This document shows, piece after piece, positions 1-51,611 of a stretch of DNA of 51,611 bases. The notes under the pieces are model-generated. The model worked only from the letters and a program-made list of their open reading frames with translations. It was not told the origin of the DNA and made no database searches. This stretch comes from Pirellula staleyi DSM 6068 (GTDB taxonomy: Bacteria > Planctomycetota > Planctomycetia > Pirellulales > Pirellulaceae), in the NCBI GenBank assembly GCA_945875845.1, contig CAMCMB010000050.1:1-51611 (forward strand), written 5' to 3'. A program made the position numbers and the translations under genes. Every line of letters starts with the position of its first letter. The stretch's first letter is position 1.

Positions 1-172
1 AACATCGAACGGTCGTGCAAATCGCAACCAACCATGATAACCTTAGACATAATTCGGCCCTCGTTGGAGAATGAAGTAATTTGGTATTCCCAACGAGTGT
101 GCCGGATTTTTTTCTTGATGCAACCCTACATAGTTTCTCCGCGAAAGTACGAGTTCTCCGTCGGATAGGCTA

Positions 173-206
173 TGGTAACCCGACGTGTGACGGCTCGTTG
201 CTTTAA
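173..206. repeat. Solo arm of the MITE-like repeat
   Basis: Starts TGGTAACCCG and runs to GGCTCGTTGCTTTA, matching the left arm of the full elements at 284-438 and 13484-13637. There is no right arm nearby, so this is probably a deletion remnant. Confidence 0.65.
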
Positions 207-232
207 TGGACTGTGATACGGGGTATTCGAAC

Positions 233-280
233 GTGGTATGGGCGTCTCGCCCATGAATTCACGAGCGCGCTCGTGCCAAG
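233..280. repeat. Double-hairpin intergenic repeat, copy 1
   Basis: Contains ATGGGCGTCTCGCCCAT followed by CACGAGCGCGCTCGTG, two adjacent short palindromes. The same pair recurs at 6868-6950, 13429-13480 and 50824-50876, in either orientation and always between genes. Confidence 0.75.
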
Positions 281-283
281 CTA

Positions 284-438
284 TGGTAACCCGTGCCTGT
301 GACGGCTTGTTGCTTTAGTGAAGTCGTTATTGGGTAAGGGCGGTAAGACGGACTTCCAAGTCCGTCAATGGGGAATTCGACGGACTTGGAAGTCCGTCGT
401 ACCATTAAATCAACAAGCCCTTACGCGTCGGGTTATCA
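284..438. repeat. MITE-like nested palindrome, copy 1
   Basis: About 155 bp with imperfect terminal inverted repeats of about 33 nt: TGGTAACCCG at the left and CGGGTTATCA at the right, with GGCTTGTTG and CAACAAGCC inside. The centre has a perfect 20-nt inverted pair, GACGGACTTCCAAGTCCGTC (347-366) and its reverse complement (379-398). A second full copy lies at 13484-13637, and a single left arm is at 173-206. It encodes nothing visible, so any movement would need a transposase supplied in trans. Confidence 0.8.
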
Positions 439-519
439 AACTGCCGCCAAAAAGTGTTCTATCCAAAAATTTACAGCGTAGACGGCGTCAATTACTGTCC
501 CAATCCGCCGGCACCTCAA

Positions 520-1524
520 TCATTCTGCTTCGATCCAGCCATCGATACGTGCGGCTACCTCTGGGGTAAGCTGCAATGCTAACGCGTGAGCGGATTCGAT
601 CAATTGCTCGGGCCGTTTGGCGCCGAGCAGAACAACATCGACACCACTTTTAGTAAGCGTCCACGCGATCACAACTTGCGCCACCGTGCAACCCAGTTCG
701 CTTGAAAGAAAACGGAGCCGGTCGAGCAAGTCCTGTGCCCTTTGCCATGCTTTGCCCTGAAAGATTGGGTAAGTTAACCTGCGGTCGGCAGGATCAAACA
801 CATGATCGCGTTGTAGTTTTCCAGACAAAAGACCTTTCATGAGCACCCAATAGCAGACCATTGAGATGTTCTGCGACTTCGCAATCGGCAGCAAAGCTTG
901 AACCGCATCCTGCTGAAACATGTTGAAGTAGGGTTGGATCGCTACCAGCGGGCAAATCGCACTGAATCGCTTGGCCTGTTCCAAATCGACATTCGAAACC
1001 GCCGCGTAGCGAGCCCAGCCTCGTCTGCATATCTCAGCGATCGCACCCGCCGAGTCCTCGATCGGGACATTCGGATCAGGAGTGTGCAAATACATCACAT
1101 CCACGTAGTCCGTGTCCAGTCGCTTCAGGCATTCCTGTGCATGCTTGATCAGGGTTGCCGGCGTTCCGTCGACGCACCGTTGGCGCTGGGAATTCCAATG
1201 CGTACCCACCTTGTGAGCAATGATCGCCTCGCATCGCCTCGTTTGCAAAGCGCATCGCAGGACATTATCGCTTCGTCCGTCAAAACCATACGCGTAGGCT
1301 GTATCGAAAAAATTGATGCCGTGGTCGAGAGCAGCGTGAACGGTTGCGATGGATTCCTGGTCAGAAATACCCATGGAAGTGATTCCGGCCATGGGCCAGC
1401 AGCCAAGTCCAATACGGCTCACAAAAAGATCCGAATTTCCCAGTTGAACTTGGTGTTTCGCTTGGACTGGGGAGGGAGCATGGGAAGTCGCTTTGGAGGC
1501 TGAAAGTTGGGTCTTGCTCGTCAT
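520..1524 (-). CDS. Aldo/keto reductase
   Basis: A 334-aa NAD(P)H-dependent oxidoreductase of the aldo/keto reductase superfamily (TIM barrel), predicted cytoplasmic. The four catalytic residues are visible: D74 and Y79 in [10 protein letters not shown]105 in IIAHKVG and H147 in MYLHTPD. The C-terminal cofactor-binding part ends with [16 protein letters not shown], typical of the family. The first 25 residues are low-complexity and sit before the barrel, so a start nearer VQLGNSDLF is possible. It is transcribed away from the E2 gene across a gap of about 140 bp. The substrate cannot be told from sequence. Confidence 0.9.
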
Positions 1525-1668
1525 AACTCGTTCGTTTTCCTAGTTGGTTCATTCTTCGGGTTCGCGGTCAAGTCACGGGTGACATGGATCGGGTCTTACT
1601 ATATGCTTTTGATTGTAAATATTGCGATGCTTTTAGGCAGATTATTACTCCATCCACCATCACGTTTT

Positions 1669-2994
1669 ATGACCGAAATTATCGTTCCATCCGTTGGCGA
1701 AAGCGTTTCCGAAGTCCAGATCGGCCAATGGCTCAAGAAAGAAGGGGACTGGGTCGCTGGAGGTACGGACCTAGTTGACCTGGAAACGGAAAAAGCATCC
1801 GTTCAAATCTCCGCTCCCGAAGATGGAATTTTGGTCAAGATTTTGCGGAAGACGGAAGAATTCGCAACCGTCGGCGATGTCATTGCAACTTTCCAACCGG
1901 CTCCCCAGGGAGCTACCGCACCGACGCCCTCGACCCCGCCGAACGCTCCCATCGCAAGCTCAACGCCGTCACCGACTGCGGCGCAGCCTCAAAATCTTGG
2001 CACAGAGCCCGTCCGCGTGATGCCGGCCGCAAGTCGCATGCTTGAAGATAATCAACTCTCCGCATCGCAAGTTTCCGCGTCGGGACCCGGTGGTCGATTG
2101 CTCAAAGAAGACGTCGCCCGATTCGTTTCGCAAACGGCTTCTACGGTTGGCCCCAGTTCTCCCATCGCAAGTGTCGCACCGACTCCCGCACCCGCACAGA
2201 CTCCCGCAAAGACGGTGACAAGCGTTGTGAGTTCCGCCCCGCCCAAGCAAGCCTCCCCTGCCCAGCCGCAAAACCTCATTCAGGGAACACCCAACCGCAG
2301 CGAAGAGATCAAGCCGATGAGCATGATCCGTCGCACCATTGCAACACGCTTGGTTCAGGCACAGCACAATGCAGCGTTGTTAACGACTTTTAATGAAGTC
2401 GATATGCAACCCGTCATGCAACTTCGAAACAAATACAAAGAGGCTTTTGTCGACAAGCATGGTGTCAAGCTGGGGTTCATGTCCTTCTTTGCAAAAGCGG
2501 CTTGCGAAGGACTCAAACGTTATCCGTCCGTCAATGCAGAAATTCGCGGCAACAACATTGTCTACCGCCACTACTGTGATATCGGTATCGCCATCGGCGG
2601 CGGCAAAGGACTCGTCGTTCCCGTGCTGCGCAACGTAGAAAAGATGAGTTTTGCAGAGATCGAACGCAACATTAGTGAGTTCGCATCCAGAGCGACTGCC
2701 AATAAACTCATGCCAGAAGATCTTGAAGGCGGCACGTTTACGATCAGCAATGGTGGAATCTACGGCTCGCTGCTTTCAACACCTATCGTCAATCCACCTC
2801 AAAGCGGAATCTTAGGACTACATTCCATTCAAGAGCGACCGATTGCACTCAATGGCGAAGTTGTCATCCGTCCCATGATGTACCTTGCTCTAACTTATGA
2901 TCACCGAGTCATCGACGGTCGCGAAGCGGTTACGTTTCTGAAAACCATCAAAGAAGTCATCGAAGATCCATCTCGCCTTTTCCTTGAAATCTAA
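1669..2994 (+). CDS. odhB: 2-oxoacid dehydrogenase E2 (succinyltransferase type)
   Basis: A 441-aa E2 component that carries acyl groups on lipoyl-lysine and passes them to CoA. The lipoyl domain is at residues 1-77 with the target lysine K42 in DLETEKAS. A Pro/Ala-rich linker, a peripheral subunit-binding domain ([12 protein letters not shown]) and a second linker follow. The C-terminal catalytic domain has the His-Asp pair in [13 protein letters not shown] chose the ATG at 1669 because the lipoyl domain begins directly with [10 protein letters not shown]; the upstream extension in the same frame does not look like protein of this family. The opening [10 protein letters not shown] and the C terminus favour 2-oxoglutarate over pyruvate dehydrogenase. 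E1 and E3 genes are not in the window. Confidence 0.93.
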
Positions 2995-3013
2995 TTTCGG
3001 ATCGTAAATCATC

Positions 3014-3934
3014 ATGATGCAGCTTGGTTTTGTTAGCGCTATTCTGCCAAGTGAATCGTTAGAACAATTGTTCGCGACGGCGACTTCCATCGGTTACAAA
3101 TACATCGAGGTGATGTGCTGGCCTCCGAGCAAAGCGGAACGCCGTTATGCAGGCGTGACGCACATCGATGTTCTGTCACTCGACAATAACCGTATTGCCA
3201 CGATCAAAAAATTGGTGCAAACAACTGGCGTGCAGATCAGTGGCTTAGGTTACTATCCCAATTGCCTTTCGCCGGATCTAAGCGAAGCGGAGCAGAGTGT
3301 TGAGCATTTGATGCAAGTCATTCGTGCGGCTCCAAAACTTGGCTTGAGCCAAGTCAACACCTTCATTGGTCGCGATTTTACCAAGGGTGTGGACGATAAC
3401 TGGAAACGCCTTTTGACCACCTGGAAGCCGATCGTGGATTTGGCGGAAAAGTGCAATGTGCGAATAGGCATCGAAAATTGCCCGATGCTATTCGGTGAGG
3501 ATGAGTGGCCAGGTGGAAAAAATATCGCCACTTCACCCGCCATTTGGCGACGCTTGTTCAGCGATTTAGAAAGCCCGAATCTTGGTCTCAACTATGACCC
3601 GTCGCACATGGTTTTTCAATGCATGGATTATCTTAGCCCAATGCGAGAATTCATCGATCGCATCTTTCATATCCATGCAAAAGACGTACGCGTTGATCGG
3701 CACAAATTAAATGACGTCGGAATCTTTGCCCATCCCAAGCTTTACCATACTCCGAAATTGCCAGGGCTGGGCGATATCAGCTGGGGCCAGTTCTTCTCCG
3801 TCCTTGGCGACGCCGGCTACCAAGGCCCGGTGTGCGTGGAAGTGGAGGACCGCCTCTACGAAGGGACCGTCGCAGAACGAGTGGAATCTCTCGCGCAAAG
3901 CTATCGGTATCTCTCCCAATTCGTAGGTAGTTGA
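3014..3934 (+). CDS. Sugar phosphate isomerase/epimerase-like TIM barrel
   Basis: A 306-aa protein of the xylose isomerase-like TIM barrel (AP endonuclease 2) superfamily. Family hallmarks are the metal-ligand strands [16 protein letters not shown] and FHIHAKDVR, and a late VCVEVEDR. Such enzymes usually isomerise or epimerise sugars or inositols using a divalent metal. It lies 19 bp behind the E2 gene and may share its transcript. The start may be either of two adjacent ATGs (3014 or 3017). The dehydrogenase downstream could act in the same sugar route, but that is inference from position. Confidence 0.85.
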
Positions 3935-3981
3935 AAATGGTGTAAACATGTTTTCCTCGACTTTACCCAACCCATTCATTG

Positions 3982-4046
3982 CTCGGGAGGGTGAGGCTCC
4001 TGCCGAACCATTGCGTCATAAGCTCGGCAGGAGCCTCGCCCTCCCG
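3982..4046. repeat. Long intergenic hairpin repeat (GGAGGGTGAGGCTCCTG family)
   Basis: Inverted repeat with arms CTCGGGAGGGTGAGGCTCCT (3982) and AGGAGCCTCGCCCTCCCG (ending 4046) around an 18-nt loop. A second copy with a partial internal duplication is at 11471-11561. It may also act as a transcription stop between the two dehydrogenase-region genes. Confidence 0.75.
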
Positions 4047-4089
4047 GTTGCAAATCCATTTATCGCACTGTCAGTAGAGAAATTTCTTC

Positions 4090-5064
4090 ATGCGAGCAGT
4101 AGTCTTTAATGGGTCGGAACTAGAATTTCGCCACGACTTCACATGTCCCGAGCGCAAAGAAGGCGAAGCTCTCGTTCGAGTGCGATTGGCTGGTATCTGT
4201 TCGACGGACCTCGAAATTGTGCGGGGTTATTTTGGTTTCCGCGGCGTGCTTGGACATGAGTTTGTGGGAGTCGTCGAAGCATCCAGCGATCCGAAATGGA
4301 TCGGAAAGCGAGTCGTTAGTTCAATCAATTTCGCCCCCATCGACTCGCCTGTTTTAGACTCAAGCGGTGCCGAACATCATCCCGGCAGACAGGTCTTGGG
4401 TATTTTCAATCGAGATGGTGCGATGGGGGATTGGGTCGCAATCCCCGAGCGATATCTCTTCGAAGTTCCCGATAGCATTACCGATAGTCAAGCGGTATTT
4501 GCCGAACCACTTGCGGCAGCGTTAAGAATTGCACAGCAACTACCGATACGTCCCGACTCCCAAATCGCAGTCATCGGGGCGGGGCGATTAGGGATGCTGG
4601 TCGCAGGAGTGCTATCGCTCGGTGGGGCTCAAGTCACCGTAATCGCAAGGAATTCGCATTCCCTTGAGCTTGCGAAGCAATGGGGCATGGGGACGGGAAT
4701 GACCGAACAGGTCGATTCGCATCGTTTTGATTTGGTGGTCGAGGCAACAGGCAATTCCGACGGATTGCGGCATGCATTTCGTATCGCGAAGCCTTGTGGC
4801 ACGATCGTGATGAAGAGCACTTACGCAGATCCGGCAAAGATCGATCTGACTCCGATTGTCGTGAATGAACTGCATGTCGTGGGTTCACGTTGCGGTCCGT
4901 TTGCGCCCGCCTTGCGGCTCATGGAGCACAAGTCGATCGACGTTCTTGCGCTGCTGGAATGTGAGTATGTCGCGGAGGATGCCTTACTAGCGTTTCAACA
5001 CGCACAGCGCCCCGGAGTTCGCAAGGTACTTTTGCGATTCTCGGAACCGTCACGCTCCGCATGA
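4090..5064 (+). CDS. Zinc-type medium-chain dehydrogenase
   Basis: A 324-aa MDR-superfamily alcohol/polyol dehydrogenase. Catalytic zinc ligands C37 (GICSTD) and H56-E57 (LGHEF) are present. The Rossmann fold shows VIGAGRLGMLVAGVL for NAD(P) binding, and the later VVEATGN is typical of threonine/sorbitol dehydrogenase-like members. The loop that usually carries four structural-zinc cysteines is absent, as in some shorter members. The substrate is unknown. It starts at an ATG 155 bp behind the TIM barrel gene, with a hairpin repeat between them. Confidence 0.88.
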   Translation: MRAVVFNGSELEFRHDFTCPERKEGEALVRVRLAGICSTDLEIVRGYFGFRGVLGHEFVGVVEASSDPKWIGKRVVSSINFAPIDSPVLDSSGAEHHPGRQVLGIFNRDGAMGDWVAIPERYLFEVPDSITDSQAVFAEPLAAALRIAQQLPIRPDSQIAVIGAGRLGMLVAGVLSLGGAQVTVIARNSHSLELAKQWGMGTGMTEQVDSHRFDLVVEATGNSDGLRHAFRIAKPCGTIVMKSTYADPAKIDLTPIVVNELHVVGSRCGPFAPALRLMEHKSIDVLALLECEYVAEDALLAFQHAQRPGVRKVLLRFSEPSRSA

Positions 5065-5090
5065 TGTCGCTTTGTATTCGTGTATTCGTT

Positions 5091-5147
5091 GGAGTAGAGG
5101 CTTTAGCCGTTGTGGCTCCAGATCCCCTCGGCTAAAGCCTGTACTCC
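5091..5147. terminator. Strong hairpin between convergent genes
   Basis: Arms GGAGTAGAGGCTTTAGCCG (5091-5109) and CGGCTAAAGCCTGTACTCC (5129-5147). It sits between the 3' ends of the rightward dehydrogenase and the leftward photolyase genes, so it probably stops or protects both transcripts. There is no clear U-run, so it may instead be another member of the local hairpin repeats. Confidence 0.5.
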
Positions 5148-5158
5148 AACGCTGACAT

Positions 5159-6646
5159 CTAACTCTTCGAATACTTTGCAACGTATTGCTTAACATGGAA
5201 TTTGTTTTGAGTGGACTCACTCGTCATGTAGCGCACCTTGCCAAAGATCGGACGTTCTGGACCCCAAGCTCGATCGTATCGTCCAAGCACCCAGAAGATT
5301 CCGCTATAGGAATTTGGATCGCGCCCATCGAGAGCATACTTGTTGTTCAATTCGATCATGATTCGAAGGGCTTCGCGAGGTGAACGCGACCAGTGCAAGA
5401 TCTTCTTGCCCCAAAGCATACGCAGATAATTGTGGATGCGTCCCTCGCGAACGAGCTGCGTTTGAGCTGCATTCCATAGCGAGTCATGAGTATTGGCCGC
5501 GTCGAATTGTTCAAGGTCATAAACGGCCGGACGTGTGTCGTGTTCATGCTCTTGCAATGTCACTTGCGCCCAATCGGGCAGCGATTCAAATCGATCAAAA
5601 TGCGGGTTCCGCCAACAGAGATTGAAGCCAATTTCGCGCCATGTCATGAGCTGATCTAGAATCGCTTCCGAATCGGTTCCCATGTTCCAAAAGCCAGTCA
5701 TTTTGCCGTTGGGCTTTCCGATTTTTTCCCAATCCCAGTCTGTGGCGGTTGCCAATCGCTGGAAAAGTTCTTGCGGACTAACGTGCCCAAAATGAAAATA
5801 GGGCGACAACCCGCTTGAGCCAGCTTGCTCGGGTTCGTTTCTCGCTTGTGCGTAGTTCGCAAGTCGTTGTTGGATGAACCGATCCAGTACTTTTCCAGCC
5901 TCCACCGGACCGCCACGCTCGTCGCTCGGCAGGACCGCGTGATTGATCGGCAACGAAGACAGAGCGACGTTGGACAGTTGTTGGCTCACGTCGTTGTTGG
6001 TCCAGACAGGCCAGTGTTGCACGATAGCTGCTGGTAGAGACGGCAAACGCGGTACGGTTAGAAACTTGAGCGGCTCAACAATCGGGAAATCCGGTAGCCC
6101 TTGAGCAATCTCCTTTTGCATATACCGGCGGTAGGAATGAGCCACCGTAAACGTTCTGTCCGTTGAGCGCATCGGTAATATCGTGTTGCTATCCACCAAT
6201 TCAACGCAGCAATTCCACCGTCTAGCGATGTGCTGATAAAGTGCCGGGTGAAAGAAGCAGGGGAAATCGTCGCCGACAATTGCGCAAGAATGACTAGCAA
6301 ACGCTTCTAATAAGCCATGACCATGTTTCGAATCCGGCTCGACGTAGCAAGAATACATGGCATTGGTTTTGCGGGTATCCGCTTCGTTGTCGATCATTCC
6401 GTCGAGAATGAATCGATGAAATCGGTCGCTCGCCCAGCGATAGTTGCATCGCACGGCTTCTAAGATGACCAATGGCTTGCGAAGTTGCTCGGACAGCTCG
6501 ACGGCGCGTTGCAAGGCAAAGTTGTAACGCGTCCGCCGAAATGCGGTCATCCAGTAAAGGACAAAGGTTTTCGAGGTGTCTATCGGCCATGGCTTGAGGG
6601 TGCGGATTCGAACGGCGGGAACCGATGGTAATGCTGTCAAAGTCAT
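5159..6646 (-). CDS. phr: Class II CPD photolyase
   Basis: Deoxyribodipyrimidine photolyase that repairs UV-induced cyclobutane dimers with light and FAD. It is class II by the N-terminal FVLYWMTAFRR with FALQRA and, near the C terminus, by WSRSPREAL, NNKYALDGRDPNSYSG and IFGKVRYM. With the start at 6646 (MTLTALPSV) the protein has 495 residues, close to class II length. The frame stays open to 6706, but the extra 20 residues precede any conserved sequence. Photolyases are common in aquatic planctomycetes. There is no operon partner. Confidence 0.92.
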   Translation of the reverse strand: MTLTALPSVPAVRIRTLKPWPIDTSKTFVLYWMTAFRRTRYNFALQRAVELSEQLRKPLVILEAVRCNYRWASDRFHRFILDGMIDNEADTRKTNAMYSCYVEPDSKHGHGLLEAFASHSCAIVGDDFPCFFHPALYQHIARRWNCCVELVDSNTILPMRSTDRTFTVAHSYRRYMQKEIAQGLPDFPIVEPLKFLTVPRLPSLPAAIVQHWPVWTNNDVSQQLSNVALSSLPINHAVLPSDERGGPVEAGKVLDRFIQQRLANYAQARNEPEQAGSSGLSPYFHFGHVSPQELFQRLATATDWDWEKIGKPNGKMTGFWNMGTDSEAILDQLMTWREIGFNLCWRNPHFDRFESLPDWAQVTLQEHEHDTRPAVYDLEQFDAANTHDSLWNAAQTQLVREGRIHNYLRMLWGKKILHWSRSPREALRIMIELNNKYALDGRDPNSYSGIFWVLGRYDRAWGPERPIFGKVRYMTSESTQNKFHVKQYVAKYSKS

Positions 6647-6867
6647 ATGAATCAAGTGAATGCGTAAGGCGAAATATCGCGGCTTCGGCCACTCAAGCTT
6701 CAGCAACGTGGTTTTTCGTGGTCGTACTTATCGCGACGCGAGCAGCGAACTCGGCGGGGAATATCGAATAGGATGTTAAAGTGTACCACTTGCACAACAG
6801 TGTGGTCGAGAGAACTAAGTGAGTGTCCCCGTTTCGGGTGCTCTTCCCGTTTCCAGTGCTCCCTCGC

Positions 6868-6950
6868 GTGGCACGAGCGTCTCGCTCGTGAATCCATGGG
6901 CGAGACGCCCATGCCACTTAAATCCATGGGTGAGACGCCCATGCCACTTT
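6868..6950. repeat. Double-hairpin intergenic repeat, copy 2
   Basis: GCACGAGCGTCTCGCTCGTG followed by two tandem copies of ATGGG(C/T)GAGACGCCCAT. Same family as 233-280, 13429-13480 and 50824-50876. Confidence 0.8.
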
Positions 6951-7277
6951 TGAACAACCCGTGGCACGGTATTTTTTCTGCGAAGGTTCGTGCTGTTGTG
7001 AATACCTGGGGTGCTTGCGCAGGATAGAAAAGACAGACATTATTCGCGATCGGAAATTACCAAACAAACCAAATCTAAAGGACCGGTCGTGCCGATCAAT
7101 ACGACTCTAAGGATCGTTCGTAAAAAAACTGTCATACCTGAACTCGTGAGAGTTCGGAATTGGCTGTGATTGCCCCGAAGTCGCCCGACTACGGCTGCAT
7201 ACACAGAGCGGTCCCTTAGGGCCAAACGGCCGAGCTGTTCATGTTTTGACTCCACCTTAACGGGAGAGTAGGTCCGG
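6951..7277. other. Gene-free spacer
   Basis: No frame here looks like a protein. It presumably contains the promoter of the DUF1573 gene, but no convincing -35/-10 pair can be named. Confidence 0.5.
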
Positions 7278-8321
7278 ATGATTTTTCGAGCATTTCCACT
7301 TTCCATGAATCTCACCCATGTGCGGTTGTTGACGCTTTTTTCCTGTTCCATACTGCTCACCGCAAATTTTGTGTCGAGCGTTAACGCGGAACAGTGGGCC
7401 CGCAAGATGTTCACGGAAACGCATCATGATTTTGGTACCGTGAGCCGCAACGCTAAAACAGAGCATTCCTTCGTGATCGAAAACTGCTTTGAGGAGGACG
7501 TACATATCGTCGCGGTGCGCAGCAGTTGCGGTTGCACCAATCCCGTCTTGACCAAGAAAACCCTCAAGTCCTGGGAAAAAGGGGAACTCATTGCCCAATT
7601 CAACACCCGAGCCTTTATCGGTACCAAGAGCGCGGAAATTACTGTGGTCATCGACAGACCCTACTACGCCGAAGTGAAATTGACTGTTGGGGGTACTATC
7701 CGTTCGGACATCGTTGTTGAACCCGGCGAAATTCGTTTTGGCGATTTGGATCAGGGTATTTCCAAAACAGTCGATTTGAAAATTTCTTATGCCGGCCGGC
7801 AGGACTGGAAAATCAAAGACGTTCGCGGTGACAGCGATTTCCTTGAGGTCCGACTGGATGTGGTAAAGCGTCAAGGCACGATGACCACCTATATGTTGCA
7901 TATCAAGCTTAAGGACAACGCGCCCGTAGGAGAGATTTTGGACGAATTGGTGGTCGTGACCAATGATGAAAGGAATGATCAGTTCACATTGCCCCTTTCT
8001 GGTCGCGTCGTACCACCTGTTTCGATCTCTCCAAGCTTCGTTTCGTTAGGGGATGTCGTCAAAGGGAACTCGTTGCAGCAACGCTTGATCGTTCGGTCCA
8101 AGACGCCGTTTAGCATTACTGGTATTGAATGCGAAGATGGTCGATTCGAATTTCCTATTCCTCAGGGTAGCAAGACAGTCCACATCATCCCCTTTAAGTT
8201 CAAAGGGGATTTGCTTGACGAAAACGACAATGGAGCACTCAAGCAAACGATTACAGTTCGTACTTCGCTCGGCGACGACATGAAGGTTGAGACTATCGTC
8301 GCAGGCCGTGTCGTTCAATAA
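7278..8321 (+). CDS. Secreted DUF1573 protein
   Basis: A 347-aa protein with an N-terminal signal peptide (hydrophobic core about residues 16-33, likely cleavage after SSVNA) and DUF1573 repeats of Ig-like fold. The first unit reads HDFGTVSRNAKTEHSF with the typical SSCGCTNP cysteine pair. A second unit starts near PSFVSLGDVVKG. DUF1573 proteins are extracytoplasmic and abundant in planctomycetes and Bacteroidetes; their function is not established. The ATG at 7278 has GGGAGAG upstream; an internal ATG at 7305 would also leave a signal peptide. The amidohydrolase follows after 14 bp and is probably co-transcribed. Confidence 0.85.
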   Translation: MIFRAFPLSMNLTHVRLLTLFSCSILLTANFVSSVNAEQWARKMFTETHHDFGTVSRNAKTEHSFVIENCFEEDVHIVAVRSSCGCTNPVLTKKTLKSWEKGELIAQFNTRAFIGTKSAEITVVIDRPYYAEVKLTVGGTIRSDIVVEPGEIRFGDLDQGISKTVDLKISYAGRQDWKIKDVRGDSDFLEVRLDVVKRQGTMTTYMLHIKLKDNAPVGEILDELVVVTNDERNDQFTLPLSGRVVPPVSISPSFVSLGDVVKGNSLQQRLIVRSKTPFSITGIECEDGRFEFPIPQGSKTVHIIPFKFKGDLLDENDNGALKQTITVRTSLGDDMKVETIVAGRVVQ

Positions 8322-8335
8322 AGATAAACGATTAC

Positions 8336-9664
8336 ATGAACCAACATCCGACTGTCGCAATCGAGCCAGACTGGTTGGTACCGATCGAGTCCCCACCCTT
8401 GTATCGCGGTTATGTGGTGGTCGAACAAGGACGTATCGCGTTTGTTGGAAATGAACTGCCCTCTAAGTTTGCGTCGATTCCCCAAGTTCGATTAGCGGGT
8501 ACCGCAATACTGCCGGGTCTTGTGAATTCGCATTGCCATCTCGAATTCAGTGACTTGCCAGAGCCCATTCCGGTAGGTTCCTCTTTTCCATCTTGGATTC
8601 GAAGCGTAATAGATCGACGCAAATTTATGAATGTCGATCCGTCACGATTGGCGGAAGCTCGACAGGCTGCGATATCGAATGGAATCGCTGAGTCCTATGC
8701 AGCTGGCGTTCGGTGGGTGGTTGATATGACCACGGAGCCTTGGAGTTCCGAATGGATTGATTCTGCGGTCGATGTTTTGTCGACCGCGACACCCTCGGTG
8801 CTTGGAGGAATGCCAGAACCACCGATCGTTGTTCAACCTTGTTTTGAGATGATCGACGTCTCTCAAACTCGACGCGAACAAACGCTCGGCTTTGAAATGA
8901 GTCAATGCATCGTAGCCGAGCGGAATTCGAGAGGGCGTGGGGGCTTGGCGCCTCATGCACCCTATACGGCTTCGCCTCGCTTGACTCAACTGTGCTGTGC
9001 AATATCCCGCCGAGAACGACGCGTTGTTTCGATGCATCTTGCTGAGTCGGTAGAAGAAATGGAATGGCTAGCAACGCAGTCCGGGCCTTTTTCCGAACTT
9101 CTCTTACCGATCCTTGGAAAGTATCATTTCAAGTCGCTTAGCGACGTCAGACAGCATCTAATGCACTTGAGTCAGGCTTGGCGTTCGCTCATTGTGCATG
9201 GCAACTACCTTTCGGTTCGCGATCTTGGGATTTTGTCGCATCATGCGGCGTCGATGGCCGTGGTGCACTGCCCTCGTACGCACGGATACTTCGGTCACGT
9301 TCACGTAAAGTCCATGTGTTACCCCTTAGCCGAGCGAATGTCGGCGGGAGTACGTCATCTGCTTGGCACCGACTCGAGAGCATCCAATCCCGACTTGAAT
9401 CTTTGGAGCGAAGCTCAAGCCGTGCGTGCTTATCATCCCGAAATCGCATCCCTTGCGATTCTTCGAATGGTCACAACGGACGCTGCAAATTTTCTGGCGA
9501 TTGGCGATCGCTATGGAGACTTAAGAGTCGGGGGACCCGCAAATTTGACCGCAATCCAATATGCAAACGGTCCGAATAGGGACAGCTCCTCCGGCGAACT
9601 TTATGATGCAATTCTGTCGAAGAAAACAAGATCATGTCCGCTGGAAAGCCTTTTGGTGGCGTGA
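8336..9664 (+). CDS. Amidohydrolase (ATZ/TRZ/SsnA type)
   Basis: A 442-aa metal-dependent hydrolase of the amidohydrolase superfamily. Metal ligands are visible as HCH in NSHCHLEF, H in SMHLAES, H in VHGNYL and D in GTDSRASN. The composite beta-sandwich is formed by the two ends. Relatives deaminate purine-like or aminofutalosine substrates; the substrate here is not decidable. It starts 14 bp behind the DUF1573 gene. Confidence 0.87.
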   Translation: MNQHPTVAIEPDWLVPIESPPLYRGYVVVEQGRIAFVGNELPSKFASIPQVRLAGTAILPGLVNSHCHLEFSDLPEPIPVGSSFPSWIRSVIDRRKFMNVDPSRLAEARQAAISNGIAESYAAGVRWVVDMTTEPWSSEWIDSAVDVLSTATPSVLGGMPEPPIVVQPCFEMIDVSQTRREQTLGFEMSQCIVAERNSRGRGGLAPHAPYTASPRLTQLCCAISRRERRVVSMHLAESVEEMEWLATQSGPFSELLLPILGKYHFKSLSDVRQHLMHLSQAWRSLIVHGNYLSVRDLGILSHHAASMAVVHCPRTHGYFGHVHVKSMCYPLAERMSAGVRHLLGTDSRASNPDLNLWSEAQAVRAYHPEIASLAILRMVTTDAANFLAIGDRYGDLRVGGPANLTAIQYANGPNRDSSSGELYDAILSKKTRSCPLESLLVA

Positions 9665-9673
9665 GCCAGTCAA

Positions 9674-9775
9674 AGTAGTAGGCACATTCCATGTGCCGTC
9701 CACCTAGAGTAGTAGGCACATTCCATGTGCCGTCCACCTAGAGTAGTAGGCACATTCCATGTGCCGTCCACCTAG
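9674..9775. repeat. 34-bp direct tandem repeat, three copies
   Basis: Three exact head-to-tail copies beginning AGTAGTAGGCACATTCCATG, each with a small internal palindrome (GGCACATTCCATGTGCC). There are no spacers between copies, so this is not a CRISPR array. Confidence 0.95.
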
Positions 9776-9976
9776 AATCCTGGCAAAAGCTTGACTGCGA
9801 ACGGCACGGTGGAGCGTGCCTGCTACTTTTGTCGGCTGTGACTATTTCCCTATGGCGGAGCGTGCCTGCACCTTTGGTCGGCTGTGACTTTTTCCCTAAA
9901 CGGGCAATTTCGGTACTTGAATTGGCTATCATAAAGCGGGTGAAACGTAATCCCTCACTTGGACTTCACGATCTTT
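9776..9976. repeat. Degenerate second tandem repeat and promoter-side spacer
   Basis: Two imperfect units of about 46 bp share GGAGCGTGCCTGC, GGTCGGCTGTGAC and TTTCCCTA (about 9810-9898). The first begins with an inverted echo of the upstream repeat (GGCACGGTGGAGCGTGCC). The remaining bases lead into the oxidoreductase gene. Confidence 0.55.
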
Positions 9977-9992
9977 TTTGGAGACAAAGACA

Positions 9993-11447
9993 ATGACGGA
10001 CTTGAATCGCAGAGCATTTGGAAAGGGAGCAACGGCTCTCGGTGCCTCGTTATTAATTACCGGGACCCGCGCGAGTGGCAACATAGTGCGCGCAAATGAT
10101 CGATTGAGAATTGCAGTTGCAGGATTGAATGGTCGTGGAAAAAGCCACATCAGCGGGTGGCTTGATCAAGAAAACGTGGAGATCGCTTATTTGATCGATC
10201 CCGACCAAAACGTGCTGGACCGATCTCTTAAAAACCTTGAGGAGAAATCGAAAGGACGATTCAAGACAGTGGGCGTTCGCGATGTGCGAATGGCCTTAGA
10301 AGATAAGACGCTAGACGCGATTTCCGTTGCGACTCCAAATCACTGGCATTCGTTGATCACCATCTGGGCGGCACAGGCTGGCAAGCACGTGTACGTCGAA
10401 AAACCTATGAGTCACGACGTCTACGAGGGAAGTATCGTACTTGCAGCCCAAAAGAAATATGGGGTGGTCATTCAGCACGGAACACAAAGTCGTAGCGATG
10501 CAAAGCGGGCTGGCCTCCACGAAGCAATCCAGGCAGGGAAATTTGGCAAACTGAAAATCTCTTATGGCTACTGCTGCAAAGAACGCGACAGTATCGGTCC
10601 CAACAAAGCGGGATCGTCTCCAGCAGAATTAGACTGGAGCCTCTGGAAGGGACCTGCCATGATCGATGCGTATCATTCGAACTACGTTCATTACAAATGG
10701 CACTGGTTTTGGAAAACAGGCAATGGAGACCTAAACAATCAAGGGACGCATCAACTCGATATCGCTCGTTGGGCGCTCGACAAAGACCAGACGCATCCGA
10801 TTCGAGCCATGGCTATTGGAGGCCGGTTCCAGTGGGAGGATCAAGGTGAAACGCCCAACACCATGTTCGGAATCGCAGAGTATCCGAACGGTCAAACCGT
10901 GTTCTTCAACGTTCGAAACGTGAACTACTCTGGCTACAAGAAACAAGTCGAGAATCAGTATTACTTCGAAGATGGCGGCAAAATCATTGGCGACAAGTAC
11001 TTTGCCAACGGAAGCAAAGAAGGGGAGCCATTATCGCTTCCAAAGGGAAAGGTCACTCCAGGCGGAAACTGGGCCAGCTTCATTGCGGCCTGCCGCAGTC
11101 GAGATCCAATGATGGCCAATGGAAACGCGTCCGAAGCGCATTACGGATGTGTGCTTGGACATCTGATCAACAACTCGTATCGATTGGGAAAGAACGTCCC
11201 ATTCTCCTCAAAGGCTGGCCAATTCGGTGACAACAAAGATGCCTATGAACACTTTGCAAAGCTGCATGAAATCATGAGCAAGGGGGTGGGAGTACCGGAA
11301 GATAAAGCCGAGTACACCGTCGGTCCTTGGCTTACCTTTGACCCCAAAACCGAACGGCACACCGGCGATCATGCCGATGCAGCCAATGCCTTGCTCAGCG
11401 ACCCCAGAAACGCTGGATTCCAATTGCCAAACATCGATCAAGTTTGA
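9993..11447 (+). CDS. Tat-exported Gfo/Idh/MocA family oxidoreductase
   Basis: A 484-aa NAD(P)-dependent oxidoreductase family protein. The N terminus NRRAFGKGATALGASLL is a twin-arginine signal, so the protein is expected outside the cytoplasm, as with many planctomycete members. The Rossmann start RIAVAGLNGRGKSH and the conserved EKPMSHDV (Lys in the active-site EKP) are present. The ATG at 9993 is preferred over the in-frame TTG at 9978 because GGAG at 9980-9983 is well placed for it. Members often act on sugars; the substrate is unknown. Confidence 0.9.
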   Translation: MTDLNRRAFGKGATALGASLLITGTRASGNIVRANDRLRIAVAGLNGRGKSHISGWLDQENVEIAYLIDPDQNVLDRSLKNLEEKSKGRFKTVGVRDVRMALEDKTLDAISVATPNHWHSLITIWAAQAGKHVYVEKPMSHDVYEGSIVLAAQKKYGVVIQHGTQSRSDAKRAGLHEAIQAGKFGKLKISYGYCCKERDSIGPNKAGSSPAELDWSLWKGPAMIDAYHSNYVHYKWHWFWKTGNGDLNNQGTHQLDIARWALDKDQTHPIRAMAIGGRFQWEDQGETPNTMFGIAEYPNGQTVFFNVRNVNYSGYKKQVENQYYFEDGGKIIGDKYFANGSKEGEPLSLPKGKVTPGGNWASFIAACRSRDPMMANGNASEAHYGCVLGHLINNSYRLGKNVPFSSKAGQFGDNKDAYEHFAKLHEIMSKGVGVPEDKAEYTVGPWLTFDPKTERHTGDHADAANALLSDPRNAGFQLPNIDQV

Positions 11448-11470
11448 AGTCTTCCACTGATCCGACATTG

Positions 11471-11561
11471 CTCGGGAGGGTGAGGCTCCTGCATTGCTCG
11501 GGAGGGTGAGGCTCCTGCCGAACCATTATGTAAACAGCTCGGCAGGAGCCTCGCTCTCCCC
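11471..11561. repeat. Long intergenic hairpin repeat, copy 2
   Basis: Same family as 3982-4046. The left arm is partly duplicated (CTCGGGAGGGTGAGGCTCCT occurs twice), followed by the loop and the right arm GGCAGGAGCCTCGCTCTCCC. Confidence 0.75.
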
Positions 11562-11621
11562 TTGATTTCCAATGCATCCGACATTGCAAAGTCACTCTCG
11601 GCAGGAGTGACTTACGGAACG

Positions 11622-11666
11622 AAAAAACCCTTCCCAAATCCATGTGACGAACTTGGGGAAGGGTTT
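11622..11666 (-). terminator. Rho-independent terminator
   Basis: Read on the minus strand: AAACCCTTCCC, a 20-nt loop, GGGAAGGGTTT, continuing into a six-T run. It lies about 45 bp past the stop of the small lipoprotein gene and ends the DUF1559/lipoprotein transcript. Confidence 0.8.
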
Positions 11667-11708
11667 CGTTTGCGTTTTTGCACGAATCAAAATTCGTGCA
11701 ATTCCGAA

Positions 11709-11879
11709 CTAAGGCTTAATTGGCGGAGGCGAGTCCAGCTTAGCCGTACCGTCCGTGAGTGGTGGCGGAGTGGCTGGCTGCGAGCTGGAGGTGTACGACT
11801 TTGGAATCGTTGCCGAGTCATCGGGACCGCAGCCAACAAATCCTACACCAACAAACAAAATCAAAATCAACTTTTTCAT
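11709..11879 (-). CDS. Small lipoprotein
   Basis: A 56-aa lipoprotein: MKKLILILFVGVGFVGCG is a short lipoprotein signal with the lipobox cysteine in GFVGC, followed by a Ser/Pro-rich tail that ends PPPIKP. The ATG at 11879 is chosen because the signal starts there. It lies 31 bp behind the DUF1559 gene on the same strand; such a short lipoprotein after a DUF1559 gene is a recurrent planctomycete arrangement. Function unknown. Confidence 0.75.
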   Translation of the reverse strand: MKKLILILFVGVGFVGCGPDDSATIPKSYTSSSQPATPPPLTDGTAKLDSPPPIKP

Positions 11880-11910
11880 CGTATTCATTCTTCCTAAACT
11901 GAAACTCGAA

Positions 11911-12978
11911 TTACTCGTCTGACGCAACAACATTTCCATCCTGCATAGCAGAAGTGTGTTGATACGCCGTATTGTTAATGGATGAGGAAACAGTTCTTAC
12001 GGAACCATCTCCCATAGCAAAATTTACGATCCCGCCCGCGTGACGGCTGTTAAACTTATAATATCGATAAGGATCAGCGCCACCGAGTCCCCATGCTGTT
12101 GGCATTGGGCCGATCGTCCACCCGTAAGACCAAGTTCGGCCGATTGCTTTTGTTGCATCTGTCCAGACACCGGTTGCTTCTCCGAAAAGATAAACGTTCG
12201 TCGTTCCGTCCGTCATTTCAGCTATTTTGGTCGTGGTTCTATTTCCAAATGGGCCAGTCCAGCGATTCCAGGCGGAAGACAGTGTTTTCCCCAAACGGCC
12301 GGCATTTCCAAGATAATTGGTTCGGCCCATCGTAGCCCCAAATGGTAATCCATATCCGCTCCCACCGACTGTTCCGCCAGTGCTACCAGCAGGTGACCAA
12401 GTGTGCAGAATCATCATGGTAGCAGCGGTATTCGAATAAGCATCATCGGTTGGGCAAAGCAGAGAGCCAACTCGATATTGCTGAAAATCCCAAAGGGTAT
12501 TGATCGTCGCTGGATTGCCGTCGTAGCCGGTTGTTCCGCTGGTCCAAAACAAGAACTTTTCGCCATCGTTAGCCGTGATACCGGTCGGCTTTGCATTCGG
12601 ATCCAAATTTCGCCAGTCCGCCCAAGGTTGATAGAGCTGCGCTTGTTCCATGTAGGGGAATAACATCACCAAATGACCTACCCATTGCACACCTGATGTT
12701 GCGGATGGGGTGGTGGTGTAGACCACGTCGCCTGGACTCCCGAGGTAACCCGTTGGAAGTTTTTTCATCGCACTCTCGAAATTGTGAACGGCCAATCCGA
12801 GTTGTTTTAGATTGTTCGTGCACTGCATCCTGCGAGCCGCTTCCCTGGCTGCTTGCACAGCGGGGAGGAGCAAGCCGACCAAAATGCCAATAATGGCAAT
12901 AACCACAAGCAATTCCACCAGCGTAAATCCACGCGACCCATGGCGGAGCCTTGGCACACTACGAAAAAAAGACATCAA
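11911..12978 (-). CDS. DUF1559 prepilin-like protein
   Basis: A 355-aa protein with a type IV pilin-like N terminus: a short basic leader, the prepilin peptidase site [16 protein letters not shown] and a hydrophobic helix (about residues 18-42), then [19 protein letters not shown], which is diagnostic of the DUF1559 (SBP_bac_10) family. The C terminus has the usual [10 protein letters not shown] and ends a few residues later. The family is greatly expanded in planctomycetes; the proteins are thought to be pseudopilins or surface components, but no function is proven. It heads a two-gene unit with the small lipoprotein. Confidence 0.92.
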
Positions 12979-13428
12979 AAACCTCTTCCATCAAAGTAAA
13001 AAAAAAAGCAGTCACGGAACCAGAAAAACTTCATTTCTCTGATCCGTGGACAAAAAACACTTAGAGAAGACGATGTAAACAAACTCTTTCAACAGCTTGT
13101 TTGCAATAAGTCCAAGTTATTGAAGCATATAGGTGTGTGTGTGTGTGTTCCTTAACATTAAAACCGCCGAAGAGGTTATGTCAAGAGGCTATTTTCACTG
13201 TTGTTATCCGGGGTTACGCCAACTGCTAGCAAAAGGGTTGAAAAGTTTTGGTATTTTGGTGACAGAAGTCGTCTGTCGACGGAACTTGCCAGACAATTTC
13301 GACAAAAAATTTCTGGAAAATTCGCTCTGGTTGGGTGGTTTTGTAGCGGAACAGCGCAAGCTGTCCGGTGATAGTTCGCAAATCCCTTGGGAAATCACCG
13401 GGCGGCTCGCGCCGCAGGGTATTCGAAA
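12979..13428. other. Gene-free region with GT microsatellite
   Basis: Upstream region of the DUF1559 gene. It holds an A-rich tract just ahead of the start and an uninterrupted (GT)n run at 13133-13148. No open frame here resembles a protein. The DUF1559 promoter must lie here but is not recognisable. Confidence 0.55.
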
Positions 13429-13480
13429 GTGGCATGGGCGTCTCGCCCATGGATTCGCGAGCGAGCGAACTCCTGCCACG
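13429..13480. repeat. Double-hairpin intergenic repeat, copy 3
   Basis: ATGGGCGTCTCGCCCAT followed by a degraded second palindrome. It directly precedes the MITE-like copy 2, just as copy 1 (233-280) precedes MITE-like copy 1, so the pair moves or is duplicated as one block. Confidence 0.75.
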
Positions 13481-13483
13481 CGA

Positions 13484-13637
13484 TGGTAACCCGACTCGTA
13501 ACGGCTTGTTGCTTTAGTGAAGTCGTTATTGGGTAAGGGCGGTAAGACGGACTTCCGAGTCCGTCAATGGGGAATTCGACGGACTCGGAAGTCCGTCGTA
13601 CCATTAAATCAACGAGCCGTTACGCGTCGGGTTGTCA
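13484..13637. repeat. MITE-like nested palindrome, copy 2
   Basis: Same element as 284-438. The central arms are GACGGACTTCCGAGTCCGTC (13546-13565) and GACGGACTCGGAAGTCCGTC (13578-13597): relative to copy 1 one base changed in each arm and pairing was kept. The outer arms TGGTAACCCG and CGGGTTGTCA are also conserved. Confidence 0.8.
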
Positions 13638-13795
13638 ACGCCAGTTGTGATTCACCTCGATGCTAACAATGCTCCGGAAAAACCCTGGGGCTATTGTTTC
13701 CTTTAGAATATCTCCCATCCTCCAATTCCAACGGAACTCACCGGTTTCCCGGATGAGCCAAACCATCGGTACCTACGATAAAGAAAATCTTGAAA

Positions 13796-16075
13796 ATGCA
13801 ATGGCCTAAATCCGTACACTTCCTGGCGATGCTACTGCTATTCGATTGTGTCTGCGATTCCGTCTTTTCCCAAGAAAAGACAGTTCAAGAACGAAATTCG
13901 AAAGCCACTTCTCTCGATTTGAATTCCATCTTTGGTGAACGTGTTTTTCGACCGAAAGCGTTTACCGGTCATTGGCAGAAGGATGGTCGTGGTCTCGAGG
14001 CATTGAGGCACGATGAATCGGGTAGCCGCATTGTTCGCTTAAATGTGGAACAGCCAACGGAGGAGAAGGTATTGGTGGCGTCCGAGTGGCTGAAGCCGCC
14101 CGGCGCTTCAAAACCGCTTCACATCGATGGATATGAATGGTCGCCCGACCAAACCAAGATATTGATCTTTTCCAACAGTCAAAAGGTATGGCGCTATGCA
14201 ACTCGAGGCGACTATTGGGTGCTCGAATTGGCAAGCAAGCAACTCCGAAAAATTGCTCCGAAGTTGCCGGAAGCAAGTCTCATGTTTGCCAAATTCACCC
14301 CAGATGGCACCCAAGTAGGATTTGTCTCCGATCGAAACATTTACCTCCATTCGCTTGTTGACGATCAAGTGAAGGCGGTCACAGCGACAACCAACGAACT
14401 CACGATCAACGGGACGTTCGACTGGGTGTATGAGGAGGAATTTAGTTTGCGCGACGGCTTTCAATTCAATGCGGATGGGAGCCAAATTGCATATTGGCAA
14501 ATCGATCCATCGGGAATCGGCGAGTTTCCACTGCTAAACCAAGTCACATCGCTCTATCCTCGTCCCAAGTATATCCCTTATCCGAAAGTCGGGACCACGA
14601 ACCCATCCGCAAGGATCGGAATCGCTACGCTGTCGTCGAACGATACGTGGTGGGTAGAACTACCGGGTGAACCTCGCGAACACTACGTACACGCCATGGA
14701 GTGGGTTCCAGGACACTCGCAAGTACTGATTCAGCAACTTGACCGTCGTCAAAAGACAAATCGGTTTTGGCTTGCCGATACCCAATCCAAAAGCGTTCGA
14801 AAAATCTTCGAGGAGACGGATGAAGCGTGGCTCGATGCGGAGCCAAAAGTTCAATGGTGCGACAGCAACCAACGTTTTTTAACGTTCAGTGAAAAATCCG
14901 GCTGGAGGCGCATCGTCAGTATTGGAATCGACGGTTCGGGGTCTCAAGATGTGACTACGGGCGAATTCGACGTCATCGAGTTGCTTGGCTATGACCCCAA
15001 AAAGAGTCATGTCTACTTTATCGCAAGTCCAGAAAATGCCACCCAAAAATACCTGTATCGATGCCAAATCGACGGTACGAAATCGACTCGCCTGACACCC
15101 ATCGATCAGCCTGGCATCCACACGTACAAATTATCGCCAAACTTCGAATTCGCCATCACAACGCATTCGCAATTCACTCAGCCACCTACGACGCGACTGA
15201 TCAAGCTCGATTCGCATTCCACCACATTCGTGCTTGAAGAGAATCAAGCAATCAAAACACGATTGAAATCGCTACCATTGCCGAATACAGAGTTCTTTCG
15301 TTTACCAATCGACGAATCCAACTGGGTTGACGCTTGGTGCATGACACCCATCGACTTAGATCCCAGTAAAAAGTATCCCTTGATCGTCTATGTTTATGGC
15401 GAACCTGCCGCTCAATCGGTTCTTGACCAATGGAATGGCGAACGGGACATGTGGCACCGGATGCTTGCTCAAATGGGCTACATCGTCATGTCGATTGACA
15501 ACCGAGGAACGCCTGCACCCAAAGGACGGGCGTGGCGCAAAAGTATTTATCGCCAAGTTGGCATTCTTGCATCTGCCGATCAAGCGACGGCGGTTCGCGA
15601 GTTTATCAAGCTAAGATCCTTTGTCGATTCGGAACGCGTCGGCGTGTGGGGCTGGAGCGGAGGCGGTTCGATGACACTCAATGCGCTGTTTCGATACCCT
15701 GAACTGTATCGTTCGGGGGTTTCCGTTGCTCCAGTGCCCAACCAGTTGTACTACGACACCATTTACCAGGAACGCTACATGGACCTACCGAGCGAAAATG
15801 CGGAAGGTTACAAACAAGGATCTCCTATTACCTTCGCGGGGCAGCTCAAGGGAGATTTGCTTTTGATTCACGGGACGGGTGATGACAATTGTCACTATCA
15901 AACCACCGAACTGTTAATCGATGAATTGATTCGATTCGACAAGAAATTCTCGATGTTTGCCTATCCCAATCGATCTCACAGTATTTCCGAGGGGACCAAT
16001 ACCACGAAGCATCTGTATGGCCTAATCACCGATCAATTCCTACGGACGATGCCACCCAACAACTCCAGGCGATGA
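13796..16075 (+). CDS. S9 family peptidase, DPP-IV-like
   Basis: A 759-aa secreted prolyl dipeptidyl peptidase-type serine hydrolase. It has a signal peptide (hydrophobic residues about 8-25), then a beta-propeller (DPPIV_N) including WVYEEEF with the paired glutamates that bind the substrate amino terminus, then the alpha/beta-hydrolase domain. The catalytic triad is S621 in GWSGGGS, D696 in GTGDDNCH and H728 in NRSHSI. The ATG at 13796 is used rather than the in-frame TTG at 13790. Its 3' end overlaps the convergent FwdC-like gene by 36 bp. Confidence 0.92.
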   Translation: MQWPKSVHFLAMLLLFDCVCDSVFSQEKTVQERNSKATSLDLNSIFGERVFRPKAFTGHWQKDGRGLEALRHDESGSRIVRLNVEQPTEEKVLVASEWLKPPGASKPLHIDGYEWSPDQTKILIFSNSQKVWRYATRGDYWVLELASKQLRKIAPKLPEASLMFAKFTPDGTQVGFVSDRNIYLHSLVDDQVKAVTATTNELTINGTFDWVYEEEFSLRDGFQFNADGSQIAYWQIDPSGIGEFPLLNQVTSLYPRPKYIPYPKVGTTNPSARIGIATLSSNDTWWVELPGEPREHYVHAMEWVPGHSQVLIQQLDRRQKTNRFWLADTQSKSVRKIFEETDEAWLDAEPKVQWCDSNQRFLTFSEKSGWRRIVSIGIDGSGSQDVTTGEFDVIELLGYDPKKSHVYFIASPENATQKYLYRCQIDGTKSTRLTPIDQPGIHTYKLSPNFEFAITTHSQFTQPPTTRLIKLDSHSTTFVLEENQAIKTRLKSLPLPNTEFFRLPIDESNWVDAWCMTPIDLDPSKKYPLIVYVYGEPAAQSVLDQWNGERDMWHRMLAQMGYIVMSIDNRGTPAPKGRAWRKSIYRQVGILASADQATAVREFIKLRSFVDSERVGVWGWSGGGSMTLNALFRYPELYRSGVSVAPVPNQLYYDTIYQERYMDLPSENAEGYKQGSPITFAGQLKGDLLLIHGTGDDNCHYQTTELLIDELIRFDKKFSMFAYPNRSHSISEGTNTTKHLYGLITDQFLRTMPPNNSRR

Positions 16076-16984
16076 AATGCGTCGTAGCACGAGCACTTCC
16101 CCTCGCCCATTGAAATTCAAGTCGCCAATTTGCCGTTGCACCCATCGCGTGCTAGCGATCTTAACGGGGTTGGGCACATGGCGAGATGCGGTAAGACCCC
16201 ATCCCGCTGAATTGGCCATCACGAATCCAAGAACCTCCAAGGCATCTGACTGTAGCCGTGCGATATGCCTCCAAACTAGCGGCAAGAAACTCAATTCAAA
16301 ATCGCGAGGTGCAGAAAGCGAAGCGGTTGGTTGGCTTGGTTGGATTCGAGCTGGATCCATACCGAGGATGATGCTGCCGCGACGCATTCCTCCGCCCCAT
16401 TGACCGCCGAGATTGCCCATCACCACCAAACTGCCCGCGATCATCTGAGACGCGGCAAAGGCCCCCGCGTCGCCTGTGATAAATACAGTTCCGCGTCTCA
16501 TGCGTTCGCATGCGCGAGTCCCAACATTTCCGGCAATGAAAATGTCTCCGCCCCGCATGCCCGTTTTCCGTCCCGGTCGCGGAGATGCTAGGGCGTTTTC
16601 GCAATTACCGGAAACGTAAATAAACCCGTCCTGCATGCCGGAGCCCAGATGGTCGCGGACGTTTCCTGCGATGATGATCTTGCCTCCCTGCATTTCTTGC
16701 CCCGCATGGTTCCCAACACTACCGAGCACGCACAGAACTCCGCTCTCCATGTGTTGCCCAAGTTTGTCGATGGCCTCGCAATCGCCCTCCATCAAAATGG
16801 ACGAATCCAGAATCGATGGAGCAACCGAAATGTCGAAGACTTGGCGAAGTGTTACCGGCCCGAGTTCGGTCGTTATCAACGTCGCTTCGATTTCTGGAAT
16901 CGACAATTTGCTCAGCAAATCCGGACGAAGGACCGAACCGTCGATGGTACCAAAGAAGCTTGTGGTTTTACGAAATACAAGCAT
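16040..16984 (-). CDS. fhcC: FwdC-like protein (formylmethanofuran dehydrogenase subunit C)
   Basis: A 314-aa protein built on the GXGXG right-handed beta-helix of the FwdC/FhcC and glutamate synthase C-terminal family. Repeats are visible as GGKIIIAGNVRDHLGSGM, GGDIFIAGNVG, RGTVFITGDAGAFA and GSLVVMGNLGGQWGGGM. In planctomycetes the FhcABCD complex acts as formyltransferase/hydrolase in the tetrahydromethanopterin C1 pathway. FhcA, B and D are not in this window, so the partner genes must be elsewhere. The start is TTG or a nearby codon. A CBM9-like gene lies 6 bp upstream on the same strand and is probably co-transcribed. Confidence 0.8.
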   Translation of the reverse strand: MLVFRKTTSFFGTIDGSVLRPDLLSKLSIPEIEATLITTELGPVTLRQVFDISVAPSILDSSILMEGDCEAIDKLGQHMESGVLCVLGSVGNHAGQEMQGGKIIIAGNVRDHLGSGMQDGFIYVSGNCENALASPRPGRKTGMRGGDIFIAGNVGTRACERMRRGTVFITGDAGAFAASQMIAGSLVVMGNLGGQWGGGMRRGSIILGMDPARIQPSQPTASLSAPRDFELSFLPLVWRHIARLQSDALEVLGFVMANSAGWGLTASRHVPNPVKIASTRWVQRQIGDLNFNGRGEVLVLRRISSPGVVGWHRP

Positions 16985-16990
16985 GAGTCT

Positions 16991-17668
16991 CTACGCAATC
17001 GGTTGAATGAGTTTGCCGCGACACCATAGACTTGGATCTTCGAAAAAAGGACTTTGTCTGGTTCTAGCCATGCATTGACTACCGAGCAACACATCATTGA
17101 TCACATAAAATATTCCAAGCTCTTGAAACTCCCTCGGTTCGAAACCGGTCAAGGCATCTGCATTCAGAAATGCCTTGATCTCGTACCCAAACTCACGTTT
17201 CAGCGTTCCAACGGCAATATTCTTGGGATGAATGGCCGCTGGAAAATCGCGGGCACGCTGAATGTTCGCCAATTCGCCATGACCGCGAACCAGTTGCGTG
17301 GAGGCAGGACGATTCAGGAAAAATTCGAATCGGTGACAATAGGTGGTAGCGCGATGAACACCTGGACTCCAGCGGGTATCCAAATAAAAAGTAAAAAACA
17401 GAGCCTGATTGAGGGCATTACTCACCTTTGCACTCTTGGTTTGAACCGTTGCATGAATGAATAGTCCCGCATCGCTCCATGCAAGTGAGACATCCGCAAA
17501 GCGGGGCTCACCGCTAAGCGAACTGAGCGGTGGGACGCGATATTGATCTTCGAGCGCCCATTCCAGTAGCTCGGGTTTCGTGACGCTGCGGGGCTCAACG
17601 ATGGGTTGGATTGGAAAGCCCAAGTCAAAAAGCCACGATGGATCACCTAGCAACTCGCGGAGCTTCAT
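16991..17668 (-). CDS. CBM9-like domain protein
   Basis: A 225-aa protein that resembles the carbohydrate-binding family 9-like fold seen in planctomycete proteins: WSDAGLFIHATVQTK, LFFTFYLDTRW and a C-terminal FYVINDVLLG. It has no signal peptide, so it is probably cytoplasmic. It overlaps no other gene and directly precedes fhcC. A function tied to C1 metabolism is only suggested by position. Confidence 0.55.
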   Translation of the reverse strand: MKLRELLGDPSWLFDLGFPIQPIVEPRSVTKPELLEWALEDQYRVPPLSSLSGEPRFADVSLAWSDAGLFIHATVQTKSAKVSNALNQALFFTFYLDTRWSPGVHRATTYCHRFEFFLNRPASTQLVRGHGELANIQRARDFPAAIHPKNIAVGTLKREFGYEIKAFLNADALTGFEPREFQELGIFYVINDVLLGSQCMARTRQSPFFEDPSLWCRGKLIQPIA

Positions 17669-18047
17669 GGGTTTTCGCTTTCTAAGTTAGCCTTCTTGCC
17701 TTGCTAAGCTGTGACTATCCGAGGTCAAAGCGGTATTTATAACTGAATTCCTACGAACGTATAGCTACGTAGGGGACGCTACCGACATTCACTAGGCGGC
17801 TGGCGTCCAATGGCCCTCACGATGGATTGTGTCTTTGTTGTAGCAGGGTGCGAGCCCTCCGGTTTCGCTGCATTGATTCCGGCACTCACCAGACGGCTTG
17901 CGCCGTTCCGCTAACAAAGCGAATGCGGTTAGGCTCGCGCCGCTGCGCTGTGAGGAAATAGAACGTGTGCCCAGTCGGGCGCAAAACTGGCTAAGATAAC
18001 ACCCCTGCATATCCGATCGATCCTCCCTGCTCTCCATGGAGAAGGCA
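17669..18047. other. Gene-free divergent spacer
   Basis: Lies between the leftward CBM9-like gene and the rightward sulfatase gene, so it should carry both promoters. No clear promoter or repeat was recognised. Confidence 0.5.
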
Positions 18048-19904
18048 ATGACTTTTCGAAACTTCTTGGCGAAGAGAATGATTCCAAACCCAATCCAACG
18101 CCTTCGCCTGTGCTTCTTTGCGCTGGCCGGTTTGGTCGCAAGTCCGCTTGGTGCCCCGCTCTGTGCAGAGCCGCCGCGTCCAAACGTCGTTATCCTATTG
18201 GCGGATGACGCGGGTTGGGGAGATTATGGCCATTCCGGTAACGTTCAAGTGAACACGCCGAACATCGACTCCATCGCTACGGGAGGCGTTTCGCTAGACC
18301 GTTTTTTCGTTTGCCCTGTTTGTTCACCGACACGAGCCGAGTTTTTGACGGGTCGGTATCATCCTCGCGGCGGTGTCCGAGGAGTTTCAACAGGACAAGA
18401 GCGCCTCAATCTCGACGAAAACACGATTGCGGATGCGTTTAAGGCTGCCGGCTATACTACTGGCGCTTTCGGAAAATGGCACAACGGCTCTCAGTGGCCT
18501 TACCACCCGATGGCTCGCGGATTCGATGAATACTTTGGGCACTCGTCTGGTCACTGGGGCGAGTACTTCAACGCGCCCCTGGAAGAAAATGGTCGTATGA
18601 TCCGAACCAAGGGTTACATCGTCGATGTCTGCACCGATCGCGCAATCAACTTCATCGATCGAAACAAAGACAAACCCTTCCTGTGCTATGTTCCATTCAC
18701 GACTCCCCACTCACCCTGGGCTGCTCCCGCTAAGGATTGGGCGGCGTTCAAGGATAAGGCCATTCACCAAACCGCCACGAACCCCAAGGAAGAAGTGCTC
18801 GACCAGACACGCTGCGCCCTCGCTATGCTTGAGAATCAAGATGCGAACGTCGGGCGAGTACTGAAAAAACTCGCGGAACACAACCTAACCGACAACACCC
18901 TCGTACTCTATTTTTCCGATAACGGACCCAATACGGCTCGATGGACAGGCGGGATGAAAGGCAAAAAGGGGACTACCAATGAAGGCGGGGTGCGTTCGGT
19001 ATGCTACATGCTCTGGCCAGGCAAATTACCAGCCGGTCATAGCGTTCCGCAAATCGCCGGCGCAATCGATTTGCTCCCAACCATCGCCAGCCTCGTAAAC
19101 ATCCCAAGAGTCGGTAACAAACCGCTCGACGGCAAAGATCTCTCGCCGCTATTGTTGCGGACACCGACCGCAAACGCCTGGCCGGACCGAATGATCTTTT
19201 CCAAGTGGGGGCTGAGTACGAGCGTTCGCACACAACGCTATCGACTCGATGACAAAGCAAAACTATTTGACATGCTCGAGGATCCTGGTCAAACCAAGCC
19301 TATCAATGAGCGCGAGCCGGCAATCGCAGCAAAACTCACCCAGGCGGTCGCGGATTGGCGAGCGGAGATGTTCCCAGCGGCCTCCAACGAAACTATATCG
19401 AAACGTTTGGGCCAAGAAGTCGACCCTCGTCCGATTCCAGCCGGATACCCAGTGTTTCCGATCACGATGTTGCCCGCTCGCGATGGAGAACCTCGCGGAG
19501 GCGTGAGGCGCAGTAGCTCAGCACCGAACTGTTCCTATTTCGTGAACTGGACAAGCTATGACGATAGTATGGTTTGGCTGCTCGATGTGAAGACAACCGG
19601 CCGCTACAATGTCAGCATAGACTACACCTGCCCAGCGTCCGATGTCGGCTCGTCGATCGAGCTTGCGTTTCGGCAATCAAAAATGAGCGGGAAAGTAACA
19701 CCGGCTTGGGATCCTCCGCTCTACTCCAATCAGGACACGCTTCCTCGGCCTCCGGGCGAAAGTCAAATGAAAGATTTCCATTCGCTCAACCTTGGCAGCA
19801 TGCGATTGGATGCCGGTCAAGGTGAACTCGTCCTGCGAGCGACAGATATCCCTGGCAAGTCGGTGATGGATCTGCGCCGCATCACCATTACGCTGTTAGA
19901 GTAA
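18048..19904 (+). CDS. Secreted sulfatase
   Basis: A 618-aa formylglycine-dependent sulfatase that removes sulfate esters from polysaccharides. The motif CSPTR (C92) is the site converted to formylglycine. D53 and D54 in LLADDAGWGD and the late DNGPNTARW are metal ligands. A signal peptide covers about residues 18-40. The C-terminal 140 residues (after about 480) form an extra beta-rich domain ending MDLRRITITLLE. The ATG at 18048 is preferred over 18036 because GGAGAAGG lies six bases ahead of it. It fits the neighbouring beta-helix and esterase genes as a polysaccharide-degrading set. Confidence 0.93.
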   Translation: MTFRNFLAKRMIPNPIQRLRLCFFALAGLVASPLGAPLCAEPPRPNVVILLADDAGWGDYGHSGNVQVNTPNIDSIATGGVSLDRFFVCPVCSPTRAEFLTGRYHPRGGVRGVSTGQERLNLDENTIADAFKAAGYTTGAFGKWHNGSQWPYHPMARGFDEYFGHSSGHWGEYFNAPLEENGRMIRTKGYIVDVCTDRAINFIDRNKDKPFLCYVPFTTPHSPWAAPAKDWAAFKDKAIHQTATNPKEEVLDQTRCALAMLENQDANVGRVLKKLAEHNLTDNTLVLYFSDNGPNTARWTGGMKGKKGTTNEGGVRSVCYMLWPGKLPAGHSVPQIAGAIDLLPTIASLVNIPRVGNKPLDGKDLSPLLLRTPTANAWPDRMIFSKWGLSTSVRTQRYRLDDKAKLFDMLEDPGQTKPINEREPAIAAKLTQAVADWRAEMFPAASNETISKRLGQEVDPRPIPAGYPVFPITMLPARDGEPRGGVRRSSSAPNCSYFVNWTSYDDSMVWLLDVKTTGRYNVSIDYTCPASDVGSSIELAFRQSKMSGKVTPAWDPPLYSNQDTLPRPPGESQMKDFHSLNLGSMRLDAGQGELVLRATDIPGKSVMDLRRITITLLE

Positions 19905-20054
19905 AGACATTCCGTAGCGAGTTGTCTGGGGAAGGTGTCTCTGTGGTAAAAATTATGCACAGCGAGTGGACGGTGATACTGGGTATTCAAAAGTGGCATG
20001 GGCGTCCCTCGCTTCCAGCCTGTGTTTCCCCCCTGACAGGCAAAGCCCATCCCA

Positions 20055-22988
20055 CTACTTCATGGGAACAACCTGCAATTCCTGAAACGCGGTGTTTTCT
20101 GCGTGCTCGCTTGTCACAGGTGCAACCGCCCAGACGAGCCATCGAAAATCGCCCAGCGGCTTGCCGTCGCTGCGGCGAATACTGGTTGCCGCGAACGGAC
20201 CCGCTAGTCCATCACGTGTGTCGACTGCGATGATCGGTGTGAAGAACTTGGGATCGTCAACGGACCAACCCGGGTCCGCATCGGCTTTGCTCCCGTAGAG
20301 TACGAAGTTCTGTCGAGCACGAGTTTCAAGGGCTGAGAACGTATTTATCTGGGCGATGTTTGTTATCGAAGCCAAGTCGAGTTTATACATGCCCGCTTCC
20401 ACGCCGTTCGCAAAGACGGGACCATAGCTGTTGGCAACCTTAGTATCGGTGAGGCTTTCGATCGGATCGTTGTTGGTGGAGGCGCCACCAGCCGAAACAC
20501 GCACCGGCAAGACGAACGATGCTGGAAGCACAGCGACCGTTTTGAAGTCCGCAGTCTCTGCCGACTCGGTGACGACGTAAAGATCGTCTCCCACGATTAC
20601 CTTCATTTGCTTTTGACGCCGAGTGATTGTCAGTGTCAATTTTTTTCCGGCAGCAAGGTCGCGGAGTTTGTGCAAGTCCGTGACCGTTCGGACTGGCTGT
20701 TCGTTGCAACGGACGATGACATCGTCTTTTCGGAGGTCGGCTTTGGCAGCAGGACTGGTGTCTGGAACATTGAGGACAAGGACTCCCGATTCGTCTTGCA
20801 ATCCAAAAGCGGAGCGATCGCCCAAGCCCGAGATGTTGCGAACCTTGGCTTGCCAGGCATAACTAAACTGCTTGGTAGGTGACGAATTTTTGGCTGCGCG
20901 TCGGGGAGAAGCAGCGTTCGAAATCGCCGGGGTGCGGGCAATTGCTTTTAATGTCGGCTTCTTTACGCCGAATTGATCCATCGGAAAATTCACAAAGCCG
21001 AGTTTGAATGCCGACGAACCTTCTTTGACTCGAAAGTCTCCCCGGTCTGCATCGACGAACTGTGCGTCGGCGACCATCGAGTGCTCGTCGCGTTGGGATT
21101 GTTCGGCAAGCTTGGTTGCTGGTTCCGGATCCGGTACGCCCGCCCGATGCGCCAGGTTGCGATCCATCTCCTTGCCCCAAGGCGTTTTCGGCATACCGCC
21201 TGCGGGCAAGTAACGATCTTCCCATAGGATGTTACGGCGAACCACGTCCTGGCTATGCTTGTACCAAACATGTGGGTGGAAGCCATTGATAAGGACATTG
21301 TTTTCCACGACTCGATAGAATCCCTCGCGATTCTTCAGACCACCGTGGAGGCAAAGATTGTTGTAGATGTGATAGTTGCTCGATCCGTCATCCAGGTCGA
21401 TATCCCAGCCATGATCGCAGCGCCAGCGGCTGTTGCGAATGACGGTGGTCTTGAAGGCATCTAACGTCACCAATTCCTTGTTGGCTTCCCAAACTTGGTC
21501 GTCGTTCAAATCGAGGCCGTCGAGCGCCCAATAACGATCGCGGCCCCATGAGTTGAAGGAACCATGGTCGCCCGTTTCTTTGACGGTGTCGAAGACATCG
21601 CAAAACTCAATCAGATGGCCTCCCCAGCAACCATCGCCAATATTGATCCCGGCCCGCGGTGTGTCATAGATGGAACAATGGCCAATGGTGATCCCTTGTG
21701 CCATATTGAGCGTGACGCCAGCCGTTTGCTTCTCTACTTGTCCGATGCCATGAATCAAGCAATCGTAAACCATACAATCGGATGGATAGTTTGAGGTCTT
21801 GGGGCCCGGGGTCTTATCGATGTTGGCAAGGTTCTGTCGCTGACCATATTCGAAGAGAGGATTGCGGACGGCTTCTGGATCGCCGACGAAAGCCACGCCG
21901 CTACCGCCAGCCTCGGCGATGTGACAACCCCGCACTGCAAACCTACGATTGTAGTTGTTGACAAATACGGCATTGCCTCCCACTCGCTCAATCAAACAGT
22001 CCTCGATCGTGCAGTCCTCCGAGCCGGTCACGAACAGTGCGCCCCCTCGATAGATCGTCCAGTCACTGCGCAATAACGGTTCTTTGGTCTCCATGAAGGT
22101 CCGGGATGCATGTCGAAAGGTGAGCCCATTCAAACTCACGAACTTGACCGGCGCACCCTCCGTACCACGAAATTCCACGAGATGCTTAAGGCGGACAGCT
22201 TCCAAAGTCGCCTTGTCCAACTCTACGTCCGCAGGTGGAAAAAAATACAGGAGGTTGCTTTTTGAATCCAAAAACCATTCACCCGCCGCGTCGAGTTCCT
22301 CGAAGATGTTCTCCACGAATCGGCGGTCATTCATGCTACTCTGACGGTTGTTCTGCCAACCCCCTTCGTAGGTAATCTTGTTGTCCAGTCCCTTGCCGGT
22401 AATGAGGTAATGCATGCCGCCCCACTCGCCACGGTGCAACGCATGGATAAACCCACCGTCTGGAGACTTCCAGTTTGCTGCTCGTTCTGGACTGAATGCG
22501 TCCTTTGCCCATCCGTTGAACGCAACTGCATTGGGGTCAAAATTAGGGTACCGCGCCATCGGTTGGCGTTCGGCATTGAAGAAGAGCTGGTCGGTAAAAA
22601 ATCCATTGGGCACCTGGCACTGCATGATCCCATTTTTGTAGGGCTTCCACGCGAGGCCCATCATTCGAAAACCGCCACTGATCACCGCCTGTTCATTCTC
22701 GTAAGCCTGATAGGAGACCGGGGCGGACTTCGTGCCCGAATCTTCAGCAGTCAAGACCAAGGTCTCTGGCAAATAGTAGATCCCCGACCTGACGAAGACT
22801 CTCACGGCTTCACGCCCAGCTAGGGAGCGAGCTGCCTTTTGCGCCCGCTGCAAGGTTGCAAAGGGTTTGTGCAAGTCCCCGGGATTGGCGTCGTTGCCGT
22901 CTGATGCCACATAAAAATCGCCAGCATTCACGCAGGAACACACGGTCATTACCGCCAGAATCAATACTTGGGTTTTCCACATCTTCAT
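20055..22988 (-). CDS. Secreted right-handed beta-helix protein with PDZ domain
   Basis: A 977-aa exported protein. The signal peptide ends near SCVNAG. DFYVASDGNDANPGD starts a right-handed parallel beta-helix typical of polysaccharide-acting proteins; the coil region runs to about residue 650 with motifs such as CTIEDCLIERVGGNAV and GHCSIYDTPRAGINIGDG. A PDZ domain follows at about 715-795 (DTSPAAKADLRKDDVIV, then a KLTLTITR strand). The C-terminal 170 residues look like a discoidin/NPCBM-type beta-sandwich. The enzymatic activity is not identified; polysaccharide lyase or glycosidase is plausible. Confidence 0.8.
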   Translation of the reverse strand: MKMWKTQVLILAVMTVCSCVNAGDFYVASDGNDANPGDLHKPFATLQRAQKAARSLAGREAVRVFVRSGIYYLPETLVLTAEDSGTKSAPVSYQAYENEQAVISGGFRMMGLAWKPYKNGIMQCQVPNGFFTDQLFFNAERQPMARYPNFDPNAVAFNGWAKDAFSPERAANWKSPDGGFIHALHRGEWGGMHYLITGKGLDNKITYEGGWQNNRQSSMNDRRFVENIFEELDAAGEWFLDSKSNLLYFFPPADVELDKATLEAVRLKHLVEFRGTEGAPVKFVSLNGLTFRHASRTFMETKEPLLRSDWTIYRGGALFVTGSEDCTIEDCLIERVGGNAVFVNNYNRRFAVRGCHIAEAGGSGVAFVGDPEAVRNPLFEYGQRQNLANIDKTPGPKTSNYPSDCMVYDCLIHGIGQVEKQTAGVTLNMAQGITIGHCSIYDTPRAGINIGDGCWGGHLIEFCDVFDTVKETGDHGSFNSWGRDRYWALDGLDLNDDQVWEANKELVTLDAFKTTVIRNSRWRCDHGWDIDLDDGSSNYHIYNNLCLHGGLKNREGFYRVVENNVLINGFHPHVWYKHSQDVVRRNILWEDRYLPAGGMPKTPWGKEMDRNLAHRAGVPDPEPATKLAEQSQRDEHSMVADAQFVDADRGDFRVKEGSSAFKLGFVNFPMDQFGVKKPTLKAIARTPAISNAASPRRAAKNSSPTKQFSYAWQAKVRNISGLGDRSAFGLQDESGVLVLNVPDTSPAAKADLRKDDVIVRCNEQPVRTVTDLHKLRDLAAGKKLTLTITRRQKQMKVIVGDDLYVVTESAETADFKTVAVLPASFVLPVRVSAGGASTNNDPIESLTDTKVANSYGPVFANGVEAGMYKLDLASITNIAQINTFSALETRARQNFVLYGSKADADPGWSVDDPKFFTPIIAVDTRDGLAGPFAATSIRRSDGKPLGDFRWLVWAVAPVTSEHAENTAFQELQVVPMK

Positions 22989-23047
22989 TCTTCTTCGTAG
23001 TGTTTATTGAATTAAATTCGACCGACATGGCCTTGCGCCCATTTCTC

Positions 23048-23153
23048 TCCCCCTCGCCCCGCTTCAACCGCTTCGGGGAGAGGGGAGAGGGTCCATGATT
23101 ACTGTTTTGCTCCCCTCGCCCCGCTTCGGGGAGAGGGGCTGGGGGTGAGGGGT
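23048..23153. repeat. CCCCTCGCCCCGCTTCGGGG hairpin repeat, two copies
   Basis: Two tandem copies of a GC-rich hairpin (CCCCGCTTCGGGG core; the first copy carries a short extra AACCGCTTC). This is a simple intergenic palindrome; it may also help end the upstream beta-helix-side transcripts. Confidence 0.6.
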
Positions 23154-23238
23154 AGAGCCTGGCTTGTAGGCCTCCGGTTCAGTAATTTGTTTACGCTTCT
23201 GAAACGAGGATAGTGCTTCGTCCAAATCTAATTTTAGA

Positions 23239-23305
23239 ATTAGCCGAATGGCGATAGCCACGGTTCTTGCGTCAACAACCGGGGCTATCGCCCAACGGCT
23301 AATTT
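23239..23305. repeat. GGCGATAGCC inverted repeat, diverged copy
   Basis: ATTAGCCGAATGGCGATAGCC and GGGGCTATCGCCCAACGGCTAAT form an imperfect hairpin. Better copies are at 26487-26604 and 38754-38871. Confidence 0.7.
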
Positions 23306-23354
23306 TTTGAACCCTAGTTCTTTGCATTGACAAACCACTATGCATTGAATCCAC

Positions 23355-26300
23355 TCATTTCACACGAATGGGCACTTCACAAAAAGTGAGCGCGGCAATT
23401 CCATTTTTCCCAACCAGCAGCGTTTTCTGGCTCCAGCTTTTTTCCTTGAGATAAGTGACCGACTTCGCACCCGAGGGCTCTTTCAACGCAAGAGTGAGCA
23501 CATTCCCATTCAACGAACCCGATGCAACCTTGTCCTTTTCTCCGTCGAGATAAAACTGTCCAACCAGGGTATCCGCCCAAACGATAGGTTGGTCGAACTC
23601 GAGCGCGATCGCGTCCTTCGCTGTGCTGGTGAAATAGGCTTGCTGAAGATTGGGTGCTGTGATGGGTTCGATATTCTTTTTGTCGTAGTGATCGCGTTCG
23701 ATCAATGGCTGAATGAGACTAGCAAATTCAGCCCATCCGACGAGTGGGAAATGGCAGCCTCCAGGCGGCTTGACGCCTAACGTGGACATGACGTCCATGT
23801 TGGAGTACAGGCGTGGTAACGTCCTCTGCATCTCGCGCAACATGTCGCCATTTCCATTTCCCATGCTGCAAGAGTTAGGCCAGATTTGAAACAGATAGTA
23901 GTGCTGAATGTTTGGGAAATCTTGCTTCCAAGCTGCCGACATTTCGACAAAGTATTTTTGGTAGGTTTCCGAACCAAAACCGCCATCGGGACCATCTGCC
24001 CCCTGATCGTTTTCACCTTGATGCCAAAGGATGCCTCGGATACCGTTGGTCAAACGGGCTTGTTGGACGCGCCAGAGCATCCGACCATAGATCGTCGTGA
24101 GGTCCGTTGGGTCGGCTTCCTTTCGTTGATGTTGGTCGATGCGAGTTCCACCTACGGCACCATTGATGATAAAGATGGGCATTTTTTGGCTTTCGACCAG
24201 TCGCTTGGCTAGCTCCATTCCCCACCAGCCCAGTTCTGCCTTTTCCCCTTGCTGGGCTTTCCAAACCGGATTGCACCAAAGGTTCTCTGTGCTGTCTTTT
24301 GACTTGTCAACGGGACGGCCATAACTGCGAATCCACTCATTGGTTTCCGGTGGAGACTTTTCGCCTGTGTCTGTCGCCAACGCGTTGGATTGGCCTTGAA
24401 TGAGATAAGCGTCACCGCATACGAGGTTCTTGACGGTCCGAAGCACCGTTTCAACGTCGCCCGTCTTGGTCCCAAATTCGACCTTATACTTTATCAGTCC
24501 CGGCTTAAGTTTAACCGTGAATGCGTATTCTTTATCGGTCGTAAGCTTTCGGTTTTCGGACTTGAATGTCCAAGAGTCTGTTGCGAACAGTTTGTCGTCG
24601 GCGTACACCCTTAGGAACACGGTGTCAGCAGGTTTGTCCAACGTTCCGTTGTAATGAAGCGTTCCTTCGTTCTTGTCATCGCGGGCGTAAAACTGGTTAT
24701 CGACAGGCTTTTCCTCTTTTCCGGGCGACCATTGGACCCAGGGATCGGTCTTGGGCTCTGTGACCAGAATCTCGCTCGCTGCAGTCGTCGGTGAGCCGCG
24801 ATTATCGATCGCCAGGGTCACGGTAATCGGACCGGAGTACTGGGATCGTTTCAGGACCAGTCGGTCCGATTCAATTCGCTTGATTACAGCACCCCCGGAA
24901 ATGGACCAGACATAATGAAGTTCACCTGCGCCTCGGGACTGCATCGCGCTGAGATTGCTGATGCGAGGTACGACTTCGATGGAGTCTCGTCCATTCCATT
25001 TCGTCGGCGCATCAAGCGTGAAACGAGGCTCTGGAATTTCTTCCTTGACGGTCACCGCAATATCTGCGGTTTTGATTTCATTGGCATAAACTGCTTTGCA
25101 CTGAAGATCAAAGGATGCGTCGCCCACCACGCGGCCAGCGTCGAGAGTGTACGAATACTGGTCGACCGCCACGATCGAGTCCACACCGTCGCGTTTGAGA
25201 ATCCAATACAGCTTTTGCGCCCCATCGGCTTGAACGGATACCGTCTTGCTTTGGCCTTCCGGCAATGTGATCTTCGAATCGGAAACGGAAAACGTGCTTC
25301 CTTCTCTCACAAGCAATCCAACGAGGGTTTGCATGGGCTTCTGGTTTTCGTATTGCAGCTTGATCCACTCGGCGGAACGCGTCACATTTGAGACTCGAAC
25401 TTCGTCGATGTCGCCGATGAAGTCATAGTTGTTGTACCAACCGCCGATCCACAACCTTGCAGGATTTTGGATGTTCAAAGGAGACGAGGCCGTTTTTTTC
25501 TCGCCGTTCAGTTTACCGTTCACGTAAATTCGCGATTCGCCTTGGCGATACGTGTGAACGACATGGGCCCATTTCGACAGTGGAATGGTCTTGGTCGTTT
25601 CGATATCGGCTCCGGAGAAATAGCAGTCCATTCTCACATGAGAGGGACTGCGATAGTGCATGACCACTTTGCCTTGCGCCTGCTCGTTTCCCCATGCGAT
25701 GACTCTGCCGTTAGGCTTTTCCGCGCGGAACCAAGCTTCGGTAGTATGGTCATTAGCTCCTGTTGGGTAGTTGGAGATGCTCTCCCCGCCGACCAAACCC
25801 TGCCGTCCAGCGAAATGGCGTGCTTGGCCAATGATTCCGCGTACTACTTCCGTGCCAACATCTTTCGATTGGAGCGATCCGACCTCGTCGTCGACCGTAT
25901 CGCCGAGGTGCCACACGCTCAAGTAGCCGTTCGACTCATTGAAAACGGCTTTGCCCGATGACTCACTTTTGGCATTGGCATTTCCCCAATAGACTCGCAA
26001 CTCTTGGCGTGCATTCCCGCGAATCTTAGGCATACGGACCCACACGGTGGCCTTTCCTACCGCCGGATCCCATTCCTCGATTTGGTAGGGAACCGGCATG
26101 CCATCGCTGGTGGCGAAGCGCAAGTCCTCACCATGCGATTGTGCTTTCGCGAAATCAAAAGACTGCTTGCTCCATCGGATGAGCAACGGGAATCCCTCAA
26201 TCGATACGTCGGACGGCAGATCCGCTCCCTCGGATGTCGTTAAAAGGACTAGCGATCCCGATTGCTTCCAGTCGCTATATTGGGCGAATGCCGAACCGCT

Positions 26301-26361
26301 CGACGCATGGACCAACGCAGCGAAAAGAAGGAAGGCGAAGAAACGGTTAGGCTTGGTGGAC
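23355..26361 (-). CDS. Secreted DUF2341-LamG-SASA carbohydrate esterase
   Basis: About 1000 aa, exported. After the signal peptide (core FFAFLLFAALVHASSG) come a DUF2341-like domain (about 40-140), a LamG/concanavalin-like lectin domain (about 150-345, with WIGGWYNNYDFIGDIDEVRV), an Ig-like stretch, and a C-terminal SGNH hydrolase of the sialate O-acetylesterase/acetylxylan esterase (SASA) type with its serine motif YLIQGQSNAL and the block GILWHQGENDQ. It would remove acetyl groups from polysaccharides outside the cell. The start is uncertain: the frame opens at 26381, and MSTKPNRFF (near 26361) begins a cleaner signal peptide. A deleted partial copy of this gene lies at 44303-44568. Confidence 0.85.
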
Positions 26362-26417
26362 ATAGGGTTCCTGGTGGTCATTATTATTGACGTGGCTTTG
26401 GATGGGTCGAACCATTA

Positions 26418-26462
26418 GTGGGATAGGCTTCCAGCCTGTCAAGCTGAAACTGACAGGCTAAG
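26418..26462. repeat. GATAGGCTTCCAGCCTGTC repeat
   Basis: GTGGGATAGGCTTCCAGCCTGTC followed after a short loop by GACAGGCTAAG. The same sequence in reverse orientation is at 44588-44613, beside the partial SASA gene copy. Both lie just outside the defence island. Confidence 0.65.
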
Positions 26463-26486
26463 CACATCCGCATATGTTTTTCAACC

Positions 26487-26604
26487 CAATTAGCCGTTGG
26501 GCGATAGCCCCGGTTTTCCAATTGCTCGACATTCGTCGAGAACCGGGGCTATCGCCCAATGGCTATCAGTTTGTTTCACTCGAAGAGTCATACCGATGTG
26601 CTTA
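26487..26604. repeat. GGCGATAGCC inverted repeat element, copy A
   Basis: About 118 bp: AATTAGCCGTTGGGCGATAG, CCCCGGTT, a nested hairpin CTCGACATTCGTCGAG, then AACCGGGGCTATCGCCC and a tail that contains CACTCGAAGAGTCATACCG. The copy at 38754-38871 inside the defence island matches along the full length including the tail. Confidence 0.85.
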
Positions 26605-26668
26605 GAATCGCTATAAGCCTATCCCACTTCAAAATACTAGCCCGAATCGAAAGCCGTGCTTCCACGAA

Positions 26669-27067
26669 TCAGTCGCTACGCTTCACCTTGGGTTTGAAGG
26701 TTTTGCGTTGTTTGACAACACCGGACTTGTCGTATGTCGTCCACTCACCAACTCTCTTGCCGTCGTGGTATTCGCCTTCGTCCCAAAGTTGTCCATTTTC
26801 AAAGTATCGCTTCCAAGCCCCAACCTGTACACGATTTGCAAATGCGCCAGCCTGGAGCGGTTGCCCGTTCTCACGCCACCACTCCCAAAATCCGTCGAGC
26901 TCACCATCAGCATATTTGCCAACCGCTTTCGTTTGTCCATTGCGGTAATAGAACTTCCATTTGCCATGACGTTTGCCTGACTTCATTTTGCCTTCCCCAG
27001 AAACCGTGCCGTCCGAAAAAAGCTCTTGAGTCGGACCGTCGCTCGCTGGAAGGGATATCTTCTTCAT
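26669..27067 (-). CDS. MORN-repeat (YwqK-like) protein
   Basis: About 132 aa made of five MORN-like repeats of the toxin-antitoxin YwqK antitoxin type: GKRHGKWKFYYRNGQ, GELDGFWEWWRENGQ, VQVGAWKRYFENGQ and GKRVGEWTTYDKSG. There is no signal peptide. The ATG at 27067 (MKKISLPASDG) is preferred; the frame is open to 27103. Function unknown, though such repeats usually bind lipid or protein. It is the last host-like gene before the defence island. Confidence 0.75.
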   Translation of the reverse strand: MKKISLPASDGPTQELFSDGTVSGEGKMKSGKRHGKWKFYYRNGQTKAVGKYADGELDGFWEWWRENGQPLQAGAFANRVQVGAWKRYFENGQLWDEGEYHDGKRVGEWTTYDKSGVVKQRKTFKPKVKRSD

Positions 27068-27202
27068 GGCTCTATTGCTCGGTGGGGATGTGGTGTCGCA
27101 CATTCTTTGGCTATATTGGCGGATTATAAGTATGCCGACGTCGATCGAAAGCCCAAGCGGTGCAGTCGACGAGATGTAGCTACCAGGAATGCAGAGCTCG
27201 AT

Positions 27203-27224
27203 GAGCGATTGAGGACAATCGCTC
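27203..27224. terminator. Possible terminator hairpin at island edge
   Basis: GAGCGATTG, a 4-nt loop, CAATCGCTC, followed on the plus strand by TTCTCTTTTC. It lies between the divergent ends of cas6 and the MORN gene. On the minus strand, where cas6 is read, no U-run follows, so its role as the cas6 terminator is doubtful. Confidence 0.4.
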
Positions 27225-27350
27225 TTCTCTTTTCATGGTAGGTTATTGACGCTCGTCTCGTAAATATACTGTGCTTCGCAATCGCTACTTCCCGATACTT
27301 GAGCTGGTCTGGGGGCTATTGCGTATCAAACGGAACGAACATCAGCGCGT

Positions 27351-28208
27351 TCAACCAATTGCAACATCAAAGCGTCCAAATCCAAATCGAGTCAGCTCAC
27401 CGACCCCTATGTGTCTACCCCACGCGAGGAGCTTTGCGACCTCAGGATGGAAGTCCGTTACTTCCACAAACCCATAAATTCCACCAAAAAACTTTCGGGA
27501 ACGAGCATCGCCGTAACTGGTTTCAATCCATTCAACTTTTTTGGAAGACACTTTACCGGGCAGTTCCATTACATCAGCAGTGTTACAGGGATCTAGTCCG
27601 AATCTTTTCAATCGTCTTTGAATTCCCTTCCACAGTTGCTCAAGGGAAAAATACTCTGCGTCCATAAAACGATGCCCACTCGTACATTTCGATAGTTCAC
27701 GACATAAACGAAGTGGAGTAACAAACCGAATCTGAACTCTACCAGCTGCAAAAATGAAACGCGAGTTTTCTTCGACCGTGCAAGCTTGAATCTCATGCCA
27801 ACGGTTTTGATGAGGAGCTGAATTTGAAATCAAAGAGGGGCGATCTACGACCTTGAAGTTTCCTCCTAAGACGGTTTTTGGTGCTCCGTGACTCCCTACT
27901 GCATCAAGCCCCTCGGATATCAAGCCAATTTCCCTCGCCGCGTCTATTGATGAGGCCCGCAACATCGTTACGCCGAACTGGAGAAATTCTCCTGGTTCAA
28001 GACGTCTCGGCGTGACTTCTGGTAACACAATCCAAAGGTCTTCCGGTAAAGCTGCGGGTGCCGATGTCGACCTACTCACCGCTTCTGCAAGTGTTGCATA
28101 AACGATCGGTCCAATGTATTTCGGAAACTCGATTGGAGAGCTTGCGACAAGGCAGAACTGGCAAGAGAAGAGTCGATGCCGAATTGGGTTTCTATGATAA
28201 TCGCACAA
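27351..28208 (-). CDS. cas6: Cas6 crRNA-processing endoribonuclease (stand-alone)
   Basis: About 285 aa. Cas6 enzymes bind the CRISPR repeat hairpin and cut precursor crRNA. The C terminus shows the family's glycine-rich loop and last strands: LLAWGRHIGVGELTRFGFG. Near the start, SPIEFPKYIGPIVYATLAEA matches the N-terminal RAMP strand-helix of Cas6. No upstream ATG is in frame; the start is probably TTG at 28208, with a G-rich ribosome-binding site just ahead. It is transcribed away from the rest of the locus. A second Cas6 domain is fused to RT-Cas1 at 41172. Confidence 0.85.
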   Translation of the reverse strand: MCDYHRNPIRHRLFSCQFCLVASSPIEFPKYIGPIVYATLAEAVSRSTSAPAALPEDLWIVLPEVTPRRLEPGEFLQFGVTMLRASSIDAAREIGLISEGLDAVGSHGAPKTVLGGNFKVVDRPSLISNSAPHQNRWHEIQACTVEENSRFIFAAGRVQIRFVTPLRLCRELSKCTSGHRFMDAEYFSLEQLWKGIQRRLKRFGLDPCNTADVMELPGKVSSKKVEWIETSYGDARSRKFFGGIYGFVEVTDFHPEVAKLLAWGRHIGVGELTRFGFGRFDVAIG

Positions 28209-28239
28209 AACTCACCCCCCCCTCGCAGGACTAGTGATG

Positions 28240-28273
28240 GGCTGCCGCTGGTCCGATTGGACAAGCGGCAGCC
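28240..28273. other. Strong stem-loop 30 bp upstream of cas6
   Basis: GGCTGCCGCT and AGCGGCAGCC pair perfectly, and GTCC/GGAC extend the stem across a GATT loop. It lies in the 5' leader of the cas6 transcript. It has the size and shape of a CRISPR repeat hairpin or of an RNA control element; no second copy was found in the window. Confidence 0.6.
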
Positions 28274-28280
28274 TATCAAA

Positions 28281-28516
28281 CTTAGCGACCCAGAATTTTT
28301 CACATTCGATCGTTTCAATTGGCAAATTGCCTCACAAACATAGATCGAATTCCGGACTACTTCAAATCTACTCGAAAAAGCAGTAGACAGCAATGCCATA
28401 AATGAGTATAAAGTGAGTAGATAGGGGTTTTTCGTCACAATCAATCTGCAGAGGTCCGCATGAATACTTAAACCGCTTAGCGATCCAGCATTTGGTACAG
28501 TCATCGTTTCGCAACA
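28281..28516. promoter_or_regulatory. Divergent control region with degenerate direct repeat
   Basis: The spacer between leftward cas6 and the rightward RHH gene contains two related stretches in the same orientation: CTTAGCGACCCAGAATTT (28281) and CTTAGCGATCCAGCATTT (28476), each followed about 10 bases later by ATCGTTTC. They could be operators, for example for the RHH protein encoded next door, or duplicated promoter parts. Confidence 0.4.
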
Positions 28517-28538
28517 GTGTATTTCTGGAGTGAAGCAA

Positions 28539-28952
28539 ATGAGTGATTTACGTCGTTTTCAAATAGATTTAACCGTGGAAGAACTAGAGGCTATTGAGAG
28601 GCTTGGAGCGTTGGCTGGACTGCGAACAAAAAAGGATGTGATCTTGAATTCGATTACGTTGTTTCGTTGGGCGGCCAAAGAGGTCTTGCTTGGTAGGGAG
28701 ATCTGTTCTCTGGATGAGAAGACACAATCCATCAAACAGTTAGAGCTCCCGGCTTTGTCTGCAGTCTTCGAAAAGCGAGTGGAACCGCTTAGCGACGCGC
28801 AGGTTCGAGAGCAGCTCGCAAGCGGCGGTCGGCCTTTCTCGGAGTTTCGTCCTTCCGCATCACCAGGAGGAAAGAGTGCCGCAAGTATATTGGACTCCCG
28901 CAGCGGAGAAGCAGTTAATCGAAGTGTGGCTAGCGGCTCCACTTCAAAGTAA
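28539..28952 (+). CDS. Ribbon-helix-helix-type regulator / antitoxin
   Basis: 137 aa. The N-terminal part, RRFQIDLTVEELEAIERLG then AGLRTKKDVILNSITLFRWA, is a beta-strand plus two helices as in ribbon-helix-helix DNA-binding proteins, followed by a helix (AAKEVLLGREICSLDEKT). The C-terminal 50 residues are Ser/Gly-rich and probably disordered; they overlap the next gene by 77 bases. The ATG at 28539 has GGAG eight bases ahead. With the ParE-like frame behind it, this looks like the antitoxin of a type II pair placed between cas6 and cas10. It might also regulate the cas operon. Confidence 0.6.
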   Translation: MSDLRRFQIDLTVEELEAIERLGALAGLRTKKDVILNSITLFRWAAKEVLLGREICSLDEKTQSIKQLELPALSAVFEKRVEPLSDAQVREQLASGGRPFSEFRPSASPGGKSAASILDSRSGEAVNRSVASGSTSK

Positions 28953-29193
28953 GGAAATGTCCGAGTTCATTCAATTCAGACCGACCCAAGCCGACATTTC
29001 GGATGAGGTGGGTTGGCTCGATAGTCTTTCGATAGAGGGCTTTCAAGCTCTCGGCGAGGGGCGGAGTAATCCCTCGCATCGCATCTTCATTTCCGAACTC
29101 AATCTTTTCTACGATATTTCCATTTCGGTAGATGACTTGCGAGTGACGGTTACGAGATTTGTAAACCTGAATGGAAATCCTCGCCAGACGTAA
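28876..29193 (+). CDS. ParE/RelE-like toxin
   Basis: 105 aa, starting at GTG 28876 with a strong AGGAGG ahead. The pattern WTPAAEKQLIEVWLAAP, then GEGRSNPSHRIFISELNLF and a last strand DLRVTVTRFVNL fits a ParE-type toxin family common in planctomycetes. A stretch of about 20 residues (QADISDEVGWLDSLSIEGF) differs from the usual spacing. It overlaps the RHH gene in another frame, as toxin-antitoxin pairs often do. Weak sequence similarity means the call needs structural support. Confidence 0.55.
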   Translation: MPQVYWTPAAEKQLIEVWLAAPLQSKEMSEFIQFRPTQADISDEVGWLDSLSIEGFQALGEGRSNPSHRIFISELNLFYDISISVDDLRVTVTRFVNLNGNPRQT

Positions 29194-29233
29194 GTAATTC
29201 GGTGGAACCCATGGACCATCTTCCGTCAACGCG

Positions 29234-29274
29234 ATTGCTGTCTTGAAAGATCTTGATCAACGATTGACAGCAAT
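29234..29274. other. Inverted repeat ahead of cas10
   Basis: ATTGCTGTC (29234-29242) and GACAGCAAT (29266-29274) around a 23-nt loop, in the 143-bp gap between the toxin and cas10. It could limit read-through or be an operator. Confidence 0.4.
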
Positions 29275-29336
29275 GCAGATGTCGCCTACCACCTTGCGTG
29301 CATTCCGCAACCATTTGATTCGATCGAGGGTTCAAA

Positions 29337-30995
29337 ATGTTTCTGTGTTACGATATCAAGGGTATTCAGCGTTTTATCTTTAGCGTCCCACGCTTGAAAT
29401 GCATCGTAGGTGGAAGTGCGCTCATTGATGCTTTCGATTCAAAGGCCCACTTGTTGGGGGGACGCATATTCACAGGTGGCGGACGCGGCGCGTTCCAATG
29501 CGCAAATAGCCATCATGTAGAGAGTCTTGAAGACGAATTGCGTGCATGGGCTGGGGACGCAGGACTGGATATTCAGTTTGGCTGTGACGACGAGCTCGCA
29601 AAAGCAGCTAAAAATGCTGACCGTTTCTACCCTTATGCGCCATTGAATCTGGAGGGCGTCCCTTGCGAGATATCAGGTTATCTGCCCGCCAAATCCAAGG
29701 GAAAAGTAAACGAAAAGATCGCTCGACGAATGGACGAAGGAGAAAAGGACGCTTTCGGCAGCGGGATACTGAAGGAAAAGAAAATGGAAGACCGGCTGCC
29801 GGATCATTTGAAAGGAGTGCACATCGAGTTCTTCAAAAACGTCAGCCCGGAATCAGCATTGGATGAAGACGAATTCGATGGGCGATTCGATTGGCGAACG
29901 GATCAGTTGCGTGCAAATGCTGCCATAAACTCGATTGGTCGACGCAATCGTTGGGCCGTAATTGCAATGGATGGCAACGACATTGGTTCTCAGTTCGCTG
30001 CCTTTCAGGCTAAAGCAGGCAACAACCAAGAACAATTGGTGGAGTGGCTGACGAAGATGAGTGACTGCATGAAGCAGTGCACCAGGAACGCATTTATTGC
30101 GGCTACATTGCGAGTCTTAGACCAATGGGTCGAGGACGCGGATCTGAGTTTATGTTGGTACCCCAATCGAGATAACGAAAAGACAATTGTCTTGCCCATG
30201 CGGCCGCTGATTTTGGGAGGCGATGACGTAATCCTTCTTTGTCATTCGAGGTACGCATTTGAGTTCGTTCGAACCATGGCGGCTGAATTTGAACGCGAAA
30301 GCCTCACTGCTGCAAAAGACTCGAAACTGGATGAACTGTGGCCTGCGAGTGGCAATCGACTTACCATGAGCGCCGGCGTGCTCTTTACCAATCTGCATCT
30401 CCCTCTGCATTCTGCAATTCCCTACGCTGAGGCACTCCTGAAAAACGCAAAAGGAGTTTATCGCAAGAAAACCAGCGTAAGCTCGATCAGTACAGCCTCT
30501 TTGCCAAGTGCTCCCTCGCCAGCTGCTATCGATTTCGATGTCGTTACCGATTCGCTTCTCGACACTCCAGCGGAGCGTCGTCGACGAGAATTGGTCTTCA
30601 TCGACAATGAACTTGATTGCAAAGAGATAAGGCTCACGAAAAGGCCGTATCGGCTCGATGCAGCAAGCACAGACTCGACAAACCGGATGAATGATACCTG
30701 GGGTGATCTGAATAGCCTTGCAAACGAACTTTTTGAATTGCCGAAAAGCATTCGGTCTCAGTTACTACCCATGATGCGGCGCTCATGGAGCGAACGTGTC
30801 ACCTTTCTCGCATCGATCGCAAAGCGATATCCGGAAATCAAAAAATTGTTCATGGAAGAGCCCATGGAAAATGGAGAATGGGTAATCGGCGATGGGTGGT
30901 TTGATATTCCGGGCAAAAATAGACGAGAATCCAGCATTGCTGATGCTCTACTTTTGCTTGAGGAAGAAGATCGAACGCAGCAAGTTACCATCTAG
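29337..30995 (+). CDS. cas10: Cas10 (HD-less, GGDD-containing) large subunit
   Basis: 552 aa. Cas10 is the signature subunit of type III CRISPR effectors; its palm converts ATP to cyclic oligoadenylate when target RNA is bound. The protein opens directly with the first palm: YDIKGIQRFIF then VGGSALID, the classic Cas10 start of that domain. AMDGNDIGSQF at 210-220 is the palm-1 counterpart, and LGGDDVIL with G294-G295-D296-D297 is the cyclase motif, intact. A helical C terminus (about 450-552) follows. The N-terminal HD nuclease domain of standard Cas10 is missing, and no zinc-finger cysteines are evident. RBS GAGGG precedes the ATG. Confidence 0.9.
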   Translation: MFLCYDIKGIQRFIFSVPRLKCIVGGSALIDAFDSKAHLLGGRIFTGGGRGAFQCANSHHVESLEDELRAWAGDAGLDIQFGCDDELAKAAKNADRFYPYAPLNLEGVPCEISGYLPAKSKGKVNEKIARRMDEGEKDAFGSGILKEKKMEDRLPDHLKGVHIEFFKNVSPESALDEDEFDGRFDWRTDQLRANAAINSIGRRNRWAVIAMDGNDIGSQFAAFQAKAGNNQEQLVEWLTKMSDCMKQCTRNAFIAATLRVLDQWVEDADLSLCWYPNRDNEKTIVLPMRPLILGGDDVILLCHSRYAFEFVRTMAAEFERESLTAAKDSKLDELWPASGNRLTMSAGVLFTNLHLPLHSAIPYAEALLKNAKGVYRKKTSVSSISTASLPSAPSPAAIDFDVVTDSLLDTPAERRRRELVFIDNELDCKEIRLTKRPYRLDAASTDSTNRMNDTWGDLNSLANELFELPKSIRSQLLPMMRRSWSERVTFLASIAKRYPEIKKLFMEEPMENGEWVIGDGWFDIPGKNRRESSIADALLLLEEEDRTQQVTI

Positions 30996-31054
30996 TGCTT
31001 TCCTCTTTTCAGCAACGTATTGAAATACAACCTGAGTCATAAGGCAAAACGCGA

Positions 31055-33073
31055 ATGCGAGCAATCTCTTTTTCAGTGAAGCTGGTAAGCGATGCGGAAC
31101 CTGGAACCGGTTTTGGCGGAGAACTAGTCAACGACTTAATACCACGCGATGAAATCGGTCGTCCGGTCCTACCAGCTTCACACATCAAGGGGCTCATGCG
31201 GGCCGCGCTGGTAGAAATGTGTGAGGCCCGTGGATGGAGTCGCGAGCTTATCGTACGAGTATTCGGTAAACCCGAACACGTGGCGGTTGATGAGTACTCG
31301 GCATTTACCTTAACATCGGCTGCGGCGATGCAATACGATTGCCAACAGCAGTTCGTTGTTCGCACTGCGGTTGGAGAAGCGGGAATCGCATCGGTGAACT
31401 CCCTTAGAACCACTGAATGCGTATCGTCAGAAACAGAGTTTTCAGGATGCTTGTATATATCGTCCGAGGAAAATTCCGTGGAGGATCTGGCGTGCAGATT
31501 GTCTTTGTTGTCGATTCGAGCCGTAGGCGGTGGGCGGAACCGTGGTTCTGGTGCTTGTTTTGTTACTATCCAGAGTGAAACGCAAGGTCCAGGTACTTTG
31601 CTCCGTAAACTCGACCGGGAAATGCGAACATGGAAGCCGAGTCGCGATGCGGCCCCATCGAAGCCAATTTCCCGATTGGTTGGCAAGGCAACCGTATTGA
31701 AATTGGTGTTTCGCGCTTCGACTCCTATCTGCTGCCCCGAAATCCCGGATCGATCCAACGTCATTTCAACTGGCTTTACGATACCAGCAAGCGCAGTTCA
31801 GGGAGCGATGCTAACCTATATCAATCAACAGGACCCTGCACTGGCTACTGCGCTATTTGAACATTCGCAATTTCGTGCTTGGCCTTTACAGCCATGTGGG
31901 AAACCTAATCATACTGGCTCGGAACCGCAGCCGTGCTCCTCCATCCGCGTAAGCCTAACACATCAGGCATCCAAATACTCCATAGCGAAAGATTATGGAC
32001 CTGACGATTTTCATGAGCGAGCGTTAGTGGCAGATACGACAGACGACCGTCCACGTGGTGCGCCTCTCAAAGCATCCGACGGCGTCTTGTTAAGATATCC
32101 CGATGGATCGGTAAAGTTATGGCGGGCCAGTGACATGCCACATGTGATCACTTCGCATGGAGTGCACGAAGAAGCTTTTACCGAACGAAAAAGGAACCTC
32201 TTTACCGTAGACGCGATGGCGCCGATGGTTTGGCAAGGTTTGGTCGTTGTACCCGAAGACGCGATTCGAGACATCCAACGCATCCTTGGATCGCTCCCGC
32301 AAATCGCGATCGGCAAAAGTCGCACAGTTCGAGGACTTGGGACAATTTCTATTGACTCTGTTTTAGGTGTTCCTGAGGAGTGGAAAACCCCCGAACATCT
32401 TCCGACGCTTTTCGTTGTACAGTCTCCGATTCCAATCCCAGACACATCGCAATCAGTCGAAGAACAGCTTCGGTCAATGGCGGATAGTTGGGGAATTGGC
32501 GTCGAAGTAGAAAAGGTTTGGGCAAGTTCTGGAATTCTGTTTGGTTGGAATCGACTTCGAAATGGATTGCAGCAAGCGCAACGGGTCATTCTTCCCGGTT
32601 CGGTAATCGCTTTCAAGAAGAGAATCGAGGACCAAGTCGTCTTTGATTTCCTAACGTCCGCCAAATTTATGCAGGAGAATCGGCAGCGCGGATATGGCGC
32701 GATAAGTGTGCATCCAGGGAAAGCGACCTCGCTCTTAGAGTTCAAATCCGAGCCGCTATCTATCCAAGCTGCACCGAACCAATACGCCGACGCGATCAAG
32801 CTCGTATTGCAAATCGCTCGAATGCAGGTGCTACCAAGCGTGAGCCAAATTCGTTCGATCAAAGATCGATTGGATCTCAGTGGCGTTAACGTAGCTTTGG
32901 ACTATCTTCAAAACCAAACCACGGGACGGACGGCTCGTATTTGGGCCGACTGGGACCATTGCAAAACAAAGATACGCGATCTCATCTCAAAGTTTCCAGT
33001 CGAGAGCTCATCCAAAGCTTTGGATGTTCTTGCCGATTTGGTGCTCGCTGCCAGGGGACAAATGGATTCATGA
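31055..33073 (+). CDS. Cas7-Cas5(Csx10)-Cas11-like fusion protein
   Basis: 672 aa with three parts. Residues 1-175 form a Cas7 RAMP: a beta-hairpin (VNDLIPRDEIGRPVLP) then ASHIKGLMRAAL and the late glycine loop GGGRNRGSGACFV. Residues about 212-560 resemble Csx10, the Cas5 of type III-D: FTIPASAVQGAML, RNLFTVDAM, IGKSRTVRGLGTISI and RQRGYGAISV. Residues about 575-672 are almost all alpha-helical (ADAIKLVLQIARMQ, KTKIRDLISKF) as expected for Cas11. This order matches Cas7-Cas5-Cas11 of the Synechocystis III-Dv complex. The gene overlaps the next by ATGA, implying coupled translation. Confidence 0.78.
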   Translation: MRAISFSVKLVSDAEPGTGFGGELVNDLIPRDEIGRPVLPASHIKGLMRAALVEMCEARGWSRELIVRVFGKPEHVAVDEYSAFTLTSAAAMQYDCQQQFVVRTAVGEAGIASVNSLRTTECVSSETEFSGCLYISSEENSVEDLACRLSLLSIRAVGGGRNRGSGACFVTIQSETQGPGTLLRKLDREMRTWKPSRDAAPSKPISRLVGKATVLKLVFRASTPICCPEIPDRSNVISTGFTIPASAVQGAMLTYINQQDPALATALFEHSQFRAWPLQPCGKPNHTGSEPQPCSSIRVSLTHQASKYSIAKDYGPDDFHERALVADTTDDRPRGAPLKASDGVLLRYPDGSVKLWRASDMPHVITSHGVHEEAFTERKRNLFTVDAMAPMVWQGLVVVPEDAIRDIQRILGSLPQIAIGKSRTVRGLGTISIDSVLGVPEEWKTPEHLPTLFVVQSPIPIPDTSQSVEEQLRSMADSWGIGVEVEKVWASSGILFGWNRLRNGLQQAQRVILPGSVIAFKKRIEDQVVFDFLTSAKFMQENRQRGYGAISVHPGKATSLLEFKSEPLSIQAAPNQYADAIKLVLQIARMQVLPSVSQIRSIKDRLDLSGVNVALDYLQNQTTGRTARIWADWDHCKTKIRDLISKFPVESSSKALDVLADLVLAARGQMDS

Positions 33074-34530
33074 ACCAAACGATTCACTTACTTGTATTGC
33101 CCTTACTATTCCCAACGGGACTCGCTGCCGGGGCTGGCGGAGAATACAACCGACTTCGTTTAGCCCGCAATGGCCGGGGCCAGCCAGTACTTCGCGGAAC
33201 TTCATTGGCAGGCATTCTTCGACATGCTTATTGTCGAGAAATGGGGCTAACCTCTAGCGACAAGTCTGTTGCGAAGTTTTTTGGCGAAGCGCTTGATGGC
33301 GAAGCACATGGGAAGCCTAGTGCCTTTCGAATTAACGATTGTATACTCGAAACGGGTGGCAGGTCCTCTGTCGAGCGGACGCATCATTTGAGAAACCGTC
33401 ATTCGAAAACCGTCGCCGAGGGGGGGCTGTTTTCTATGGAAAGCTGCCCACCCGGAACGACTACGACGGCATACCTTTGGTTGACCGAAAATGCTGAGGG
33501 CGAAGCGAGCAAAGAATTCTTGTCGAGAATCGTTGCGATCATCAATAGTGGTATTTGCCTGGGTGGCCAATCAGCGCGTGGGATTGGAATCATGCAACTT
33601 AGCAGCGATGCGCAATTGAGGACGTTTAACTTAAGCGATATTGAGGAGCATGTCGCGATGCTCGATATCAATCATCAGCTTCGATCTTCGCCGAACTTTA
33701 CCATCCATGGAGCTATCTCCTTAACGGGTTTAGTAGCAAATCGGCCTGTATTGCAAATCGAGTTGCAGCTTAGAGTCCCACGAGGACAAGATATCTTAGT
33801 TGGCGATGGCGCTGGCCTTGAACGGGACATTGAGCCGCAGCGTGTAACTGGAGCCAACGGGAAAAAATATTGGCGAATTCCTGGAAGCACTTTTCGCGGT
33901 CTATTCCGAGCCTGGATCACAAAACTCGCAGCGAAAGCGGGAAAGGTGGTGGCCGACTCCTATGATCGTCGGATGAAATTCTCGTCCAGCAGCAGCCCTC
34001 GAACAGACGAGCTAAATGGCGAAAACATGGGTCGTTGTTTCCTGCCGGAAGGTCAACGTAGTCTGGTAGCCCCAGTCATCGAGTGCCCCATCGCGAGTTT
34101 GTTCGGTAGTTTGTATCAGTCCAGTCGAATTCACTTTTCGGATGCATTGGTCGACGCGGACGCGAGTGGCTCTAAGTATTCGGAGCAAACTCGAATGCAC
34201 GTCGCAGTCGATCGAATCACCGGAGGAGCAGCCGAGAGTTTGCTCTTTAACAACTCGGTTTTAACCTGCTCCGAGGTTGACTGCAGCGAACCATTCCTTG
34301 TCAAGATACGAGTCGATCGACCAACACTGGAAGAGATTGATTGGATCAAGAAGACCATCGTTGCACTCGATATTGGAATTCTGCGAGTCGGCTCTAGCAA
34401 GAGCAGTGGTCGTTTGGAGCTTCATCGATCCCCGACCGCCACAGGGAGCTTCGCTGACGTTATTTCTTCGATTCAGCCACATCCAAATTTTATGGCAAGT
34501 CACTCGAGAAGTGCTGGAGTCCCATCATGA
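33070..34530 (+). CDS. Double Cas7 protein (Cas7-2x)
   Basis: 486 aa holding two Cas7 RAMP units. Unit 1 (about 1-190): LRGTSLAGILRHAY and glycine loop LGGQSARGIG (164-173). Unit 2 (about 213-455): IPGSTFRGLFRAW (270-282), IHFSDAL (354-360), VDRITGGA and GSSKSSGRLEL (441-451). Cas7 units line the crRNA and cut target RNA with aspartates in the loops; D residues lie in unit 2 (ILVGDGAGLERD), while unit 1 has EYNRLRL at the equivalent place, so unit 1 may not cut. The ATG at 33070 overlaps the upstream stop. In III-Dv the counterpart is Cas7-2x. Confidence 0.78.
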   Translation: MNQTIHLLVLPLLFPTGLAAGAGGEYNRLRLARNGRGQPVLRGTSLAGILRHAYCREMGLTSSDKSVAKFFGEALDGEAHGKPSAFRINDCILETGGRSSVERTHHLRNRHSKTVAEGGLFSMESCPPGTTTTAYLWLTENAEGEASKEFLSRIVAIINSGICLGGQSARGIGIMQLSSDAQLRTFNLSDIEEHVAMLDINHQLRSSPNFTIHGAISLTGLVANRPVLQIELQLRVPRGQDILVGDGAGLERDIEPQRVTGANGKKYWRIPGSTFRGLFRAWITKLAAKAGKVVADSYDRRMKFSSSSSPRTDELNGENMGRCFLPEGQRSLVAPVIECPIASLFGSLYQSSRIHFSDALVDADASGSKYSEQTRMHVAVDRITGGAAESLLFNNSVLTCSEVDCSEPFLVKIRVDRPTLEEIDWIKKTIVALDIGILRVGSSKSSGRLELHRSPTATGSFADVISSIQPHPNFMASHSRSAGVPS

Positions 34531-36905
34531 AGTCCGAGAAAGGTAAACTCGTCAAGCAGGGCAAAATCTTTTTGGTCAATTTGCCCACCAAAAAGGGAAC
34601 CACCAATTTCCAAATCTCTGAACATGCCAAACGCTTTAGGGATGCCGATGCATCGGATGGCTTGGAGGTTGACGTTGTAAAGGACGATGCAAATCGAATA
34701 ACCAAGGTGACGATACCGGGCAAGGCGGAATCAACCCCGGTCGTGACCCGTCCCCCTGAAAAGAAGCACTCCACTCATCCAGCGAACCATCAAGGCGGTT
34801 CATCGCAATCGGTCCAACAACGGGCACGCCGAGAACTCGTCAAAGCGCCTGCAAAGTCCCTTGGAATGGAATTTCATAATCCATACACTTTTATTCCATT
34901 TCCAAAACATGGACCGGAGCGTCATAGCCCGACACTTCATAGCGTTGACGAAGCGTCAGGTAGCCAGCGGTATACTGGCGTGATGCGGCTTGCTGTGACA
35001 ACCGAGAGTCCTCTGTTGACATCCGATCCCGAAGCAGTTGAGAATCCAAAAACCAAGCATAAAACGTATCGTGCTTTAACAATCGGGCGGGACGTAATCG
35101 TCCCGGCGACCGGGATTCGCGGAGCGTTACGTTCTCTTTTGACAATTTTGACTGGCGGTACGTTGGGTTATTTGAACACCAGCGAAATGCTGTGTCAGGG
35201 CCGCGACCTCAATCTGGGGCCAGAAGGAGCCAAAAGTCCTCCAGGTACTCCAAAAGACTGCTTCCTAGCCGAAGTACTAACGCCAGGTAATGCTAGGCGA
35301 GCCGGTTCGATTCAAATTGGCGTCAAACGGTTTGTGGCTTTAGATGACTTGGTACTCAAGTTTCGAAATCTCGACGAGTACCGCTCTCCAAGTTCACCAA
35401 CGTTGTGGGTTGAAATGGATTCCATCGATCAAGTGAAACGCGTTTTTGAATCGCCCACTGAGCCAACAGGAAACGTATGGAGGTTGAGACTCTCGGGACG
35501 TCCCGTCAATCCCAAGGGGAAACGAGAAGCACTGTATCGCCCAACAGACTTGATTCTCGAATTGCCGCCATCCTTTTGGGGAAAATATTCCGAGAGAAAC
35601 AAGCATGGTGATCGAACGGATCTTAGGAAGGGAGACCTCGTTTGGTTAATGCCCAAGAACCCAAATGCAACCGCGATTCGTGTTGTTGAGGATATCGATT
35701 CCTTGCAGTGGGCACGTTGGGGCAGACGCGGACAAAATCTCCAAGAGCTGATCCAAAAACATCATGCGCATGTGATGCCAGACAGCCTAAAGGACGACGG
35801 CAAAGTCGACACGGTCACCGACATGTTCGGCCAAGTTGCGGTCAAGCGAGAGTTGCACGCCCCATCCTTCGCTGGCAGAGTATTGCCAGAAAATTTAGTC
35901 TTTCCAGACGCAGCCAGTCGAGTCCATCGCCTAACTTTGGCACCGCTCGCTCCTCCGCATCCTGGCTGTGTCGCATTCTACCGAGACAATGCAAATGCGG
36001 ATGGCATTTCTATGTCGGACGGCTTGCGTGGTTACAAGGTCTACCGTACGACCGAAGAGTCGGGGGACGATGCACCTTGGAAATTTTCTACGCAAGGCGT
36101 CTACGGTGATCGAGGGGAACTCAAGGATGCGAACGGCGCAGTTAACAAGACATGCGATCTCGTGCCTCAATCCGAACGTGGATGGCTAAACATTACCTTT
36201 ACGGCGTTATCCGAATTGGAGTTAGCTTTGCTGATTCAAGCCTGTTCGGTCCCGTGGCGATTAGGAGGCGGAAAACCTTTAGGACTTGGCAAGTGTTCCG
36301 TCGAGATTTGCGATCTGCTAGACGAAACTGGCGAGTTGCTTCAGGTGGCGGGATGGGAGATTGAACGCGGAGCGGACGCAAAACTGCATTTACTTGGTTG
36401 GCAACGTTCTGTTCAACCCATTACGGGACGTGTAGCCATGTGGGTTTCTAGTCAGTCTCCGGTAAAGCGTTTGCGGTATCCGCGAGCCGTCGACGAGACA
36501 CGCCACAAGAAATCGCGAGGTGGTCACGTTTGGTTTCAACGCCACGCCCAGCCGCGCGACGTTGTTGACAAAGAAGGAAATCGACAACCAGGTCTCAAAC
36601 CTATGTACGTTGATGGTGAGTTGATGTCTCAGGTTCAAAGCCTGGGTGGGGTACTTGATCCGCAAGAGCCGATGATTGCAGGTCAACCTCTGCCTAATTT
36701 TAACGTATCGGATCCTCAGTCCGATCGTTTGTTCGGATACGATGGATTTGGTGTCGAAGTACAAACTCGTGAAAAACCAAAGCGACGCGTGTACATCAAA
36801 TACGAACCGTTTGATCCAACGAAGCATGCAAGAGAAACTGATAAGAGCTCAGGCAATGATGGCAAAGACAAAGCGTTTCGAGAGAAAAACAAATGGCGAG
36901 AGTAG
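34527..36905 (+). CDS. Large Cas7-family RAMP with insertion (TIGR03986-like)
   Basis: 792 aa. Residues 1-70 form a small separate basic beta-domain (KGKLVKQGKIFLVNLP) linked by a low-complexity tract. FHNPYTFIPFP (116-126) is the hallmark of the TIGR03986 RAMP family. IVPATGIRGALRSLL (191-205) is the RAMP helix. Residues about 210-430 look like an insertion, followed by MFGQVAVKRE, FAGRVLPENLVF and the glycine loop LGGGKPLGLGKCSVEI (579-594). A basic, unfamiliar tail of about 190 residues ends the protein. The arrangement matches Cas7-insertion of III-Dv. The start overlaps the preceding stop by ATGA. Confidence 0.75.
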   Translation: MKSEKGKLVKQGKIFLVNLPTKKGTTNFQISEHAKRFRDADASDGLEVDVVKDDANRITKVTIPGKAESTPVVTRPPEKKHSTHPANHQGGSSQSVQQRARRELVKAPAKSLGMEFHNPYTFIPFPKHGPERHSPTLHSVDEASGSQRYTGVMRLAVTTESPLLTSDPEAVENPKTKHKTYRALTIGRDVIVPATGIRGALRSLLTILTGGTLGYLNTSEMLCQGRDLNLGPEGAKSPPGTPKDCFLAEVLTPGNARRAGSIQIGVKRFVALDDLVLKFRNLDEYRSPSSPTLWVEMDSIDQVKRVFESPTEPTGNVWRLRLSGRPVNPKGKREALYRPTDLILELPPSFWGKYSERNKHGDRTDLRKGDLVWLMPKNPNATAIRVVEDIDSLQWARWGRRGQNLQELIQKHHAHVMPDSLKDDGKVDTVTDMFGQVAVKRELHAPSFAGRVLPENLVFPDAASRVHRLTLAPLAPPHPGCVAFYRDNANADGISMSDGLRGYKVYRTTEESGDDAPWKFSTQGVYGDRGELKDANGAVNKTCDLVPQSERGWLNITFTALSELELALLIQACSVPWRLGGGKPLGLGKCSVEICDLLDETGELLQVAGWEIERGADAKLHLLGWQRSVQPITGRVAMWVSSQSPVKRLRYPRAVDETRHKKSRGGHVWFQRHAQPRDVVDKEGNRQPGLKPMYVDGELMSQVQSLGGVLDPQEPMIAGQPLPNFNVSDPQSDRLFGYDGFGVEVQTREKPKRRVYIKYEPFDPTKHARETDKSSGNDGKDKAFREKNKWRE

Positions 36906-36926
36906 CCATTCAACCGGGAGGGTACA

Positions 36927-37406
36927 ATGTGGAATGCCTTTTGGCTTTGGTCGGATCGACTCACGATTCTATTTGCTTGTGTCGGAGCGGGCTTTGCTAT
37001 CTGGGGTTGGATTCGAACCACCGAGTTGATTCATACAAATCGCTTGAGCGCGGCTCGTCGCAAAGCCGAAATCACGATCCGATTCGCGTGCAAAAAGGCG
37101 AACGGGGAAGCCGGAATCGTTGATTTGCCTTACCGTCCACGGCGAGATCAGCTAAGCCGAGCAGAACTCATGGGAATCATAGGGTTGTACACGGGAGCAC
37201 CACGTTTCGAAACCGACTTTCTCCACAGCGTGCTTGAGGATGGATCACTTGCCAGGGTGATCGCGGGCGAAAATGATGATGGAGCGTCGGACGAGTTGTT
37301 GGTTATTCCATGCAGCGAAGCAGAATTTTCGCTGATCGATGCACGGATAAAAGCGCAACGCAAAAAGGGTGAGTTGACTCATCCAAAGGAAGTGCAGTCT
37401 ACATGA
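36927..37406 (+). CDS. Single-TM protein, candidate cyclic-nucleotide effector
   Basis: 159 aa. Residues about 10-30 (LTILFACVGAGFAIWGW) form a membrane helix with a short N-terminal outside part, followed by a soluble domain with conserved-looking YRPRRDQLSRAELMGIIGLY and an acidic, Gly-rich middle. I recognise no domain; it is not an evident CARF or SAVED. A G-rich RBS (GGGAGGG) precedes the ATG. It overlaps csx3 by ATGA, so it is tightly coupled to a cyclic-oligoadenylate gene. That context suggests a membrane effector of the Cam1 kind, but the sequence does not prove it. Confidence 0.4.
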   Translation: MWNAFWLWSDRLTILFACVGAGFAIWGWIRTTELIHTNRLSAARRKAEITIRFACKKANGEAGIVDLPYRPRRDQLSRAELMGIIGLYTGAPRFETDFLHSVLEDGSLARVIAGENDDGASDELLVIPCSEAEFSLIDARIKAQRKKGELTHPKEVQST

Positions 37407-37711
37407 GATCGTTTAAGGTGGAGTTGAAAGAACATTCGTTGGAACGAGCCGTACTCGAAATCGGTTTTATCGGCGAAGCGCATAATGATCTACGAATTGT
37501 CGACGCGGTTGCAGCCATCAAGGAATTGAATCTTGAGGGGGGAAAGCTTGTGACGTTTGATGGTCCGTGCTCTTTGCCGGTAGCTATGGCACTTGCACAT
37601 GCCGTCGCTCATTTGTACGGGGCGGTGGCGGTCAAGGATCCGAAACTTGGCAAGTTCGTTGTCTCGATCAGCCACCGACCGGATTTGACCGTCGGGATGT
37701 TGATCGATTAG
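37403..37711 (+). CDS. csx3: Csx3 (ring nuclease family)
   Basis: 102 aa. The C-terminal half, AVKDPKLGKFVVSISH then PDLTVGMLID, is the signature of Csx3, and the central strand-loop GGKLVTFDGPCSLPVAMALAHAVAH fits. Csx3 (Crn3) degrades cyclic tetra-adenylate, ending the signal made by Cas10. The ATG overlaps the TM gene's stop; the P-loop gene follows after 31 bp. Its presence implies the Cas10 here makes a cyclic oligoadenylate. Confidence 0.85.
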   Translation: MRSFKVELKEHSLERAVLEIGFIGEAHNDLRIVDAVAAIKELNLEGGKLVTFDGPCSLPVAMALAHAVAHLYGAVAVKDPKLGKFVVSISHRPDLTVGMLID

Positions 37712-37742
37712 TTTTGTTGGCTATCGGAACAAGGGGGATGCC

Positions 37743-38375
37743 ATGAAAATCATTCTTGCGGGACCGCCCAGATCAGGAAAGTCCTGCCTGCGTCATGCAT
37801 TGCCGAAAGCGGTGGCGAGGGTTAGTCAAGATCGCCATTATTTGTATGTCATCAAGGGCGCACCGGATGGCGAGGGGGCTTGGTTTCACGAGACTTGCGA
37901 ACGCGACGATAGTGAAGCGTTCACGTTACGAAACGAGTACAAATACCCAATCACCGAAGAGTTCACGACGCGATTGGAACGCGAGGTTGCTTGCTGTGAT
38001 GCTCCGCTGACTGCCATTGACATAGGTGGTCGAGTCTCGGACGAAAACCGTCGCATCTGCCGGGCCGCTAGTCACGCCGTTTTGCTTGCAGGCAATCATC
38101 CAGAACGAGGAAATTGGCAAGAACGCTTAATCGAATGGCATCGCTTTTGCGGGGAGCTTGGGATCGAAGTGATTGCAGAGTTGCAATCTGATTACGATGC
38201 AAGCCAGGATGAAATTACTGGGCTGGGTCCGGACGGGATTTTTCGTGCTTCGATTCATCATTTAGAAAGAGGTGAGCCGATTTCCGATCGTCCGGCGATC
38301 TTGGAATTGGCTAGGCATATATTGCGATTAGTACAGGAACAAACCCGCATCCAAGGAGAGCCCTTACAAGGCTGA
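37743..38375 (+). CDS. P-loop NTPase of the Csx3-linked type
   Basis: 210 aa. Walker A is at the N terminus, GPPRSGKS (residues 7-14), and the hydrophobic strand LTAIDIGGR is a Walker B candidate. Kinase-like NTPase domains of this kind are known fused behind Csx3 in other type III loci; here they are encoded separately but adjacently. Its role is unproven; it may act with Csx3 in handling the messenger. RBS GGGGG ahead of the ATG. Confidence 0.65.
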   Translation: MKIILAGPPRSGKSCLRHALPKAVARVSQDRHYLYVIKGAPDGEGAWFHETCERDDSEAFTLRNEYKYPITEEFTTRLEREVACCDAPLTAIDIGGRVSDENRRICRAASHAVLLAGNHPERGNWQERLIEWHRFCGELGIEVIAELQSDYDASQDEITGLGPDGIFRASIHHLERGEPISDRPAILELARHILRLVQEQTRIQGEPLQG

Positions 38376-39188
38376 AAGCTTGTTGGTCGATCGGATCCGC
38401 ATTTTTCGTATCGTTCTCTTTTTGCGATTCATCGTGCAATCAAAACGCCTTGGTGAGTTTCGGATGCGGCCTAGATAACTGTCGCGAGTCAGCAGCCCTA
38501 CGAATGAGGGCGCGTTGCGATCTGTTCGAGGCTAGGGTTGGAAACACGGCAGTCCCGTCATTGCGGGGCGGTGCGAAAGTCCTGGCCGTTTGCCGCGTGA
38601 AAAGTAAGGCTGGGGGCTTTCGTAAAAATGGACCATGTCAGTGGAAACAGAAAATTCGGTCGCAACTGGTTGTGGCACTGCACTTTATGTCATATCATCA
38701 GGAAAGCCATCCCCCGAAAGGCGGATGGACCAATGAGGACCAGCTGGTCATACCAATTAGCCGTTGGGCGATAGCCCCGGTTTTCCAATTGCTCGACATT
38801 CGTCGAGAACCGGGGCTATCGCCCTTCGGCTATCAGTTTGTGTCACTCGAAGACTCATACCGATGTCCTTAGTCGCAAAGATAGACCAATGAGGACCAGC
38901 TGCTCCGATTTGAAATGCGATTTCAAATCTCAGATCGCAGATCGGTCATTTTGGATTTGCCGCCCCTGGGCTTGAACCGCTTGAACCCACACGATCTACA
39001 TCTAGAGTGTGTCGTCTCTTTGTTGTTCAACCACCCTTTGCTAACCTTTAAGCCCTTAGTTTCAATCGAGCTTGTTCCTCTGCGACCTCCACGTCTCGGC
39101 GTTTCCATTCTCGGTCGTGCAGCTATCTCGACTCGGAGAGCCGTACCACACTCACACAGAGATCTCGTATGGCAGAGCCACGCTACAA
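38376..39188. other. Gene-free gap inside the island
   Basis: About 810 bp without a credible protein. It holds the GGCGATAGCC element (38754-38871) and the 19-bp direct repeat GACCAATGAGGACCAGCTG at 38728-38746 and 38884-38902. Open frames at 38450-38872 and 38915-39337 cross the repeat or lack any family likeness. Confidence 0.6.
38754..38871. repeat. GGCGATAGCC inverted repeat element, copy B
   Basis: Nearly identical to 26487-26604 along its whole length, including nested hairpin CTCGACATTCGTCGAG and the tail CACTCGAAGACTCATACCG. It is flanked by the 19-bp direct repeat GACCAATGAGGACCAGCTG (38728-38746, 38884-38902), which could be a target duplication. Confidence 0.8.
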
Positions 39189-40844
39189 TTAGTGTGGCTT
39201 GGCGGAGGCTAGCCCAATTGCCAAATGGATCGCGATCGCCAGCAGGATCCAGACCAGTGCCCATCGTCGCTTGCCACCGACAAGCTGCTTGCCGATCGAA
39301 TCGCACTTTGCGATCGCCTTCGAAAGGAGCCAATTGAACCCACCGGACTCAGTTTGCTTCTTGGGCCAAAGCCCCAAGGCGCTCATCATCACGACCAAAG
39401 TTGTCAGGGCGACGAGAATCAGCGTTGTTCCCGGATACAGCAGTGGCCAAGCGCTTCGTTCATGCGTCACAAACCCATCGCCAATGACATGCGCCATCTC
39501 AACCGAATAGACGCTCACGATGAAGACCTCGATCCATTCCACTTTTTCATGCAACCGAACTTGCTCCTCAAAACTTTCCGACTGGCTTTCGTTTTGGGCA
39601 ATCAACTCCTGTGTGCTTAATTGCCGGTCGATGTCCGTTAGGATCGCGTCCATGCCTGCCGCCGCTTCGTCGATTTCAAAAGCTTGTCGGCATTCACGAA
39701 ACCAACGCGATGTATTGTCCTCGTCCGAAATCTGACGGATCTGACCCCGCAATGCAAAGTGCACCATGGCCTTTCTAAGTGGTGCCAAACGATGGTAATA
39801 TCCCAAAGGATCGACAACGGCATTTCCATCCGAACCGCTCGGTTCTTGGCTGAGCTCGATCGACTCAAGTTTTAACGCTTGAATCGCAAGTCGCTGTTGC
39901 ATTGCGATCAAATACGGCAAGAACCACTTGTCAATCGCTTGGTCTAGACGTTGCAAATCGAAGCGATGTGATTGGTTGGATCCGGGCGTCGCTTGGTCAG
40001 CGACAAGCGCTGCGGCACCCAGGCTGCCTACCCCCATCCACATCTTGCGATTGATGAGAATCGATTGGTTGGCCGTAATCGCGTCTTGGACAGTCCCGCA
40101 ATGGTCAGTCGGCCAAATCATTTGCAACCCAATCAAGTTTGTGAGGATCGCGTCTCGAGTGGACGAAACACCAAAATCGACGCTCCCATCAAGTCGAACG
40201 GCAGTGTAGAGGCTCATCGATCTTTGGGTAGCGGTAATTCCGAATTCCGATTCCCGATGCCCACCTGGCGTTGCGCCCTCCAATAGACCTTCACAGAGTG
40301 TCGGCAAGTTCTGAACGGTTGGACTGAAGTCAATGATGTTCGAAGCGAGTGGGAAGACCCGTTCTGGATTTCTTGACAGCCACTCTTTGCCGTAATGCAA
40401 TCGACTGTTAAAGGCGCGAACTTGTTCGATGGTTGTGAGCGATGTCTTCGAATGAAGAGCAATCGAGAGCACGCCGATCCCGTAGGCGCTCAAGAAAAGT
40501 TCGCAACCCCTCCTGGCTGCGAACGGCCTCAACGTGTCCTCTGATTCCGGAGTTGTGGCGATGAGATGCCGATCCAACTGTGGGTTGAGCTTCAAGTAAG
40601 CACCGTTCTCGAACGAACCGAGCGATGGTTCGTAAAGCGGCAGATAGGAGAATACATTGTCGAGATACTCCGAGCGCAACGAAGTTAGATGCCACGCCTC
40701 GGATTGCATGAGGCGCACACCCTTTAGGTGTTCGACGAACGATCGAATTTTCGTGTAGTCAAACAAGAATGGGAGCAAGAATCGTGTTTCGAATTGTTTG
40801 ACTGGGAACTGCATGGGAATGGGTTGAGTGTGGGTGTGAGTCAC
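39189..40844 (-). CDS. Large protein with C-terminal membrane segments, effector candidate
   Basis: 551 aa, with a long soluble part and membrane segments at the end. Helical segments run about 300-430 (IDKWFLPYLIAMQQRLA, DIDRQLSTQELIAQ). A hydrophobic helix KVEWIEVFIVSVYSVEM (434-450) is followed by TM segments at about 467-493 and 527-547. The layout of a soluble domain, helical stalk and two end TMs recalls CorA-like and RMND1-like membrane proteins, but no GMN motif is present. CorA-like effectors are known in some type III loci. It is divergent from the HD gene by 21 bp, and M11 is an alternative start. Not assignable beyond that. Confidence 0.5.
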   Translation of the reverse strand: MTHTHTQPIPMQFPVKQFETRFLLPFLFDYTKIRSFVEHLKGVRLMQSEAWHLTSLRSEYLDNVFSYLPLYEPSLGSFENGAYLKLNPQLDRHLIATTPESEDTLRPFAARRGCELFLSAYGIGVLSIALHSKTSLTTIEQVRAFNSRLHYGKEWLSRNPERVFPLASNIIDFSPTVQNLPTLCEGLLEGATPGGHRESEFGITATQRSMSLYTAVRLDGSVDFGVSSTRDAILTNLIGLQMIWPTDHCGTVQDAITANQSILINRKMWMGVGSLGAAALVADQATPGSNQSHRFDLQRLDQAIDKWFLPYLIAMQQRLAIQALKLESIELSQEPSGSDGNAVVDPLGYYHRLAPLRKAMVHFALRGQIRQISDEDNTSRWFRECRQAFEIDEAAAGMDAILTDIDRQLSTQELIAQNESQSESFEEQVRLHEKVEWIEVFIVSVYSVEMAHVIGDGFVTHERSAWPLLYPGTTLILVALTTLVVMMSALGLWPKKQTESGGFNWLLSKAIAKCDSIGKQLVGGKRRWALVWILLAIAIHLAIGLASAKPH

Positions 40845-40865
40845 GGCACAGAGTGCTGTGTTACA

Positions 40866-41159
40866 ATGGGGCTTCCTAATTTATCCATCGTAGAAGAAAT
40901 CGCCATCGTGTTGAATGAAAACTCCGCTTCTGGGCCCACCTTGGTAGCTTGGTCACAGGACATAACGAGGGCGTTTGAATTGGGTGTTGAGCTGCATCGG
41001 GAGCAGGTGCGCAAGGGGACGAACATACCGTACGTCTCGCACTTGATGGCGGTGTGTGCGATTGTAATGGAATATGGCGGTGACCGGGACGCTGTGATTG
41101 CTGCCCTTTTGCATGACGCGGCCGAGGACCAAGGGGGGATGAGACCAGTTCCGAGATAA
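40866..41159 (+). CDS. Truncated RelA/SpoT-like HD phosphohydrolase
   Basis: 97 aa. KGTNIPYVSHLMAV then YGGDRDAVIAALLHDAAEDQGG is the first half of the HD fold of (p)ppGpp hydrolase-like proteins, with the HD pair in LLHDAAED. It then breaks off at a run of G and ends GMRPVPR, where intact family members continue for about 80 residues. The ATG at 40866 is the likely start. It lies 12 bp ahead of the Cas6-RT-Cas1 gene on the same strand. It might be decayed, or a true minimal form; losing the later metal-binding residues would make it inactive. Confidence 0.6.
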   Translation: MGLPNLSIVEEIAIVLNENSASGPTLVAWSQDITRAFELGVELHREQVRKGTNIPYVSHLMAVCAIVMEYGGDRDAVIAALLHDAAEDQGGMRPVPR

Positions 41160-41171
41160 AATGGTCTTACT

Positions 41172-43967
41172 ATGAATGAAGCCCCTTTTGTTATCTATCG
41201 ATTACGTCTCGCCCTCAAACCAAAACAAGCGATTCGGATTCCTCCCAATCAATATGGGATGTTCTATGCCATGCTCTGCGAGGCCCATGCACGAGTCACG
41301 CACGGCGAAGCGGCGTTGCCCGATGGTGTGCTCATTACGCCGCCCGACCAAGCGGTGCGTTGGGTCAACCCCAGCGGGTCGCTCGGTCTTGGAATGACCC
41401 TCTTGGCTCCCAACGAACACATCGGTATCAAACGGGCTATCGAAGTGGTGGATGGACTTCGCGCGTTGGGAAAGGAACAAGGGAAATCGCAATGGCTTCG
41501 CCAGTTCCAAGTCGACACAATCTACGATTGCGTGACTCAATCGAAAGTGCAAACGGCGGGGATGCTCAAACCCATCTTGTCAGACCACTTTCGAGACGAA
41601 TGGAGCCGAATTGCATCGCTCGACGCACTGACCCTCGAGTTCAAGACGCCGTTGCGGTGCGCACTCCCCAAGAACAAGAGAACCGATGGTCACGGATTCT
41701 TCGACGACACTTATTTCTCAGCAACTTTCTTTTTGAACCGGCTTGCAAAGCGATTGGAACAATTGGGATGGAACATGGGTCAGGCGGAAATCGGAACAAG
41801 TCGAACACTTGCCACGGATAACCAATTGGTCTGGCTCGATATTGGCTACGGCAGTTCGAAAGATCGGAAAACGCTCGGTGGCTGCATGGGTCGGATCACG
41901 TTTCAGCATCTCACCGATTTTCAAAAGGCTTGTTTGGTGATGGGACAGTATTCGCGAGCGGGTGAAAATACACGGTTTGGATTCGGCGAATATCGCATTG
42001 TCGAACTAGGGGACGATCCATTCGCAATCCATCGTACTCATTCGCTCATCGAACATGCAATCCGCAGTACAGATGCGGATCGCGTGGCGGAAGAAATGGC
42101 GCTTGAAAGTGGCGTGCTCTCGCAAGCTCTGTCTCGTGTTCAAGAGGGGAGCTATCAATGTGGGCGACACTTCCGAGTGGCGATTACCAAGCCGTCCGGC
42201 GGCGAGCGCATTTTGGCAATCCCAACCCCGCTGGATCGTGCTGTGCAACGGGTCATGCTGCCAGTGCTGACAGAGGGCATTGATGGGTTCCTTGAATCCT
42301 CATCGATGGCCTTCCGACGTGGTTTGGGGCGAACGCAAGCGGCCCAGCAAATCAAGCGTGCCTATCGAGACGGCTATGTCTGGGCGGTCAAGGCGGATTT
42401 TGTTGCGTTCTTTGACAATGTGTCGCATTCGCTTCTTCGCAAGCGATTGTCGGCCTATCTCGCTGATACAACAACAGTGGATTGGATCATGAAGTGCGTT
42501 GAATCCGGTAGTCCAGATCAAGGGCGAGGAATCCCGACAGGATCGCCACTGTCGCCCGTACTTGCTAATCTCTTTTTGGATCACTTCGACGAACAACTGC
42601 GGTCCACCGGAGGCCGACTTATTCGTTATGCCGACGATTTCTTAATTCTGTGCAAGTCCCAAGAGGAAGCGAACCAACTTTTTCAGGCGGCACGCAAAGA
42701 AGCGAATCAGCTGCAATTGGAACTGAATGCTGACAAATCCAAGACGGTCGAATTTCGTAGTGGTTTTGTGTTCTTGGGATTCCACTTTCAATGGAAAGGG
42801 GAATGGATATCGACCACCGGCGGCGAGCCCCAATTGATTGACGATGTCGCTTGGACTCCCACGAAAAAGCCAAATGCAGTTCGCGAGGACGAAATCGTCC
42901 TACCGGGTGAAAGCGATTGGAATACTCCCTTTCGCCAGTCGACGGTGATTGTGGGAGACGACTACTCCCACCTGCGCAGCGAAGCCAATGCGATTGTGTT
43001 TGAGTCTGAGTCAGACAAACCATCGGTTCGGATCTCGCACGACAAGATTCAGGAACTTTGGATCGGGAGCAAGACATCGGTCCACTGGTCGGCGATAAGA
43101 AGTGTTACCAAAAGCGGCGGTGCGATTTTTGTCGTGGAGGACTCAGGACGCGTGGAAACCGTCATCAGCAACGACGAAACCACCCCGAATGCGGCTCTCG
43201 TGCAACGACAGTGTCAGTTGTTGGAATCGCCAGAACGGAGATTGACGATCGCGACGAAACTGATTCATGCCAAGATTCAAAACTACGGAATATTGAGCGA
43301 TTTCGTTTTGGAACATGGAAACGGAATTGGCCAGAGACTTCGAGAGTTATCGGCAAGGGCACTTGAATGTGAGACGGCAGCATCGTTGCTCGGTGTAGAG
43401 GGATCGGCGGCTGCGATGTGGTATGGCCGGTTTTCGGAGACGTTAGGCAAAGACTATTCGTTTCAACGCAGGACGGCACCCGACGCCCATGACCCAATCA
43501 ATGTTATGCTTAATCTTGGGCAGACGATACTTCATCGTTGGTGCATACATTGGATACAGCGGGCGGGCTTGGTCGAAACGATTGGGGTAATGCACGAACC
43601 TCGAGCTGGACACGCGGCTTTGGCAAGCGATCTACAGGAGCCCTTTCGTCATCTCGTGGACCGCACGGTGATTGAGGCCAGTCGATCGATTCGTGTTTCC
43701 GAGTTCTCTGCTGATCCAGAGGGACCATTTCCGCTGCGAATGAGCCACCATGCAAGAACAGCATTCATCGGTTCACTCCACCGCAATATGGACCGAAGCG
43801 TCGCAGGCTTATCTCAGTCAGAACCGCGATCTTACCGAGAACAAATGCGACTTTTGGTGTTTAGATACGCGGAATGGCTATCGTCGCCTGAAGCTGATTT
43901 GAAAGTGTTTTTACATCCCAGAGGGTACAGTCGAGCAAACCGAATTCAGGTCGGAAAACGGATTTAG
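41172..43967 (+). CDS. Cas6-reverse transcriptase-Cas1 fusion
   Basis: 931 aa in three parts. (1) Cas6, residues 1-about 285, with the glycine loop MGQYSRAGENTRFGFGEY (257-274). (2) A group II-like reverse transcriptase, about 335-545: VKADFVAFFDN with D409, FRRGLGRTQAA, IPTGSPLSPVLANLFLD and the catalytic YADD (486-489). (3) Cas1, about 590-925: E743 in GVEGSAAAMW, H808 in GVMHEP and D820/E823 in SDLQEPFRHLVD, the metal-binding set of the integrase. Known Cas6-RT-Cas1 proteins acquire spacers from RNA and DNA with Cas2. All active residues look intact. No Cas2 gene was found nearby. Confidence 0.95.
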   Translation: MNEAPFVIYRLRLALKPKQAIRIPPNQYGMFYAMLCEAHARVTHGEAALPDGVLITPPDQAVRWVNPSGSLGLGMTLLAPNEHIGIKRAIEVVDGLRALGKEQGKSQWLRQFQVDTIYDCVTQSKVQTAGMLKPILSDHFRDEWSRIASLDALTLEFKTPLRCALPKNKRTDGHGFFDDTYFSATFFLNRLAKRLEQLGWNMGQAEIGTSRTLATDNQLVWLDIGYGSSKDRKTLGGCMGRITFQHLTDFQKACLVMGQYSRAGENTRFGFGEYRIVELGDDPFAIHRTHSLIEHAIRSTDADRVAEEMALESGVLSQALSRVQEGSYQCGRHFRVAITKPSGGERILAIPTPLDRAVQRVMLPVLTEGIDGFLESSSMAFRRGLGRTQAAQQIKRAYRDGYVWAVKADFVAFFDNVSHSLLRKRLSAYLADTTTVDWIMKCVESGSPDQGRGIPTGSPLSPVLANLFLDHFDEQLRSTGGRLIRYADDFLILCKSQEEANQLFQAARKEANQLQLELNADKSKTVEFRSGFVFLGFHFQWKGEWISTTGGEPQLIDDVAWTPTKKPNAVREDEIVLPGESDWNTPFRQSTVIVGDDYSHLRSEANAIVFESESDKPSVRISHDKIQELWIGSKTSVHWSAIRSVTKSGGAIFVVEDSGRVETVISNDETTPNAALVQRQCQLLESPERRLTIATKLIHAKIQNYGILSDFVLEHGNGIGQRLRELSARALECETAASLLGVEGSAAAMWYGRFSETLGKDYSFQRRTAPDAHDPINVMLNLGQTILHRWCIHWIQRAGLVETIGVMHEPRAGHAALASDLQEPFRHLVDRTVIEASRSIRVSEFSADPEGPFPLRMSHHARTAFIGSLHRNMDRSVAGLSQSEPRSYREQMRLLVFRYAEWLSSPEADLKVFLHPRGYSRANRIQVGKRI

Positions 43968-44068
43968 GCCAAACCCCGATTGCATTGGCTTGTAACTCGG
44001 TCGGATGACCGCTTGCGTTGAAGGAAGGAGGTGGTTGATGCTGCAAACGCTTGCTCACTGCGATTCAA
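43968..44068. other. Spacer at the right edge of the island
   Basis: Nothing recognisable; it joins the Cas6-RT-Cas1 gene to the MFS remnant. Confidence 0.5.
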
Positions 44069-44302
44069 TCAACGCCCCTGTCGCTTCAAACTCAGCAATG
44101 CCCCGAGCGCGACCACGGAAAAAGCGAGTGAACTGGCCAAGCCGATCTTCAGCCCCGCAAAATCGCTCACGAATCCTACTATCCATGGTCCAAACGCCTC
44201 GCCCAGTCCCCCAAACGCAAAGAGGATTCCCAGGATAGCGCCGGTCTTTGCCACATGCAGTTTTATCACTGCGGCCGTAACCGTTGGAAATACAACGCAT
44301 TG
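44069..44302 (-). pseudogene. MFS transporter remnant (C-terminal end)
   Basis: A fragment of about 77 codons reads VFPTVTAAVIKL, ILGILFAFGGLGEAFGPW, VGFVSDFAGLKIG and a last hydrophobic helix ending LKRQGR, stop. This matches the final two helices of a major facilitator. No start or upstream part exists: at 44303 it is replaced by sequence from the SASA esterase gene. Confidence 0.7.
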
Positions 44303-44568
44303 GAGACTCGAACTTCGTCGATGTCGCCGATGAAGTCATAGTTGTTGTACCAACCGCCGATCCACAACCTTGCAGGATTTTGGATGTTCAAAGGAGACGA
44401 GGCCGTTTTTTTCTCGCCATTCAGTTTACCGTTCACGAAAATTCGCGATTCGCCTTGGCGATACGTATGAACGACATGAGCAATGGAAATCCCTCAATCG
44501 ACACGTCAGCCGGTAGATCCGCTCCCTCGGATGTCGTTAAAAGGACTAGCGATCCCGATTGCTTCCAG
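44303..44568 (-). pseudogene. Deleted partial copy of the SASA esterase gene
   Basis: 44303-44478 is nearly identical to about 25391-25565 (LamG region of the esterase) and 44479-44568 to about 26182-26271 (DUF2341 region), in the same orientation. The 600-odd bases between them are missing. A few substitutions separate the copies, so the event is not very recent. Confidence 0.85.
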
Positions 44569-44587
44569 GCTGGCAATCGCTAAGTGA

Positions 44588-44613
44588 CAGGCTGGAAGCC
44601 TATCCCACTGCAA
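44588..44613. repeat. GATAGGCTTCCAGCCTGTC repeat, inverted copy
   Basis: GACAGGCTGGAAGCCTATCC, the reverse complement of the repeat at 26418-26462 on the other side of the island. Confidence 0.65.
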
Positions 44614-44675
44614 TAAAACGTTAAGATTAAGATGCCACAGGACGTTCCGACAGAAACATTGAAACGAGACCCACG

Positions 44676-46898
44676 ATGATCGGAAGACCACGCAGACTGC
44701 ATCCTAACCTACTCTCTTGGCCCCGCCAAACTTGTGGCCGCATGAAAATGGGTCGATGTTGTTGGATGTTGAGTTGGATCAGTATTGCCATCGGGTTTGT
44801 CATGAATCTCGCTCATGCCGACGACGCAGACGGAGGGCGTGTGGTTGCACGTCGACTCAATCGACTTGAGTATCAGAACAGCGTGCGGGACTTGTTGGGA
44901 GTGAACGTTGATTTCCAGGAGATGCTGCCACCCGACAGTTTGGCGGACGGATTCGACAATGTGGGCGAAGCTCTCCATATTTCCTCGTTTCTATTGGAGC
45001 GATATCTAGAAACCGCCAGTATCGCTCTCGATCGTGCCATCGCAAATCAACCTCAACCGCCGATCATCAAAAAACGCTATAGCCTCAAGGAAACGCACCA
45101 GGTTAAATCAACTACCGAAAACGTGTTTCGTAAATCGGACGACGAGGATCGTGTCGTCATGTTCAGTTCCTCGCGTTGGCAAGCGGCGACGCTATCACCG
45201 TTTTATCCGCCCGATCCCGGCACCTATCGATTCCGGATATCGGCCTCGGCAATTCAGAATTCAGGCAAACCGTTGACATATCAAGTGGACGCGGGCTTGA
45301 TGTTGATGACCGGCAAACAGCATCTGGTCAGCTACTTTGACGCCCCAGAGGGCAAGTACGAAGTTGCGGAATTCGTCGATTATCTTGATTCGCGAAATAC
45401 GATCCGCATTCTGCCGTCTGGACTTGCCTCGGCTCAGGAAGTGAACAAGATAGGAGCAGACAAATACGAAGGGCCGGGTTTGGCGATCGATTGGATTGAG
45501 GTTGAGGGACCGTTGAACGAAACTTGGCCCCCAGCGAGTCATCGCGGGATATTCGGCGAATTGCCGCAAAGATCTGCCCCCAATGAGAATCAGTCTAATC
45601 GTGTCGAAGTCGTATCCGACGTTCCACTCGTCGACGCGGATCGCATCCTTCGGCAGTTTTGCCGTCGATCGTTTCGACGAAGTGTGAATGAGGAAGATGT
45701 CGCTCCCTTCCTTAAACTTGTACATACCAAACTGGAGGAAGGACGCTCGTTCGAACAATCGATGCGAGTCGCTTTGACAGCCGTGATGGTGTCACCTCAG
45801 TTCCTGTTCCTTCACGAAGCACCTGGCACACTCAACGACTTCGCGCTGGCCAACCGGTTGGCGTATTTTCTATGGCGCACGATGCCCGACGAAAAATTAT
45901 TGACACTCGCGGAACAGGGTCTCTTGCACGATTCGCCGACGCTGCGTGCAGAAACGGAACGAATGCTCGAAGATCCAAAGGCTCAAGCGTTTGCCAAAGA
46001 CTTCGTAGGACAATGGCTTAACCTGCGCGACATCGATTTCACGATGCCCGCGCAACTGCTCTATCCTGAATTCGATGACATGCTCAAGGAGTCGATGGTA
46101 CGTGAAGCAGAATTGTTCTTTTCGGAACTCCTATCTCATGATCTGAGCTTAACCAATTTCGTTGCGTCGGATTTTTCGATATTGAACGGACGGCTAGCTC
46201 GGCACTATGGAATTCAAGGGGTTGATGGGTGGGAATTTCATCGTACCGTCTTGCCCCCAGAAAGCCATCGCGGTGGAGTCTTGACCATGGCAAGCGTGCT
46301 CAAGATCACGGCCAACGGAACCTATACTTCGCCCGTTAGTCGAGGAGTATTTGTTCTGGATCGGATTCTCGGGACTCCCCCTTCGCCACCTCCCGAAAGT
46401 GTGGCGGGCCTCGTCCCCGACATACGCGGAGCGACCACCATTCGCCAACAACTCGTCAAGCATCGCGAAGACGATGCGTGCGCAAGCTGCCATGCAGAAA
46501 TCGATCCACCCGGTTTTGCTCTCGAAAATTTCGATGTGATTGGCGGCTGGCGGGACCGCTATCGGCTTTCAGGCTGGACGCGCGAGGCCACGGAAGTTGT
46601 CGTGAATGGCCTAAAAATGCGATACTACCATGGCGCCAAAGTGGATCCCGCCGACATCTTGCAGGATGGGCGTGGATTTCAAAATAGCGATGAACTTAAG
46701 ACGCTTCTGTTAGCGGATAAAGACCAAATCGCCCGCGCTCTAACGCACAAACTGGTAACCTACAGCACAGGTGCAGCACCGCGTCCCGACGATCAGGCAC
46801 AAATCGATGCCATCGTCGACCGGGTACGCGAACAGAACTACGGCTTTCGAACGCTCATTCACGAAATCGTGACAAGCGACTTGTTTCGCAGTAAGTAA
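44676..46898 (+). CDS. Secreted DUF1587/1595/1592/1588/1585 protein
   Basis: 740 aa, exported. DUF1587 (LEYQNSVRDLLGV, about 60-120) starts the planctomycete module, followed by a carbohydrate-binding-like segment, DUF1595 (LRQFCRRSFRRSVN), DUF1592 (ANRLAYFLWRTMPD), DUF1588 with a haem-type CASCH motif near residue 600 (DACASCHAEIDPPGFALENF) and C-terminal DUF1585. Related proteins are cytochrome c-like and thought to act in polymer oxidation; the exact function is unproven. The first 22 residues may be non-native: ATG 44742 (MKMGRCCWM) begins a cleaner signal peptide. The DUF1552 gene follows after 4 bp. Confidence 0.88.
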   Translation: MIGRPRRLHPNLLSWPRQTCGRMKMGRCCWMLSWISIAIGFVMNLAHADDADGGRVVARRLNRLEYQNSVRDLLGVNVDFQEMLPPDSLADGFDNVGEALHISSFLLERYLETASIALDRAIANQPQPPIIKKRYSLKETHQVKSTTENVFRKSDDEDRVVMFSSSRWQAATLSPFYPPDPGTYRFRISASAIQNSGKPLTYQVDAGLMLMTGKQHLVSYFDAPEGKYEVAEFVDYLDSRNTIRILPSGLASAQEVNKIGADKYEGPGLAIDWIEVEGPLNETWPPASHRGIFGELPQRSAPNENQSNRVEVVSDVPLVDADRILRQFCRRSFRRSVNEEDVAPFLKLVHTKLEEGRSFEQSMRVALTAVMVSPQFLFLHEAPGTLNDFALANRLAYFLWRTMPDEKLLTLAEQGLLHDSPTLRAETERMLEDPKAQAFAKDFVGQWLNLRDIDFTMPAQLLYPEFDDMLKESMVREAELFFSELLSHDLSLTNFVASDFSILNGRLARHYGIQGVDGWEFHRTVLPPESHRGGVLTMASVLKITANGTYTSPVSRGVFVLDRILGTPPSPPPESVAGLVPDIRGATTIRQQLVKHREDDACASCHAEIDPPGFALENFDVIGGWRDRYRLSGWTREATEVVVNGLKMRYYHGAKVDPADILQDGRGFQNSDELKTLLLADKDQIARALTHKLVTYSTGAAPRPDDQAQIDAIVDRVREQNYGFRTLIHEIVTSDLFRSK

Positions 46899-46902
46899 AC
46901 GC

Positions 46903-48210
46903 ATGAACAGGGACCTACCTTTGAATCACAAATCCGAGATCGCGACATCCACTCGGACATCGCGAAGACAATTGTTGCGGGCTGCCGGAGTCGGACTCGC
47001 CTTGCCAATACTGGATTGTTTTCAGCCGCGAGTCCGGGCCTCGCAAGATGTCCCACCACCGAGACGGATGGTTTGCATCTGCACACCCCTGGGTCTTCAT
47101 CCAGCAGATTTTTTTCCTACACAGGCGGGTAAGGATTACGAGAGGACTCCCTATTTAGATGTGCTCGGCGAATCTCGCAATGACTTCACCGTCATCTCTG
47201 GACTGTCGCATCCGGAGGTGGGTTCCAGTCACGATTCCATTTTCAGTTTCTTGACAGGCGCTCCGCATCCCGAGATCCGATCCGGTTTTCGCAACAGCAT
47301 TTCGCTAGACCAGTTTGCAGCCGAGAAGATCGGTGGTTTGACGCGGCTGCCAAGCTTGTCGTTGTCGGCCGAAGGATTCGGACTCTCGTGGACTCGCAGC
47401 GGCGCTTTTGTGCCTTCGGACCTATTTCCGTCCAATGTCTTCGCTCGCATGTTCTTGGAAGGTCGACCTGATGAGGTGCTCCAACAAAAGCAACGATTGA
47501 GTGACGGGCAAAGCATCTTGGATACAGTCCGTGAACAAGTCCAGCAAATGCAGCCATCCCTGGGCCGCCGCGACCGAGAGAAGATCGACGAATATTTTAC
47601 AAGCGTTCGAGAACTGGAACAGCGAATGACCATCGCGGAACAGTGGTCAAAACGACCGAAACCAAAAGTCGAAGCCAAGCAACCTCAGAACAACATGAAT
47701 TCAGCCGATTTGATCGGCAAGACGCGATTGATGTTTGACCTGATCTATCTGGCGATCCAGACCGACTCGACCCGCTTGATCACCATGTTACTCCTTGGGA
47801 CGAGCCAAGTGCCTCCTATTCCCGGCGTTTTACTTGGCCATCATGACCTGTCCCATCACGGCCAAGATCCTCAGAAGATCGCTCAACTGCGAACCCTTGA
47901 AATCGAGAAATTAAAGACCGTGAATGAACTCTTACAGAAGCTGAAAAATACCCAAGAGCAGGGGGAAAGCCTTTTGGATCGCACCATGGTATTCTTTAGC
48001 AGCAATCTAGGTGATGCCAGCACGCATTCCACCAAGAACCTGCCAGTTCTCTTGGCTGGAGGCGGATTTCGACATGGTCAACATCTCGCCTTTCAACCGG
48101 ACAACCCGCCACCACTGTCTAACCTTTACCTGTCCATGCTGCACCGCCTCGGTATCAACGTGGACAAGTTCGCATCAAGTACCGGAACTCTTTTTGGATT
48201 GGAAACATGA
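46903..48210 (+). CDS. Tat-exported DUF1552 protein
   Basis: 435 aa with a twin-arginine signal SRRQLLRAAGVGLALPI. The family features are VCICTPLGLHPADFFP, a central coiled stretch and FFSSNLGDASTHSTKN with LAGGGFRHGQHLAF near the end, closing with YLSMLHRLGINVDKFASSTG. DUF1552 proteins are almost always paired with a DUF1587-1585 protein, as here; their role is unknown. The start is 4 bp behind the preceding stop. Confidence 0.9.
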   Translation: MNRDLPLNHKSEIATSTRTSRRQLLRAAGVGLALPILDCFQPRVRASQDVPPPRRMVCICTPLGLHPADFFPTQAGKDYERTPYLDVLGESRNDFTVISGLSHPEVGSSHDSIFSFLTGAPHPEIRSGFRNSISLDQFAAEKIGGLTRLPSLSLSAEGFGLSWTRSGAFVPSDLFPSNVFARMFLEGRPDEVLQQKQRLSDGQSILDTVREQVQQMQPSLGRRDREKIDEYFTSVRELEQRMTIAEQWSKRPKPKVEAKQPQNNMNSADLIGKTRLMFDLIYLAIQTDSTRLITMLLLGTSQVPPIPGVLLGHHDLSHHGQDPQKIAQLRTLEIEKLKTVNELLQKLKNTQEQGESLLDRTMVFFSSNLGDASTHSTKNLPVLLAGGGFRHGQHLAFQPDNPPPLSNLYLSMLHRLGINVDKFASSTGTLFGLET

Positions 48211-50714
48211 TGTCGTCACGAAACCTCTGGAGCGCAATCATGACACGAACGCTATTCGTCTCGGCGCTTTGCATGATTATGCCATCCGCATTCGCTGAGA
48301 ACCCGCATGCAAGTGCACTTCAATTCAGCGTGCAGTCGGTCAAGAATGGGCTCTGGTCGGATCCACAAACTTGGGAACCGCAACGCGTACCCAAACAAGG
48401 TGACCGCGTCCTTATCCGTTCAGGAACGACAGTGCAATACGATGTTCGAGTGACAGAGGTTGTTCGATTGGTACAAGTGGTTGGAACGCTGAGTTTTTCG
48501 GTAGACCGCGACACAGAATTGAATGTTGGGCTGCTGACCATTCAGCATGATGACGAGTGTTCCGAACACGGCTTCGCTTGCGAATTCGAGGGCGCTCAAG
48601 CCGGGCCAACCACGGCTCCTGAAAATTGGCCGTCACTCCTTGTCGGTACCAAGGAGAGCCCAGTTCAGGCGGGCCATTCGGCTCGTATTCGCTTGCATCA
48701 TTTGAACGGCATGGACCCAAACGACGCACCGGCGATTGCCTGCTGTTCAGGTCGTTTGGAGTTCCATGGAAGTCCCATGGCGCGAACGTGGGTCAAACTG
48801 GGCGAGGATGTTGCTGCTGGAAGCGTTCAGGTCACCCTTTCGGAACCTATGCTGGATTGGCATGTCGGTGACGAAATCTTAATGACAGCCACAAAACGTG
48901 CAGATGGGTCCGGTTCATTTCGCCAAAGTGCGAAGCGAGCAAAGAAACCACAATCCGAAACTCGAACCATTGCGGCGATCGACGGGCGCAAGGTCACTCT
49001 GGACAAACCGCTCGATTTTGCTCATTCCGGGAGTGGTGAGTTTCGCGGCGAGGTAGCCAACCTTTCCCGCAACGTCATCGTGGAAAGTGCGGATCCCAAA
49101 GGAGTCCGCGGTCACACTGTCTTTCACCGTTTCAGCAAAGGGGGGATTAGCTACGCCCGCTTTGCACATCTTGGAAAAGAGGGAGTGTTAGGTCGCTATC
49201 CGATCCACTTCCATCTCGTCGGCGACACGATGCGCGGCAGTATGGTCCAAGGTGCTGCCGTCATCGATTCACACAATCGTTGGGTCACGATCCACGGCAC
49301 ACAATATCTCGTTGTGCAGGATTGCGTGGGATACCAGAGTGTTGGGCACGGGTTTTTCCTTGAGGATGGCACGGAGGTTTACAATCTGTTAGACAGGAAT
49401 TTGGCCGTGCAAGCTCACTCTGGTCGACGCCTTCCAAAACAAGCATTGCCCTTTGATGACAACGAGGGTGCAGGATTCTGGTGGGCGAACGGACTCAACA
49501 CGATCACTCGAAATGTGACTACGGAAAACGATGAGTACGGCTACCGCTATGACATGCAAAAACGAAGTAACTTTGCTGCCGTGCTCTCGATCCGTCAGCC
49601 AGATGGCGGCGAGAAAGATGTCGATGTCCGCACCATACCCATCTGGCGATTCGAAGACAACGAAGCGCATTCCGAAGGTTTTTACGGAATGGTGGTTGCA
49701 GCCAACGGCAATGATCAACCAGACTCGCCCATCCAGGACGAAAAAATGTTACGCCAAATTGAGAGCATCGACTGGACGGGGCCGGATACTCGCCATCCGC
49801 ATGTGATTCGCAACCTAGCCCTGTGGGGGACACACTATGCATTTCGACCACAGAGTCCGTCAATGTCGATGGAAAATATTCGCATTCATGACGCCGCATA
49901 CGGCATCTATCGACCGGCTTTCGAAAATCAAGTCTACAAGAATCTGAGTATTTCGAACGTCGCTGCTGAACCATTCAACCGAGGCATGGACGATGCAAGT
50001 GCGCAAGCAGGCCGTATCACTGTCGACGGACTAACGTTTACCACAGGCAATGGAAACACGACAACACCGTTGATTCAGATCACCGATGTCAACTTAGGCG
50101 GTACCGCTGAAACGCATCTAAAAAATGTATTGGTAAATCGCCCGGATGCGTTTCGAGACCGTTGGCCATTGCTGAACCGAGGCGTGGGCACACGCGTTCC
50201 GCCGTTGACGCGAGGTGTACCCGTCTTTATTCACGATTACTATGGACAGGGACGGCATGCAAAAGTTGTCAGCGCGGCGGCCAAGGATCAGTTGGAGGAT
50301 GGCAATGCCTATCGCAAAGATCCACCGATGACGAGCGATGAATCGCGAGTCACCGAAGTTGCCAACGTGGAATGGCCTAAACTACTGGATGAAGTGGATG
50401 ACCTTCCGCCAGCTACCATCATTACTTCCGTACGACGTCTCGGTGACAAGGTGCAAGTTCACGGGATGTCGCACGACAACGGCGAAATCGTGTCGGTTCG
50501 GGTCAATGGGATCCAAGCCGACACTCATACTCGGAGCGCGGGTGTTGTTTCTTGGGGACTTGAATTGATGTCGCCCATCGCCACCGTGGTTGCGATTGCA
50601 ATCGATGATTCGGGCAACCAAGAACAAACGGGTCATAAAATTATATTTGGGCAAGCTCCCGCAAACGCCGTTTCCAAGGCGAAACCGATTCACGCGAAGC
50701 ATGCGCACCCATAG
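48207..50714 (+). CDS. Secreted G8-domain and beta-helix protein
   Basis: 835 aa, starting ATG 48207 in overlap with the DUF1552 stop (ATGA). An alternative start at ATG 48240 (MTRTLFVSALCMI) begins a cleaner signal peptide. The G8 domain follows: WSDPQTWEPQRVPKQGD, GTTVQYDV and VGTLSFSVDRDTELNVG. Then a long right-handed beta-helix of the hyaluronan-binding CEMIP/TMEM2 type: KEGVLGRYPIHFHLVGD, HNRWVTIHGTQY and VGHGFFLEDGTEVYN. An Ig-like C-terminal end (IVSVRVNGIQAD) closes it. It completes a three-gene operon and probably binds or cuts a polysaccharide. Confidence 0.85.
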   Translation: MMSSRNLWSAIMTRTLFVSALCMIMPSAFAENPHASALQFSVQSVKNGLWSDPQTWEPQRVPKQGDRVLIRSGTTVQYDVRVTEVVRLVQVVGTLSFSVDRDTELNVGLLTIQHDDECSEHGFACEFEGAQAGPTTAPENWPSLLVGTKESPVQAGHSARIRLHHLNGMDPNDAPAIACCSGRLEFHGSPMARTWVKLGEDVAAGSVQVTLSEPMLDWHVGDEILMTATKRADGSGSFRQSAKRAKKPQSETRTIAAIDGRKVTLDKPLDFAHSGSGEFRGEVANLSRNVIVESADPKGVRGHTVFHRFSKGGISYARFAHLGKEGVLGRYPIHFHLVGDTMRGSMVQGAAVIDSHNRWVTIHGTQYLVVQDCVGYQSVGHGFFLEDGTEVYNLLDRNLAVQAHSGRRLPKQALPFDDNEGAGFWWANGLNTITRNVTTENDEYGYRYDMQKRSNFAAVLSIRQPDGGEKDVDVRTIPIWRFEDNEAHSEGFYGMVVAANGNDQPDSPIQDEKMLRQIESIDWTGPDTRHPHVIRNLALWGTHYAFRPQSPSMSMENIRIHDAAYGIYRPAFENQVYKNLSISNVAAEPFNRGMDDASAQAGRITVDGLTFTTGNGNTTTPLIQITDVNLGGTAETHLKNVLVNRPDAFRDRWPLLNRGVGTRVPPLTRGVPVFIHDYYGQGRHAKVVSAAAKDQLEDGNAYRKDPPMTSDESRVTEVANVEWPKLLDEVDDLPPATIITSVRRLGDKVQVHGMSHDNGEIVSVRVNGIQADTHTRSAGVVSWGLELMSPIATVVAIAIDDSGNQEQTGHKIIFGQAPANAVSKAKPIHAKHAHP

Positions 50715-50823
50715 GCACGTGATTGTCCAATTTCTTTTAACCAACCGCACTGTCGAAGCGCAGGTCATCGCGTGGAATGAGTTCAAGCTTGCTGGGATTT
50801 GAGTCGGGCGGTGGAAAATAATT
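50715..50823. other. Gene-free spacer
   Basis: Downstream end of the G8 operon, with no supported gene or clear terminator. Confidence 0.4.
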
Positions 50824-50876
50824 GTGGCACGAGCGTCCCGCTCGTGATTCCATGGGCGAGACGCCCATGCCACTTT
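50824..50876. repeat. Double-hairpin intergenic repeat, copy 4
   Basis: GTGGCACGAGCGTCCCGCTC followed by ATGGGCGAGACGCCCATGCC, the same family as 6868-6950. Confidence 0.8.
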
Positions 50877-50922
50877 TGATGGAGTGAATCGTGGCCGATT
50901 GACCCAGATGAGTACTTGGCGA

Positions 50923-51122
50923 CTAGGCCAGCGACAGTTTCTGCGATGTTGAGTCACCGAATCCCTCTGTTGGCAGCCCATAGTGACCTAGCATCGAAAC
51001 GAAAAGATTGGCCATCAGTTGCGCTTCGACTTGCATGTACCTGCCCGTGGCGATCCGACCGCCTGCGTGTGGCATGGTGCCAGCTCGGATATTGCTGAAG
51101 ACTTTCCACCATTGAAGCCGAG
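50923..51122 (-). pseudogene. DUF1552 C-terminal remnant
   Basis: About 66 codons on the minus strand read RIATGRYMQVEAQLMANL, FVSMLGHYGLPTEGFGD and STSQKLSLA, then a stop. This matches the end of DUF1552 proteins (compare HGQHLAF, YLSMLHRLGINVDKF and ASSTG in the intact gene at 46903). A stop lies just upstream and no start is present, so it is a decayed fragment. Confidence 0.55.
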
Positions 51123-51611
51123 TTAGGATTCAGAACTTGAGAGAACCCAAAATAACGAAAGCAGTTAGCTGTCTATTCTGCCAGATGGCATGCATCCAAT
51201 GCCCCTGGGTTTATCTTGGGGGATGGCTAGCAAACAATGGAACCATATGCTGCGGCAACCAGTCATATGCATTTACCCGGGCATACAGCCTTGACATCGA
51301 TATGCCTTCTTTCCTAGAAGCAGTCAAAGTCCAGGATCGCGCTCGCTCGTGGAATGCAACGGTGCACGCAAGTGATGTTAGGTGGCTGGGGCTCCTGGCG
51401 TCCCGCTCCTGGGGCCGTCGCGACCGACAAAAGTCGCTGGTTGCCGCAGGCAAAAAATCGTGGCGACCGACAAAAGTCGCTGGTTGCCGCAGGCAAAAAA
51501 TCGTGGCGACCAAAATTTTTTCTTTCTATGTGCTTCGAAGTCATCAATATTTCGCAACACGTTTGTCTGAAGCGTCAAACCGCTCCAAGAATGTGTTGAT
51601 GATGCCGCAAA
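51123..51611. other. Gene-free right edge
   Basis: No protein is supported. It holds the 43-bp tandem repeat at 51420-51511. Confidence 0.6.
51420..51511. repeat. 43-bp tandem repeat, two copies
   Basis: Two exact copies starting GCGACCGACAAAAGTCGC (itself a small hairpin) and a partial third (GCGACC). The copies abut without spacers. Confidence 0.95.

Follow-up and report, generated by a model that had tools for sequence, protein, structure and literature searches.

Background

Type III-E CRISPR effectors consist of a single polypeptide, Cas7-11, which lacks Cas10 and whose parts follow the order Cas7, Cas11, Cas7, Cas7, Cas7-insertion. The locus described below resembles type III-Dv of Synechocystis PCC 6803 (PDB 8s9t/u/v/x; PMC11026444), in which a Cas10 with GGDD and without a working HD domain is accompanied by three proteins of fused architecture (Cas7-Cas5-Cas11, Cas7-2x and Cas7-insertion) and in which Csx19, a core subunit, is reported to be necessary for assembly. 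In variant III-D2, three Cas7 domains are fused in a single protein, Cas7x3 (PMC8730458, PMC12669027). In this paper, we study a locus of Pirellula staleyi DSM 6068 within a window of 51,611 nucleotides (the whole stretch of DNA that was analysed), which corresponds to positions 1-51,611 of the forward strand of contig CAMCMB010000050.1 (GCA_945875845.1).

Results

Four adjacent forward-strand genes (29337-36905; Table 1), with intact open reading frames, encode Cas10, a Cas7-Cas5-Cas11 fusion, Cas7-2x and Cas7-insertion. With Cas10, a Csx10-type Cas5 and Cas7 proteins present, the locus is a type III-D CRISPR effector, and the order of the three fusions after cas10 is that of the Synechocystis III-Dv operon. 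The preliminary description of this DNA had proposed these four genes (for Cas10, Cas7-Cas5-Cas11, two Cas7 in one protein, and a Cas7 carrying a large insertion), the order of domains within each fusion and a likeness to III-Dv; all of this is confirmed here.

A structure model supports the Cas7, Cas5 and Cas11 parts of the 672-aa fusion alike, and its last 107 residues, folded alone, found their best match in Cas11 of a type III-D complex; a match of the last 100 residues to Cas11 had been named in the preliminary description as support for its proposal. The assignment of the Cas5 part comes from PADLOC Cas5_IIId and from structure, while the NCBIfam Csx10 model gave no match to this protein at 0.1. 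Identity to the Synechocystis III-Dv counterpart is about 14% in the structure alignment. The Cas7-2x protein matches that of III-Dv with an E-value of 7e-32 in a profile-profile comparison, and residues 114-593 of Cas7-insertion align to Synechocystis residues 112-676 (profile alignment). The window's Cas7-insertion scores 115 bits with TIGR03986, below the cut-off of 161 bits. Cas10 begins directly with the palm; as in Synechocystis, a GGDD is present, and no N-terminal HD domain was seen, nor an HD dipeptide anywhere in the protein.

Table 1. Coordinates of features in and around the type III-D locus (positions of the window)
Feature	Position	Strand	Match or remark
Stand-alone Cas6, 285 aa	27351..28208	-	PF10040 1.2e-6; PADLOC Cas6 8e-14
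cas10, 552 aa	29337..30995	+	PADLOC Cas10 1.5e-53; 8s9t_C 3.5e-17
GGDD of Cas10 cyclase site, residues 294-297	30216..30227	+	intact
Cas7-Cas5-Cas11 fusion, 672 aa (P0002)	31055..33073	+	structure model, PADLOC Cas5_IIId
Cas7 part of fusion, residues 1-180	31055..31594	+	
Asn26 of fusion at site 1 (Asp26 in Synechocystis)	31130..31132	+	
Cas5 (Csx10-like) part of fusion, residues 212-556	31688..32722	+	
Cas11 part of fusion, residues 566-672, six helices	32750..33070	+	
Cas7-2x, two Cas7 domains, 486 aa from ATG at 33070	33070..34530	+	8s9t_D 5e-15
Asn27-Arg28 of Cas7-2x, Arg28 at site 2 (Asp33 in Synechocystis)	33148..33153	+	
Asp241 of RGQD motif, Cas7-2x	33790..33792	+	
Asp253 of Cas7-2x, site 3 (Asp246 in Synechocystis)	33826..33828	+	
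Cas7-insertion, TIGR03986-like, 792 aa	34527..36905	+	8s9t_E 1e-11
Csx23-like membrane effector (putative), 159 aa	36927..37406	+	8qjk_A 3.5e-5; PADLOC Csx23 8e-6
Crn3/Csx3-like putative ring nuclease, 102 aa	37403..37711	+	PADLOC Csx3-AAA positions 7-99 of 286, 1.4e-15
AAA part of Csx3-AAA, separate gene, 210 aa	37743..38375	+	PADLOC Csx3-AAA positions 109-284 of 286, 1.2e-44
551-aa protein, two hydrophobic stretches near C terminus	39189..40844	-	candidate membrane effector
Cas6-RT-Cas1 fusion, 931 aa	41172..43967	+	PF10040, PF00078, PF01867 (Pfam)

Besides the stand-alone Cas6, the window encodes a Cas6-RT-Cas1 fusion, in whose RT part we take YADD to be the RT motif; no cas2 was found beside it. 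Arrays were sought in the window and in parts of contigs C12 and C49: none was found on the window's contig, where Rfam gave no match either, while C12 and C49 carry arrays near other Cas1 genes. The repeat core taken from a related locus (L010) does not occur in the window genome. We also noted a truncated HD gene as well as flanks that are repeated.

Among 22 related loci, all four parts are present in 17, and the remaining five run into a sequence edge. The fusion is nearly full length in 19 and cut at its start by the end of a contig or stretch in the other three (L017, L021, L024); close relatives in ordinary loci with unfused genes did not occur. In the Cas7-2x tree these loci, which come from several phyla, group in a single supported clade (100/100) that is separate from cyanobacterial III-Dv (100/98), III-D2-like rows and Cas7-11. 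The system as such is of a known kind, and the clade is a distinct branch of it with a fairly wide distribution. Csx19, a core subunit in Synechocystis, had been reported as missing here, and TIGR03984, which does match in Synechocystis, indeed found nothing in the window's 7.0 Mb genome; among 18 rows of clade genomes it matched only in G403, weakly, under its cut-off and in another III-D locus. The earlier assignment to the III-Dv group as a planctomycete member holds for layout and likeness, but the label 'III-Dv' is too narrow, since the clade branches separately (100/100), lacks Csx19 and has remodelled active sites.

Cas7-2x is fused to Cas7-insertion in four of the 22 related loci (L005, L011 with a frame break, L018, and L023 in a short form). 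These sit at three places inside the clade, so whether the two proteins are fused says little about descent. Such members resemble III-D2, with which the window shares Cas10 and Cas6, whereas the window itself divides between Cas7-2x and Cas7-insertion what is one polypeptide in Cas7x3. The Cas7x3 of a III-D2-like locus (L072) matches the solved chain 9wxh_D (5.8e-26), while the clade's own fused protein (L005) has no match in the PDB at 1e-3. L070-L072, which the tree places away from the clade and whose sites 1 and 2 still carry Asp, probably represent III-D2, as does 9wxh.

The slicing sites were placed by sequence alignments only. At the positions of the Synechocystis slicing aspartates D26 (site 1), D33 (site 2) and D246 (site 3), the window has Asn, Arg and Asp, i.e. 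one of the three is kept. Asp occupies site 1 in 116 of 116 III-Dv relatives, site 2 in 115 of the 116 with a residue there, and site 3 in 116 of 120. Clade proteins with a residue at site 1 (n=117) have Asn in 88 cases, Asp in 25 and others in 4; at site 2 Asp is found in 0/23 and Glu in 7/23; and at site 3 (n=23), whose placement is uncertain because 8 of the 23 rows are deleted beside it and the reading of L009 and L015 differs between alignments, there are Glu 9, Asp 8, Gln 4, Pro 1 and Thr 1, an acid in 17/23. These two early-branching rows retain Asp at site 1. The His conserved in III-Dv beside sites 1 and 2 is kept in only 1/117 and 2/23 clade proteins, respectively. Judged from these alignments, the slicing aspartates, near-invariant in III-Dv, are largely replaced in the clade. 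This observation is new relative to the preliminary description, and searches of open-access full text found no account of the clade or of its active-site loss.

Two other residues around the sites are strictly conserved. The Asn preceding site 2 (Asn27 in the window) is invariant in 23/23 clade proteins, and so is the Asp of an RGQD motif 12 residues upstream of site 3, where Synechocystis has Val; this Asp could have taken over a slicing role. An Asp directly follows the site-1 Asn in 44/117. The acids that do occur at sites 3 and 2 and the Asp at site 1 count against a reduction of slicing. The two Cas7-11 rows have Ser aligned to site 2, which we take for a misalignment of a divergent row.

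The genes downstream of the operon point to signalling. In the Csx23-like protein, Arg78, Arg93 and Phe94 correspond, by alignment and by their 15-/16-residue spacing, to R95, R110 and F111 of Vibrio Csx23, which bind cA4 (8qjk; PMC11014256). The cA4-binding residues are thus kept, but only one, N-terminal, hydrophobic stretch is seen; the protein may be a cA4 sensor acting on the membrane. Its gene overlaps via ATGA with that of the Csx3-like protein, which scores 21.3 bits with the Pfam Csx3 profile (cut-off 21) and 21.6 bits with that of NCBIfam (cut-off 55.4). Both halves of Crn3/Csx3-AAA are present, but as separate genes. In the clade, matches to CARF or SAVED effectors adjoin the operon in 9 of 15 loci tested. 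The 551-aa protein, a candidate membrane effector, occurs in 2 of 392 genomes of a phylum sample, that of the window and G337, where a fused III-D operon has the homologue immediately upstream of its cas10; a search with this homologue in a second sample of 347 genomes returned G337 itself only. At thresholds of 0.1 (NCBIfam, PADLOC) and 10 (Pfam), the 551-aa protein matched no family model.

Discussion

As far as its genes can tell, the locus probably encodes a crRNA-guided III-D RNA-sensing complex of four proteins, without Csx19, in which signalling is kept and target slicing reduced. By analogy with III-Dv, the complex would assemble once around a Cas6-cut crRNA, with Cas7-insertion at the crRNA 3' seed end and Cas5 and Cas10 at the 5' handle end. 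Binding of foreign RNA would switch on the cyclase of Cas10, whose GGDD is kept in all 20 distinct clade proteins read (the window and 19 loci), and yield cyclic tetra-adenylate; homology suggests that the Csx23-like protein senses this molecule and disturbs the membrane, and that the Csx3/Crn3-like protein degrades it. Slicing of the target would be reduced in the clade; of the three catalytic aspartates, the window retains one. In III-Dv, Cas10 has been proposed to go back to its inactive state once the bound RNA is cleaved (PMC11026444), so shut-off would here lean on ring nucleases.

A wider interpretation is offered tentatively, and we hold it to be somewhat doubtful: the clade might be a separate III-D variant that has given up multi-site slicing in favour of an RNA-triggered Cas10 alarm to membrane and CARF/SAVED effectors, with ring-nuclease shut-off instead of target cleavage, Csx19-free assembly, and the 551-aa protein as a further undescribed effector.

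Alternatively, the complex could be fully slicing and III-Dv-like, its catalytic acids having moved (to the RGQD Asp, to Glu at sites 2 and 3, and to variable acids beside site 1), and cut RNA at two or three places. The invariance of the RGQD Asp, the frequent Glu or Asp at site 3 and the Asp after the site-1 Asn would fit such a shift, but around sites 1 and 2 no acid is conserved clade-wide, site 2 of the window holds Arg, and nine of nine other III-D loci, among them a III-Dv relative (L082), keep the ordinary Asp at both sites; we regard this alternative as unlikely.

That the slicing residues merely drift in a decaying locus, free of selection on the system, appears very improbable. That no array was found on the contig and no cas2 beside the RT-Cas1, the truncated HD gene and the repeated flanks are compatible with decay, but the core reading frames are intact, GGDD persists in every Cas10 read, and the loss of slicing residues is common to loci of several phyla in which adjoining residues are invariant; a 96% identical fusion in a metagenome cluster (12 sequences, one contig) adds little.

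The preliminary description had further seen in the locus a divergent branch in the origin of Cas7-11. The order Cas7, Cas11, Cas7, Cas7, Cas7-insertion is indeed common to the window and Cas7-11 (comparison in PMC11026444), and Cas7-2x (P0003) and Cas7-insertion (P0004) weakly match Cas7-11 chains and the Cas7-11 family model, the NF041225 score lying far under its 700-bit cut-off. The window, however, has four polypeptides, with Cas10 and Cas5, and the Synechocystis proteins match one Cas7-11 (L080) better (Cas7-2x 1e-8, Cas7-insertion 8e-17) than those of the clade do (2e-6 and 4e-6), in a comparison of profiles of unequal depth. The tree, with long branches, unresolved deep branches and two Cas7-11 rows, recovers no sister relationship between the clade and Cas7-11, and the recurrent fusions trace descent poorly. 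That the clade is a step from multi-subunit type III to Cas7-11 is, of all these explanations, the least credible, and the earlier claim is not supported.

Conclusions

The locus shows that Csx19 need not accompany the fusion layout of III-Dv. For III-Dv, the end of Cas10 signalling has been linked to the target RNA being cleaved and released (PMC11026444); a natural branch whose cyclase motif is intact while its slicing sites are degraded would make this coupling testable with no need for engineered mutants, and could be useful for detecting RNA when the signal should last long. Finally, the recurrent fusion of Cas7 to Cas7 is a reason for caution when fused loci are taken as successive steps towards Cas7-11.

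Organization of the operon and its relatives

The four adjacent genes described for the window are all present, in the order proposed and with intact open reading frames (see table), and the locus belongs to type III-D, sharing the fusion layout of III-Dv as known from Synechocystis PCC 6803. A scan of genome contigs recovered 22 related loci, mostly from planctomycetes but also from Fibrobacter-like, Victivallales and Verrucomicrobia bins. All four parts, fused or not, were matched in 17 of these 22, and the other five (L012, L017, L019, L021, L024) each lack one part on a side where the contig or stretch ends. In a tree of 55 rows of Cas7-2x or equivalents, the window and the 22 loci (23 rows, hereafter the clade) form a single group with support of 100/100. 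Outside it stand a III-Dv group of 22 rows (100/98), a weakly supported III-D2-like set of three (92/24) and a pair of Cas7-11 rows. The tree has a number of long terminal branches and poorly resolved deep nodes, so no conclusion on the sister group is drawn.

Features of the window
Feature	Position	Strand	Remark
Gene with repeated pieces	23355-26381		
Repeated piece, first	25385-25568 with 44298-44481		97% identical
Repeated piece, second	26179-26271 with 44476-44568		94% identical
125-nt repeat	26481-26605 and 38748-38872		94% identical
Separate Cas6	27351-28208	minus	
cas10	29337-30995		
Cas7-Cas5-Cas11 fusion	31055-33073		672 aa
Double Cas7 (Cas7-2x)	33070-34530		start at ATG of ATGA overlap assumed; longer predicted ORF starts at TTG, 32941
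Cas7-insertion protein	34527-36905		
Candidate effector	39189-40844	reverse	551 aa
Short HD_4 ORF	40728-41159		
Cas6-RT-Cas1 fusion	41172-43967		

Fusions of Cas7-2x with Cas7-insertion occur at three places within the clade (L005; L011 with L018; L023). L005 (12068-15763) is fused and L006 (11185-14838) split, though their Cas7-2x parts are 87% identical; the Cas7-insertion parts are only 37% alike, as if by recombination. The fused protein of L023 (6346-9096) is short (~916 aa), its match covers only Cas7-insertion residues 27-371, and the later part may be missing. L020 carries a tandem pair of Cas7-insertion genes in one operon (13428-15800, 15679-18126), and a type IIG restriction-methylase-like gene lies directly 3' of cas7-2x in L019 (9042-11708) and L021 (2956-5703), in the latter inside the operon, before the Cas7-insertion gene.

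A protein search over a capped list of 7998 scored candidates returned at least 259 relatives, and named sources among the best 120 of the 259 include Desulfobacter, Entotheonella and Polyangiales. Within a sample of 392 genomes from the window's phylum 24 match, strongly only the window's own genome, G260, G269 and G060 (end-truncated). The contigs of the last three appear to be those of L013, L022 and L024, respectively; the remaining 20 matches are distant and partial. Since none of the eight listed genomes of the same family matches, the occurrence is sporadic, which suggests horizontal transfer.

Slicing sites and Csx19

Target RNA is reported to be cut in III-Dv at D26 of Cas7-Cas5-Cas11 (site 1) and at D33 and D246 of Cas7-2x (sites 2 and 3) (PMC11026444). 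At site 1, the 120 clade proteins compared, the best of the relatives above, have mostly Asn (Asn 88, Asp 25, His 2, Ala 1, Gln 1, gap 3); at site 2, none of the 23 clade rows has Asp (Glu 7, Leu 5, Thr 5, Val 2, Arg 2, Ala 1, Gln 1), the Asn immediately preceding it being invariant; and site 3 is mixed in these 23 rows (Glu 9, Asp 8, Gln 4, Pro 1, Thr 1). The 120 closest Synechocystis relatives, as the best matches of one query a closer-knit set than the clade, have Asp 116 and gap 4 at site 1, Asp 115, Asn 1 and gap 4 at site 2, and Asp 116, Asn 3 and Glu 1 at site 3. Asp also occupies sites 1 and 2 in all nine other III-D loci, which are far more divergent than the III-Dv set and include one III-Dv relative with Csx19 (L082); their site 3 (Asp 7, Glu 1, Arg 1) is doubtfully aligned. 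In the window, a separate profile-profile alignment confirmed the registers of site 2 (Arg) and site 3 (Asp).

Judged by these residues, slicing is probably reduced in the clade and, in the window, down to one canonical site. Against such a reduction stand an acid at site 3 in 17 of the 23 clade rows, Glu at site 2 in seven, the Asp retained at site 1 by the early-branching L009 and L015, and a new Asp (RGQD motif) that is invariant in the clade. A further objection is that this alignment also places a Ser at site 2 of the two Cas7-11 rows, which come from an RNA-cutting family; this Ser is taken for a misalignment.

The absence of Csx19 noted in the preliminary description holds for the whole 7.0 Mb genome of the window, where the Csx19 model TIGR03984 has no match. 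Among 18 rows of clade genomes (including G260 and G401, which look like one genome), the only match, in G403, is weak, below cut-off and situated in another III-D locus, the DNA of which shares no tested 40-mer with L018; the model exceeded its cut-off in Synechocystis and in G167, and G374 gave a weak match. As III-Dv assembly is reported to require Csx19 (PMC11026444), the clade must assemble differently.

Signalling and candidate effectors

The cyclase motif GGDD is present in all 20 distinct clade Cas10 proteins examined (the window and 19 loci; L001, which duplicates the window's own locus, excluded). When 20 neighbouring ORFs, out of 152 listed, from 15 clade loci were compared with PADLOC, CARF or SAVED effectors were matched at nine loci (L004, L006, L008, L009, L010, L011, L015, L018, L020), the match of L010 and one of the two of L004 being carried mainly by a TIR part. 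L007 gave a Csx3-AAA match and L024 a weak CARF match; at L003, L014, L022 and L023 Cas6 alone was matched among the ORFs tested. Downstream of the operon, the window encodes a Csx23-like protein that retains the cA4-binding residues, a Csx3-like protein and, as its own gene, the AAA part of Csx3-AAA. One survey of 1113 loci recorded Csx23 at only 4 (PMC11229360). Crn3 is described as a ring nuclease that cleaves cA4 and in some cases carries a fused AAA domain with no assigned function (PMC12409355).

The membrane-type 551-aa protein matched no known family in profile searches of NCBIfam, PADLOC and Pfam. Its sole other match among the 392 genomes lies in G337 (L071, 2379-4352), directly upstream of cas10 in a fused III-D operon and with an identical layout of hydrophobic stretches; no homologue was found at the clade loci examined other than the window's. 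We regard it as a candidate effector, the two co-occurrences being few but both at fused III-D operons.

Adaptation genes and surroundings

No CRISPR array was found on the window's contig, and the single Cas2 match of the genome lies on contig C12. Large arrays with differing repeats occur on C12 and C49 (L093, L094, L097), near other Cas1 genes. The short ORF just upstream of Cas6-RT-Cas1 matches the first third of the HD_4 domain alone and is apparently truncated. Two pieces of a gene on one side of the CRISPR region are repeated on the other, a pattern resembling a partial duplication, internally deleted, at the two edges of the island. The 125-nt repeat, with inverted arms seen by eye, is probably a small repetitive hairpin element.

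Conclusions

The proposed III-Dv membership stands for the fusion layout; the system departs from III-Dv in two features, the three slicing aspartates and Csx19, and it groups apart in the tree. From sequence comparison alone we infer a III-Dv-like mode of action in which signalling is retained and slicing diminished.
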